A DNA stretch of 64,000 bases from Cymodocea nodosa. Lineage: Eukaryota > Streptophyta > Magnoliopsida > Alismatales > Cymodoceaceae. The DNA is taken from the NCBI GenBank assembly GCA_036874045.1, contig CM072345.1:823501-887500 (forward strand), read 5' to 3'. The notes beneath the pieces were generated by a model. It searched no databases. It was not told where the DNA came from and saw nothing but the letters and a program-made list of their open reading frames with translations. A program made the position numbers and the translations under genes. Of the stretch, positions 1-64,000 are shown one piece after another (positions within the stretch are counted from its first letter, which is position 1; each line of letters opens with the position of its first letter).

Positions 1-1622
1 CCTTTCTCAAGTTGTAGTAACGATGGAAATATCACCCCTGTCAAAAAAGCTGGGAAATGAGGCTACTACAGATGATATGAACATGGATTTGTGTGAAGAC
101 AGGAAAATCACTTACCATAAAATTCTCTAATGCTCGCCTTCCTTTCATGGGTCATCATGGTAGTTGTTCCATCAGAGTATACCTAAGGCAGGGCTCTCAT
201 CTCAGTGACAAAAAAACACAAGAAGAAGAAAAGGAAAATTCCATTTATCTCCGATGGCAAGAAAACCTTGTATATCAGAATTCGCAGCAGTCCAAGGCTA
301 CCAGCAAGACTACAGTCGGTCCACTGAACGAGAAAAAGAAAGAGTTGTGCAGCAGGACTGTACGACATTCTCATCTGAAGACAAGCGCCATCATATTCCC
401 TTGGAAAATCCGATGCCCTGTACAAATGAGATTCACCAAACAAACAACGATACAAGAATTATAAAAATAAGATCCATAGTTTATAAAGAATATGATATGG
501 TTCATTAAATCAATGGGGGGTGTGGAAGGACATGATAAAGTAGTACCATTTGCACTCGAGGAAGAAAAGCCAAAGGCTCTAAAGTTTTGGAGGGTAAACC
601 TACTGAATATTGAATCACACATGACAACCTCCTAATAAGACATTCCAAATTGTAGAAAGGACAGTTGGACAGAGGGAGGGGGAAATTTATGCAAGTCTTG
701 GATTAGACAAAACATACTTGCATAAGGAAGAAGCCTAGATGATCAATAAAAAAAATCTAAAACTCGGAAATCTAGCAGACTTGAACAGGAACATCCCACA
801 ACCACGTTGAGAAACATCGAACTTGATATTTGGCAAGATGGGTCTATACTTCTGTAAACCACCATGGATTTCCATCTGCAACGAAATCTTAAGGGCATAA
901 CAGTCAGTATGTTGGACGAACACGACTTCCAGAGTGGTAAGTACTGTGTTGTCTAATGAAATTCGAGAAAATGACATTTGGTAATGATAAAATTCAAGCA
1001 TTTTTCGAACAGATAGGCCTGCAAGCTTATGATTCGCTTTATGATCCATTCCCATCATAGCATTTTCGGTCTATGAACAATGCTACCGTAACGGACTATG
1101 CAGAATAAGCCATCACCCTTCAGCATACCATCAAAATATCAATGTGGTGGTAATCTACCATTCCATTCAAGGTGGGTATCTAGCAGCTAAACACAACAGA
1201 TCCAAATTTCGAAACTACCACCAGAGTTTAGCCGGGAGTAAGCTGATTGACAGGCATGATCGAAAAAGGAACTATGAAAAGACAACAGAACATATAAACC
1301 CATACCACCTTGGGAGTTCTAGTCAAACTTCACATGATAGAAAAGGGAAACAGTCCCACTCCATACCAGATAAACCAAAGTTGCAAAAAAGAAAAAGAAA
1401 AACCTTCCCGAACAAAGCCAAGAAATTTCACCAGACACGATCAACCCAAAAAAAACGGAAGAGATGCCTTCCTCCCCCAAAAAGGAAACTAAAATCCCAA
1501 AAATCTCAACGACGGAAGCAAAAAAAATGGCGATCGACCGAGGCTTCGCTTGCTCACAGTGTATTGGCGTGTTGGATGTCTGCTTCGAGAACTTTCAAAG
1601 AATCCTTGAACGAGTTCCGCAT
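1..1622 (-). CDS. AIRP2-like: RING-type E3 ubiquitin ligase, AIRP2 family, 5' part (four exons, gene runs off the left edge)
   Basis: This is a split host gene read on the minus strand. Exon 1 is 1558-1622 (ATG at 1622-1620, start MRNSFKDSLKVLEADIQHAN), exon 2 is 267-417 (SDFPREYDGACLQMRMSY, then a hydrophobic LFLFLVQWTD stretch), exon 3 is 116-182 (DGTTTMMTHERKASIREFY) and exon 4 is 1-37 (VIFPSLLQLEKG), continuing outside. All three introns are GT-AG and the phases join without a stop. The N-terminal pattern is that of plant RING proteins related to Arabidopsis AIRP2, soluble E3 ligases tied to abscisic acid signalling. That assignment is from memory of the family. The RING domain would lie beyond the window, so catalytic cysteines cannot be checked. 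Intron 1 is about 1.1 kb. No damage is seen, so this is probably a working gene. Confidence 0.85.
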
Positions 1623-1985
1623 GGAGGCCAGAACAATCTACCTTCCTCCAGCCCCAAAATCATCCGGCACTACCACCGCCGCCCAAACCTGAACTATCTC
1701 CTCGCCCTAAACCCTTCCTTCCTTCTCTTCCTTTTCCGTGCCCCCTGTCTCTTTCTCTCTCTGGTTTCCAAAGAAGAAGAAGAAAAACAAGGACGAGGTG
1801 GTCAGTAGAGACGAGGAAGAGACCTTCCAACCGAAGCCATCGGACGGCTGAGATCGAACCACGTATGAACGGCCGTGGGGGGGACCCACTTCAGGATGTT
1901 CTGGAGCAAGATATTTTCGGTGTTGCGACGGATCGAGCTCTACTGACACACTTATCCACTTATAACAAGATTTATTTATTTATGT
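1623..1985 (-). promoter_or_regulatory. 5' leader and proximal promoter of the AIRP2-like gene
   Basis: Upstream of the ATG the minus strand is purine-rich (GA-rich between about 1715 and 1790), as in many plant 5' leaders. CCCTAAACCC at 1705-1714 resembles the telo-box seen near plant transcription starts. A TATA-like CATAAATAAATAAATC lies near 1970-1985. The start of transcription cannot be fixed from sequence alone. Long open frames here are by-products of the low stop density. Confidence 0.35.
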
Positions 1986-2782
1986 TTTAAAAAAGGTAAT
2001 TAACTACGACGCAGAGTCTTCCAATTTGTGTACGTATTAAATTTGTCGTCTTAATATTAAAAAAATATTTGGCCATTTGCGACAACGTCCATAACATATC
2101 TTTTTTTAGAATAACGTCCATGTGTGTTTTTCAATTCGTTTCATACTCTACACTTTTTCATTTTTCAAATTTTAACGGGTATCCATTTTTATTTTACCTT
2201 GTTTTCAGAATAATTTCATCATTTTTTTAATAGCATATTTAATCTTCTGCTTTATTGTAAATTTGTGAGGAAAAAAGGTTCGGATTTAAATTTAGAAAAC
2301 ATTATCATTATCAAAAAAATTAAATTTTATTACTTATATAATTAGTTTATATTTTACAACCGAAATTATGATTTAAATAAGTTGTATAATTTGGTAGCTA
2401 AATTTCTAAACATGTTGGGGTAAATTTTCACCACCTCCTCTCACAACGTGAGGTTTGTGTTGTTTAAAAAGTCGAAAATTTTATAAAGAAGAAGAAAATT
2501 TAATATTGATAGTTTATGTACTTGTATTTAATTTATGCACTTTTAATTTACATATTTTTTATTAACATCTAAGACTTTCTTTTAAAAATAAAAAATTATA
2601 ATTTATTTTTATTTTGAAAATTTATTTTTCTGTAAAATGCACAAATAACATTTTTCGGTATTTTTCGTTTACAAACCTTTACGACTTTCCGTTATGCACA
2701 AAGAGGTCTTTAGTTTTGGTGATTTGAATTTTGGTCCAACGTGTTTTGTTTTTGGACGGACGGGTCCCAGTCTCGTCACCAT

Positions 2783-2790
2783 TGACGTCA
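2783..2790. promoter_or_regulatory. TGACGTCA palindrome (bZIP/TGA-type site)
   Basis: A perfect palindromic TGACGTCA lies in a locally GC-richer island. It is a classical binding site for plant TGA/bZIP factors. It is about 1.2 kb upstream of the AIRP2-like ATG, so it could act as a distal element, but function is inferred only. Confidence 0.35.
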
Positions 2791-3925
2791 GCCAAAGGGG
2801 GCGTCAAGGAGAAACGGAAGGAGATGATACATAAACACATATATATGTATTTTAGGGGTGGTGCGTTGCAAATCGGCCACAGCGGAAATCCGAAAACAAT
2901 CGGCAATCCGTTCCTGTGGGCTGGTGCTCGATCGTTCTTTCCACGTCCCCCCGTACGGGACTTTCTTTCTTCGACGATTATTATATTTTTATTTGTTTTA
3001 TTTATTCTTTTTGATAAAAAAAAAGGTAAATAAAATTTGTTTTCTTCGTCAACTGCCGATTAAATTAGTTTAGGGCTGATGTCGTCATTAAATTTTTTTT
3101 TCTTTCAAAGTATCAATTAATAAAATTCCTACTTATTAACGGAATTATTGAAAAAAGATAGAAGAAAAATCTAAAAACTAGAAAATAACGTAAAACAGAA
3201 TATTTTTCAACTACAAAAAAAAAAAACGATAAAATTTGAAATTTAAACGTTTGTGTGTACGACAAAAAATGATAAAATTTAAATTCTACGTAAATGTATT
3301 GTAATTAATATATTAATTATAAATTACAATATTTTTTATTTTTTTATTTCTCTATTCTATTCACCTTTCTTCTTCATAAAAATGTAGAGGATCTTTGAGG
3401 ATTAAAGAATTCGAGGTGTAATTCATAAAATGAGGTACAATTTCATTTTTATGGAACATCTATGGTAAAAAAAAAAAAATGGCATAAGTATTTAGAAAGG
3501 ATTTCATTTTTGAGAAAAAGACATGTGAAAAATTTCTTCCACTAGCCAACTTTTCTAAGATAATTGAGGGGGTCCATCCACAGCCCTGACTTGTCTCCTC
3601 CCTCAAATTTTCTTCTTCTGTATATTCAATGGGATAAGTATGGCAAATGCATGCCACCTAATAACTGATTATGTACAATCATGCTAACTTTTTTTGGGTG
3701 GTGGATCATCCTTAGGTGTTATCACATCAAGGCAAGATATTTTGTTCTATATTATTTTTATTATCATGTCTTTGTTTGAATTTAAATTCAATATTTTGTT
3801 TAACTTATCATGCTACTGCTAACTTTAATGGTTCTTTGGTATCTTCAACTGGATCCCTCCCAAGCACCACACTGTCCCTCACAATATTTTAGGTGAGGTA
3901 GGTAAATTTATTATTTAGTCTAATG

Positions 3926-3942
3926 TATATATATATATATAT
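3926..3942. repeat. (TA)n microsatellite
   Basis: An uninterrupted alternating TA run of 17 bases in AT-rich spacer. Confidence 0.85.
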
Positions 3943-4020
3943 TTGTTGATTTATGTGTAATTATTGTGATTTATGCATCACTGTCACATTATTTACATGT
4001 ATATTAAAGTTTGAGTATGT

Positions 4021-4023
<3 letters not shown>

Positions 4024-4060
<37 letters not shown>
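4024..4060. repeat. (AG)n microsatellite
   Basis: A perfect AG dinucleotide run of 37 bases, about 18 units. It is likely polymorphic between individuals. Confidence 0.95.
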
Positions 4061-4063
<3 letters not shown>

Positions 4064-5808
4064 GTACATATATGTTGATTTTTATACATTTATATTGATT
4101 ATTGCTTAAATTACATGTTATATGTAATTACATATAGATTTTGCATACTTATGTGAATTGTGCATAATTATTGAGATTTTGATATTCGCGAGAGATTCAC
4201 ATTTATATGTAAGTAATATTGAATATGAAAGACTTATTTATTTATGCATATATTGAATTCATGAGAAATGACATACCATTGACTATGTATGATAATGATA
4301 ACTTGAGGCCTACGATGATATTTTATATATGATTGATGGATTGGTTTAAATCCGACCACATGGGGTTAAACTATATAATATTGGGTATACAAATGTGATA
4401 GAATATTTTTGACATTGTCTCAATGTTGAAAGTGATATGTGACATATAGAACTTGTTATAAGAGTTAAATGTCGCTGTAGTTAAATGCGTTGAATATGGA
4501 TATGTATAAAATAATAGAGGCTAAGTCTATTGTTTTATTTTGCATAGCTCATGTTTATTATTATTGTTCTACATTTTACGATATTACATTGATTATTGAT
4601 TAGATAGCCTTCCTATTGCATGCATGTTATATTTATTTATATTTTTTTTAAACTTATAGTCAAATTAATTATTGAACTTTAGCTCATGCCTATGATTTAA
4701 TGTTTTAGGTTCATAGACTAGGTAAGAGTAGAAAATGATGTTGTAATAACTTTTTGTTGTCTTCTTGTGGACATTTTTGAAAGTTTTGTGATATGAGATG
4801 AGACTATCTTATAATATATCACTGATATTTTGGTTGTGCATATTTAAAAGGGGTGAGATGGTTTAAGACATAATTATAAATAGTTGATTCCACCCTGATA
4901 TTGATATTGTTTTTGCCTTTAGATATATGTGATGAATATCTCTGATTGACAAGTTATTCCTTTTAAGTAGATATCTATAGTTTTGTAATATTAGAGGGAA
5001 AAACTTTTCACACACATTTATTTTTTTTATTTATACATAATTCTTTTTTTAATATTACGATAATAGTAAAAGACAATAGCAATTGAAGAGACCAATGACT
5101 TATCTATGTACGATTTAAAAGAACTCATAGAAATCTGAGGAGAAGAAGAAAGAAAATCGAAATCTACCAAGCTCTACTCTTGTTCCATAACCATTACAGT
5201 AGCAAGTTGTTCTAAGATTCCTTTCTTTCTCCTCAACAATCGACCACTCCTTTTACAACTCGCGAACGAGTAATGCTTGTGAAGAATGGAATGGTAGGTT
5301 AGGCATAGAGTAATAGATAGTGAGGAATTGGAACCTAGATGTGTGTGGAAGGGATGACAAACTAGGTAGATAATACAAAGGGTGGGGTGGTGATGCTCAC
5401 ACATAGTTTTTCCTTTCAACTTCATTTTTGTTTTAATGTAAAGAGAGACCATTTTTTTTAAAAAAAATATCAACATACATGGGTGGCTAACTTCTGTTAG
5501 AATTCTTTTCTTGTATGGTTAGGATATTCTCTACATGTTTCAAATCTTTGATTGCTACAAGATTTGAGCCTGCAAACAAAGGAGTGGTGAATGATTTTCT
5601 CATCGCACACCTAAATACATGATCTTGTGTAGCCTCTACTAGAATTTAACAAGGATGACAAGAGAAAAAGAAAAGTAAGATTGTAGAAGTGATTAATTTG
5701 TTGATTGTAAAAGAGAAAAGAAAAAGGTAATTAACAAAAAAAACTAAAAAGGAAAAAAATATAAAAATAGAAAATAAAATCAAAAAAGGTTGGGGAGAAA
5801 CAAATAAC

Positions 5809-5829
5809 AAATAATAATAATAATAATAT
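5809..5829. repeat. (AAT)n microsatellite
   Basis: A run of AAT/ATA trinucleotides of about seven units inside A-rich sequence. Confidence 0.85.
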
Positions 5830-5847
5830 AAAAGAAATCATTTTCTT

Positions 5848-6270
5848 CTTAATTTGTTGAGGGTAGTCAATTTGAAAGTGTAAGGAATATTTTCAATATT
5901 TGCAACATCCATTATTTCAGTCTCTATAGAGTGTTCAAAATTTACATTTTCCCTAGATGCAGCATCTCTTGTATTTGTTTGTACATTTTCATGATCTTCC
6001 ACAAATATTTGCATTTCTTCCTATTGTGAATCTCTAGTTTCTGTATTTATAGATTCTGATATAGGCTAATTAACATTAAACCCTTCTAGAGTCTTTTCTT
6101 TTCAATAGCATCTACTCTAGACAATTTGGCCTTTGAATTAGTTATTACCTCAATATTTTCAAGCACTTTTGTAATAACTTATTCAATATCATCTATTTGA
6201 TGCTTTGATTTTTTAGTTTCCTCATCGTCAATGCTTATTTCTATAGAAAAACTTGAACTAATTTGTTGCT
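5848..6270 (-). pseudogene. degraded coding-like remnant beside a copia LTR
   Basis: Read on the minus strand this stretch gives a polar, acidic, largely open frame with about three in-frame stops, including VEDHENVQTNTRDAASRENV and FKLTTLNKLRRK just before a stop. It directly abuts the left end of the LTR at 6279. Its style (acidic, Ser/Thr/Asn-rich) recalls the SIRE S1/S2 ORFs, but I could not align it. It may be the 3' end of an old element gene or a host exon. The function is unknown. Confidence 0.3.
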
Positions 6271-6278
6271 TTTTCCTT

Positions 6279-7371
6279 TGTTAAGAATTTTATTTTGATG
6301 ATGAATATTTTACTAAGTCTATAAATAAGTCTAAATAAGTTTAAGTATAATAATCACATAGTTAGGCATTAACTCAATTTAAAAAGTCGTATAGTTATAA
6401 GTTAATGTTTCTAGTTAGTTGAAGAGTTATGTTAAAAACTTATATAGTTAAGTTATTTGCATGTGTGTTTTTAACGTTTTAAGTTTTTATGTATTTTTCA
6501 TGTGCGTTCGGTAAAGAAAACTTGAAGAGTTAGATAATTGTTCGAGTTTTTTTTACGCATGGATAGATAATTGTTCGAGTTCTTTTATGTGACTAATGAA
6601 AGTTAAGTTTTATTGTTTCAGTCAAGTATTTTGTAAGTGAAAAACTTAAAGAGTTATAGATAAGTGTTCAAGTTTTTATAGGTCTTAAAGGATAAATGTT
6701 CTACTAAAGCAGTAATTTAGAAAATATATTCTACAACTCTTTAGAAAAAAGACTTTCGATTATTCTATGACAGGAGATCGTGGAAATTCAAAAATATAGT
6801 GGAGATAGTGGAAATTCAAAAAGATAGTGGATAATTTAAATTTGAATTAATACATAGGATCAGAGATTATGGATTAAGTGGATGAATGTGTTGAACATGA
6901 AATCATAGTTCTGTTATTATAAGTAAAGCATACGAGTTACACTTCATTTATTCCTACATAAATCTTTGAAATCCCAAAATCAATAGAGAGAAATCCTATC
7001 TCATCAAATCCCAAGCAAAATTAGAGAAAGAGTACTACGAAGGAAGTCTCAAAGATTTGAAGAAGGAAGAAAAGAGATACAAAAGTTGAGTAAATTTTCA
7101 AAAGAATCAAAAAGCTACATGCAAAGACTTAGGTTTGAATATACAATTCAATCAAGGTTAGAATATGATAGATTTTATTTTATATTGAATTGTAACTTGA
7201 AAATTGTATTAGAATCGACAAGTAGGGAATTGAGCTATAAATGATTGTAAATTCATACTTTATCAATAAAATGTTTAGAATTATACATAGTGAGTATTTT
7301 GTACTCTTGTTTTATCAGTTAGATTATTAATACATAATTCACCCCCCCACTTGTGATACTACGGTCTCACA
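6279..7371 (+). repeat. old SIRE-type Ty1-copia LTR (LTR A) followed by a primer-binding-site remnant
   Basis: It begins TGTTAAGAATTTTATTTTGATG and ends CTCACA, matching start and end of the other SIRE LTRs in this window. At 7374-7385 TAGTATCAAAGC is a decayed initiator-Met tRNA primer-binding site. Only about 10 further bases follow before the next LTR begins at 7396. This makes it a 5' LTR whose element was interrupted right after the primer site, or a recombination product. Its stretches 'GTTCGAGTTTTTATAGG' and 'GATCGTGGAAATTC' recur in LTR B and LTR C. Confidence 0.75.
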
Positions 7372-7395
7372 ATTAGTATCAAAGCATATAGGAAT

Positions 7396-8175
7396 TGTTA
7401 GGAATTTTGTTTTGATGATAAATGCTTTATTAAAGTTTATAAATAAGTCTAAATAATATTTTCTAAGTATAATAGTCACGTAATTAAATGTTGAAAAGTT
7501 TTCAGATAGTTAACTTTTGGATAGTTAAAGTTTTCAGATAGTTAACTTTTGGATAGTTACAGTTTTCGGATAATTAAAGTTTTCGGATAGTTAGATTTTC
7601 GGATAGTTAAACTTTTGGATAGTTAACGCTTCGATTTAGTCGAAGAGTTATGTTGAAAACTCATATAGTTAAGTTATCGACACGTGTGTTTTTAATGTTT
7701 TAAGTTGTCACGTGTTTTCCATGTGCGTTCGGTAATGAAAATCAAAGAGTTAGATAACTGTTTGAGTTTTTATACGCATGGATAGATAACTATTCGAGTT
7801 TTATAAAATGACTAACGAACAAATAAGTTTTCTATGTTCAATCATGTGTTTTGTAGGTGCAAAAACTTGAAGGGTTACAGATAAATGTTTGAGTTTATAT
7901 AGGACTTAAATGATAAGTATTTGACTAAAACGAAGACTTAGAAGATATTTTACAAGTCTCTAGGATGATAAAGTTTCAGTGAATCTATGAGTAGAAATCG
8001 TAGAAATTCAAAATGATAGTGGAGAAAGTGGAAATTCAAAAAGATAGTGGAAATCGTGGATGATTTGAATTTGGAATTAGTACGTGGATTATGGATTAAG
8101 TGGATGAACATGCTGAACATGAAATCATAGTTTGACTACTAATAGAGAGTACGAGCTACATTACAATGAGGAACC
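7396..8175 (+). repeat. SIRE-2 5' LTR, first part (LTR B)
   Basis: It starts TGTTAGGAATTTTG and stops at 8175, where SIRE-1 begins. The missing end of the same LTR is found at 35070-35548. The last five bases GAACC (8171-8175) and the first five on the far side GATCC (35070-35074) look like a target-site duplication with one change. A tandem array of about 17-20 bp units built on TCGGATAGTTAA occupies 7497-7628, followed by two G-boxes (CACGTG) at about 7681 and 7709. Confidence 0.85.
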
Positions 8176-9423
8176 TGTTAGGTATTTAATTTTGATGATA
8201 TATGCTTTATTAACGTTTTTAAATAAGTCTACATAATATTCTCTAAGTATATTTCTCTAAGTATAATAGTTAATAGATTATCGGAAAGTCTCATTTTTAT
8301 GTTGGATAAATTAAAGATTTCTGAAGAGTTAGATTTGCAATAGTTAAACTTTCGGATAGTTAATGTTTCGGATAGTTAAACTTTCGGATAGTTAACGCTT
8401 TGTTTCTATCGAATACTTTATATTAAAAACTCGTATAGTTAAGTTATCTACACGTGTGTTTTTAATGTTTTAAGTTGTCACGTGTTTTCCATATGCGTTC
8501 GGTAATGAAAAATCAAATAATTAGATAACTGTTCGAATTTTTATATGCATGGATAGATAACTGTTTAAGTTTTATAAAAGGACTAACGAACAGATAAGTT
8601 TCTTTGTTTAGTCATGTGTTTTGCAGGTGTAAAAACTCAAAGAGTTAAAGGATAAGTGTTCGAGTTTTTACAGGACTTAAAAGATAAATGTTCGACTAAA
8701 TCGAAGACTTAGAAGATATTCTACAAGACTCCAGGAAGATAAAATTCTCGATATATCTACGAGTGGAGATCGTGGAAATTCAAAATGATTGTGGAGAAAG
8801 TGGAAACTCAAAAAGATAGTAATTTAGATTAAAGAGAAAATTAGTATGTGGATTATGGATTGTGGATCAAGTGGATGAACATGTTGAATGTGAAAGACAA
8901 TAGAGTTCGACTACAAATAGAGAGTATGTGCTACATTACAAAAGGGGGATCCCAATCTCAAAAACCAAGTCTGAATATTCAATCTGGATCCCTAACTGAA
9001 AAGTTAAGTTTGAATATTCATATTCTGAAAAGTTCTCCAACATCAGAAGAAGTTCGAAATTTCAAGCAATTTTAGAAAAGGAGCTAAAAATGTAAGAAAT
9101 CTGGAAATTCAACAATTGGAGAAGAAGAGATATAGAAGCTGAGCAAAGAGAAAGAAAGAAGCTATGTGCATAAAGATCAAGTTTTATACAATTTAAAATT
9201 AGTTTTGAATAAGAGCTTTGTTTTCCTATTTGAATTGTATATTGAACATTACTGTATCAAAATCGTCAAGAAGGGAATTGAGTTGAAAAGATATTGTAAA
9301 TTTTGTCTAGAAATAAAAGAATAGAATTTCATTTACAAGTGTTTTGTGCTCTTGTTTTATCCGCTAGTATTTAATTATTAAAGACACAATTCACCCCCCT
9401 TTTGTGATACAAACGATCCTACA
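8176..9423 (+). repeat. SIRE-1 5' LTR (LTR C)
   Basis: It runs from TGTTAGGTATTTAATTTTG to CGATCCTACA. It contains three to four TCGGATAGTTAA units near 8330-8400 (the 3' LTR has fewer), G-boxes near 8451 and 8479, and the conserved end CACCCCCCTTTTGTGATAC. The internal open frame at 8848-9075 lies in LTR sequence and is present in both LTRs, but I do not treat it as a gene. Confidence 0.9.
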
Positions 9424-9425
9424 AC

Positions 9426-9436
9426 TGGTATCAGAG
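9426..9436 (+). other. SIRE-1 primer binding site (initiator Met tRNA)
   Basis: TGGTATCAGAG lies two bases after the LTR end. This is the standard plant copia minus-strand primer site, complementary to the 3' end of initiator Met tRNA. Confidence 0.9.
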
Positions 9437-9519
9437 TATTATTATCATAATTAAGAGCTTTTATTTCTCTATTTAGGAATCAGTTTTTACTATCATTTTC
9501 TTAGGATTATCTATTAAAA

Positions 9520-11553
9520 ATGGATAATACTGAAATCTTAGTTATGACTGAAGGACAAACCACTAATCGTCCTCCTATGTTCGAAGGTAGCAATTATGGT
9601 TACTGGAAATATAAGATAAAAGTATTCTTTTAGTCAATTGATTTCAAATTATGGCATATAATTAGCAATCCTATAGTGTTAGTTACGACTCCATATGATA
9701 CTTGGACTTTTGATGAAAAGGAGCGAATGACACTGAATGCTAAAGGTTTAAACATCTTGTTTTGTGCTTTATCTCATGATCAATTTAATAAAGTTTTTGC
9801 ATATCAAACTGCATATGAGATATGACATGCATTAGAAGTTGCCAATGAAGGTACTAACCAGGTCAAGGAATCTAAGATTAATATGTTAGTACATAAATAT
9901 GAGCTTTTTAAAATGCACGAAAATGAATGTATCTCTGACATGTTTTCCCGTTTTCTTGAGATTGTAAATTCATTAAAATCTTTAGGCAAGAAATTCGAGG
10001 AAAAAGACTTGGTAAGAAAGATCCTTAGATCTTTAACTAAAATTTGGGCTCAAAAGACAACATCTATTGAAGAGTCCAAAGATTTAAATACATATACTCT
10101 TGATGATCTCATAGGAAATCTAACAGCCTATGAAGTACAACATTTAGATCCAAAAGGGAAAAATCTTAGAAGGGATATAGCTTTTGAGGCTGATAAAGTC
10201 TCAGAAGTCACTAGTGATTCTCACGATGATTTATTGTTGTTGACTAGAAAATTTAGAAATCTATTGAAGAAACGCAGGAACTTCAGGTCAGCAAAGACAT
10301 CTAGAGATATGGAGAAGAAGTCATTCACGAAAGACAAAAGTATATGCTACAAGTGCAACAGGCCGGGTCACTTTCAAACTGATTGTCCTCTCAACAAAGA
10401 TAAGAAGAATTCGAGGAGGAATTTCAGGAATAAGAAATTCAAAAAGAGAAGGGCGCTTAAAGTGACATGGGATGACTCTTCAGCTTCACAAAGTGAAGAA
10501 ACAAAGGATTCAACATCAGACAACGAATCCTCATCAAAATCAGATTCAGAAGAAAATTTGGCAAATGTATGCTTTATGGCAAAATCCAGTGAGGTATCCT
10601 CTGATCAAAATGCTAATTTTGATAGTTTTGATGGATTACTTGTTGAATACAATAGATTGGCCAGAAAATATAACAAAGTCAAAATAGAAAGAAAGGACAC
10701 TAGGAAAATGGTAGATGAATTGAAAATAAGATTGATTTTCTGAATTCTATGTTGAATAAATTTAAAGAAGAAAATCAAAAGCATGCATAGGAAATTTTAA
10801 AGTTTACTGCAATAGAAAGAAAATTGCATGCTAATTGTGAAAATTTAATTGCTGATAAGAAAAAAATGATCTGTGAAATTGAAAAATTAGAACTGACTAT
10901 TACTGATTTAAATTTAGAAATTGATATGCTAAAGATTAATATCTACGATCAAAAGGCTATATTAAGTAAATGGAATAATAGTCAAACTTTAACAAATGAA
11001 CTTAGTAGTAAAATATCAAATGTAGAAAAATATGGTATTGGTTTACACGATGCATCTTCTGAAAATTATATATTACATGATGGTACTACTAAAAATAATG
11101 TCTTTATTTCCAGTACTAAGAATAGTAAGAGAAAAACTATTCCGTGTGTAATCAAAAAGGGAGAAAAATATGTGCAAATTGATAAAATGCATCATATAAA
11201 TGATAGCACACGATGCAAGAATGTCAAAAGAATTTTTTAGAAAAATCAAGTTAAGTCATTTGAGAATCTTAATATTCTTGATCAATTTTCTTCATATTTA
11301 AAGAATATCGGATATTGGAAATCAAATAATGTTAGAAATGAAAATTTCAACTCTAGTTTACATAGAGATAAATGTTTTGATAATTATAACACTAAGAGAA
11401 AGAAACGAAATATTAATTATCAGAAAATAGATAAGTTGAAGTTTAAAAATACGGATTATTTTGATATGACTCTCTCTAAAATTCTTGGACCCACTCAAAA
11501 ATGGGTTCCAAGAGATAAAATCTCTTTTTGATTGTTTTGTAGGTACACAAATC
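9520..11553 (+). pseudogene. gag: SIRE-1 gag (broken)
   Basis: The frame opens at ATG 9520 (MDNTEILVMTEG). A capsid-type copia gag domain follows (for example YELFKMHENECISDMFSRFL near residues 125-145). Basic residues then precede a zinc knuckle CYKCNRPGHFQTDC at about 10349-10390 with all CCHC ligands present. Next come an acidic Ser-rich tail and a coiled-coil-like region (10824-11240) before the protease. Two stops occur before 9883 (Q-to-TAG in VFFQSID, and W-to-TGA). A one-base loss near 10715, relative to the SIRE-2 copy, ends the main frame at 10743. A TAG at 10788-10790 is shared with SIRE-2. The product would form virus-like particles and bind RNA. It cannot be made here. Confidence 0.9.
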
Positions 11554-14294
11554 AAAATGGATAATGGACAGTAGAGCATCCAACCACATGACTAGAGATA
11601 TACGATTACTTACAGAAATAACAAAGACCAAGAATGGACAAGTTACTTTTGGAAATAAAAGCAAAACAAATATCCTTGGCTCTAGCAAGGTTTAGGTAAC
11701 TGAGAAATGCTTTATAAATGACGTCTTATTAGTGAAAAACTTAGGTTTTAATTTATTGAGTGTTCCTGTTTTAATGAAGATTTACAAAGTAATTTTTGAA
11801 AAAGATTCCTGTAAAATTATGGACATGTCTACAAACGAAATTTTATTCACTACATACAAGAAAGGATTTGTTTGTATTCTAAATTTGCCTTCTAATATTA
11901 TTAAAGACAATGCTTGCTTAATTGTAAAATTGGATGAAGTCATTTTATGGCATAGAAGGCTAGGATACTCAAACTTAAAATTATTACAAAAGCTTAAATG
12001 AAATAACAAGCAAAAGAGTATTAGAACTAGTGCATATAGATTTATTTGGACCTACCAGAACAATCAATTTAGAAGGTAAACATTATGCTTTTGTACTAGT
12101 TGATGACTATTCTAGATTTACTTGGGTCTATTTTCTAGCTAATAAAACTGAAGTTTTTGAAATATTTAAGATATTCTGTAATAAAGTTCAGAATGAGTGA
12201 AATGTTAGAATTCAAAAACTTAGGAGTGATCATGGTATAGAATTTGATAATGATCAAATGGACACCTTTTGTGAAGAATTAGGCATAGATCATAGATACT
12301 CATTTCCAAGAGCTCCTTCACAAAATGGGATAGTAGAATGTAAAAATAGATCACTTCAAGAAATGTCCAGAACCATGTTAAATGAGAAAAAGTTACCCCT
12401 ATTTCTCTAGGCAGAAGTAGTTCATACAACATGCTATGTTATAAATAGAGTACATCTAAGACCAATTTTAGATAAAACTCTTTATGAGATATGGTATAAC
12501 AGGGCTCCCAAAATAAGTTATTTAAAACCCTTTGGTTGTAAGTGTTTTATTTTAAACACTAAGGAACGAAGAGACAAATTTAAAGCCAAATCAGATGAAG
12601 GTATTTTTGTTGGTTATTCCATTAGAAGTAAAGCATATAGAGTTTATAATAAATCAATAAAAACCATTGAAGAAACCTTGCATGTGAAATTTCATGAAAA
12701 TTCTCATTTAGATTTAAGACATGCTGAAAACTTTGATTCAGAAATTCTCCCAGAAATGGTATCAAATGATGTTGACAGAGAAATTGAGAGATTATCTAAC
12801 GGAATAAGAAATATAAACTTAAATGATGAAAATTTAGAAGAAAATAATGTCATACCTATAGAAAATATGGAACAACATAGAAATTGGCGTTATGCTTCAT
12901 CTCATCCTATCGATCAGATAATAAGTGATCCTAATCAAGGAGTTAGGACTAGGTCATCAGTAGTCAACATCTGTGGTGCTTATTTATTTGTTTCTTTACT
13001 AGAACCTAAGAAAATTGAAGATGCCTTAGAAGATGAATTTTGGTATTTAGCTATGCAAGATGAGCTAAATCAATTTATAAGAAATGAGGTATGGGATCTA
13101 GTTCCACCACCTGAAAATCAGTCCATAATTGGAATAAGGTGGGTATTTAGAAACAAAGTAGATCAAGATGGACATATAGTTAAAAATAAAGCTAGATTAG
13201 TTGCTCAAGGTTACAAGCAAGAGGAAGGAATTGATTATGATGAAACATTTGCTCCTGTTGCTAGACTGGAATCAATACGAATTTTGTTAACATATGCTTG
13301 TTATATGGATTTCAAATTATATCAAATGGATGTTAAGACTGCTTTTTTAAATGGATATATAAAAGAAGAAGTGTATGTAAAACAACCTCTAGGTTTTGAA
13401 GATTCAAAACATCCTGAGTATGTTTACAAGCTTAAGAAGGCACTATATGGCCTTAAACAAGCTCCTAGGTCTTGGTATGAAAGATTATCTAAATTTCTTA
13501 TGGAAAAATGGTATTCTATGGGAAAGGCATATCACACTCTTTTTATCAAGAAGATTGAAAAAGATATATTAGTAGTTCAAATCTATGTAGATGACATCAT
13601 ATTTAGAGCAACAAATGATAAATTAGTTGACATCTATCTATGATTGGTTCATTACTTTATTTAATAGCTAGCCGACCAGATATTATGTTTAGTGTGTGTA
13701 CTTGTGCTAGATATCAATCTAATCCTAAGGAATCACACCTACTTCCTGTTAAACGAATTTTTAAATATCTATTAGGAACCATCAATTTCGGATTGTTTTA
13801 CTTTAAACATAGTTCTTTAAACTTAGTAGGTTATAGTGATGCTGATTTCGCAGGATGTAAGTCTGAAAGAAAAAGCACCAGTGACACTTGTCAATTATTA
13901 GGAAATTCTTTAGTGTCATGGTTTAGCAAAAAGCAAAATTCTGTAGTATTATCTACAACTGAAGCTGAATATATAGCTGCCGCACTTTGCTGTGCTCAAA
14001 TCCTATGGATCAAACAAACTTTAAAAGATTTTAATTTAGACTATGAACCAACTAAGATTTTTTGTGATAGTAGTTCTACAATAAGTTTATCTAAAAATCC
14101 TCTTACATTCACGAGCAAAACATATAGAAGTTCGACATCATTTTCTAAGGGATAATGTTATAAAAGGAAAAATAGTATTAAATTTTGTTCCTACCACAGA
14201 ATAATTAGCAGATCTATTTACAAAACCCTTAGATGAAAATACTTTTTCAAAATTACGACTAGAACTTGGTATCTGTAGGTTATCTGATATTTAA
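11554..14294 (+). pseudogene. pol: SIRE-1 pol: protease, integrase, reverse transcriptase, RNase H (broken)
   Basis: Domain order is copia-type. The protease is near 11556 (WIMDSRASNHMT): the catalytic DSG reads DSR, so it is dead. The GAG-pre-integrase is present (LWHRRLGYSNLKLLQ). A deletion near 11995, relative to SIRE-2, removes the C-x2-C part of the integrase zinc finger. The DDE core is recognisable (VDDYSRFTWVYFL, SDHGIEFDN, QNGIVE). The RT spans 12950-13640 with [35 protein letters not shown] and the catalytic YVDDI. A second deletion at about 13627 joins the RT palm to the connection. RNase H follows (SDADFAGCKS, STTEAEYIAA, CDSSS). Frame breaks lie near 12000, 13640 and 14105. It ends RLELGICRLSDI, stop at 14292-14294. 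Confidence 0.9.
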
Positions 14295-14957
14295 ATGGTC
14301 TTGTTCATTGAATTTTGGTTTGTTATAAAGGTAGTTTTAGAATTTAATGTCTTTATTATTAAAAAAAAATCTATTTTCGAATTATAGTTTTCTAGTAGTT
14401 AAGAATTTATGAAATTCTAATTTTCATTGAAGTCAATTTATTTAAGAAAAATTCAGAAAAGATTACTTAAGGATAATTAAATTGATTCAATATGAGTGCC
14501 AACTATATTTTTGTTACTTATGTATATGCTATTACAAAGATTTTAACAGGAAAATACATAGAAAGTATGTACTTTTTATTAAAGTAAAGTTATTAACATT
14601 ATGTTAGAAAAATTAAGTCTTAAGGTTGACTCTAATTTAATTTACTTTCTTGTTTTATTTTTTGTTTGTTTTTGTTTGTAATTACTTGAGTAATTAAGTC
14701 TGTTGGGGGATCTTAAACTCTAGTCACTTAAACCAATTGGTTTGGGATGTGCTGACTAAAAACTCATTTTGCAAGTAATTCAGATTACAATTAAAAATTA
14801 AATTTTTTTTTTTTTACCTGTTCTCACTTGTCATTGAGTAACTGGTTATCTTTCCCCTAAGCAAGGGATTGTGATCACATAAAAAGTTAATATTGTGGGA
14901 GGTAATACATAAAATATATATATGAATATAAACAAAAAAAAAAGAAAAAAAAGGGGG
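14295..14957 (+). other. SIRE-1 post-pol noncoding region
   Basis: It is collinear with 40738-41366 of SIRE-2, including TCTGTTGGGGGATCTTAAAC and AGCAAGGGATTGTGATCAC. The match stops at the G run (14953-14957), where Athila-1 begins. No open frame is conserved. Confidence 0.75.
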
Positions 14958-17154
14958 TGTTTGGTTACCAGCACGACACTAGAAAACTTATTTGGATCTC
15001 TAGCAACGCACTAGAAAAACTTGTATTTGTTAACTTCTGTTTTTACTTAGTTAATTTATCTTTATGCCTATTCCTTTTTTTTAGAAGTAAACAAACAACC
15101 TTTCACACAAATTAGATTTTAATTCCAATTTGTATTTTAACTACAAGTGCATAGTGTCTATTGTATTAGTGTGCAAGTATATGTCGATCTCACAGAGAAT
15201 TGTTTAAGAATTGAGAACTGTTCCGTTTGTTAATAATCAAATTAATATCTTTAATAAGCCCTCCGTTGAGTTACAGTTAACTCAACGGACAAAGTTCGTT
15301 AAGTTATGGTTAACTCAACGGACTAACCTCGTGGACTTATATTAACTCCACGAGCCTTCCTTTTCTTTTTAATACTGCTATTTATAGAGGAATTCGGCCA
15401 ACCATTGGGTGGTTCCACAGATTGTAAATAACATCAATTAAGCTCTTTAATGTTAGTAAACACTGGATTTATCATTAAGTAATACTAACATTCAGATAAT
15501 TCAAACAGTAACCATTAAAATCTTTAAGTTTTTTGAACGAACTAATTTTAATAAACTGTAAAACTAAAACAAACATAAAACAATCACAACACTGACAAAG
15601 ATAACATTAATCACGATACAACACAAACAATACAACACTCAAATACAAAATACAAACACAGATAAATTATTTTTGGTATTTTTGTTTTAATATGAACATG
15701 GAAATGGGCAAAATGTGAAATGTAAAGTAATCTCAATCGACAGTAAATACTTCTGTCACTACATGCGATGTGATTACACCACTGAAAATTAAACCACTTA
15801 CAATTCTATCTCCTCTCCCTATAGAATCGCGAGTCTAGAATTGCAAGATGATCTCCTCTTCAGCATACAGGCATCAACCCGAAACCAAGGCTAGAAGCTT
15901 TACGATCTCCTGAAATATGAGTCAGCGCTTGGTGAAAATGGCTTCCCTTCCTGCGACGTGATCACTCCTCACAATGGTTGTTAGGCACTGTATTTGGCTC
16001 GGAATCGACCTGACATCAGGAAAGTATTCTCACATACCTCCGATGGTTGGTGATTATGGTGGTGGTAATGATGGTTGGTGTGGTACTTCAGAGAATTACC
16101 GATACTATCTGCAGAAACTCGGTGCTCCTCCTTTGTACACATTGGCCATACCCATCGATCACACACCCTTTACTTCTTTTTCTTCTTTTCTTTTATATTT
16201 CTTCAATGGTAACTGCTTCTGCTTGAATGGTCGGTTGGATTTCCTTCATTCATATCAATGACGATGATTTCTTCTCTTTGCGCGATACGTGCGATCATGG
16301 TTTTTCCTTCCAACTGTCCTATTTCTGCAACTGCTATAGTGGCATATTAGAAAATAAATAGTCTGTGGAGTTACAGATAACTCAACGGACTTGCTTCGTT
16401 GATTTAACTATAAAACACATGCATAAATTTAACTATCCGATGCTCAGGTGCATTTCAGATAGTTACAGATAACTCACCGATATATAACTTAAGTAAATCT
16501 ACTAGATCTCGACACGTGTCAGCAGTAGTTTAATAATAAAAGAAACATTTCGGAGAGTTACAGATCTAACTATCCGATGCCCAGTTGCAATTTTGGATAG
16601 CTAGAAATAACTTACCGAAAATCCACTTAAGTCACTTTCCTAGAACATGACACGTGTCCACAGCTATTTTATAAATAAAAGGAGATTTCAGAGAGTTACA
16701 CATATAACTATCCGATGCCCAACTGCAATTTCAGATAGTTATAGATAACTCATCGAAAATTCACTTAAGTCATGCATTATGGTTTCGACACGTGTACTTC
16801 AGGAAATAATAAAATATTCTTTTAAAACATAACTGTTCGGTAATTTAAACATAACTATCTGATACATGTTCGGTATGTTAAACATAACTGTCCGAAATAT
16901 GTTCGATATGTTAAACATAACTATCCAAAATATCAGAAAATTCGGATACTTAAGAATTTCATAGCCTGCAACTTACCGACAGTTCAAAAATGTACTAAAT
17001 TAACATTAATTCCCCAAAATTAAGCAGATTCTTTAATTAAAGCTTATAACAGTGCAATTATAACATAATAGTTTAATTCTCATATGATAAGCTAAATATT
17101 ATGCAATTAACCATCATTTAACCGTTAATAATATGCACTTTTTCATTCTAAACA
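14958..17154 (-). repeat. Athila-1 3' LTR
   Basis: On the plus strand it runs from TGTTTGGTTACC to TTCATTCTAAACA, so in element sense TGTTTAG...CAAACA. A TATA box TATAAATA (minus strand, 15379-15386) gives the LTR promoter. Downstream of it are three stem-loop sequences (15262-15355), including a perfect 12-bp stem with CAGT loop at 15262-15289. The outer 60 or so bases contain two primer-site-like copies (see findings). An antisense open frame at 15974-16261 is not conserved in frame in the other LTRs and is not called as a gene. Confidence 0.85.
16425..16800 (-). repeat. about 138-bp tandem repeats in the Athila LTR, each with hairpin motif and G-box
   Basis: Three direct repeats each hold AACTATCCGATGC, then a near-complement such as TTTCAGATAGTTA, then an ACTTAAGT block and a CACGTG core: GACACGTGTC at 16511-16520 and 16649-16658, GACACGTGTA at 16787-16796. 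G-box spacing is 138 and 138 bases. The G-box is the core of ABA-response elements in plants. Because this is upstream of the TATA box in element sense, it is in U3, where enhancers lie. Confidence 0.8.
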
Positions 17155-17166
17155 CTTCCCCCATAC
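17155..17166 (-). other. Athila-1 polypurine tract
   Basis: In element sense GTATGGGGGAAG directly precedes the 3' LTR (TGTTTAG). This is the expected place for the plus-strand primer. Confidence 0.85.
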
Positions 17167-18949
17167 CTAAATTTTGCTAGTCCCTTAGCAAACTAAGATC
17201 TCATTAATGGGTCTTTCTAAAAGTGCTAGAACTAATTCTTCCCCTTTTTTTTTCTCTATTCACCTTAAGAACTAGTATTATTATATAGATATTCTGTATG
17301 TTTCAGTAATATTGTTTTCTCATCTTCAACCTGCAAATATACTTAGAATATATGCAAATTACATACAAAGTATATCATCATCACATAGGTGTTAATTATA
17401 TTATCATTTGTTCTTCTTTTCATCATCTGTCATCCTGAATTTTCCAATAAGATTTCTAGAAGAAATTTCAACAACATACAAATCAAAGTACAATCCAATT
17501 CAATATGATTAAGACAAGTAGAATAAAGAATTGTATCTCCATTAAACAACTTCAAAAGTATATTCTAGATTCATATTTCAGCAATTCTAGATAACAGAAA
17601 ATATACTCGATTCATAAGATATCTGTATTTCACAAAACACTTGTATCTTTTCAGAACAGTATACGTACTTTTTTGTACTTTAAAAGTTAATTTGACAAGC
17701 TTGAATCATACAAGAGCTTTCTAATGTACCCATGTAATGAGCTTTCAGTCAACAATCCTAGATTTGATTAGGATCTTAGGTTGCCAGATTTCAAGAGTCA
17801 TTTTTCAGGTCAACAATCCTTACATACCTATCTACTCAAGTACAAAAGGCTCGTGATCAAACAAGTCAATAAACTCTCAAGTTCTTTTTTTTTTTTTTCA
17901 AAATACAAAAACAAAACAAATCATTAATCAGATACTGTATATGTACATATTTCATTAATACAGATGTAGTAATCACCAATCTCATATAGTCCTGCTTCTA
18001 TCATTTACTGAAAATATGAATCCATAACAATAAGCTCATACTTTTTCTATAGTTTAATAAGATCTACACATAAATCATTCTACAAGTTTAATTAGTTAAA
18101 TTAAATGTATCTTTAATCATATGTGTTTTATTTAATCTAGAATTCACATCTCAACTCCTTGAGGACTTAAGATAAATTTTTTTTTTTCATTAAGCATTCT
18201 GATTTCATTTTAAAATCGTGAAACTATTAAATTCATGAAATTCAAAAAAAAACATAAGATACTATATCTAGATTTGCATAAATAATAAATTCTATAGCAT
18301 CTTATATAGCCTTCTAAATACAACATTCAAGCAGTTACAGTTTATAAAAATTTATAGTCTCAATTATCGGATAGTTACAGCAAGTTCATTAAAATTTTCA
18401 CTTTCCATAAAACTTTGTAGTACAATTTTAATTCCTTTAGTTAACAAACTTACATGGCTGTTACTTTAATTACCTCCCCCCCATATCTACATTTTGCATT
18501 GTCCTCAATGTAAAAGATTTGACAAAAAATACAGTAATTGTAGCAGGCGTGAATACAGTTTCATTGATTTAGCACCTAACTCAACAAATGAGTTTAAATC
18601 TAAATTCAGGATAAGTAATCAGTTACATACCTTATTTCGTTTGTATCTCCTTCTGCATATTTCGATTTTTGATTCTGAAAAACTTTTCATTCATAGAAAA
18701 AAGCAGAATATATAACAAAATAACATTTAATAGATATTGATAAATTAGTGTCTTGTGTGGAACCCAGGCTCCTATTACTTTGGTGGCTCACAAGCAAGCT
18801 AGTTGGTTTCCCAGAATAGATATCAACAAACTGGATTGATATTTTGTTTTTTTTTTCTTTTATAAAATAAAATGAAAACTACATTTTTTTTTGTTTTTTC
18901 TAAAAATAAATGCAGAATACACACAACATTAAACACACAAAATCACAGC
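17167..18949 (-). other. Athila-1 3' noncoding region with a second polypurine-like tract
   Basis: About 1.8 kb without a conserved frame, but well conserved against 44327-46073 of Athila-2 (for example CAATAAACTCTCAAG and GGTGGCTCACAAGCAAGC). At 18475-18485 the plus strand reads CCTCCCCCCCATATC, a second G-run in element sense. Its flank (ATTTTGCATTGTCC) resembles that of the terminal tract (ATTTTGCTAGTCC). Confidence 0.7.
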
Positions 18950-20086
18950 TTAAGAACATGATTGAAAAGTAGAAACAAATGGAATAAACGTGTCAGTCCA
19001 AGCAAACTTTTTAGGCATAATTCTTCTTGCTATTAATTCTGTTTTAATGCAGTTCTTGTTCTTTCTTAATTTGTAAACGTGTAATATATTATAAATTTCA
19101 AATACAAGTGTATTACCATTAATGAAATGAAATGTAGAAAGGGATCCTTTTCGGTTCCAGGATAATGTAGTAGTTTCTATTTCTACATCTATTTCAATAT
19201 ATTCCTCTTCCCACTTCCATTCATTTATGTCTTTCATAATCCATATTTGAAATTTCATCAATTCATCCCACCATCTTATCAAACATAAAGTAGGATCATC
19301 ATATTCATTATACCACATTCCTATTTGAATTTTATCAAATTCTGTAGATGGTGGTTTAGCTATTTCTCTCGGTATAGGTAAAATTTCTATATATTCATCA
19401 TAACTATTTATGCTCACTATGTATAAATCAAATCTAAATGCAACTGATATATCTGTGACAAGATATATATATCCATCAAGTATGGTATGCATGCTGTTAA
19501 TTAATGATTTCTGTCCTAGATATATCATAGTATTTTTAGTCCAAGATCTATTCAGAAAATTATACACACTTAAGCATAAATCTTCATCCTAATTTCCTGT
19601 AGGTCTCCAATAATATAATTTTTTAGGAATTGTAGAATTTTTATTAGAAAATATTAAAGCTTACCCACAATTTACAGTTAGTACTTCATATCTATTAGGT
19701 CTTCCTATATTCCATTCTTCTCTTGTTATAGGATTTCTTATTAAAATATCAGGTAATAGACTTGCATACCTTGGTCTGGTCCTGTATATGATTAATCATT
19801 CATCCATCCCCATAATATGATCTATTCCTTCTAATGTATTGGGTGGAATTCTAGTAGTTTCTTCCATATTCAGATATTCATGGGTAATTGAACTACGATT
19901 AAATGACTTCCATATGAATCCATCTCTAATCTTAGTCATTTTTGTAGCTTGTAGTCGCTGAAAATATTTTTCTCCAACACAGTCTTTAATATCCTTTGAT
20001 ACACAACATAGCCTGCACAGATCTTTAGCTGATAAGTTACTCAGTATTTCCCTTAGTGCATCCAATGGTAATTGCATCAATTCCAT
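18950..20086 (-). pseudogene. F-box plus F-box-associated-domain ORF carried by Athila-1
   Basis: From ATG 20086 the start MELMQLPLDALREILSNLSA leads into a full F-box (residues about 6-45: LPLDALREIL, AKDLCRLCCVSK, EKYFQRL), the Skp1-binding module of SCF ubiquitin ligases. The same frame continues to the stop at 18950 through a region typical of F-box-associated domains (ILIRNPITREEW, MIYLGQKSLINS, DISVAFRFDLYIV, SLSTFHFINGNTL). In-frame stops are TGA 19796-19798, TAA 19661-19663 and TAG 19589-19591. Athila-2 has sense codons at the last two, and shares the first. Intact length would be about 378 residues, normal for plant F-box/FBA proteins. In the host family this would select substrates for degradation. 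The target is unknown. Capture from a plant gene is inferred. Confidence 0.85.
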
Positions 20087-20144
20087 TTGTTGATTCTATA
20101 TAACACAAACAAAAATTTAGTAGAGACAAACATTAACATAACTA

Positions 20145-20215
20145 CTGCACACTCTCGTGGAATTAGGGCATAACTCAACGAACTAAGTTCGTTGAGTTAA
20201 GGACTAACTCTACGA
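20145..20215 (-). other. hairpin-motif block upstream of the F-box ORF (Athila-1)
   Basis: Contains ATAACTCAACGAACTAAG and TTCGTTGAGTTAAGG, complementary arms of the same motif that forms stem-loops in the LTR leader. It sits about 60 bases upstream of the F-box ATG in element sense. Confidence 0.6.
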
Positions 20216-20271
20216 TACTATTAACTATAAATAAACATATATATACAGATAGTTGCTTTAGTTATACTACT

Positions 20272-21614
20272 TCATTCAACTATCTTCCTAGAAGAGGTAT
20301 CAATTTCATTAACAGTTCTATTGACAGGGTTAGGTATTGCTTGTATTGGCAATCCTCTAGTGGGTCTAACTTCCATTGATTCCTTCTGTCTAAGTGGTAT
20401 ATTTCTATTCTGATTTTGAATTGCAGCATTTCCAAATACAAAATCCAAATGATTGTTTAATTGTTGGATTATCTTTTCTAACTTCTCTATTCTAGATCCT
20501 TGTTCAAGTAATGCTTCATAACTTATGTTCTTCTCATTTATATTTTCTCCTCTCTAGAAATTGTTGTTTCTCCAAGATAAATTCGGGTGATTTCTCCAAT
20601 TAGGATTATAAGAATTTCCAAAGTTATCTTTTTGATTTCTAGCATAAATAATATCTAAATCATTAATGTTTGCATTATTTTCTGCTAGCTTTGATTTAAT
20701 GATAACTCTTCTATTTTCTTTGTTAATTCAGTTAATTTCACTTCAAGCATAGTACTTGAATCTATTTCATGCATTCCTCTTGGCAATATTCTTTTATCTG
20801 AAATAGTTTCAGTCGAGTTTTCCCACTGTGTAGTTCTTTTTGCAAAGTTTTCTAAATATGCCCATGCTTCTTCACTACATAGTTTCAGAAATCCATTTTG
20901 ATAAGTAGATTCTAATAAAGATTTCGTTGAAACATCTATGCCTTCATAAATTATACATATTAATTGTGCTTTACTCATTGCATGATGTGGACATTGAGTT
21001 AGTAAATCTTTAAATCTTTCAAAATATTTCTAGAATGATTTACCCTATTTTTGGCTACACATTAATATTTCTTTTTTCTTTTTAATCATTTGATGTGTTG
21101 GATAATATTTTTCCAGAAAAATAGAGCAAAATTCAGTCCATGTAGAAATTGAATCAGGCGACAAAGTATATAACCATCTCTTGGCTGTGTCTTTTAAAGC
21201 AAAAGGGATATATCTAAGTTTAATAGCATCTATACTCATGTTCAGCATTGTCATCATTTGACAAACTTCATTAAATTCTCTAAGGAAATATTAGACATCC
21301 TCTCTTTCTAATCCATGAAAATGTGTCAATTGACTAATATAATTATATTTCAGTTCAAACCTCTTTCCCTCAAAGTTTGGCAATCGAATACATGAATGCT
21401 CATCAACTAATTCAGGATACAGAATTTCTCCTAATGGTTTTTCTATTAGAGCAGCCATCTTTACGTTCTCTTTTAAAGAAAGGTTAGCTACACCCCAAAG
21501 AATTTTGTTAAAGTCTAATTCAGAAAATGTTTTAGTATGCCTCTGTGTTGAATATTCCTAGGTAGGTATTCTTACTAATCGTTTAGTGCTTAGAGAATGA
21601 GTCCAAGTGCTCAT
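20272..21614 (-). pseudogene. gag: displaced Athila gag N-terminal half
   Basis: From ATG 21614 (MSTWTHSL) on the minus strand come the landmarks of Athila gag: the retrotransposon-gag core (FALKDTAKRWLYTLSPDS and EFCSIFLEKYYPTHQ, 21045-21257), IYEGIDVSTKSLLESTYQNG (about 20870-20960) and YNPNWRNHPNLSWRNNN (about 20570). A coiled-coil-like segment (RIEKLEKIIQQLNNHLD) follows, ending near 20272. Several stops and frameshifts interrupt it. Gag should follow the primer site, but here it lies between ORF3 and the F-box ORF. Athila-2 lacks this 1.55-kb block at the same place (47210-47225). How it got here is unknown. Confidence 0.8.
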
Positions 21615-21954
21615 AAATAAATAGTAGAAGATTAATTACATATCAGTTTGAAGCTTTTCATTTAGTAAATATTTGTTGACGGACGAAGTCGAATCAGTTG
21701 CTTCTCCTTCCAGTTCCCCCAATGCTTTCCTTCTTACTTTCAAAAGTGCTGGTAACTCGTAAATAACATTCTGTTTTATATATATAATGCACATCCATAA
21801 AGTGAATAAATCTCGTTGCAAGAACGTGTCTTGCAACGTGCATTGTGGTTCTTGTTTTTATGGGTACGTGTACCACTATTAATTTCAAATTTTGGTAACC
21901 GCTAAGCCAACGAAGTTTCATTCGTGGTTAAAAGAATAACCGTTCTGCTTAATC

Positions 21955-22125
21955 CACGAACTAACCTCGTTGAGTTACAGATAACTCAACGGAACAATGT
22001 CGGTTACTGTTGCTAACTCCACGGACTAACTTCGTTGAGTTACAAATGACTCAACGGAGTGACCTTATATTATATTACTGACCTCGTGGAGTTACGTTTA
22101 ACTCAACGAACTTACTTCGTTGAGT
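21955..22125 (-). other. array of stem-loop motifs between ORF3 and the F-box region (Athila-1)
   Basis: Three inverted-repeat units: perfect 10-bp arms CGTTGAGTTA / TAACTCAACG at 21968-21991, arms CGTTGAGT / ACTCAACG at 22033-22056 and TCGTGGAGTTA / TAACTCAACGA at 22084-22109. The conserved counterpart in Athila-2 is at 47530-47705. Confidence 0.75.
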
Positions 22126-22564
22126 CAACACTTAGCAACTTCTAAATTTACTCTTCGTTAGTACCTCTTTGTTTTTTTTCCTTTTTCATTCTGCTAACTG
22201 AAATAAAGTTAAATATATGTTATTAATGCATCATTCTAATCAAAATTCGTTTAAATCTGAACATTATATATAAATATTTAACTTGCAGGTCATTTTATGT
22301 TATGTAGAATTTACATTTTACCTTGCAACATGCAGAAATTTTCAAGCATCTATCATGTCATTCAGCAAATTGTAAATCTGTTAAACATTCATTCGTAATG
22401 TTCCACAAATTATATAACATTCGATATATTCCATTCATTCCACATTCAAAACACACATGAAAAGTATATCTGAAAAACATATATTCATTCATATGAATCA
22501 ATTACAGTACAATCAAATCAAATATTTTTCATACAATTATATACAAGTAGACGAACAATACCAT

Positions 22565-24799
22565 TTAGCCTCTATTCCTAAGTTCATCTACTTCCTTCTG
22601 GAGTTTTTCTAATTGCTGCTCTAATTGGTTAATTCTTTCTTCACCTCTTGTAATGTCTCTAGAAGGTACAACTATCTCTGTAGCTACAAAATTTCTGTAC
22701 TCTTTCACTGAAATGGTTCTTGATTTGATCCTTTTTGATGCCCATTTAGTGAAATCGATACAATCCACCATCAGCAGTGGAATTAAATCTCCATAAAACA
22801 ATTTCTTCTTTACTATTCTCAGCTTGGAGATAAAAACTACAGACCAATTTATTTGAATTCTATTTACAACTGCAAACGTGGCCCATTTGACAAATTGACT
22901 TAATTCTATGTCATGGCCTTGTCGTTGATAGACATTCTTAATCAAAATGTTGGCTACCATGTGTGCTTTACCATTTAAATGTTTCAGTCTATTTAATATA
23001 GGCACACCAGGATTGATAGCCAAACTGTCCTTGATTTCATGTTTTGTCCATTCAATGGATGTTGTACTTTCCAAAATTTCCCGCCCTTTATTCTTTAATC
23101 CAAAAATGTTGTGGAGAAGCTCTGGTGTTATCTGTACATCTGCTTCCTCCACGTTGGAAATTAATTTTCCTTCTTCTTCTCTTAAATTAGCATAAAAGTA
23201 GGGCACTAGATTGTCATATACTGCATGCCCTCTTTCTTGAGAAATAAAATTCAGTAGACCTTAGAATTCAAATAATTCTTTGATTTCTTGCATTCCATCC
23301 CAATTTACTGGTCTACTGTATATAATATCATAACCCCTAATCTCTTGATATTTATTATAAGCTTCCTAACTGCAAAAATGTACTTCATTCAGAACTGTTG
23401 CTTCAATCGGGTCAGGAATGTGACTTTGTTGTTCCAAAGGGGTTTGTTCTTGATCTTCCTCTACTATAGGCTGAACTTGAACATGTTCTGTAGATTCCTG
23501 AATTTTTGCTTTTGCTTCTGTCTGTGGTGGTGAGCTGGCAGAACTCTCCACTCTGTCTTGAATTCTTTTCAAAAATTGCTGAAGAGTTTCTTGCTCTTAA
23601 GTGGAATCTGCAAAGTCATTTTTGTCCAAATGGCTTCGTTCAGCTTCTTCATTTTCTGTTCTTTCTTCTTCCTCCTGAATACCAATATGCTCTGTCACTG
23701 TTCTTTCTGATTCTGTGGCAGATTGGGATAGAGTCACGGGCATTTCAGTTTCTGCCCTAGTTTCTATTTCTTCTTCTTGTACAGGCTGCAGATTAATTTC
23801 AACCTGATTTTCTTCTTCTTTTTGCTCCTACTGTTGCTGCTCCTACTCCTCCTTAGAATCGGATAGCAGGTTTATGAAAATTGGCTTCACAGGCCCTGTT
23901 GACATTGGTACTTCAGATTTAATCTCCTTTTGACACTCAGACTTTATCTCTTTTCCTTTCCTTTGTGTGATTAATTATGCCTGGTCTTCCTCTTCTTCAT
24001 CTGAGATTAAATCTAAAAATAAAGGCTCTACACACCTTTGAGTCACAGGTACTAGCTCTTCTTGTTTAATTTTTTCAATAATTGCTGGTCTCGAAGGTCC
24101 AGCTTCAGCTTCTTTTCTTGCAGCAAATCTGACAGCAGTTCTAGCAGTAGCTTCTTGATGCTGTTCCACTTTAATTTTATATTGGGCTTGCAATTTTTTT
24201 GCAACCCTCCTATGGCGTAGTGCATCAAACACTAAATGTGCTTTGGCTACTGCTAAATCTTCTGGTTCTCCTTGGTTTCTTCCAACTTGAACTAGTGCTT
24301 GAAATTCTTTTAATTCTTCTTTAGTCGAAGGTCCCATCATTGCTGCTAGTGCCAATGGCTTAAATGGTGGAACTGAAGGTCCTGGCTATTGTTCCTTAGG
24401 AACAAGTCTTTTAGTAGTTGGCTCCTCCTGTTGTTCCTTTACTTGTTCCTACAGCCTTATTACACCCCTTGCACGACCAGCAATGCGCTTCTTGAACCAT
24501 AATCTGGCTTTGCGTTGGATTAGCTCTAGGGCTATTTCATTGTTCGGCCTGATTTTTTTTTCTTTGCTTAAAGCAATTTCTGTCGCTACTTTTATTTTTG
24601 TTTCTACTATCTAGGGTATTTGTATACCCAAATCAACCAAACATTTCCTCAAGTTGAAGAGTTCTGATTCTACCTTTTGTAGCTCTTTTTCTCTTGTCGT
24701 GTTCCAAATCTTCTACTATGTGTGCCAATCTTCTGACTCTTTCAGAAACTATGTTGTGTCCACTGCATCTTCCTAGAACTCAGGTGTCATCTTCCTCAT
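22565..24799 (-). pseudogene. Athila-1 ORF3 (envelope-position gene; plant-transposon domain)
   Basis: The frame starts at ATG 24799 (MRKMTPEF) after pol. About 450 residues are rich in Glu, Gln and Lys. They include two hydrophobic-acidic motifs, LFLDLISDEEEED (about 23978-24030) and PIFINLLSDSKEE (about 23855-23895). A conserved C-terminal domain of about 250 residues follows (ELFEF, PYFYANLREEEG, ITPELLHNIFGLKN, RLKHLNGKAHMVANIL, NRIQINW, KKLFYGDLIP, KRIKSRTISVKEY), resembling what I recall as the Pfam 'putative plant transposon protein' family. A coiled coil INQLEQQLEKLQKEVDELRN ends it. No clear signal peptide or membrane anchor is seen, so true envelope function is doubtful. About ten stops break it. 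Confidence 0.75.
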
Positions 24800-24954
24800 C
24801 GTGGAGTTACACAATGGTATGGAATCGCTTTGATCTCTACTGTTCTAAGTTCTAAATGGTTTGCCGGATAATGCCCCCAAAACCCTAGGTTTTAGTTTAA
24901 ATAAGCCCTAAGTTTAGGTGGGTAATCGGGTCATTTCCTGAACCAACTATTGCT

Positions 24955-25055
24955 CTCTCATCCGTGATCTTAACTATAGTACTCTATTGAGTTAACTGTA
25001 ACTCAAGACTCAACGGAGTAAGTTCGTTGAGTTAAGCGTAACTCAATAGACTTCA
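24955..25055 (-). other. stem-loop motif block upstream of ORF3 (Athila-1)
   Basis: Contains ATTGAGTTAACTGTAACTCAA and TTCGTTGAGTTAAGCGTAACTC, inverted repeats of the leader motif. It lies between the end of pol (25331) and ORF3 (24799). A further half-site (CGTGGAGTTAC) overlaps the ORF3 start region. Confidence 0.65.
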
Positions 25056-25330
25056 CGTACAAATAGATATAATAAATAAAAAACTTAAGATAATAGTTTT
25101 TCTATTTTTTTTTTTTACCGGTTTAACCGATACTATGTTTCGGTCAGATCTAATTTTTTTCCTAGTTGAACCGATACTATGTTTTGGTAAAACCAACATT
25201 TTTTATTGAAAATTAATATACATATTTTTATGTTCCGGTCATACCGATGGATCCGGTCGGTTAAACCGCAACGATTTTTATATTTTATAATTTTTTTATT
25301 ATTTATATAAACATAAAAACTGATTTCTTA

Positions 25331-28300
25331 CTAAGTAAAGTTCGAGTAGTCCTCTACTCTGACTTCTTCTATAATTCCAAAAGAACTTTTTGGTATTTTC
25401 AGAATAGGTCTAAGTCTTTGTCCATTTACTTTAAATATATTCTGATTTTTAGGATTTTCAATCTCAATAGCTCCATAAGGATAAATATTTCAAACTATGT
25501 AAAGGTCCTGCCCATCTAAATCTTAATTTTCCTGGACGGTTATGAAGTCTAGCCATATAAAGATATACTTCTTGTCCTATTTCAAAGCTTTTTGGAATAA
25601 TTTTCCTATCATGCCAGAATTTCATTTTCTCTTTTTCTCTTACTATCTTCGAATAAGCTTCATTTCTAAATTCTTCGAGTTCAATTAATTGCATTTTCCT
25701 ATTTTCAGAAGCTTGATTTAAATTAGTGTTTAGAGTTTTTAATGCCTAATAAGCTTTATGTTCTATTTTAGTTGGTAAATGATAACTTTTTCCATATACT
25801 AGTCTAAAAGTTGACATACCTAAGCTAGTCTTATAAGTAGTTCTATAAGCCCAAAGTGCATCTATCAATCTATTAGCCTAATCTGTTCTAGTAGGATTTA
25901 CTACTTTTTCTAAGATTAACTTAATTTGTTTGTTTGCACTTTCTACTTGTCCACTTGTTTGCGGATGATATGATGTTGCAATTTTGTGGTTTACTCCATA
26001 TTTCTTCATTAAGGCTTCAAAAGTTCTATTACAGAAATGAGTTCCTCTATCACTGATAATAGCTTTAGGTTTTCCAAATCTGGCAAATATATTGGTTCTT
26101 ATAAATTGTATTACCACTTTGTTGTCATTAGTTTTTGTAGGAATAACTTCTATCCATTTAGATACATAATCCACCCCCAACAATATGTAATTAAATTGAT
26201 TAGACATAGGAAATGGACCCTAAAATCTATTCCCCACACATCAAAGATTTCAACCTCAACAATAGGATTAAGAGGCATCACATTCCTATTTGATATTCTT
26301 CCTATTTGTTGACAACTTAAACAATTTAAGCAATATTTATGAGCATATTTGAATAGTGTTGGCCAATAAAATCCACATTGCAGAATTTTTGCAGCAGTTT
26401 TTTCTGAACCAAAATGCCCTCCACAAGCTTGGTCATGACAGAAAGACAGTATGCTCTGATATTCAGTTTCTGGAACACACCTCCTTAAAATCAGATCATG
26501 ACATTTCTTAAATAAGTATGGGTCTTCCCAATAGTAATATTTTACTCTTGAGAAAAACAATTTCTTATCTTGTCTATTTCAATCCTTAGGTGTTAAACCA
26601 GTAACTAAGTAATTAACTATGTTTGCGTACCAATGTATTGTGTTGATGGTCATTAATTGTTCATCAAGAAAATTATCCTTAATTTCAATATTTGATTTTT
26701 ATATTTGTAATCTTGATAAATGATCTGCTACTACATTCTCACAACCTTTTTTATCTTTAATTTCTAGATCAAATTCTTGTAATAATAATATCCATCGGAT
26801 CAATCTAGGCTTAGTCTCTTTTTTTGCTATTAGATGTTTTAAAGCTGAATGATCCGTGTATACTATTACTTTAGCTCCAATCAAATATGATCTAAACTTT
26901 TCTAAGGTAAACACAACAGCTAATAGTTCTTTTTTAGTAGTTGTGCAATTAACTTGAGCATCATTTAAGGTTTTGCTTGTATAATGAATCACTCTAGGAG
27001 ATTTTTCTATCATTTATCCCAACACTGCTCCTACAGCAAAATCAGATGCATCACACATTAATTCAAATGGATGGCTCCAATCAGGTGCTTGAATTATAAG
27101 AGTTGAAATTAAGCTTGTTTTAAGTCTAAAAATGCTTCCTTGCAATTTTTATCAAAGTTAAATAGGACATCTTTTAATAGATTAGTTAAAGGTCTAGCTA
27201 TTTTTCTAAAGTCTTTAATAAATCTTCTATAAAAACCAGCATGTCCTAGAAAGGATCTAATATCTTTTATTGATTTAGGTTCTGGTAGATTAGAAATTAC
27301 TTCTATTTTAGCTTTATCTACTTCCAACCCTTTCTTAGAAACAACATGCCCTAAGACTATTCCTTATTTAACCATGAAGTGACATTTTTCCCAATTTAAA
27401 ACCAGATTTTTTTCCACACAGCGTTTTAATATTTGGTCTAAATTTTTTAAACAAACTTCATATGAGTTGCCATATATAGTAAAATCATCCATAAATATTT
27501 CTAAAAAATCTTCAGTCATTCCAGTAAATATGCCTTGCATACACCTTTGAAATATAGCTGATGCATTACATAATCTGAATGACATTCTCTTAAAAGCATA
27601 AGTTCCATTAGGACAGGTGAAAGTTGTTTTCTCTTGATCCTCTAATGCTACTGGAATTTGATTATAACCTGAATACCCGTCTAGGAAACAAAAATATTCT
27701 TGCCCTGCTAATCTTTCCAGCATTTGATCTATAAAAGGTAATGAAAAATGATCTTTTCTAGTCACATCATTCAACTTTCTATAGTCTATACATACTCTCC
27801 AGCCTGATTGAATTCTAGTAGGTATCAAGTCTTGACTTTCATTCCTAATAACTGTTAATCCTGATTTCTTGGGAACTACATGGATTGGGCTAACCCACGA
27901 GCTATCAGAAATCAGATAAATTATGTCATTATCTAACCATTTCACTATTTCCTTCTTGACTACTTCTTTAAGGTTTGGATTTAATCTCCTCTCAGGAATT
28001 CTAACAGGTTTAGCATTCTCTTCTAAATATATGTGGTGACAGCATAAAGTTGAACTTAACCCTTTTATATCAGTCATAATCCATCCTATTGTTTTTTTAT
28101 AACTTTTCACTACATCTATTAAATTATCTATTTGATCCTCTTTTAAATCTGAAGCAATAATGATTGGACAGGTTCGTTTCTCTTCCAGAAATATATAGGT
28201 TAATTCAGGAGGTAAATGTTTTAATTCTAAATGTTGCCCATCAGAAGCTAGAGCTCCTAATTGAACATCATCATTTTCTAAATTAATTTCTTCTAGATCT

Positions 28301-28813
28301 CCTATATTTATGCTTTCACTTTCCTCTAAAGTTTTAGAATTGATTTGCCTATTTAATTCTTCTTGAATCACATCATCTAACATATCTCCTTCATCCTCTA
28401 AAAAGTCTATGGTATGTAAGGACATTTCTAACTTCTCAAACTTTTCTGGTTTGAAAATATTTAATTGAGTATCCTCATTGCCATATGATAACTTCATTAC
28501 TCCAGTTTTACAATTTATAATAGCCCTTGATGTTGCTAAAAATGGCCTTTCCAAAATTAAAGACGTATCACTATTTTTATGCTTAATTTGTTGGGAATCC
28601 AAAATTACAATATCAATAGGATATATCAAGTTTTTGATTTTAATTAAGACATCTTCTATTTTTCCTCTAGAGTATCTTATACTTCTATCAACTAATTGAA
28701 TAACCGTACTAGTAGGAGTTAAGCCCTCTAATCCTAAGGATGCAAATATATCACTTGGCATAACATTTGTACCTGCACCTAAGTCTATTAAGGTTCTTTC
28801 TAGAATGGTATTT
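25331..28813 (-). pseudogene. pol: Athila-1 pol: protease, RT, RNase H, integrase (broken)
   Basis: Gypsy-type order. The protease has DLGAGTNVMPSDIF at about 28760-28795 and LERPFLATSRAIINCKTGVM. The RT spans about 28020-27365 with WRVCIDYRKLND, FLDGYSGYNQIPVALEDQEK and the catalytic FMDDFTIYG. Connection: SFLGHAGFYRRFIKDF. RNase H has [18 protein letters not shown] and [11 protein letters not shown]. The integrase zinc finger has CHDQACGGH and CLNCLSCQQIG. The DDE core is VDYVSKW, ISDRGTHF and SGQVESANK, and the C-terminal part is WHDRKIIPKSFEIGQEVYL. The DGYSGYNQ wording is typical of Athila. Frame breaks occur near 27360, 27110, 26700, 26200 and 25700. It ends VEDYSNFT, stop at 25331-25333. 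Catalytic triads of integrase remain, but the chain cannot be translated. Confidence 0.9.
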
Positions 28814-28814
28814 C

Positions 28815-29790
28815 AAACGAAGTACTACATGAAATTAGAAAAGCTGTTCAAGATGAGAAAAATTTCTGTTGGAAATTTATTCGAAATTATGTTGAAACAC
28901 AGTTTAGACTAAAACAGACTGAACTTTCCGCATTGCATTTATGGAAAAGAAATTTACAACCTAACCTTGCGGTTGTAAGTTCTGGACATGTACAAGAGAT
29001 ATCGGTATAGTCTATCACTTACTATGGAAAGAAGTGGGGACCAATGATCAAAAATGCAAACAGGGAATTACAATCCTTGTATTCCCAACATTATTTTCCC
29101 CCAGCTGTTTTAGATGATATTAAATAGTGTATAGATGAATAGAAAACTGCCATTAGCAAAATGGGCCTTCGAAGTGAAGGACAAAGAGTTTATCAACTCA
29201 AAACGGCAGAGGTTGAGAGCTTAAAACTCTATATTTCATTATTACCACTTAGGCATCATGATGAAGGACCATCAAGACAACAGGTGCCTTTAGCAGGAGA
29301 AATTAAGACAATTTTAGAACCTCCTGAACAACCTGAAACACTGCAGACATATAGTCGGAAAAAGAAAAAGACAATTGAATATTTTGGACTAATTGCAAGT
29401 GTACAAGGAATATTGCAGCAAAAAGAAGAATCAGTGAAAAATGGAAAACTATGCTCCATTGTAGAAGCTGGACAGACATTTTTGTCGGGAATCCTAGCAG
29501 ATGTGACAAATATTGGCTTACAAGCATATACTCTAAGGTATTGTGTCACATTAGTGCATAATGTATCTTTTAATACAATGGACAATTTTTCACATAATGT
29601 TGCAAGCACACATTCTTTTCCTACGGAAAGAGAGCATGTAGGAAATTTTGATGATACATATACAGATGATATCAAATTTCATGATATTATTGATGACATA
29701 GACACTGAGTCTATGAATTTTGAAGATATTTCATTTGAAGAGGAATGTACAGATATTCTTCCTCTTACTATATCTCGAATAGAGACTTGA
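28815..29790 (+). pseudogene. SIRE-1 extra ORF S1 (5'-truncated)
   Basis: One frame runs from the Athila-1 breakpoint to the TGA at 29788-29790, with about three TAG stops at Gln-type positions before ATG 29161. Markers: LHLWKRNLQPNLAVVSSGH, ITYYGKKWGPMIKNANREL, MGLRSEGQRVYQLKTAEVES, TYSRKKKKTIEYFGL. An acidic Asp-rich C-terminus follows (FDDTYTDDIKFHDIIDDI). The same protein is encoded at 59566-60348 on the minus strand, also beside SIRE 3' sequence. I do not recognise the family. Its place after pol and before the polypurine tracts is where Sireviruses carry their envelope-like gene. Confidence 0.7.
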
Positions 29791-29872
29791 ATTTTGGTAC
29801 AGTTGCTTATACTACACTTTATATATATGGTTATGTCTATTACAATATATCGTATACTTGTTGATAAATGTA

Positions 29873-31288
29873 TATAATCAACAACATACACAGTTACAAA
29901 TAGAATATGATACTACCAATGTCTCACATATACAAATTTTAGAAATATAGGATGATTCTATTCCACAAACAGATATAGAACATTCTTTCATACAAAGACA
30001 GTTATATAGATCAAATATAGATATACATGTTGCTGATATACAGATTGTTACAGAGAATGTTACTACTGAAATGTTTCCAGAAGAACAAACAAAAGAAATT
30101 CAATAGATTATTGATACGACAATAACAGATATTTCAGACATTTATACTAGTTTTGATGGAAATTCCACTAGTTTTGAAAGATCTGAAAATATAGATGCTA
30201 TTGATAATATTGAAACAAGTCCCAGATCAGAACATCATTACAGGAAAATACCTAATCCTGAACAAAGTTTAGATGAAAATACACTATTATGGTTCAGAAA
30301 TAATTCCTGTTTTGACAAATTTCAGACATATAAAACTTTTACAGTTTTATATTCAAGACTAGTTAAGTTTAAAGGGATGGCACACATACGAGAACTGTTT
30401 GAATTTCAAGGCTTGTTGACTCTACTTCCACAACAGCCAGGCTATCTTGCTATACTTGAACTTATCAGTTGTTTTTACTCAAACTTAATAGTGGAAGAAG
30501 GTATTCCTGTTTCTAATATACAAGACAATGACATATATTTAACTCTAGATTTACTTCATTAGGTATTTGGTCTGAAAAATGAAGGAGTTAAATTATCAAA
30601 AAGAAAACAGGTTTATCATTTGAGATGGGACATTCAAACTTTAGTTAAAGATCCAATTGCCAACATACCATTAAGGTTACTAAATGACTTAAATGGCCAA
30701 GCACGTTTTATTGCAAAAATATTGCATGCTACATTGTTTCAGAGGTTTGGTTATGAGGCATAAGTTGGCAGATGTTGTCTTTATGCTACATATGCATTAA
30801 TTAACAATATATAGGTGAACTGGTATGATATTTTTGTTTCTCATATCTTACATTTGCAGAGTAAATTATTTTATGTTGATACGATTTTGAGAATTGTGGC
30901 AAGTCAAACATATATTACACCTTGGCCACATAAAAGATTAAAGTCAAGATCTTTCTTTGCAAAGGAACTCCAAAAATACCAGGAAGCAGATACACTTATC
31001 CTCAGACAACAACAACAACAACAGGATCAGCAAACACAGCAACAATCCACACAATTTACAGAAACACAGCAACATACAGATATACAACAAGAAATACATA
31101 CAGATATACAACAAGGTATACATACAGATACACATACAGGTATAGATACAGACATTCATACTGAATTTTTACAGCAACCATCACAAGTTTCTCACAATGA
31201 TTTAGATCAAGCATTACTTGATCAAATAAACAGAGTTAGTATAGAAATTGCAAAGAAAATTTCAGATACTCTTATTGATATTTTTTGA
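29873..31288 (+). pseudogene. SIRE-1 extra ORF S2 (homologue of Athila ORF3)
   Basis: This lies in a different frame from S1. After an acidic Thr/Ile-rich part, a conserved domain begins near 30330: VLYSRLVKFKGMAHIRELFE, FYSNLIVEEGIPVSN, FGLKNEGVKLS, LNDLNGQARFIAKIL, VNWYDIFVSH, SKLFYVDTILRIVASQ, KRLKSRSFFAKELQKY. It closes with a Gln-rich run and a repeated DIQQ-IHT segment (about 31075-31165). Stop at 31286-31288. Stops interrupt it at LLH*VFG, EA*VGR and NI*VNW. The domain aligns residue by residue with Athila ORF3 but is clearly diverged. No signal peptide or transmembrane helix is evident. The role is unknown. Confidence 0.75.
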
Positions 31289-31370
31289 AGACACAAAGAC
31301 TTGTGATAATACTAATTATGTATTACATGATTTATTTCTTGTAATTTGTAACCAAAAATATTATGTCAAC

Positions 31371-33571
31371 TGTTTGTGTTTTCCCAGCACGAGACCAGAA
31401 TATCTGATTAGATCTCCAATAACGTACCAAAAAAACTTGGATTTGTTACTTCTATTTTTTACTTAGTTAATTTATCTTTATGCCTATTCTTTTCTTTTAG
31501 AAGTAAACAAACAACCTTTAATACAATTTAGATATTAATTCCAATTTGTACTTTAATTGCAAGTGCATAGTGTCTATTGTATCAGTGTGCAAGTACAGGT
31601 CGATCCCATAGGGAATTGTTGAAGAACTTGAGAATTGTTCATTTGTTAATAATCAAATTTATATATTCAATATGCTCTCCGTTGAATTACAGTTAACTCA
31701 ACGGACTAACCTCATGGACTTAAGTTAACTCCACGAGCTTACCTTTTTCCTTTTAATACTGCTATTTACAGAGGAATTCAGCCAATCATTGGGTGATTCC
31801 ACAGATTGTAAATAACATCAATTAAGCTCTTTAATGTTAGTTAACATTGGATTTATCATTAAGCAATACTAACATTCAGATAATTCAAACAGTAACCATT
31901 AAAATCTTTAAGTCTTTTGAACGAACTAATTTCAGTAAACTGTAAAACTAAAACAACATAAAATAATCATAACACTGACAAAGATAACATTAATCACGAT
32001 ACAACACAAACAATACAACACTCAAATACAACATACAAACATAGATAAATTATTTTTGGTATTTTTGTTTTAATATGAACATGGAAATGGGCGAAAGGTG
32101 AAATGTAAAGTAATCTCACTTGATAGTAAATACTTCTGACACTACTTGCAACGCGATTACACCACTGAAAATTAAACCACTTACAATTCTGTCTCCTCTC
32201 CCTATAGAATCGCGAGTCTAGAATTGCAAGATGATCTCCTCTTTAGCATACAGGCATCAACCCGAAGCCAAGGCTAAAAGCTTTACGATCTCCTGAAATA
32301 TGAGTCGGCGCTTGGTGAAAATGGCTTCCCTTCCCGCGACGCGATCACTCCTCACAGTAGTTGTCAGGCATTGTGTTTGGCTCGGAATCGACCCGACATC
32401 AAGAAAGTATCCTCACAAACATCCGATGGTTGGTGATTGTGGTGGTGGTAATGATGGTTGGTGTGATACTTTGTAGAATCGCCGAAACTGTCTGCAGAAA
32501 GCTTGGTGCTCCTCCTTTGTATACACTGGTCGTCCATCGATCATATACTTTATTTCTTTTTCTTCTTTTCTTTTATATTTCTTCAGTAGTAACTGCTTCT
32601 ACTTGAATGGTCGGTTGGATTTCCTTCATTCATATCAACAGCGATGCTTTCTTCTCCCTACGCGATACGTGTAGTCGTGGTTTTTCTTCCAACTGTCCTG
32701 TTTCTGCAACCGCTACAGTGGCATATTAGAAAATAAATAGTCCGTGGAGTTATAGATAACTCAACGAACTTTCTTCGTTGATTTAACAATAAAATAGGTG
32801 CATAAATTTAACTATCCGATGCTTAGGTACATTTCAGATACTTATAAACTTAACTATCCGATGCCTAGATGCATTTCGGATAGTTATAGATAACTCACCG
32901 ATATATAACTTAAGTAAATCTACCAAATCTCGACATGTGTCAGCAGCAGTTTAATCATAAAATAACATTTCAGAGAGTTACAGAGCTAACTATCCGATGC
33001 TCAGATGCATTTCGGATAGTTAGAGATAACTCACCAAAAATCCACTTAAGTCACTTTCCCAGAACATGACACGTGTCCTCAGCTATTTTATAAATAAAAA
33101 GAGATTTCAGAGAGTTATACATATATCTGTTCGATGCCCAGCTATAATTTCGGATAGTTATAGATAACTCACCGAAAGTTCACTTAAGTCATGCATTATG
33201 GTTTCGACACGTGTACTTCAGGAAATAATAAAATATTCTTTCAAAACATAACTATTCGGCTATTTAAACATAACTATCCGACATGTTCGGTCTGTTAAAC
33301 ATAACTGTCCGAAATATGTCCAGTATATTAAACATAACTGTCCGAAATATCAGAAAATTTAGATACTTAAGAATTTCACAGCTTGCAACTTACCGACAGT
33401 TCAAAAATGTACTAAATTGACATTAATTCCCCAAAATTAAGCAGATTCTTCAATTAAAGCATATAACAGTGCAATTATAATATAATGTCTTAATTCTCAT
33501 ATGATAAGCTAAATATTATGCAATTAACCATCATTTAACCGTTAATAATATGCACTTTTTCATTCTAAACA
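31371..33571 (-). repeat. solo Athila LTR inside SIRE-1
   Basis: It runs from TGTTTGTGTTTTCCC to TTCATTCTAAACA on the plus strand and is flanked by direct repeats TCAAC (31366-31370 and 33572-33576). The uninterrupted SIRE target reads ATTATG-TCAAC-TGTTTACTG, matching ATTATGTAAACTGTTTAC in the other copy. The TATA position is mutated (TGTAAATA on the minus strand near 31763). G-boxes survive at 33068-33077 and 33206-33215; the first is CATGTG. Two near-perfect hairpins: arms TAACTATCCGA / TCGGATAGTTA at 32851-32886 and a 12-bp pair at 32986-33023. Confidence 0.9.
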
Positions 33572-33576
33572 TCAAC

Positions 33577-33836
33577 TGTTTACTGAATTTAATGTTATGT
33601 GATTATTTTTCATAGTTTATGTTTAAATAGTTTATGCTTAATCCATAAATTTTATGTATGTTTGAAACTATCATTTTGATTAATATATACTTAGTAAGAT
33701 TTCCTTCCTTACATTTAACTTGCTTAACTTCCTCAAGGGGGAGAAAATAGTTTGTTTACTTTTTTATAATGCCAAAAAGGGGGAGATATAAATTATGTGA
33801 CTTATTAGGTTTTGACATCATCAAAAAGGAGGAGAT
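33577..33836 (+). other. SIRE-1 3' end with three polypurine tracts
   Basis: CAAGGGGGAGAAAA (about 33734), AAAAAGGGGGAGAT (about 33774) and AAAAAGGAGGAGAT (33823-33836, touching the LTR). Repeated polypurine tracts ahead of the 3' LTR are a known Sirevirus trait. The plus-strand primer in use would be the last. Confidence 0.85.
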
Positions 33837-35069
33837 TGTTAGGTATTTAATTTTGATGATATATGCTTTATTAACATTTTTAAATAAGTCTACATAATAT
33901 TCTCTAAGTATATTTCTCTAAGTATAATAGTTAATAGATTATCGAAAAGTTTCATTTTTATGTTGGATAAATTAAAGATTTCCGAAGAGTTAGATTTGCA
34001 ATAGTTAAACTTTCGGATAGTTAACGCTTCGTTTCTGTTGAATACTTTATATTAAAAACTCGTATAGTTAAGTTATCTGCATGTGTGTTTTTAATGTTTT
34101 AAATGTTTTAAGTTGTCACGTGTTTTCCATGTGCGTTCGGTAATGGAAAATTGAATAGTTAGATAACTGTTCGAGTTTTTATACGCATGGATAGATAACT
34201 ATTTGAGTTTTATAAAAGGACTAACGAACAGATAAGTTTCTTTGTTTAGTCATGTATTTTATAGGTGCAAAAACTTGAAGAGTTAAAGGATAAATGTTCG
34301 AGTTTCTACAGGACTTAAAAGATAAATATTCTACTAAATCGAAAACTTAGAAGATATTCTACAAGACTCTAGGAAGATAAAATTCTTGATATATCTACGA
34401 GTGGAGATCGTGGAAATTCAAAATGATCGTGGAGAAAGTGGAAACTCAAAAAGATAGTAATTTGGATTAAAGAGAAAATTAGTACGTGGATTATGGATTA
34501 TGGATTGTGGATCAAGTGGATGAACATGTTGAACGTGAAAGACAACAGAGTTCGACTACAAATAGAGAGTACAAGCTACATTACAAAAGGGGGATCCCAA
34601 TCTCAAAAACCAAGTCTGAATATTAAATCTGGATCCCTAATTGAAAAGTTAAGTTTGAATATTCATATTTTGAAAAGTTCTCCAACATCAAAAGAAGTTT
34701 GAAATTCTAAGCAATTTTAGAAAAGGAGCTGAAAACGTAAGAAGTCTGGAAATTCGACAACTGGAGAAGAAGAGATACAGAAGCTGAGCAAAGAGAAAGA
34801 AAGAAGCTGTGTGCATAAAGATCAGGTTTTATACAATTCAAAATTAGTTTTGAATAAGAGCTTTGTTTTCCTATTTGAATTGTATATCGAACATTACTAT
34901 ATCAAAACCGTCAGGAAGGGAATTGAGTTGAAAAGATATTGTAAATTCTATCTTGAAATAAAAGAATAGAATTTCATTTATGAGTGTTTTGTGCTCTTGT
35001 TTTATCCGCTAGTATTTAATTACTAAAGACACAATTCACCCCTCCTCTTGTGATACAGACGATCCTACA
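33837..35069 (+). repeat. SIRE-1 3' LTR (LTR C)
   Basis: It starts TGTTAGGTATTTAATTTTG and ends CGATCCTACA, matching 8176-9423. It is shorter, mainly because the TCGGATAGTTAA array near 34000-34030 has fewer units. Confidence 0.9.
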
Positions 35070-35548
35070 GATCCCAATCTCAAAAACCAAGTCTGAATAT
35101 TCAATTTGAATCCTAAACTGAAAATCAAGTCTAAATATTTATATCTAGAAAAATTCTCCAACATTAGAAGAAGTTTGAAATTTTAAGCAATTTCAAAAAA
35201 GGAGCTGCAAATGCAAGAAGTCTGGAAATTCGACAATTGGAGAAAAAGAGATACAGAAGCTGAGCAAATAGAAGGAAAGGAGCTACGTGCATAAAGATCA
35301 GGTTTTATACAATTCGAAATTAGTTTTGAATAAGGACTTCATTTTCTATTTGAATTGTATATCAGACATTACTGTATTAAAATTGTCAAGAAGGGAATTG
35401 AGCTGAAAGGATATTGTAAATTTTTTCTTTAAAGTTTATAAAGAATAAAATTTTATTTATGAGTGTTTTGTGCTCTTATTTTATCCGTTGGTAAATTTTA
35501 ATTACTAAAGACAATTCACCCCCCCTCTTGTGATACAACGATCCTTCA
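35070..35548 (+). repeat. SIRE-2 5' LTR, second part (LTR B)
   Basis: It begins GATCCCAATCTCAAAAACC, the sequence that should follow 8175 in an intact SIRE LTR, and ends GATCCTTCA. It is followed by a primer site, confirming that SIRE-1 split this LTR. Confidence 0.9.
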
Positions 35549-35635
35549 ACTAGTATCAAAGCATAATTAAGAGCTTTCATTTCTCTATTTAGGAATCAGT
35601 TTTTCTTGTCATTTACTTTGGATCATCTGTTTAAA

Positions 35636-37635
35636 ATGGATAATACTGAAATCTTAGTTATGACTGATGGACAGACCACTAATCGTCTTCTTATGTTTGA
35701 AGGTAGCAATTACAGCTACTAGAAATATAGGATGAAAGTATTCTTTCAGTCAATTGATTTCAAACTATGGCATATAATTAGCAATCCTATAGTGTTAGTT
35801 ATAACTCCATATGATACTTGGACTTTTGATGAAAAGGAACGAATGACACTAAATGCTAAAAGTTTAAACATCTTGTTTTGTGCTTTATCTCATGATCAAT
35901 TTAACAAAGTTTCTACATATTAAACTACATATGACATGCATTAGAAGTTGCCAACGAAGGTACTAACTAGGTCAAGGAATCTAAGATTAATATGTTAATA
36001 CATAAATATGAGCTTTTTAAAATGCACGAAAATGAATGTATCTCTGATATGTTTTCCCATTTTCTTGAGATTGTAAATTCATTAAAATATTTAGGCAAGA
36101 AATTCGAGGAAAAAAACTTGGTAAGAAAGATCCTTAGATCTTTAACTAAAATTTGGGCTTAAAAGACCATCTATTGAAGAGTCCAAAGATTTAAATACAT
36201 ATACTCTCGATGATCTCATAGGCAATCTAACAGCCTATGAAGTACAACATTTAGATCCAAAAGGGAAGAATCCTAGAAGGGATCTGGCTTTTATGGTTGA
36301 TAAAGTCTTAGAAGTCAGTAGAGATTCTGATGATGATTTACTGTTGTTGACCAGAAAATTTAGAAATCTATTGAAGAAATGCAGGAACTTCAAGTCAGTA
36401 AAGACATCTGGAGATATAGAGAAGAAGTCATTCATGAAAGACAAAATCATATGCTACAAGTGTAACAAGTTAGGTCACTTTCAAACTGATTGTCCTCTTA
36501 ACAAAGATAAGAAGAATTCGAGGAGGAATTTCAGGAATAAGAAATTCAGAAAGAGAAGGACACTTAAAGTGACATGGGATGACTCTTCAGCTTCACACAG
36601 TGAAGAAGCAAAGGATTCAACATCAAACAATGTATCCTCATCAACATCAGATTCAGAAGAAAATCTGGCAAATGTATAGTTCATAGCAAAATCTAGTAAG
36701 GTATCCTCTAATCAAAATGCTAGTTTTGATAGATTACTTATTGAATACAATAAACTGGCTAGAAAATATAAGAAAGTAAAAATAGAAGGAAAGAACATTA
36801 GGAAAATGTTAAATGAATCTGAAAATAAGATTGATTTTTTGAACTCTATGTTGAATAAATTTAAAGAAGAAAATCAAAAGCATGCATAGGAAATTTTAAA
36901 GTTTACTACAATAGAAAGAAAATTGCATGCTAATTGTGAAAATTTAATTACTGATAAAAAGAAAATGATTTGTGAAGTTGAAAAACTGAAACTGACTATT
37001 ATTGATTTAAATTCAAGAATTGATATGTTAAAGATTAAGGTTTGTGATCAAAAGGCTACATTAAGTAAATGGAATAATAGTCAAACTATAACAAATGAAC
37101 TTAGTAGTAAAATATCAAATGTAGAAAAACATGGTATTGGTTTACACGATGCATCTTCTGAAAATTATATATTACATGATGGTACTGCTAAAAATAATGT
37201 CTTTATTTCTAGTACTAAGAATAGTAGAAGAAAAACTATTCCATGTGTGATTAAAAGGGAGATAAATATGTGCAAATTGGTAAAATGCAATATATAAATG
37301 ATAGCACACAATGCAAGAATTTCCGAAGAAATTTTCAGAAAAATTAGGCTAAGTCATTTGAAAGTTTTAATATTTTTGATTAGTTTTCTTCATATTTAAA
37401 AAATTTCGGATATTGGGATCAGCAATCAAATAATGTCAGAAATGAAAATTTCAACTATGGTTTATATAGAGATAAATGTTCTGATAATTATAATACTAAG
37501 AGAAATAAATGCAAGAATAATTATCAGAAGATAGATAAGTTGAAGTCTAAAAATATTGATTATTTTGATATAACTATCTCTAAAATTCTTGGACCCACTT
37601 AGAAATGGGTTCCAAGAGATAAAATCTCTTCTTAA
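35636..37635 (+). pseudogene. gag: SIRE-2 gag (broken)
   Basis: ATG 35636 (MDNTEILVMTDG), then the same domains as SIRE-1 gag: IDFKLWHIISNP, KYELFKMHENECISDM, zinc knuckle CYKCNKLGHFQTDC (about 36452-36493, CCHC intact), acidic Ser-rich tail, coiled-coil-like part 36923-37297. Stops occur at the Y-W codon pair near 35720, near 35923, at about 36160 and at 36677. The TAG at 36887-36889 is shared with SIRE-1. Confidence 0.9.
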
Positions 37636-40600
37636 CTATTTTGTAGGTATACAAATCAAAATGAATAATGGATGGTGGAGCATCTAGCCACATGATTGGA
37701 GATATATGATTACTTACACAAGTAATAAAGACCAAGAATGGACAAGTTACCTTTGGAAATAAAAGCAAAGTAAATATCCTTGGGTCTGGCAAGGTTTAGG
37801 TAACTGAAAAATGTTTTATAAATGATGTCTTATTAGTAGAAAACTTAGGTTTTAATTTATTGAGTGTTCCTATTTTAATGAAGTTTTATAGAGTAATTTT
37901 TGAAAAAGATTCCTGTAAAATTATGGACATGTCTACAAACGAAATTTTATTCACTACATATAAGAAAGGATTCGCTTGTATTCTGAATTTGCCTTCTAAT
38001 ATTATTAAAGACAATGCTTGCTTAATTGCAAAATTGGATGAAGTTATTTTATAGCATAGAAGGTTAGGATACTAAAACTTAAAATTATTACAAAAGCTGT
38101 CTAAAAAGAATCTAGTTAGAGGTTACCTAGTATTAAGTACTCGAAAGAGTTTATGTGTGATGCATGTCAACTAGGTAAATTACATAAAACATCATTTAAA
38201 AGTTTAAATGAAATAACAAGTAAAAGAGTATTAGAACTAGTGCATATGAATATTTGGACCTACTAGGACTACTAGTCTAGGAGGTAAACATTATGCTTTT
38301 GTACTAGTTGATGACTATTCTAGGTTTACTTGGGTTTATTTTCTAGCTAATAAAACTGAAGTTTTTGAAATATTTAAGATATTCTATAATAAAGTTCAAA
38401 ATGAGTAAAATTTTAAAATTCAAAAACTTAAGAGTGATCATGATATAGAATTTGATAATGATCAAATGGACACCTTTTGTGGAGAATTACGCATAGATCA
38501 TAAGTACTCATTTTCAAGAGCTCTTTCACAAAATGGGATATTAGAATGTAAAAATAGATCACTTTAGGAAATGTCCAAAACTATGTTAAATGAAATAAGT
38601 TACCCCTATGTCTTTGGGCAGAAGCAGTTCATATAGCATGTTATGTTATAAATAGAGTACATCTAAGACCAATTTTAGATAAAACTCCTTATGAGATATG
38701 ATATAACAGAGTTCCCAAAATAAGTTATTTAAAACTCTTTGGTTGCAAGTGTTTTACTCTAAATACTAAGGAACGTAGAGACAAATTTAGAGCCAAATTA
38801 GATGTGGGTATTTTTGTTGGTTATTCCATTAGAAGTAAGGCATATAGAGTATATAACAAATCAACAAAAACTATTGAGGAAACCCTACATGTGAAATTTC
38901 ATGAAAATTCTTATTTGGATTTTAGACATGCTGAAAACTTTGATTCAGAAATTCTCTCAGAAATGGTACCAAGTGATGTTGACAGAGAAGTTGAGAGATT
39001 ATCTGACGGAATAAGAAATATAAACTTAAATGATGAAGATTTAGAAGAAAATAATGTCATACCTATAGAAAATGTGGAACAACATAGAAATTGGCGTTAT
39101 GCTTCATCTCATCCTATTGATCAGATAATAGGCAATCCTAATCAAGGAGTTAGGACTAGGTCATCAGTAGTCAACATTTGTGGTGCTTATTCATTTGTTT
39201 CCTTACTAGAACTTAAGAAAATTGAAGATGCCTTAGAAGATGAATTTTGGTATTTAGCTATGCAAGATGAGCTAAATCAATTTATAAGAAATGAGGTATG
39301 TGATCTAGTTCCACCACTTGAAAATCAGTCCATAATAGGAACAAGGTGGGTATTTAGAAACAAAGTAGATCAGGATGGACATATAGTTAAAAATAAAGTT
39401 AGGTTAGTTGCTCAAGGTTACAAGCAAGAGGAAAGAATTGACTATGATGAAACATTTGCTCCTGTTGCTAGACTAGAATCAATATGAATTTTGTTAGCAT
39501 ATGCTTGTTACATGGATTTCAAATTATATCAAATAGATGTTAAGACTGCTTTTTTAAATGGATATATAAAAGAAGAAGTTTATGTAAAACAACCTCCAAG
39601 TTTTGAAGATTCAAAACATCCCAAGTATGTTACAAGCTTAAAAAGGCACTATATGGCCTTAAACAAGCCCCTAGGTCTTGGTATGAGAGATTATCTAAAT
39701 TTCTTATGGAAAATGGTACTCTATGGGAAAGGCAGATCACACTCTTTTTATCAAGAAAGTCGAAAAAGATATATTGGTAGTTCAAATCTATGTAGATGAC
39801 ATCATATTTGGAGCAACAAATGATAAATTAGTTGAGTCTTTTTCGAAAGACATGACTAATCAATTTGAAATGAGTATGATGGGTGAACTATCATTTTTCC
39901 TAGGCTTACAAATTAAGTAGTTAAATCAAGGTACTTTTATTTCATAAGAAAAATATATTCAAGATTTATTAAAGAGGTTTAGGTTAGACAATACCAAAAC
40001 AAAGAATACACCAATGAGTACTATCACTAAGTTGGATAAAGATGACTTTGGAAAAATTGTAGATATAAAACAGTATAGAAGTATGATTGGTTCATTACTT
40101 TATTTAACAATTAGCTGACCAGATATTATGTTTAGTGTGTGTACTTGTGTTAGATATCAATCTAATTCTAAAGAATCACACCTACTTGCTGTTAAATGAA
40201 TTTTTAAATATCTATTAGGAACCATCAATTTCAGATTATTTTACTTTAAACACAGTTCTTTAAATTTAATAGGTTAGTGATGCTAATTTCGCAGGATGTA
40301 AGTCTAAAAGAAAAAGCATTAGTGACACTTGTCAATTATTAGGAAATTCTTTAGTGTCTTGGTTTAGCAAAAAGCAAAATTGCGTAGCATTATCTACAAT
40401 TGAAGCTGAATATATAGCTACTGCACTTTGTTGTGCTCAAATCCTGTGGATCAAACAAACTTTAAAAGATTTTAATTTAGCCTATGAACCAACTAAGATT
40501 TTCTGTGATAGTAGTTCTACAATAAATTTGTCTAAAAATCCTGTCATACATTCACGAGCTAAACATATAGAAGTTCGACATCATTTTCTAAGGGATAATG

Positions 40601-40737
40601 TTATAAAAGGAAAAATAGTATTAAATTTTGTTCCTACCATAGAACAATTAGCAGATCTATTTACAAAACCCTTAGATGAGATTACCTTTTTAAAATTATG
40701 ATTAGAACTTGGTATCTATAGGATATCTGATGTTTAA
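37636..40737 (+). pseudogene. pol: SIRE-2 pol (broken)
   Basis: The protease motif reads IMDGGASSHM (about 37665), so the catalytic DSG is DGG. The integrase zinc finger region that SIRE-1 lost is present (LCVMHVN, about 38150). The DDE core has VDDYSRFTWVYFL but SDHDIEF and NGILE in degraded context. [40 protein letters not shown], catalytic [10 protein letters not shown] (about 39788-39817), FFLGLQIK. RNase H: CKSKRKSISDT, STIEAEYIATALCC, FCDSSST. The tail FVPTIEQLADLFTKPLDE ends at 40735-40737. Many TAG/TAA/TGA stops and frameshifts (near 38050, 39487, 39640, 39920, 40275). Confidence 0.9.
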
Positions 40738-42459
40738 TTTGTCCTATTCATTACATAATATTTTGGTTTGTTACAAAGTAGCTTTAGAATTTAAATTTCT
40801 TTATTTTTTTTAAAAAAACTCAAAATATCTATTTTAGAATTATTGTTTATTGGTAGTTAAGAATTTATGAAATTCTGACTTTTATTGAAATCAATTTATT
40901 TAAGAAAAATTTAGAAAAAGTTACTTAAGGAAAGTTAATTTGATTCAATATGAGTACCAACTGTATTTTTGTTACTTATGTTTATGCCATTATAGATATT
41001 TTAACTGAAAAATACATAGAAAATATGTATCATTTATTAAAGGAAAGTTATTAACATATTGTTAGAAAAATTAAGTCTTGCAGTTGCCTCTTATTCAATT
41101 TACTGTCTTGTTTTCTTATTTGTCTGCAATTGCTTGAGTAATTAAGTCTGTTGGGGGATCTTAAACCCTAGTCACTTGAATCAACTGGTTTGGGATGTGC
41201 TGATTGAAAACTCATTTTACAAGTAATTCAGATTCTATTTAATAAAAAAAAAGGTTACCTGTTCTCACTTATCATTGAGTAACTCGTTATCTTTCCCTTA
41301 AGTAAGGGATTGTGATCACGTAAAAAGATGATATTGTGGGAGGTAATACATAAAATAAAAAAAAGGGGGGCAATGTGCTTAAGCTTAGTTTCTTTTATAG
41401 GTGTTATAACAATTTTGCCATAATCTGTGCATATAATCTTTGTTATTTTTCTTTGTTATCATCTATTCTTTACACATAATGTAATGCATTTATTTTCTTA
41501 AGTTCGTGTACTCATTATTGAATTCTTTTAAGTTAACTGAAGGTATATCTCTATGAATTTTCTTTTGTAAATTAAATAAAATAAAAGTCAGAAGGTCTAA
41601 ATTGTTAAATCTACTACTTATTTCTGTATTTAATTAAAAAAAATAAATTATAGAGAGACTCAAATCTATTGGGGCTTGGCAACCCAATTTAAGTACACCA
41701 GATTTTGAACTTTAAGGCTTAGCAACCAACTTAAGTTAGCTAATTTTGGACTTTAATGACATATCTATTAGGGCTTGACAACCTAATATTAAGTACGCCA
41801 GATTTTGAACTTAAATGAAAAATCTATTTAAGGCTTAGCAACCAACTTAAGTCAGCTAATCTTGGACTTTAATGACAAATCTATTAGGGCTTGACAACCT
41901 AATATTAAGTACGCCATAGATTCTCTAGACTACATTTATCTAGGGGGAGCAAACAATGACAACCAATGGTACATTTAATCAAATGCAAATATTCTGGAAC
42001 TTATACTGATAAAAAGTTAGACTCATTCAGTTAGTTTAACATACAATTATGTATTTCACTTGATTTCAGCTATTCTATCTAACCCTCTAAGTTTTTCATA
42101 TTGTTACGTTTTTACTCTTCTACAAACTCGAATAGATAGATTTCTCTTTGAGTTTTTGTTTTAAATTCTTATATTTTATCCTTTTAAGAAACTTGAATAG
42201 TTATGCTTAAATCTTCAACTTTTTCGCACATCCATCCAAGAAACTCGAACAGTTAACTTAGTATTATTATATTTTTATGAAAGACTTAAAATATGACAAT
42301 AACTATTCTAGTTTGTCGTATAGTTATGTGCTTTACTGCTCATAAAACTCGAATAGTTATCATAAGTCTTCGAGTTTTCTCAATTTTTACTTAGCTAGTA
42401 GTTATTTTCTTTACACGAATAGTTATGCTAAGTCTTCTACTTTTGTTGGTTGTAAAACT
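40738..42459 (+). other. SIRE-2 post-pol noncoding region
   Basis: The first 630 bases match SIRE-1 post-pol. Beyond AAAAAAAAGGGGGG (41359-41372), where Athila-1 entered SIRE-1, this is the only copy. It holds a tandem repeat (41662-41916), a polypurine-like CTAGGGGGAGC (41940-41950), and from about 42060 an AT-rich stretch with many AACTCGAATAGTTAT-like phrases related to SIRE LTR wording. No coding frame is supportable. Confidence 0.6.
41662..41916 (+). repeat. tandem repeat of about 98-116 bp, 2.3 copies
   Basis: Copies start at 41662, 41761 and 41877 with AAATCTATTAGGGCTTGACA-like phrases; each full unit also has a second half-unit with GGCTTAGCAACCAACTTAAG. Unit length differs by a short indel. 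Sits in the SIRE-2 post-pol region. Confidence 0.8.
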
Positions 42460-42953
42460 CATAGTTATTTGTAACTCTTCGAGTTTTTGCACCTGAAAAA
42501 CACGTGACTGAACATAGAAAACTTATCTGTTTGTTAGTCATTTTATAAAACTTGAACATTTATCTGTCTATGCGTGTAAAAACTCGAACAATTATCTAAC
42601 TCTTTGATTTTCATTACCGAATACACATGGAAAACATGTGACAACTTAAAACATTAAAAACACATGTGTAGATAACTTAACTATATGAGTTTTTAACATA
42701 ACTCTTCGACGAAATCGAAACGTTAACTATCCGAAAGTTTAACTATCTGAAAATCTAACTATCTGAAAACTTTAACTATCCGAAAACTGTAATTATCTGA
42801 AAGTTAACTATCCGAAAACTTTAACTATATGAAAGTTAACTATCTAAAAACTTTTCAACAATTAATTACGTGACAATTATACTTAGAAAATATTATTTAG
42901 ACTTATTTATAAACTTTAATAAAGCATTTATCATCAAAACAAAATTCCTAACA
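42460..42953 (-). repeat. inverted, truncated SIRE LTR
   Basis: On the minus strand it starts TGTTAGGAATTTTG at 42953 and follows LTR B through the TCGGATAGTTA array (about 42719-42850) and CGTTAGT wording to about 42460. There the match is lost. It is oriented opposite to SIRE-2. Confidence 0.8.
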
Positions 42954-43216
42954 ATTTCCCTCTTTTTGATGATGTCAAAACCTAATATGTCAAATAATCT
43001 ATCTTCTCCCCCTTTTTGGCATTATAAAAAAGTAAATAAAATGTAAGGAAGAAAAACTTGCTAAGTATATATCATTCAAAAAGACATTTTTAAACATGCA
43101 TAACTTTCATGGATAAGAATAAACTGTTTAAATAAAACTTTTTGAAACAAAAATTGTCAAAAACAAGTATATGATCATTAAATGTAGTAAACAGTTTACA
43201 TAATGCGATTGCTTTA
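42954..43216 (-). other. inverted SIRE 3' end with polypurine tracts
   Basis: The minus strand repeats the order of 33577-33836: AACTGTTTACTACATTTAATG, then AAAAAGGGGGAGAAGAT (about 43013-43029), then AAAAAGAGGGAAAT touching the LTR. It ends at CTTTA (43212-43216), the duplication flanking Athila-2; the SIRE sequence resumes at 57964. Confidence 0.85.
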
Positions 43217-44314
43217 TGTTTGAGTTTTGTTAACTTCTGTTTAGTTGTGACAAGTTAAATCTTAAACTTGCTTATATTAGTAATTCCTTTTTGAAGTAAA
43301 CAAACAACCTTTTACACAAATTAGATATTAATTCCAATTTGTATTTTTAACTGCAAGTGCATAGTGTATATTGTATTTTTGTGTAAGCATAGGTCGATCT
43401 CATAGGAATTGAGTAAGAATTGTGTACTGTTCCGATTTTAATAATGAAATTTATATGTTTAGTAAGCACTCCGTTGAGTTATGGCTAACTCAACGGACTA
43501 ACCTCGTGGACTTGAATTAACTCCACGATGCTATCTTTCCAGTCTAATACTACTATTTATAAAGGAATTTGGCCAATCATTGGGCGGTTCCATAGATTGT
43601 AAATAACATCAATTAAGCTCTTTAATGTTAGTTAATATTAGATTTATCATTAAGCAACACTAACATTTAGATATTTCAAACAGTAACCATTAAAATCTTT
43701 AAGTATCTGGAATGAATCAATTTTAGTAAACTGTAAAACTATTTTCTATTTTCTAAATCAAACAAACACAAAACATTCACAATACTGACAATGATAACAT
43801 TAATCATGATACAAAACAAACAATACAACACTTAAATACGATATGTAAACACAGATAAGTTGTTATTTTTGGTATTTTTGTTTTGATATGTTCATGAAAA
43901 TGGGCAAAAGGTGAAATGTAAAAAATCTCTATCGACAGTAAATACTTTTGTCACTACATGCGACGCGATTACACCACTGAAAACTTAAGATAGTTAGCAG
44001 ATAACTTACCAAAAATCCACTTAAGTCATGCATTATGGTTTCAATACGTGTACTCAAGGAAATAATAAAATATTCTTCTATCGTTAAAAACATAACTGTC
44101 CGGTACATGCAATATAATTCTCTGAAATAATAGAAAATTTGGATACTTAAGAATTTCATAGCCTACAATTTATTGACAGTTTTAAAATATCCTTCATTAA
44201 AGCATATAACAGTGTAATTATAATATAATGGCTTAATTCTCATATGATAAGCTAAATATTATGTAATTAACCATCATTTAACCGTTAATATTATGCATTT
44301 TTTCATTCTAAACA
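43217..44314 (-). repeat. Athila-2 3' LTR (internally deleted)
   Basis: From TGTTTGAGTTTTG to CATTCTAAACA. It carries the perfect 12-bp stem-loop TCCGTTGAGTTA / TAACTCAACGGA at 43470-43497 and a TATAAATA box (minus, 43554-43561). Relative to 55857-57963 it lacks the stretch between CACTGAAAACTTA and GATAGTTAGCAG (junction about 43986), removing most U3 repeats. Confidence 0.9.
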
Positions 44315-44326
44315 CTTCCCCCATAC
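44315..44326 (-). other. Athila-2 polypurine tract
   Basis: In element sense GTATGGGGGAAG abuts the 3' LTR, identical to Athila-1. Confidence 0.85.
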
Positions 44327-46073
44327 TTAAATTTTGCTAGTCCCTTAGCAAACTAAGATCTAACTAGTTGGTCTTTCTAAAGTGCTAGAATTAATTCTTC
44401 ACATCGTTTTTCTTCAGAATACATAATTTAGATTACTATATAGATATTCTGTATGTTTTAGTAATCTGTTTTAACATTGTTTTCTCCTCTTCAACCTGTA
44501 AATATATTTAGAACATATGTAAATTACATACAAAATATATCAGCATCACATAGGTGTTAATTATATTATTATTTTTTTTCTTTTCAACATCTGTCATCTT
44601 GAATTTTCCAATATGATTTCTAGAATAAATTTCAACTACATACGAATCAAAACACAATCCAATTCAATATGATTAAAACAAGTAGAATAAAAAATTGTAT
44701 CTCAAATAAACAACTTCAAAAGTCTATTCTAGATTCATACTTCAGCAATTTGAGATAACAGAAAATATACTCGATTCAAAAGATATCTGTATTTCACAAA
44801 ACACTTTTATCTTTTCAGAATAGTATATGCATATTTGTACTTTAAAAGTTAATTTGACAAGCTTGAATCATACAAGAGCTTTCTAGTGTACCTATGTATC
44901 GAGCTTTAAGTCAACAATCCCAGATCTGATCAAGATCTTAGGTTGCCAGATTTAAAGAGTCTTTTTTCAGGTCAATAATGCTTACATACCTATCTGCTCA
45001 AGTACAAAAGGCTCGTGATCAAACAAGTCAATAAACTCTCAAAGTTTTTCTCTTTTTTTCTTCTTTTTTTTCTTTTCAACACAATATAAATACGTATTTC
45101 ATTAATACAGATGCAATAAAACACAAATCTCATATAATCCTACTTCCATTTTTTAATGAAAATATGAATCCATATCAATAAGCTCATACTTTTTTTGTAG
45201 TTTAATAAGATCTACACATAAATCATTGTACAAGTTTAATCACTCAAATTAAATGTATCCTTAATCATATGCATCTCATTTAATCAAAAAATCAACATTT
45301 AAGCTCTTTCAAGATTTCAGATAATTTACTGAGTTTCAGTTAAGCTATATCTAGATTTGTATGAATAGTAAAAATTTTTTGTAGCATCTTATAAGATTAT
45401 AAATATAACATTTAAGTAGTTATAGTTACATAAAAATTTATAATCTCAATCATCGGATAGTTATAGCAAATTCATAAAAATTTTCAATTTCCATAGAACT
45501 TTTGCAGTACCATTCTAATTCCTCTAATTAACAAAATTATTGGTTGTTACTTTAATCACCTCCCCCCCATACCTACATTTTGGATTGTCCTCAATGTAAA
45601 AGATTTCACAATAAATACAGTAATTGTAGTAGGCATGAATATTGTTTCGTTGACTTAGCACCTAATTCAACGAACTTAATTTGTTGAGTTAATGAATAAC
45701 TCCATGAATTGAGTTTAAATGTAAATTCAAGATAAGTAATCAATTACATACCTTGTCCTTTTGTATTTCCTTCAATATCTTTTGATTTTTGGTTCTAAAG
45801 AACTTTTCATTCACAAATAAAAGTAGAATATATAACAACATAACAAAACATAACTTGTTAATTAGTGTCTTGTGTGGAACTTAGGCTCTTATGCCTTTGG
45901 TGGCTCACAAGCAAGCTAGTTGGTTTCCTAGAATAGATACCAACAAACTGGATTGATATTTTGTTTTTCTTTTCTTATAGAATAAAATTAAAACTAAAAA
46001 ATTTTCTCTTCTTTTTCTTTTTCTAAAAAATAAATGCAGAATACACACAACATTAAACGCACAAAATCACAGT
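44327..46073 (-). other. Athila-2 3' noncoding region with second polypurine-like tract
   Basis: Collinear with 17167-18949. The second G-run (plus strand CCTCCCCCCCATACC, about 45558-45572) keeps the flank ATTTTGGATTGTCC. It also carries one ACTCAACGAA / TTGTTGAGTTAA motif pair near 45666-45692. No conserved frame. Confidence 0.7.
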
Positions 46074-47210
46074 TTAAAAACATGATTGAAAAGTAGTAAC
46101 AAATGGAATAAATGTGTCAGTCCATGCAAACTTTTTAGACATAATTCTTCTTGCTATTAATTCTATTTTAATGCAGTTTGCTTTCCTTTTTAGCTTGTAA
46201 ACTTGCAGTATGTTATCAATACTAAAGATAAGTGTATTTCCATTAATGAAATGAAATGTAGAAAGGGATCCTCTTTTGTTCGAAGATAATGTAGCTGTTT
46301 TTACTTCTACATCTATTTCAATATATACTTCTTCCCACTTCCATTCATTTAGGTTTTTCATAATCCATATTTGAAATTTCCTTAATTCATCCCACCATCT
46401 TATCAGACATAAAGTAGGATCATCATATTCATTATACCACATTCCTAATTGAATTTGATCATATTCTGAAGATGGTGGTTTAGCTATATCGCTCAGTATA
46501 GGTAATATTTCTATAAAATCATCATAATTGTCTATGCTTACTATGTATAAATCAGATCTAAATGCAACTGATATATCTGTGACTAGATATATATATCCAT
46601 CAATTATGACATGTATGCTGTTAATTAATGCTTTCTGTCCTAGATATATCATAGTATTTTCAATCGAGGATCTATTTAGAAAATTATACACACTTAAGCA
46701 TAAATCTTCATCCCAATTTCCAGTTGGTCTCCAATAATACAATTTTTCCAGAATGGTCGAATTTTTATCAAAAAATATTAAAGCTGACCCACAATTTTAA
46801 GTTGGTACTTCATATCTATTAGGCATTTCTATATTCCATTATTCTCTTGTGATTGGATTTCTAATCAAAATGTCAGGTAATCGAATTGCATATTTTGGTT
46901 TGGTTCTGTATATAATTAATCATTCATCTATCCCCATAATATGATCTATTCCTTCTAATGTATTGGGTGGAATTCTAGTAGTTTCTTCCATATTCAGATA
47001 TTCATAGCTGATTGAACTATAATTAAATGACTTCCATAAAAATCCATCTCTAATCTTAGTCATTTTTGCAGCTTGTAATCCATGAAAATATTTTTCTCTA
47101 ATACAGTCTTTGATTTCCTTTGATACACAACACAATTTGCACAGATCTTTAGCTGATAGGTTACTCAGTACTTCCCTCAGTGCATCCAGTGGTAATTTCA
47201 TCAATTTCAT
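46074..47210 (-). pseudogene. F-box plus F-box-associated-domain ORF carried by Athila-2
   Basis: ATG 47210 (MKLMKLPLDALREVLSNLSA) opens the same 378-codon frame as in Athila-1, with F-box residues AKDLCKLCCVSKEIKDCI and associated-domain segments ILIRNPITRE, MIYLGQKALINSI, DISVAFRSDLYIVS and SLSTFHFINGNTL. Stops: TGA 46920-46922 (shared with Athila-1) and two more between 46750 and 46920 at codons that are sense in Athila-1. The frame is also open upstream of the ATG (NIKLQTESQQ reads in frame into MKLM), so an N-terminal extension is possible. Many differences from Athila-1 are conservative (I/V, K/R, D/E, T/S), hinting at past selection on the protein. Confidence 0.85.
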
Positions 47211-47529
47211 TTGTTGTGATTCAGTTTGAAGCTTTATATTCAGTAAATAGTTGTTGACGGATGAAGTTGAATCAGCTGCTTCTCCTTCCAGTTCCCCAAC
47301 GAATTTCCTTTTCTTCTACAAGTGCTGGTAACTCATAAATAACATTCTGTTCTATATTTATAATGCATGCCCATAAAGCAAATAAATCTCGTTGCAAGAA
47401 CGTGTCTTGTAACGTGTAGTGTGGTTCCTATTTTTATGGGTACGTGTGCCACTTCTTATTTCAAATTTTCAGTAACCGCTAAACACACGAAGTTTCATTC
47501 GTGGCTAAAAGAATAACCGTTTAGTTTAA

Positions 47530-47705
47530 TCCACGAACTAACCCCGTTGAGTTACAGTTAACTCAACGGACTAGCTTCGGTTACTATTGCTAACTCCATG
47601 GACTAACTGCGTTGAGTTACATATAACTCAACGGAGTGACCTTATATTATATTATTGACCTCGTGGAGTTAAGGTTAACTCAACAAACTTACTTTGTTGA
47701 GTTAA
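47530..47705 (-). other. array of stem-loop motifs between ORF3 and the F-box region (Athila-2)
   Basis: Perfect 11-bp arms CCGTTGAGTTA / TAACTCAACGG at 47544-47569, perfect 10-bp arms at 47610-47633, and a third GTGGAGTTA / TTAACTCAAC pair near 47673-47692. Same place and order as 21955-22125. Confidence 0.8.
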
Positions 47706-48140
47706 CACTTAGCAAATTTCTAAAACTTGCTCCTCATATTAACTTCTATATTTTTTTTTTCTCTTGCATTTTGTAAACTTAAATAAAGTTAAATACATGT
47801 CATTAATGTAGTGTTCTAATTTAACTCATTTAAATCTGAACATTATATGAATATTTAACTTGTAGTTCATTTCATGTTGTGCAGAATTTACATTTTACTT
47901 TGCAGCATGCAAATATTTTCGAGCATTATCCAGTTATCTTGTACTTAATCCTATCATTCAACAAATTTGTATATCTTTTAAACAATCTTGCATCTTGTTC
48001 AAACAATTATATAATATTCAAGATAGTTCATCCATTACATCTTTCTCAAACACGACTGCAAAAACACATTTAATTATTAGATTATAATAAATCAGATATT
48101 TTTCATACAAATATAAGTACAAGTAGACGAACACTACAAT

Positions 48141-50387
48141 TTAATCTTTCTTCCTAAGTTCATCTACTTCCTTCTGGAGTTTTTCTAATTGTTGCACTAA
48201 TTGGTTTATCCTTTCTACAGCTCTTGTAATTCCTCCAAAAGGTTCAGCAATCTCTATAGCAGCATAATTTCTGTATTCTTTCACTGAAATGGTTCTTGAT
48301 CTTATCCTTTTGGATGTCCATTTTGTGAAATCCATACTATCCACCATCAACAGTGGAATTAGATCTCCATAAAATAGTTTCTTCTTTACTACTCTCGGCT
48401 TGGAGATAAAAACTGCAGACCAATTAATCTGAATTCTGTTCACAACTGCATAGGTGGCCCATTTGACAAACTAACTTAATTTAATATCATGGCCTTGTTG
48501 TTGGTAGACATTCTTAATCAAAATGTTAGCTATCATGTGTGCTTTACCATTTAAGTGCTTCAGTCTATTTAATAATGACACACTAGAATTGATAGCTAAA
48601 CAATCCTTTATCATCTGTTCTGTCCACTCAATTGCAGTTGTGCTTTCTAGATTTTGTATTCCTTCATTTCTCAATCTTAAAATGTTGTGGAGAAGCTCTA
48701 GTGTTATCTGTACATCAGCTTGCTCCACGCTGGAAAATAATCCACTTTCTTCTTCTCTTAAATTTTCAAAGAAGTAGGGCACTAGATTCTCATATACTGC
48801 ATGCCCTCTCTACTAGGAAATAAACTGCAATAGACCTTAGAACTTAAATAAATCCTTAATTTCTTGCATCCTGTCCTAATTTACTAATCTACCATATATG
48901 ATATCATAACCCCTAATCTCTTGGTATTTATTATATGCTTCCTAACTCTAAAAGTGTACTTCATTCAAAACTGTTGCTTCAGTCGAGTCAGGAATGTGAA
49001 TTTGTTGCTCTAGAGGGGTTTGTTCTTGAACTTCCTCTTCCATGTACTGAACTTGAATTGACTGAAAATGCTTCGAAAATTCCTGCATTTTTGCTTCTGC
49101 TTCTGTCTATGGTAGAGGGTTGGCAGAACTCTCCACTATGTCTTGAATGCTTTCTAAAATTTGTTGAAGAGTTCTTTGCTCTTTAGTGGAATCTATCGAG
49201 TCATTTCTTTCCATATGTATTTGTTCAGCTTCTTGTTCAGTTTCTTCTTTTTCTTCATCCTCTTGACTACTAATCTGCATTGTCACTGTTCTTTTTGATT
49301 CTGTGGTAGATTGGGATGGAGTTACAAGCACATCAGCTTCTACCCTAATTTCTGTTTCTTCTGCTTGCATAGGCTGCAGATTAGTTTCAGCCTGATTTTC
49401 TTCTTCTCTTTACTCTTGTTGTTGCTGCTCTTGCTCATCCTCAGAATCAAATAGCAGGTTTACAAAAATCGACTCTACAGGCCCTACTAATATTTGCATC
49501 TCAGATTTAATCTCTTCTTGATGTTCAGGCACTATCTCTTTTCCTTTCCTTCTTTTGATTAATTGTGCCTGGTATTCCTCTTCTTCTTCTGAGATTAAAT
49601 CTACAAAAATAGGCACTGTAGGCCTTTGAGCCACAAGTACTAGCTCTTCATGTTTAACTTTTTCTACAATTGTTGGTCTTGAAGGACCAGCTTCAGCGCC
49701 TCTTATAGTAAGTCTGGTAGTGGCTTCTTTATGCTATTCAACTTTAATTTTATATTGGGCTTTCAACTTTTTTGCAGCCCTCTTTTTACACCGTGCATCA
49801 AACACTAGATGTGCTATAGCTACTACCAACTCTTCTAGTTCTCCTTGGTCTTTTCCTATTTGAACCAATTCTTGAAATTCTCTTATTTCTTCCTCAGTAG
49901 AAGGCCCCAAAATTGCTGTTCTTTCTAATGGCCTTGGTGGTGGAACTGAAGGTCCAGGCTGCTATTCCTTAGGGACATGTCCTTCAGCAGTCGACTCCTC
50001 TTATTCTTTAGTTGCCTGTTCTTCATTTTCTTTCCTTTGTTGCTCCCAGATTGCTCACTAAGCCCGTCTACCTATGCGTCTTTTGAACCAGAGCCGGGAC
50101 TTACATTGGATCAATTCTAGGGCAACTTCGTTATTTGGCTTGATTCTTCTCTCTCTGCTTACAACTTCTGTAGCAACTTTTATTCTCATTTCCATAATCT
50201 GAGGTATTTGTATACCTAAATCTACTAATACTTTCCTCTAGTAGAAAAGGTCAGATTCTACCTTTTGTAGTTCTTTCTCCCTCGTCGTATTCCTGATTTT
50301 CTGCCTTGTGTGCCATTCCTCTGAATCTTTAAGAAATTCTAACGTGTCAACTACATATTCCCAGAACTCGGGTGTTATCTTCCTCAT
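48141..50387 (-). pseudogene. Athila-2 ORF3 (envelope-position gene)
   Basis: From ATG 50387 (MRKITPEF). Same architecture as Athila-1 ORF3: a Glu/Gln/Lys-rich N-terminal part with motifs IFVDLISEEEEE (about 49575-49615) and IFVNLLFDSEDEQ (about 49440-49475), then the conserved domain (PYFFENLREEE, ITLELLHNILRLRN, RLKHLNGKAHMIANIL, NRIQINW, KKLFYGDLIP, KRIRSRTISVKEY) and a C-terminal coiled coil (QQLEKLQKEVDELRK). Stops and a frameshift break it. The small number of non-conservative changes against Athila-1 in the C-terminal domain suggests that part was under constraint. Confidence 0.75.
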
Positions 50388-50539
50388 CGTGGAGTTACGC
50401 AACAGAACGGAATCGCTCTGATCTCCACTAGTCTAAGTTATAAATGATTCTGCGGATAATGCCCCTAAATCCTAAGTTTAATATAAATAAGCCCTAAGTT
50501 TAGATGGGTAATCGGGTCATTTCCCACACAAACTCTCGC

Positions 50540-50700
50540 TCTCTCATCCGTGGAATTACGGTGAACTCCACGGACTAAGTTTGTGGACTTAACTACAGTA
50601 CTCCGATGAGTTATAGTTAACTCAATGTGGTAAGTTCGTTAATTTATCTTAGACTCAATGGAGTAAGTTTGTTGAGTTAAGTGTAACTCAACGGACTTTC
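50540..50700 (-). other. stem-loop motif block upstream of ORF3 (Athila-2)
   Basis: TCCGTGGA / TCCACGGA arms at 50547-50574, and GTTGAGTTA / TAACTCAAC arms at 50671-50692, with half-sites between. Lies between pol end (51108) and ORF3 ATG (50387), as in Athila-1. Confidence 0.7.
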
Positions 50701-51107
50701 CGTAAAGTTATATCTAATAAAAATACGTATAATAATACCTTTTACTTCGGTCAAGACCGAAGAATTTCTGGCCTAACTGATTCTTAATTTTTCAACATTT
50801 TAAAATTTTTCAGTCAAACTGTTATATCCCTCGGTTGAATTGAAATTAAATATATATATATTTTTCCTATCGATTGAACCGGTACTATACTTCGGTAACA
50901 CTGACATTAAACTAAATATAATATATAGATTTTTTTTTTTAAGTTTTTGTGTTTTGGTTAGATCGATAGATCCTGTCAGTTGAACCGCAACAATTTTTTT
51001 CTTTTAAAATATGTTTCGGTAAAATCAATAATTCCTTTCGATTGAACCGTGACTATGTTTTAAATAAGTTTTATTTATTTATTTATATATATTTAGAAAA
51101 TTTCTTA

Positions 51108-54100
51108 CTAAGTAAAGCTCGAGTAGTCCTCTACTCTTACTTCTTCTATAATTTCAAAAGAACTTTTTGGTATCTTCAAAATAAGTCTAAGTCTTTGTCC
51201 ATTTACTTTAAATATATTTTGATTTTTAGGATTTTCAATTTCAATAGCTCCATAGGGATAAATATTTCGAACTATGTAAGGTCCTGCCCATCTAGATCTT
51301 AATTTTCTTGGATGGTTAAGGAGTCTAGTCATGTAAAGATATACTTCTTATCCTATTTCAAAGGTTTTTGGAATAATTTTCGTGTCATGCCAGAACTTCA
51401 TTTTCTCCTTTTCTCTTACATTTTCGAATAAGCTTCATTCCTAAATTCTTCTAATTCAATCAATCATATTTTCCTATTTTCAACAGCTTGATTTAAATTA
51501 GTGTTCAGAGTTTTTAATGCCCAATAAGCTTTATGTTCAATTTCAATTGGTAAATGACAACTTTTTTCATATACTAGCTTAAAAGGTGACATACCTAAGC
51601 TTGTCTTATAAGTAGTTCTATAAGCCCAAAGTGCATGTATCAATCTATTAGCTCAATCTGTTCTAGTAGGATTTACTACTTTTTCTAAGATTAACTTAAT
51701 TTGTTTGTTTGCACTTTCTACTTGTCCACTTGTTTGCGGATGATATGATGTTGCAATTTTGTGGTTTACTCAATATTTCTTCATTAAGACTTCAAAACTT
51801 CTATTACAGAAATGAGTTCCTTTATCACTGATAATAACTTTAGGTATTCCAAATCTAGCAATTATATTGGTTCTTATAAAATGTATTACCACTTTGTTGT
51901 CATTAGTTTTTGTAGGAATAACTTCTATCCATTTAGATACATAATTCACCCCCAACAATATATAATTAAATTGATTAGATATAGGAAATAGACCCATAAA
52001 ATCTATTCCCCACACATCAAAGATTTCAACCTCAACAATAGGATTAAGAGGCAGCATATTCCTCTTTGATATTGTTCCTATTTGTTGACATTTTAAACAA
52101 CTTAAGCAATATTTATGAGCATCTTTGAATAGTGTTGGCCAATAAAATCCACATTGTAGAATTTTGGCAGTAGTTTTCCCTAAACCAAAATGCCCTTCAC
52201 ATGCTTGGTCATGGCAGAAAGACAATATGCTCTGATATTCAGTTTCTGGAACACACCTCCTTAAAACCAGATTAGGACATTTCTTAAATAAGTATGGGTC
52301 TTCCAAATAGTAATATTTTACTCTTGAAAAGAGCAATTTCTTATCATGTCTATTCCAATCCTTAGGTGTTAAACCAATAAGTAAGTAATTAACTATGTCT
52401 GCATACCAAGGTATTGTGTTGATGGTCATTAATTGTTCATTAGGAAAATTATCCTTAATTTCCATATTTGATTTTTCTATTTGTAATCTTGATAAACGAT
52501 CTGCTACTACATTCTCACAACCTTTTTTAACTTTAATTTCTAAATCAAATTCTTGTAATAATAATATCCATTGGATCAATCTAGGTTTAGTCTCTTTCTT
52601 TGCTATAGGTGTTTTAAAGCTGAATGACTTATGTATACTATCACTTTAGCTCCAATCAGATATGATCTAAACTTTTCTAAGACAAACACAATAGCTAATA
52701 GCTCTTTTTCAATAGTTGTGTAATTAACTTGAGCATTATTTAAGGTTTTGCTTGTATAATGAATCACTCTAGGAGATTTTTCTATCTTCTGTCCCAGCAC
52801 TACTCCTACAGCAAAATCAGATGCATCACACATTAATTCAAATGGATGACTCCAATTAGGTGCTTGTATTATAAGAGTTGAAATTAAACTAGTTTTAAGC
52901 TTGAAAAATGCTTCTTTGCAATTTTTATCAAAGTTGAATGAGACATTTTTTAATAGATTAGTTAAAGGTCTAGCTATTTTGCTAAAATCTTTAATAAATC
53001 TTCTATAAAATCCAACATGTCCTAGAAATGATCTAATATCTTTTACTGATTTAGGTTCTGGTAGATTAGAAATTACTTCTATTTTAGCTTTATCTACTTC
53101 CAACCCCTTCTTTGAAACAACATAACCTAAGACTATTCTTTGATTAACCATGAAGTGACATTTTTCCCAATTTAGAACCAGATTTTTTTCCACACAACAT
53201 TTTAATACTTGGTCTAAATTATTTAAACACACTTTATATGAAGTTCCATAAATAGTAAAATCATCCATAAATATTTCTAAAAAAATCTTCAGTCATTTTA
53301 GTGAATATGCCTTGCATACACCTTTGAAAGGTGTCTAGTGCATTGCATAATTCGAATGACATTCTCTTAAAAGCATAAGTTCTATTTGGATAGGTGAAAG
53401 TTGTTTTCTCTTGATCCTCTAATGCTATTGGAACTTGGTTATATCCTGAATACTTGTCTAGGAAACAAAAATATTCTTGCCCTACTAATTTCTTTAGCAT
53501 TTGATCTATCAAAGGTAAGGGAAAATGATCTTTCCTAGTCACAACATTCAACTTTCTATAATCTATACACACTCTCCAGCCTGATTGAATTCTAGTAGGT
53601 ATCAAGTCCTGACTTTCATTCCTAATAACTGTTAATCCTGATTTCTTGGGAACTACATGGATTGGACTAACCCATGAGCTATTAGAAATCGGATAAATTA
53701 TGTCATTATCTAACCATTTCACTATTTCCTTCCTAACTACTTCTTTAAGATTTGGATTTAATCTCCTATCAGGAATTCTAACAGGTTTAGCATTCTCTTC
53801 TAAATATATGTGGTCACAGCATAAAATTGCATTTAACCCTTTTATATCAGTCATAGTCCATCCTATTGCTTCTTTATAAGTTTTTACTACATCTTTTAAT
53901 TTGGCAATTTGATACTCTTTTAAATCTGAAGCAATAATGATTGGACATGTTCATTTTTCTTCCAGAAATATATAGGTTAATTCAGGAGGTAAATGTTTTA
54001 ATTCTAATTATTACCCATCAGAAGCTAGAGCTCCTAATTGAACAACATCCTTTTCTAAATTAATTTCTTCCTGATCTCCTTCTATATTTATGCTTTTACT

Positions 54101-54661
54101 TTCTTCTAAAATCTTAGAATTGAGTTTCCTATTTAATTCTTCTTGAATCACATCATCTAGCATTTCTCCTTCATCCTCTAAAAAGTCTATAGTATGTAAG
54201 GACATTTCTAACTCCTCAAACTTTTCTGGTTTGAAAATGTTTAATTGAGTATCCTTATTACCATATCTTAACTTCATTACTCTAGTTTTACAATTTATAA
54301 TAGCCCCTAATCTTTTTAAAAATGGTCTTCCCAAAATTAAAGATGTATCACTATTTTTATGCCTAATTTACAAAGTTAGGATATCAATAGTATATATGAA
54401 GTTTTTGATTTTAATTAAAACATCCTCTATTTTTCCTCTAGGGTATCTTATACTTCTATCAGCTAATTGAATAACAGTCCTAGTAGGGATGAAGCCTTCT
54501 AATCCTAAGGATGCAAATATATCACTTGGCATAACATTTATACCTGCACCTAAGTCTATTAAGGTTCTTTCTAGAATGATATTTCCTTTGGTACATGATA
54601 TAACAGGAATTCCAAGATCAGATAACTTTTTAGGAATTTGTGGCAGAAATAGGGAACTACT
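51108..54661 (-). pseudogene. pol: Athila-2 pol: protease, RT, RNase H, integrase (broken)
   Basis: The frame continues from gag through one TAA near 54662. Protease: LIDLGAGINVMPSDIF (about 54525-54570) with catalytic D-L-G-A. RT: WRVCIDYRKLNVVTRKDHF, FLDKYSGYNQ (usual DGYSGYNQ altered), MDDFTIYG at 53268 after a frameshift. RNase [29 protein letters not shown], and [11 protein letters not shown] where the usual TDH aspartate is lost. Integrase: [29 protein letters not shown] (first catalytic Asp changed to Asn), ISDKGTHF. The C-terminal part ends VEDYSSFT at 51108. Inactive. Confidence 0.9.
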
Positions 54662-55663
54662 TTACTCAGCTAAAAAGGCTTTCCTTAAAACTTTTCGCTC
54701 TCTTTTCTTAGTATACCAATCCTTAAGAAATTTAGCACAAGGTGGCATTTTCTGCAATAAGTCTAACAAAGGAATGTTAACTTGTACTTTTTCAAAAATT
54801 TCTCTAATTTTTTCTTGTTTTTCAAGAAATGTTTGTTGTAATCTTTCATGATAGGGTGCTAATGATTGTGATTTAAAAGATTCTTTTTCTTTCATTTGAT
54901 TTGTTTGATCATTTTTAGTCTCATTTTTAGATTCAAACTTTTCTTCATTGATTTCTATATTTTCAGATATTACATTTTCATTATCATTTTGATTTTTGTT
55001 CTTATCCACCTTCATATTATTTTCGTTTTGAATTCTTGATGGTATATCAGTTCCAGATCTTAATGTTATACATATATCTTCCAGATTTTCGTTACTTTCT
55101 TGATGTTCTTGTATTTCATTTTCGTGATTATGATCTTCAACTATTTTTAGTTTTAAATTACATTCTTTAAATTCTATTGCATTGGTATTTTTTGTTATTT
55201 GTATATCTTGTAAATTATGTAGATCTATAACATTAAAATTTTCATTTGTGTTTTCTTGTTGCATAACTTGTAATTTCATTGTAAACTCATCCAATGCTTT
55301 TAGTTTTCTTTCCAAATCATCTAATCTCATTACATTCAATTTTTGATTGATTTTTATTATAATTTTTTCAGTTTCGTATATAATATCAATTTTTGGTTCT
55401 GAATATTCTTCCTTATAGTTTAATTGGTTGACTTCTTGTTGCTGACACATATATTGTTCCAACTTGTCTATGTTTTGTTCTAAGTTACGCTCTAGTTTGT
55501 CATACCTATCCCAAACTTCCTTGTCTCTCAACATATTACACATTCTAAACTGACCATCAGTTGGGTAAACCATAGGATTCTCATACTCAGATCTATTATA
55601 GTGAAGATAATTCATTTGTTGTTCATGCGATCTAACATTTGCAATCGTCTCAGTTTCAAACAA
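54662..55663 (-). pseudogene. gag: Athila-2 gag C-terminal half
   Basis: A 333-codon open stretch on the minus strand reaching 55663, where a TGA precedes it. It contains Gln/Glu-rich coiled-coil-like sequence (KLERNLEQNIDKLEQYM), CITLRSGTDIPS, SLAPYHERLQQTFLEKQEK and VNIPLLDLLQKMPPCAKFLK, all standard landmarks of the gag-protease linker in Athila-type elements. The gag core and the WRNHPN motif found at 20272-21614 are absent. Only about 170 bases separate it from the primer site, so the N-terminal half was deleted or never present in this subfamily. Confidence 0.85.
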
Positions 55664-55831
55664 TCAGAAATGTCGTGACCTTCTAAATTGTAGAATACAC
55701 ATATGCTAACTATAGGTTTCAGAAATCTTTGAGCATAAGCATATGCCATATTCTCAATTATAGAAGAAAACACACAACACTTTTCTTGCTATTAAAACAA
55801 AACGACATTTATAGTTGCTAAGCTACTCAAT

Positions 55832-55849
55832 TCCTCGACAACGGCGCTA
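55832..55849 (-). other. Athila-2 primer binding site
   Basis: In element sense TAGCGCCGTTGTCGAGGA, close to the TGGCGCCGTTG-type primer site of Athila elements (Asp tRNA, as I recall). It fixes the element's orientation and identifies the right LTR as the 5' LTR. Confidence 0.85.
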
Positions 55850-55856
55850 GAAAACT

Positions 55857-57963
55857 TGTTTGGGTTTTGTTAACTTCTATTCAGTTGTGACAAGTTAAAT
55901 CTTAAACTTGCTTATATTAGTAATTCCTTTTTGAAGTAAACAAATAACATTTCACACAAATTAGATATTAATTCCAATTTGTATTTTTAACTGCAAGTGC
56001 ATAGTGTATATTGTATTTTTGTGCAAGTATAGGTCGATCCCACAGGAATTGAGTAAGAATTGTGTATTGTTCCGGTTTTAATAATGAAATTTATATGTTC
56101 AGTAAGCACTCTGTTGAGTTATGGCTAACTCAATAGACTAACCTCGTGGACTTGAATTAACTCCATAATGCTATTTTTCCAGTCTAATACTACTATTTAT
56201 AGAGGAATTCGGCCAACCATTGGGTGGTTCCATAGATTGTAAATAACATCAATTAAGCTCTTTAATGCTAGTTAATATTAGATTTATCATTAAGCAACAC
56301 TAACGTTTAGATATTTCAAACAGTAACCATTAAAATCTTTAAGTATCTAGAATGAATCAATTTCAGTAAACTGTAAAACTATTTTCTATTTTCTAAATCA
56401 AACAAACACAAAACTTTCACAATACTAACAATGATAACATTAATCACGATACAAAACAAACAATACAACACTTAAATATGAAATGTAAACATAGATAAGT
56501 TGTTATTTTTGGTATTTTTGTTTTGATATGTTCATGAAATTGGGCGAAAGGTGAAATGTAAAAAATCTTTATCGATAGTAAATATTTCCATCACTACATG
56601 CGACGTAATTACATCACTGAAAACTTAATCACTTACAATCTTGCCTCCTCTCCCTATAGAATCGTGAGTCCAGAATTGCAAGATGATCTCCTCTTCAGCA
56701 TACTAGCATCAACCTGAAACCAAGGCTAGAAGTTTTATGACCTCCTAAGATATAAGTTAGTGCTTGGTGAAAATAGCTTCCCTTCCCACGACACGATCAC
56801 TCCTCACAATGGTTGTCAGGCACCGTGTTTGGCTTGGAATTGACTCGACATCAAGAAAGTATCCTCACAGAGCTCCGATGGTTGGTGATTATGATGATGT
56901 TGGTGATAGTGTAGATGCTTCAGTGAACTTTCGACGCTGCCTACAATTAGCACGGTCCTCCACCTTTATACACACTATCAAACACTGCCAACCACACTTT
57001 CTTCATTTTTTTTCCTCTTCTTTTATATTTCTTCAGTAGTAACTACTTCTGCTTAGATGATCGGTTGGATTTCCTTCATTCATATCAACGATGGTGATTT
57101 CTTCTTCCTTTCACAAGTGAATTCCTGCGTGATACGTGCAATCGTCTTATTTTTGTAACCGCTATAGTGGATATTAGAAAATAAATGGTCCATGGAGTTA
57201 CAGATATCTCAACGGACTTACTTCGTTGATTTAACTATAAAACACGTGCAATAAAGAAATAAGCTGCTAACGTAACGCGTTACCTTAGTGTATATTCATG
57301 TAACTCAACGCGTATAGTTATGCTAACTTAACGAGTTCAACATGTGCATCTCTCGTGACATAATAAAGCATTTAAATTCAACACGTGCATAATTCTAACT
57401 TAACAAGTTCAGGTATTTTGGACACTTACTAACCTAACTATCCGATGCTTAGATGCATTTCGGATAGTTAGCACCTAACCTTCCGAAAGATAACTTAAGT
57501 CAAGTTTCTAGAACGCGACACGTGCCCTCAAGCAGTTTTATGATAAAAAGCTATTTCAGATACTTAAAAATCTAACTATTCGATGCCTAGATGCATTTTG
57601 GATAGTTAGCAGATAACTTACCGAAAATCCACTTAAGTCATGTATTATGGTTTCAACACGTGTACTCCAAGAAATAATAAAATATTCTTCTATCGCTAAA
57701 AACATAACTATTTGGTATATGCAATATAACTCTTCGAAATAACAGAAAATTCAGATACTTAAAAATTTCACAGCCTGTAATTTACCGACAGTTCAGAAAT
57801 GTACTAAATTAATGTTAATTCCTTGAAATTATGTAGATTCCTTCATTAAAGCATATAACATTGCAATTATAACATAATGACTTAATTCTCATATGATAAG
57901 CTAAATATTATGTAATTAACCATCATTTAACTATTAATATTATGCACTTTTTCATTCTAAACA
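55857..57963 (-). repeat. Athila-2 5' LTR
   Basis: From TGTTTGGGTTTTG to CATTCTAAACA on the plus strand. TATAAATA (minus) at 56194-56201. The leader stem-loop is degraded here (CTGTTGAGTTA / TAACTCAATAG). U3 carries AACTATCCGATGC units near 57440, a G-box-like GACACGTGCC near 57517 and TGACTTAAGTGGATTTTCGG (minus) at 57619-57638. Confidence 0.9.
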
Positions 57964-58041
57964 CTTTACATAAGTAATTTTTGGTAACAAATTACAATAA
58001 ATAAATCATACAATACATAATTTGTATAATCACAAGCCTCT

Positions 58042-59470
58042 TTATATTCGAAAAATATTGATCAAAGTATCTGAAATTTTCCTTGCAATTTCTGTACTTA
58101 CTTTGCTTATCTAATCAATTATTATTTGATCTAAATCAGTTTGTGAAACTTGTGACAGTTGCTGTAAAAATTCAGTATTTATGTCTGTATGTATATCTAT
58201 ATGTATACTTGTATTTGTATCTATATGTATACCTATATTTGTATCTGTATGTTGTTGTTGTTCTGAAAATTGTGTCAACTATTGCTGTTGCTATTGTGAT
58301 TGAGTTTGCAAATCTTGTTGTTGTTGTTGCTATCGAATTATAGGTGTATCTACTTCCTGATATTTTTGTAGTTCCTTTGCAAAGAAAGATCTTGACTTTA
58401 ATCTTTTCTATGGTCAAGGTGTAATATCTGTTTGACTTGCCACAATTCTCAAAAGTGTATCACTATAAAATAATTTACTCTGCAAGTTTAAGATATGAGA
58501 AAAAAAAAAATCATACCAATTCACCTGTATATGGTTAATTAATGTATATGTAGCATAAAGACAGCATCTGCCAACCTCTACACCATGACCAAACCTTTGA
58601 AAGAGTGAAGCATGCAGTATTTTTGCAATAAAACGTGCTTGGCCATTTAAATTATTTAGTAATCTCAGTGGATTGTTGGCAGTCGGATCTTTGGCTAAAC
58701 TTTTAATGTCCCATCCCAACCGATAAACCTGTTTTCTTTCTGATAATTTAACTCCTTCATTTTTTAGACCAAGTACTTGATAAAGTAATTCTGGAGTTAA
58801 ATATATATCGTAGTCTTGTGTATTGGAAATAGGAATACCTTCTTCCACTATTAAGTTTGAGTAAAAACAACTTATAAGTTCTGGTATAACAAGATGGCCT
58901 GGCTGTTGTGGAAGTAGAGTCAACAAGCCTTGAAATTCAAATATTTCTCGTATATGTGTCATCCCTTCAAACTTAACTGGCCTTGAATATAAAACTATGA
59001 AAGTTTTATATGTCTAAAATTTTTCATAACAAGAACTATTTTTGAACCATAACAATGTATTTTCGTCTAAATTCTATTTAGGATTAGTTATTTTCCTGTC
59101 ATGATGTTCTCATTTGAGACTTGTTTCAATATTATCAGCAGCATCTATATTTTCAGATCTTTCAGAATTGGTGAAATTTCTATCAAAGCTAGTATAAATG
59201 CTTGAAATATTTGTTATTGTCGTATCAATAATCTGCTGAATTTCCTTTGTGTGATCTTCTTGAAACATATTAGTACAAACAGTCTTTGTACTATTCCGTT
59301 TATCAGCAACATTTATTTCTATAATTGGTCTATACAACAACTATCTCTGTATGAAAGAATGTTCTATATCTGTCTATGTAATAGAGTCATTCTATAATTC
59401 TGAAATTTTCATAATTGAGACATTAGTAGTGTCATATTCTATTTGTAACTGTGTAGTTTGTTGATTATAT
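58042..59470 (-). pseudogene. second copy of SIRE extra ORF S2 (inverted SIRE 3' region)
   Basis: Minus-strand counterpart of 29873-31288. Main open part 58414-58962: THIREIFEFQGLLTLLPQQ, FYSNLIVEEGIPISN, YLTPELLYQVLGLKNEG, RLLNNLNGQARFIAKIL, INHIQVNWYDFFFSH. Then KRLKSRSFFAKELQKYQE, a Gln-rich stretch and short Ile-His-Asp-Thr repeats (about 58180-58260). Ends ISDTLINIFRI at 58042. The upstream acidic part is at 59110-59340. The sequence from 57969 is joined, once Athila-2 is removed, to the SIRE 3' end at 43216, as in SIRE-1. Confidence 0.75.
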
Positions 59471-59565
59471 ACATTTATCAATAAATATACCCGATACTGT
59501 AACAAACATAACCACATCTATAAAATGTAGTATAAGCAACTATACCAAAAATCAAAAGTCTTTAT

Positions 59566-60348
59566 CTAAGATACAGTAAGAGGAAGAATATCTATACATT
59601 CATCTTTAGATGAAATATCTTCAAAATTCATAGACTTAGTGTCTATGTCATCAAAAATGTTATCAAAATTGATATCATCTGTATATATATCATCAAAATT
59701 TCCTATATGTTTTCTTTCCATAGGAAAAGAATGTTGGCTTGCAGCATGATGTGAAAAACTATCCATTGTATTAAAAGAAACATTATGCAATAATGTGACA
59801 CAATACCTTAGAGTGTATTCTTGTAATCCGATATTTGTCACATCTGCTGGGATTCCTAAAACAAAATCCTATCCAGCTTGTGCAATGGAACATAGTTTTC
59901 CATTTTTCAACGATTCTTCTCTTTGCTGCAATATGCCATGTACACTTATAGTCAGTCCAAAATATTCTAATGTCTTCTTCTTTTTCCGACTATATGTCTG
60001 CAGTGTTTCTGGTTGTTCAGGAGGTTTTAAAGTTTTCTTAATTTCTACTATTAAAGGCACTTGTGGTCTTGATAGTCCTTCACCATGATGCCTAGGTTGC
60101 AATAATGGAATATAGAGTTTTAAGCTCTCAACCTCTACCATTTTTAGTTGATAAACTTTTTGTCCTTCACTGCGAAGGCCCATTTTCCAAATGGTAGTTT
60201 TTTGTTCATCAATAAATTGTTGAATATCGTCTAAAATAGTCGGGGGAAAATAATGTTGGGAATACAAAGATTTTAATTCCCTGTTGGCATTTTCTATCAT
60301 TGGTCCCCATTTCTTTCCAAAATAAGTAATAGACTGTATGTTGTTCAT
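59566..60348 (-). pseudogene. second copy of SIRE extra ORF S1
   Basis: Starts MNNIQSITYFGKKWGPMIEN at 60348 and follows 28815-29790 (MGLRSEGQKVYQLKMVEVES, TYSRKKKKTLEYFGLT, FDDIYTDDINFDNIFDDID), with a frameshift near 59850. The residues before SITYFGKK differ from SIRE-1 because a recombination junction lies just upstream. Family and function unknown. Confidence 0.7.
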
Positions 60349-60359
60349 GTACTATATGT

Positions 60360-60631
60360 TGTTATTTTAAAAATTGTGTCGACTGTTGCTGTTGTTGCTG
60401 TGATTGAGTTTGCTGATCCTGTTGTTGTTGCTGTCGAATTACAGGTGTATCTACTTCTTGGTATTTTTGTAGTTCTTTTGTAGATCTTTTGTAGAGAAAG
60501 ATCTTAATTTTAATCTTTTCTATGGCCAAGGTGTAATATCTATTTGACTTGCCACAATTCTTAAAAGTGTATCACCATAAAATAATTTACTCTGCAAGTT
60601 TAAAATATGATAAACAAAAATATCATACCAG
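60360..60631 (-). repeat. partial tandem duplicate of S2 C-terminus
   Basis: On the minus strand this repeats the S2 end (KLFYGDTLLRIVASQ, KRLKLRSF, then a Gln run) and joins directly to the start of S1 at about 60345. The short phrase CAACATACAG is present at the junction and also in the S2 Gln-rich region (31070 in SIRE-1), suggesting microhomology-mediated duplication. Cut at 60631 by the copia insertion. Confidence 0.75.
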
Positions 60632-61607
60632 TGTTAGGGTGAGTAGTACAGGTGTAGAGTACGCCACAAGAAGTCTAGGTTCAGTCGAAAGCTTGTTAGC
60701 AGTAAGTCTCTAGCAGATTTATTATTTTGGAAGGCTACAAGGTCAAACTATTCGAAAGTCAAGAGATTTAGGAGGGTTACTGGCTGTAACCATCCAGAAT
60801 GACTTAAAGGACACTTAAGTGGACATTTGGACAGTTATGAAGCTAAGTATCCGAAAGTCAGACACTTAAGTAGATGTTCGGATAGTTGAGAAGCCAAGTT
60901 TCTGAAAGATAGTGACTTAAGTGGATCTTCGGAAAGCTAAGCAATAACTATCCGAAAGTCATGAGTTTTTTGGAAGGTTACAGCTACAACCTTCCGAAGT
61001 GACTAAAGAGACACTTAAGTGATTTTTAAGATAGTTAAGTCCGTAACTATCCGAAGGACATGCAGTTTTCGAAAAGTTAACGGTAGAACCATCCGAATGG
61101 GCTGAGAGAGACGTAAGTAGGTTTTTGGACAGTTAAGTTTGTAACTATCCGAAGGACCGAAACTCTCTAGACAGCTAGCTATAGTAATGCCCATATGACA
61201 AATGAAGAAAGAAGATTATTCTTCAGATAGTTAAGCTCTGTAACTATTCGAAGTGTTGTAGATTTCGGAAAGTTAAGAAAATAAAGCTCCAAAATTGAGA
61301 GTTCCTTCTCCAAAGCATTTTCTCTCTACTATAATGGTTTAAGTGTAATTTAAGGTTTATTAACCCTAAGTTGGGTAGTATATAAACCTTTATGATGTTG
61401 TAAAACATTGCGGTTGATTGTGCTGAAGCTCATAGTAGAACCCTCAACTCTCTATGGACGTAGGCTATTGCTAAACCACGTAAATCTTGTGTCTTCAGTG
61501 TTTTATCTTCCTCTTTCTCTTTATTTCTAGTTTTAGTGAGTTTAGAGTTGAGCTTTTCAGAATCGGGTTGTAGTGTGTTGACTGAACGATCGGGTTTAGT
61601 AACAACA
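60632..61607 (+). repeat. Tork-like element 5' LTR
   Basis: TGTTAGGGTGAGTAG to TTTAGTAACAACA. It holds many AACTATCCGAA / TTCGGATAGTT units (60740-61260) and ACTTAAGT blocks, among them TGACTTAAGTGGATCTTCGG at 60913-60932. TATA box TATATAA at 61379-61385. Confidence 0.9.
61379..61385 (+). promoter_or_regulatory. LTR TATA box of the Tork-like element
   Basis: AGTATATAAACC in the LTR, about 230 bases before the primer site. Expected start about 30 bases downstream. Confidence 0.6.
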
Positions 61608-61644
61608 ACTGGTATCAGAGTTGAAGGTTTTTCAGTTTAACAGA

Positions 61645-62450
61645 ATGGCAGATGATAAAAAGCTTAGGATCAAGAAGTTTGATGGAAAAGAATTTAGATA
61701 CTAGAGGTCTTAAATAGAAGACTGTTTGTATTAGAAGGATCTTCATCAACCTCTGTTCGGAAGAAAATCAAAGAAGATGGATCATGAAGAGTGGGAGTTG
61801 CTAGACAGGAAAGCTCTAGGTCTCATCAGGTTGTCACTAGCAAGGAACATCCATTCAAATGTTGCCAAGGAGAAAACAACAACTGACTTGATGAAAGCAT
61901 TGTCCAACATGTATGAGAAGCCATCAACCGCCAATAAGGTATTTCTATGCATAGATTATTCAATCTGAAAATGCATGAAAGTGGAAATATTACAAACCAC
62001 GCTAATGAGTTAAATACTATTTTGAATCAACTGCATTCAGTAGATATGGTATTTGATGATGACGTCAGGGCCTTGATTTTATTATCCTCATTACCAGAAA
62101 GTTGGTCTCCTATCATGATTGGTGTAAGTAGTTCACTAGATTATGAAAAGCTCAAATGAGTGACATTCGGGATTTAATTCTGAGTGAGGACATTCACAAG
62201 AAAAATGAATTGTCAACTTCAACTTTTGCCCTTAATGTTGAAAGTAGAGGAAGAAGTAAATCAAAATAATTTAAATACAAAGGAAGGTCAAAGTTCAAAA
62301 GTACCAATAAGGTGAGATCAGATATTAATTGTTGGAATTGTAATCAATAGGGGCACTTCAGGTCATAGTGTAAGGCTCCCAAGAAAGATAGCGAAGGAAA
62401 GGAATCAAAAGGAGTAGATGCAAATGTTGTCTCCTACGATTAAGATGATG
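61645..62450 (+). pseudogene. gag: Tork-like gag (broken)
   Basis: ATG 61645 (MADDKKLRIKKFDGKEFRY). Core gag sequence follows: WELLDRKALGLIRLSLARN, MYEKPSTANKVF, RLFNLKMHESGNITNHANEL, DDVRALILLSSLPESWSP. Zinc knuckle CWNCNQ-GHFRS-C at about 62333-62375, with TAG codons at two Gln/Trp-type positions inside it. Frameshifts near 61950 and 62150. This protein would coat the element RNA. Confidence 0.85.
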
Positions 62451-64000
62451 CCCTAATATGTTGTGTGGACAGTTCTATTGACTCATGGGTACTGGACTCA
62501 AGAGCTTCATTCCACACTACCTATAGGAAAGATTTGTTGCACAATTATCGTGCAACTCCTATGAAGAAAGTATACCTAGCTAACAACACAAGTTTGGATG
62601 TGTTGGGAAAAGGAGAGGTACACATTAAAACAAAGTAAGGGATATGAAAATTGCAAGAAGTCAGATATGTTCCTGATCTTGCATAGCAATTAATTTCCAT
62701 AAGTTCCCTAGATAATGATGGTTATCAGATTGCCTTTGGTGCAGGCAAATGGAAGGTAACCAAAGGTGCAAGAATTGTTGCCTCAGGATAGAGGACTGAC
62801 ACCTTATATTTGACATCGGATCAAGATGACACTATTGCAGCAGTTAGTGATATTGAAGACACTAACTTATGGCATAAAAGACTAGGACACCTCAGTGAGA
62901 ATAGACTAAAGGTTTTAGTGGCAGATGGGAAAATCCCTAAGCTGAAGAATGTCAATTTAGGGATATGTGAGGATTGCATTGAGGGAAAGCAAAAGAAAGT
63001 CAGCTTTGCCAAAACTCCTCATGATCTAAAGTCACAGAAATTGAAGCTGGTTCACACGGATGTGTGGGGGCTTGCCCCTATTAGTTTTTTAGGAGGTGCT
63101 CTCTATTATGTCACCTTCATTGATGACAGTACCAGGAAGGTATGAATTTATTTTCTGAAATAGAAGTTTGAAGTTTTCCAAGTCTTCAAGAAATAGAAGG
63201 CGAAAGTGGAAAATCAGAGTGGAGGAAAAATCAAATCCATCAAGTCAGATAATGGAGGAGAATATGATAGCCATGAATTCAAAGTCTACTACGAGGAGCG
63301 AGGGATTAGAAGGCAGAGGACTGTAGCTGAAACTCTACAACAAAATAGAGTTGCTGAAAGGATGAACAGGACCTTGAATGAATGGGCAAGATGCATGAGA
63401 CTACATGTAGGTTTTCCTAAGACATTCTGGGCAGAAGTTGTCAATACAGTTGCCTATCTAATAAATAGAGGACCATCTGTCCTAATGGAGCTCAAAAACC
63501 CTGAAGAATTGTGGATTGAGAAAGATGTCAACTATACTCACTTAAAAGTCTTTGGATCTAAGTCATTTGTCCACTTGAATAGTGACAAAAGAGACAAGTT
63601 GGATTCAAAATCACTGAAGTGTTATTTCATTGGCTATGGTAAGGATTATTTTGGTTACAGATTTTGGGTAGAAGAAACTAAGAAAATAATCCGTGCAAAA
63701 GATGTCACCTTTATTAAATCCAAGATGTATAAACACAGAGAAAGTGCAGTTGAACAATAGTCAAAGCTTCAGTTTGAAAGTACTATTGAGATTAGTCTAG
63801 ATAATGATGTTGAACAACTTCAGAAGGAACCTGTAGAAGAAATTCAACTTCTAGAGGTTGAACAATAAGAACATTTAGATGATTAAGAAGATGAATTTGT
63901 CATTAGACAACTTAGAAGATCTAGAAGGGTTTCTAGACAACCAGAAAGGTATATATCATCATTTAATTATTTGTTGCTAACGGATGATGGTGAACCTGAA
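62451..64000 (+). pseudogene. pol: Tork-like pol: protease and integrase, runs off the edge
   Basis: Protease WVLDSRASFHTTYRKDLL (about 62487): catalytic DSG is DSR. Pre-integrase zinc finger LWHKRLGHLSENRLKVL and CEDCIEGKQKKVSF. DDE core: HTDVWGLAPISFLGGALYYV, FIDDSTRKV, IKSDNGGEYDSHEF, AERMNRTLNEWARCMRL. Then FWAEVVNTVAYLINRGPS, LKVFGSKSFVHL and the Lys/Arg-rich link toward RT (RRSRRVSRQPERY, near 63920). Stops near 63145, 63195, 63758 and 63868. Confidence 0.85.

What the first reader, a model, noticed from the sequence alone, without database searches (positions are those of the whole stretch)
46074..47210. A Ty3-gypsy Athila-like element carries an F-box/FBA gene of plant type
Seen: both Athila copies (46074-47210 and 18950-20086) have, after ORF3 and before the 3' noncoding region, one 378-codon frame with a full F-box (LPLDALRE..LSNLSAKDLC) and an F-box-associated domain. 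They are independent insertions (different flanks), so the ORF was part of the element when it transposed. Known: F-box proteins choose substrates for SCF ubiquitin ligases; poleroviruses encode an F-box silencing suppressor (P0) that triggers loss of ARGONAUTE. Inference: the element may have captured a host F-box gene and used it against a host silencing or integration-control protein.
Basis: partly seen in the sequence, partly recalled or inferred. Interest (0 to 1): 0.92.

Follow-up and report, generated by a model that had tools for sequence, protein, structure and literature searches.

The report
Plant retrotransposon with an F-box gene
A very abundant mobile element in a flowering-plant genome carries its own F-box gene, the kind of gene cells use to mark chosen proteins for destruction, and the gene's code was preserved while the element multiplied, which suggests that the element makes use of it.

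Summary
The F-box frames are real. They lie on the minus strand (46074-47210 and 18950-20086), downstream of pol and ORF3 of Athila-like elements. Each window copy is broken by three stops, and no F-box-associated domain is recognised in either. The frame belongs to the element: its 3' junction occurs 2326 times in the 375-Mb genome; the one F-box-less junction seen occurs three times exactly. The F-box lies downstream in 13 of 16 copies picked by gag and in 9 of 12 stretches picked by protease. Its code is constrained in the 22 copies not chosen on the F-box (corrected N/S 0.67, interval 0.55-0.82; wrong frames 0.91 and 1.18). Shared indels are in frame, frameshifts are private. New here: the gag core sits 3' of ORF3, inside a GT-AG intron that ends 9-11 nt before the F-box ATG. 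Thirty-six genomic sites carry the exon-exon junction, so spliced RNA has been reverse transcribed. Best reading: an internal transcript makes Gag unspliced and an F-box protein when spliced, and that protein probably acts as an SCF substrate receptor. Integration, splicing and constraint are shown by sequence. The promoter, Skp1 binding and any target are inferred. The silencing-suppressor idea is untested.

The parts
43217..57963 (-). Complete Athila-like insertion (here el2), 14.7 kb, carrying the F-box frame; TSD TAAAG at 43212-43216 and 57964-57968
   Evidence: Edges, TSD, PBS and PPT read directly; self-comparison
55857..57963 (-). 5' LTR of el2 (TGTTTAG...CAAACA); TATA box near 56201
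55832..55856 (-). Primer binding site region, like TGGCGCCGTTGCTGGGGA in sister copies (tRNA-Asp type)
   Evidence: Asp type by comparison with Diaspora/Calypso (passages) and recall
54662..55663 (-). C-terminal part of gag at the 5' end, next to protease; the gag core is not found here
   Evidence: assignment as gag C-terminus by recall of Athila gag motifs, no gag model hit
54371..54661 (-). Protease
   Evidence: PF13650 E=0.0082, below the curated cut-off
51773..53950 (-). Reverse transcriptase, RNase H and integrase (in broken frames)
   Evidence: PF00078, PF17919, PF17917, PF17921, PF00665
48144..49961 (-). ORF3 (env-position ORF, Transposase_32-like), broken
   Evidence: PF20167 E=9.7e-6 in the homologous stretch of the other copy, 22568-23260; homology
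47355..47362 (-). TATAAATA box of a predicted internal promoter, 141 nt before the splice junction
   Evidence: TATAAATA in 6 of 8 aligned copies; gap-poor from about 340 columns upstream; promoter function inferred
47221..47222 (-). Exon-exon junction CTTCAAACTG|AATCACAACAAATG: the 1.5-kb intron is absent from this copy
46074..47210 (-). F-box frame of el2; stops at codons 97 (TGA), 124 and 138 (TAA)
43217..44314 (-). 3' LTR of el2, with an internal deletion of about 970 bp; preceded by the polypurine tract at 44315-44325
18950..20086 (-). F-box frame of the second copy (el1); stops at codons 97, 142 and 166
20096..21643 (-). Intron retained in el1 (donor decayed GTATGT to ATATGT; acceptor TATAG), holding the gag core
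   Evidence: gag by PF03732 E=8.2e-9 at 21048-21290 and 7.2e-19 in an uninterrupted relative
20275..21614 (-). gag core (capsid and nucleocapsid part), broken; its ATG lies 29 nt inside the intron (44 nt in L039 and L041)
14958..17154 (-). 3' LTR of el1; el1 lacks its 5' end beyond about 28811

Best explanation
The F-box ORF is a resident gene of a very abundant Athila-like LTR retrotransposon family. Family layout: LTR - PBS - gag C-terminal part - protease - RT - RNase H - integrase - ORF3 - internal TATA box and leader exon - intron containing the gag core - F-box ORF - noncoding - PPT - LTR. SHOWN by sequence: the layout, the intron boundaries, genomic copies made from spliced RNA, constraint on the F-box code, and presence of the F-box in most copies sampled. 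INFERRED: an internal promoter makes one pre-mRNA; unspliced, its first long frame is gag; spliced, the F-box frame comes first, so splicing switches between particle protein and F-box protein. INFERRED: the protein binds host Skp1 through its F-box and uses its roughly 330-residue C-terminal part to bring a host (or element) protein to the SCF ubiquitin ligase for destruction, to the element's benefit. The target is unknown.
For: F-box PF00646 in both window copies and in 6 of 6 uninterrupted copies scanned. Junction counts with up to 2 mismatches: F-box 3' end 2326, acceptor plus F-box start 1236, exon-exon junction 36; F-box-less junction 24 of which 3 exact; reversed-pattern controls all 0. 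In 13 of 16 gag-selected and 9 of 12 protease-selected stretches. Constraint (N/S relative to random placement of the same changes, codon bootstrap): 13 gag-selected copies 0.63 [0.53-0.77]; 22 gag- or protease-selected 0.67 [0.55-0.82], wrong frames 0.91 [0.73-1.09] and 1.18 [0.94-1.50]; transversions only 0.58 against 0.92 and 1.48; divergent subfamilies 0.40-0.51. PR-RT 0.61 and gag core 0.57-0.58 under the same measure; noncoding pseudo-frames 0.74-1.07. Indels common to several of 22 copies are in frame, the frameshifts are each private. Donor CTG|GTATGT and acceptor TACAG|AATC; spliced copies sit in separate parts of the tree.
Against: No RNA, protein or binding data. The two window copies are dead, and 95 of the 108 best full-length copies contain at least one stop. 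0.67 is weak purifying selection, averaged over copies that decay after insertion, and its interval overlaps that of one wrong frame (0.73-1.09; also 0.53-0.77 against 0.66-1.01). Five of the eight protease-selected copies with long pol frames and an F-box in the expected orientation have frameshifts in the F-box, so a copy does not need its own intact F-box. One stop (codon 97) recurs in 7 of 58 copies. The TATA box and leader are read by eye; four of eight copies have one ATG in the predicted leader, each at a different place, and in unspliced RNA a minimal ATG-TAA lies in the donor before the gag ATG. No FBA or other known substrate domain is recognised.
Confidence: 0.65

Rival explanations
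1. Passenger: a host F-box gene fragment was trapped once in a successful lineage and is copied along without function.
For: Many copies are broken (95 of the 108 best have stops), frames are broken in elements with long pol ORFs, and an F-box-less copy exists (L061, L067).
Against: Code constraint is like that of gag and PR-RT and persists in samples not chosen on the F-box and between subfamilies 73-79% identical; shared indels are in frame; a conserved splice acceptor sits just before the ATG; 2326 F-box junctions against three exact F-box-less ones.
Confidence: 0.12
2. The F-box protein acts on the element itself (for example degrading Gag or integrase to limit copy number or time the cycle) and not on the host.
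For: F-box and gag share one module and alternate by splicing; similar strength of constraint on both.
Against: No interaction data; self-limitation would be lost easily, and selection inside the element population usually favours active copies (general reasoning).
Confidence: 0.2
3. The F-box domain binds Skp1 but does not form a ligase: the protein titrates Skp1 or blocks another SCF, or is an env-position structural protein.
For: The C-terminal part matches no substrate-binding family; ORFs between pol and the 3' LTR are often env-like (PMC7264820, first of three parts read).
Against: The C-terminal 328 codons are constrained as well (0.70 [0.57-0.86] in 22 copies), so more than the F-box matters.
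Confidence: 0.2
4. The gag-core stretch is not an intron but a later insertion; copies without it are ancestral.
For: El2 and 35 further sites show the junction without it.
Against: Exact GT...AG boundaries with a T-rich stretch before the acceptor; 1236 acceptor-bearing against 36 junction-bearing sites; gag sequence precedes the F-box also in divergent subfamilies; junction copies are scattered in the tree.
Confidence: 0.05
5. The F-box frame is an ordinary host gene into which elements inserted nearby.
For: None beyond the plant-type F-box.
Against: More than a thousand copies joined to the same element sequence on each side; TSD outside the LTRs of el2.
Confidence: 0.01

Closest known systems
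Athila/Calypso lineage of plant Ty3-gypsy elements (Athila4, Calypso, Diaspora, Bagy-2, Cyclops)
   Same: Long LTRs, tRNA-Asp-type PBS, ORF after integrase with Transposase_32 similarity as in a sunflower Athila (PMC11728184, passages)
   Different: Gag core displaced to the 3' side of ORF3 inside an intron; extra F-box gene. Diaspora has one gag-pol ORF (PMC1142308, passages)
Orchid (Phalaenopsis) Gypsy elements with an AlkB RNA demethylase
   Same: Plant Gypsy family carrying an extra host-type enzyme domain kept in many copies; proposed role against host control (PMC9289625, abstract and one results section read)
   Different: AlkB demethylase instead of an F-box. That screen of 121 angiosperm genomes reports 15 extra domains; those named in the section read do not include F-box, and the word is absent from the main text
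Other additional ORFs of plant LTR retrotransposons (Grande, RIRE2, Retand, PvRetro13)
   Same: Conserved ORF between pol and 3' LTR (PMC7264820, first of three parts read)
   Different: Those four are antisense and their origin is called unknown there; this one is sense and has a known domain
F-box 'LTR-gene' of Thlaspi arvense
   Same: An F-box family gene linked to LTR-retrotransposon-mediated duplication (PMC8764390, passages)
   Different: There a host gene copied and then tandemly duplicated; here a resident gene of the element family
Polerovirus P0 (F-box silencing suppressor)
   Same: A mobile or viral genome encoding an F-box protein (recalled; not tested)
   Different: No sequence comparison made; target here unknown

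Membership tests
Athila lineage (Ty3-gypsy, OTA) | RT/RNase H/integrase of Ty3-gypsy type, order RT-RH-INT | tested here: met
   Pfam hits and their order on the minus strand
Athila lineage (Ty3-gypsy, OTA) | RT/INT phylogeny places it in Athila | not tested
   No reference set of lineage proteins was at hand
Athila lineage (Ty3-gypsy, OTA) | PBS complementary to tRNA-Asp | tested here: met
   TGGCGCCGTTG-type PBS next to the 5' LTR; the Asp assignment rests on Diaspora/Calypso and recall
Athila lineage (Ty3-gypsy, OTA) | No chromodomain after integrase | tested here: inconclusive
   No Pfam hit in two short integrase C-terminal pieces; the frames are broken, so a missed domain is possible
Athila lineage (Ty3-gypsy, OTA) | Athila ORF-1/Transposase_32-type ORF after integrase | tested here: inconclusive
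   PF20167 E=9.7e-6 but under the curated cut-off
Athila lineage (Ty3-gypsy, OTA) | gag core 5' of protease in one gag-pol frame (usual layout) | tested here: not met
   No gag core within 1.5 kb upstream of protease in 15 of 15 loci; in 10 of them the LTR directly precedes the gag C-terminal part. Present 3' of ORF3
F-box proteins | F-box domain above curated cut-off | tested here: met
   PF00646 40-43 bits against cut-off 20.5
F-box proteins | Recognised substrate-binding domain (FBA, FBD, LRR, Kelch) | tested here: inconclusive
   None in window copies; FBA_1 E=0.055 in 1 of 6 uninterrupted copies; structure model too poor to use, pLDDT 40.7
F-box proteins | Binding to Skp1 and SCF activity | not testable with these tools
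   Needs a laboratory assay
Silencing suppressors of the P0 kind | F-box-dependent loss of ARGONAUTE | not testable with these tools
   No sequence or functional test made

The most novel reading that the evidence does not exclude
A plant endogenous-retrovirus lineage has turned a captured F-box gene into a dedicated accessory gene. A retrovirus-like splice switch chooses between Gag and an SCF substrate receptor that removes a host restriction factor (silencing, chromatin or integration control): an LTR-retrotransposon counterpart of viral accessory proteins that redirect ubiquitin ligases (Vif, Vpu, P0; recalled).
Probability: 0.25. Interest if true: 0.95.

Novelty: new variant of a known kind. 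Interest (0 to 1): 0.8.

Why it matters
Extra ORFs of plant LTR retrotransposons are common but mostly of unknown function. Here the extra ORF has a domain of known biochemistry, is kept under constraint in a family of more than two thousand junctions, and comes with genomic proof of how its mRNA is spliced. If it is a working SCF receptor, finding its substrate could name a host factor that limits retrotransposons and give plants an example of a viral-style accessory gene. The displaced gag core, expressed if the intron is retained, would also be an unusual way for an LTR element to organise its capsid gene.

Tried and rejected
Homologues: the F-box frame (X at stops) and a profile of six uninterrupted copies found nothing among 5.8 billion proteins or in viral contigs. 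A host F-box protein of this genome found 559, so plant F-box proteins are held; the limit is five-residue exact words. The FBA_1 family search of the genome gave no match at E<=0.001 (31 candidates scored), but its control rang nowhere, so this proves nothing.

Structure: the model of the C-terminal piece was unusable and no fold search was run. PDB searches gave nothing significant.

McDonald-Kreitman-like test: shared against singleton N:S differed in the F-box (p=0.0002), but four of six noncoding pseudo-frames also gave p<0.05, so I do not rely on it. Raw Nei-Gojobori 0.38-0.39 is not used alone either, because noncoding pseudo-frames give 0.46-0.77.

LTR dating of el2 was not attempted: mismatches are 5.7% over 772 bp, and 30 mismatches plus 37 gap positions over the remaining 363, and no rate is known. 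The reading that the LTR at 31371-33571 is the 5' LTR of the second copy was rejected: it is a solo LTR with its own TSD GTTGA. The shared stop at codon 97 as proof of common descent was rejected: carriers are scattered in the trees.

Rows left out: L061, L065 and L067 (no F-box), and L076, L077, L084 (none found), from codon analyses; L002 and L008 (half length in the locus) from trees; L004 and L007 (fragments) from codon sets; L015 and four spliced copies from the acceptor count; copies without enough gag from the gag analyses.

Full report
What was claimed and what is there. The finding gave two F-box frames in Athila-like elements. Both exist, on the minus strand, with the stated coordinates. 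Each is 379 codons including the stop, and each has three internal stops: codons 97, 124 and 138 in the 46074 copy; codons 97, 142 and 166 in the 18950 copy. The F-box domain itself is beyond doubt (PF00646, E from 2.4e-10 to 3.4e-11). The claimed F-box-associated domain is not recognised by Pfam in either copy. One of six uninterrupted copies elsewhere gives FBA_1 at E=0.055, so the C-terminal part may be a distant FBA relative, but this is not shown.

The element. The 46074 copy lies in a complete insertion, 43217-57963, minus strand. Its LTRs begin TGTTTAG and end CAAACA, and TAAAG is duplicated on both sides. A PBS follows the 5' LTR and a purine tract precedes the 3' LTR. Between them, in order, are a gag C-terminal part, protease, RT, RNase H, integrase, ORF3 and the F-box. 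The 18950 copy is a separate element with a 3' LTR at 14958-17154 and a broken 5' end near 28811. The LTR at 31371-33571 that might be taken for its partner is a solo LTR with its own target duplication GTTGA.

The family in the genome. The window lies in an unnamed 375-Mb genome. A protein search with the F-box frame scored 108 copies (the best of 7033 loose candidates), all near full length, 83-100% identical, 13 of them without any stop. Pattern counts with up to two mismatches are better for numbers. The last bases of the F-box frame joined to the 3' noncoding region occur 2326 times. The splice acceptor joined to the F-box start, in its commonest spelling, occurs 1236 times. The reversed-pattern controls gave 0 each time. 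Of the eight best-scoring F-box hits of the whole genome, seven are element copies and one is a host gene. Divergent relatives also carry the F-box: L001 (79% DNA identity; only the end of gag upstream) and the near-identical pair L002/L008 (73%; gag upstream; about half of the F-box frame aligns in the locus).

Is the F-box always there? Two samples were not chosen on the F-box. Of 16 gag-core copies taken at about every tenth row, 13 have a full-length F-box next to it (several with frameshifts), two lack it cleanly and one runs into an LTR. The two clean absences are 99.6% identical to each other, so they are one event. Their junction lies at a 5-bp repeat, ATGTT, that flanks the F-box unit, which fits a deletion or template jump. 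That junction occurs three times exactly in the genome; 21 further matches have one or two mismatches, and by eye most of these read as ends of F-box frames. F-box-less copies with other junctions would escape this count. Of 12 stretches placed downstream of protease hits with long open frames, 9 hold an F-box. In one of these (L074) it lies on the opposite strand and belongs to a neighbouring element. In the three without it, LTR or copia sequence lies where the F-box was expected, so they do not show an intact 3' end that lacks it.

Selection. I compared observed nonsynonymous:synonymous differences between copies with the same changes placed at random on equivalent bases. On this scale noncoding pseudo-frames give 0.74-1.07, and the F-box sequence read in wrong frames 0.83 and 1.11. 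The F-box frame gives 0.55 [0.45-0.68] in 31 copies chosen by protein score and 0.63 [0.53-0.77] in 13 gag-selected copies. It gives 0.67 [0.55-0.82] in all 22 copies not selected on the F-box, against 0.91 [0.73-1.09] and 1.18 [0.94-1.50] in wrong frames; the first of these intervals overlaps slightly. Transversions alone, which are free of methylation decay, give 0.58 against 0.92 and 1.48. Gag core (0.57-0.58) and PR-RT (0.61) are constrained to a similar degree, the gag C-terminal part less (0.70). Between divergent subfamilies the value is 0.40-0.51; those loci came in by F-box score, which may favour conserved ones. Among the 22 copies, three-base insertions recur at two places, whereas each frameshift is found in one copy only. 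Recurrent stops sit mostly at TGG and CAG codons, as expected from decay of methylated cytosine after insertion. So the frame was kept while elements multiplied and decays once they are silent. Against this: five of the eight protease-selected copies with an F-box in the expected orientation have a frameshifted F-box although their pol frame is long. Either the protein works in trans or it is not needed in every cycle.

The intron and the displaced gag. Comparing the two window copies shows 1.55 kb present before the F-box in the 18950 copy and absent from the 46074 copy. In less decayed copies the boundaries are CTTCAGACTG|GTATGTAATTAATC ... TTATACAG|AATCACAACAGATGG, a typical GT-AG intron, and the 46074 copy reads CTTCAAACTG|AATCACAACAAATG. 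Five such intronless copies were read (L009, which is the 46074 copy, L014, L017, L020, L074); they fall in separate parts of the F-box trees, whose branch supports are modest. The junction occurs 36 times genome-wide with 0 in the control. These copies can hardly be explained except by reverse transcription of spliced RNA. Recombination during reverse transcription could have spread the state, so the number of independent events is not certain. A strict AG test passes in 36 of 46 intron-bearing copies; 7 have AA and 3 others differ. The intron contains the gag core (PF03732, E=7.2e-19 in an uninterrupted copy). That core is not in its usual place: none of 15 protease-selected loci shows it within 1.5 kb upstream of protease, and in 10 of these the LTR directly precedes the gag C-terminal part.

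How it probably works. Upstream of the donor, eight aligned copies share a gap-poor stretch; six of the eight have TATAAATA about 140 nt before the donor. In four of eight copies the predicted leader holds no ATG; in the other four there is one, each at a different place, as decay would give. If this is a promoter, the first long frame of the unspliced product is gag, whose ATG lies 29-44 nt inside the intron after short ATGs, one of them an ATG-TAA within the donor; the spliced product opens with the F-box, 9-11 nt after the acceptor. This is inference. The F-box would then connect the protein to Skp1 and the SCF ligase, and the C-terminal part, also constrained (0.70 [0.57-0.86]), would choose the target. 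A host restriction factor is the boldest target; Gag or integrase are rivals.

Origin and host. No relative of the F-box protein was found, although the same database returned 559 relatives for a host F-box gene of this genome. The best of these were from Colocasia (69%) and Zostera (67%), which weakly suggests a monocot. Capture from a host gene is likely from the plant-type F-box but is not shown.

Literature. Searches of the held library (long lists were cut to the top 10-25) showed no report of an F-box gene resident in an Athila or other plant LTR element in the titles, abstract starts or passages seen. A screen of 121 angiosperm genomes for extra domains does not mention F-box in its main text; its supplementary chart was not seen. 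A Thlaspi study mentions an F-box 'LTR-gene', a host gene duplicated by retrotransposition (passages). Most subscription papers are not held, and a survey of extra ORFs in Ty3/gypsy elements that I tried to fetch was not held. Prior description can therefore not be excluded.

Noticed in passing
20275-21614 (-) and genome-wide: The gag core of this Athila-like family lies 3' of ORF3 inside an intron, while only a gag C-terminal part remains 5' of protease. This permuted layout deserves its own study.
   Followed up: partly
F-box codon 97 (46920-46922 in the window copy): A TGA replacing GGA (a transversion) occurs in 7 of 58 copies scattered over the tree; neither methylation decay nor common descent explains it simply.
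   Followed up: partly
31366-33576 and 43212-57968; L041 4880-4897: The solo LTR and the complete el2 sit within about 20 bp of the same place in two homologous copies of another repeat, with different target duplications: possible target preference.
   Followed up: no
28811-31375 (+) and 57959-60632 (-): A second repeated sequence with its own Transposase_32-like ORF (E=0.026 in L041), in inverted copies beside the Athila elements.
   Followed up: no
43470-43497 and element positions 654, 7271, 10331-10410, 14469-14483 of el2: The motif CGTTGAGTTA / TAACTCAACG, at 43470-43497 as a perfect 12-nt inverted repeat, recurs in the LTR and in the spacer before the internal TATA box; small matches between LTR, intron end and 3' noncoding region point the same way.
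   Followed up: no
43217-44314 against 55857-57963: The two LTRs of el2 differ by 5.7% mismatches over 772 bp, and by 30 mismatches plus 37 gap positions over the remaining 363 aligned positions, so the parts may have different histories.
   Followed up: no
7390-14916 and 33826-41357 (+): Two related copia elements, 88-93% identical in their main aligned blocks, lie beside the Athila elements.
   Followed up: no
whole genome: Seven of the eight best F-box hits of this plant genome are retrotransposon copies, and no FBA_1 match was returned; gene predictors may count such copies as F-box genes.
   Followed up: partly
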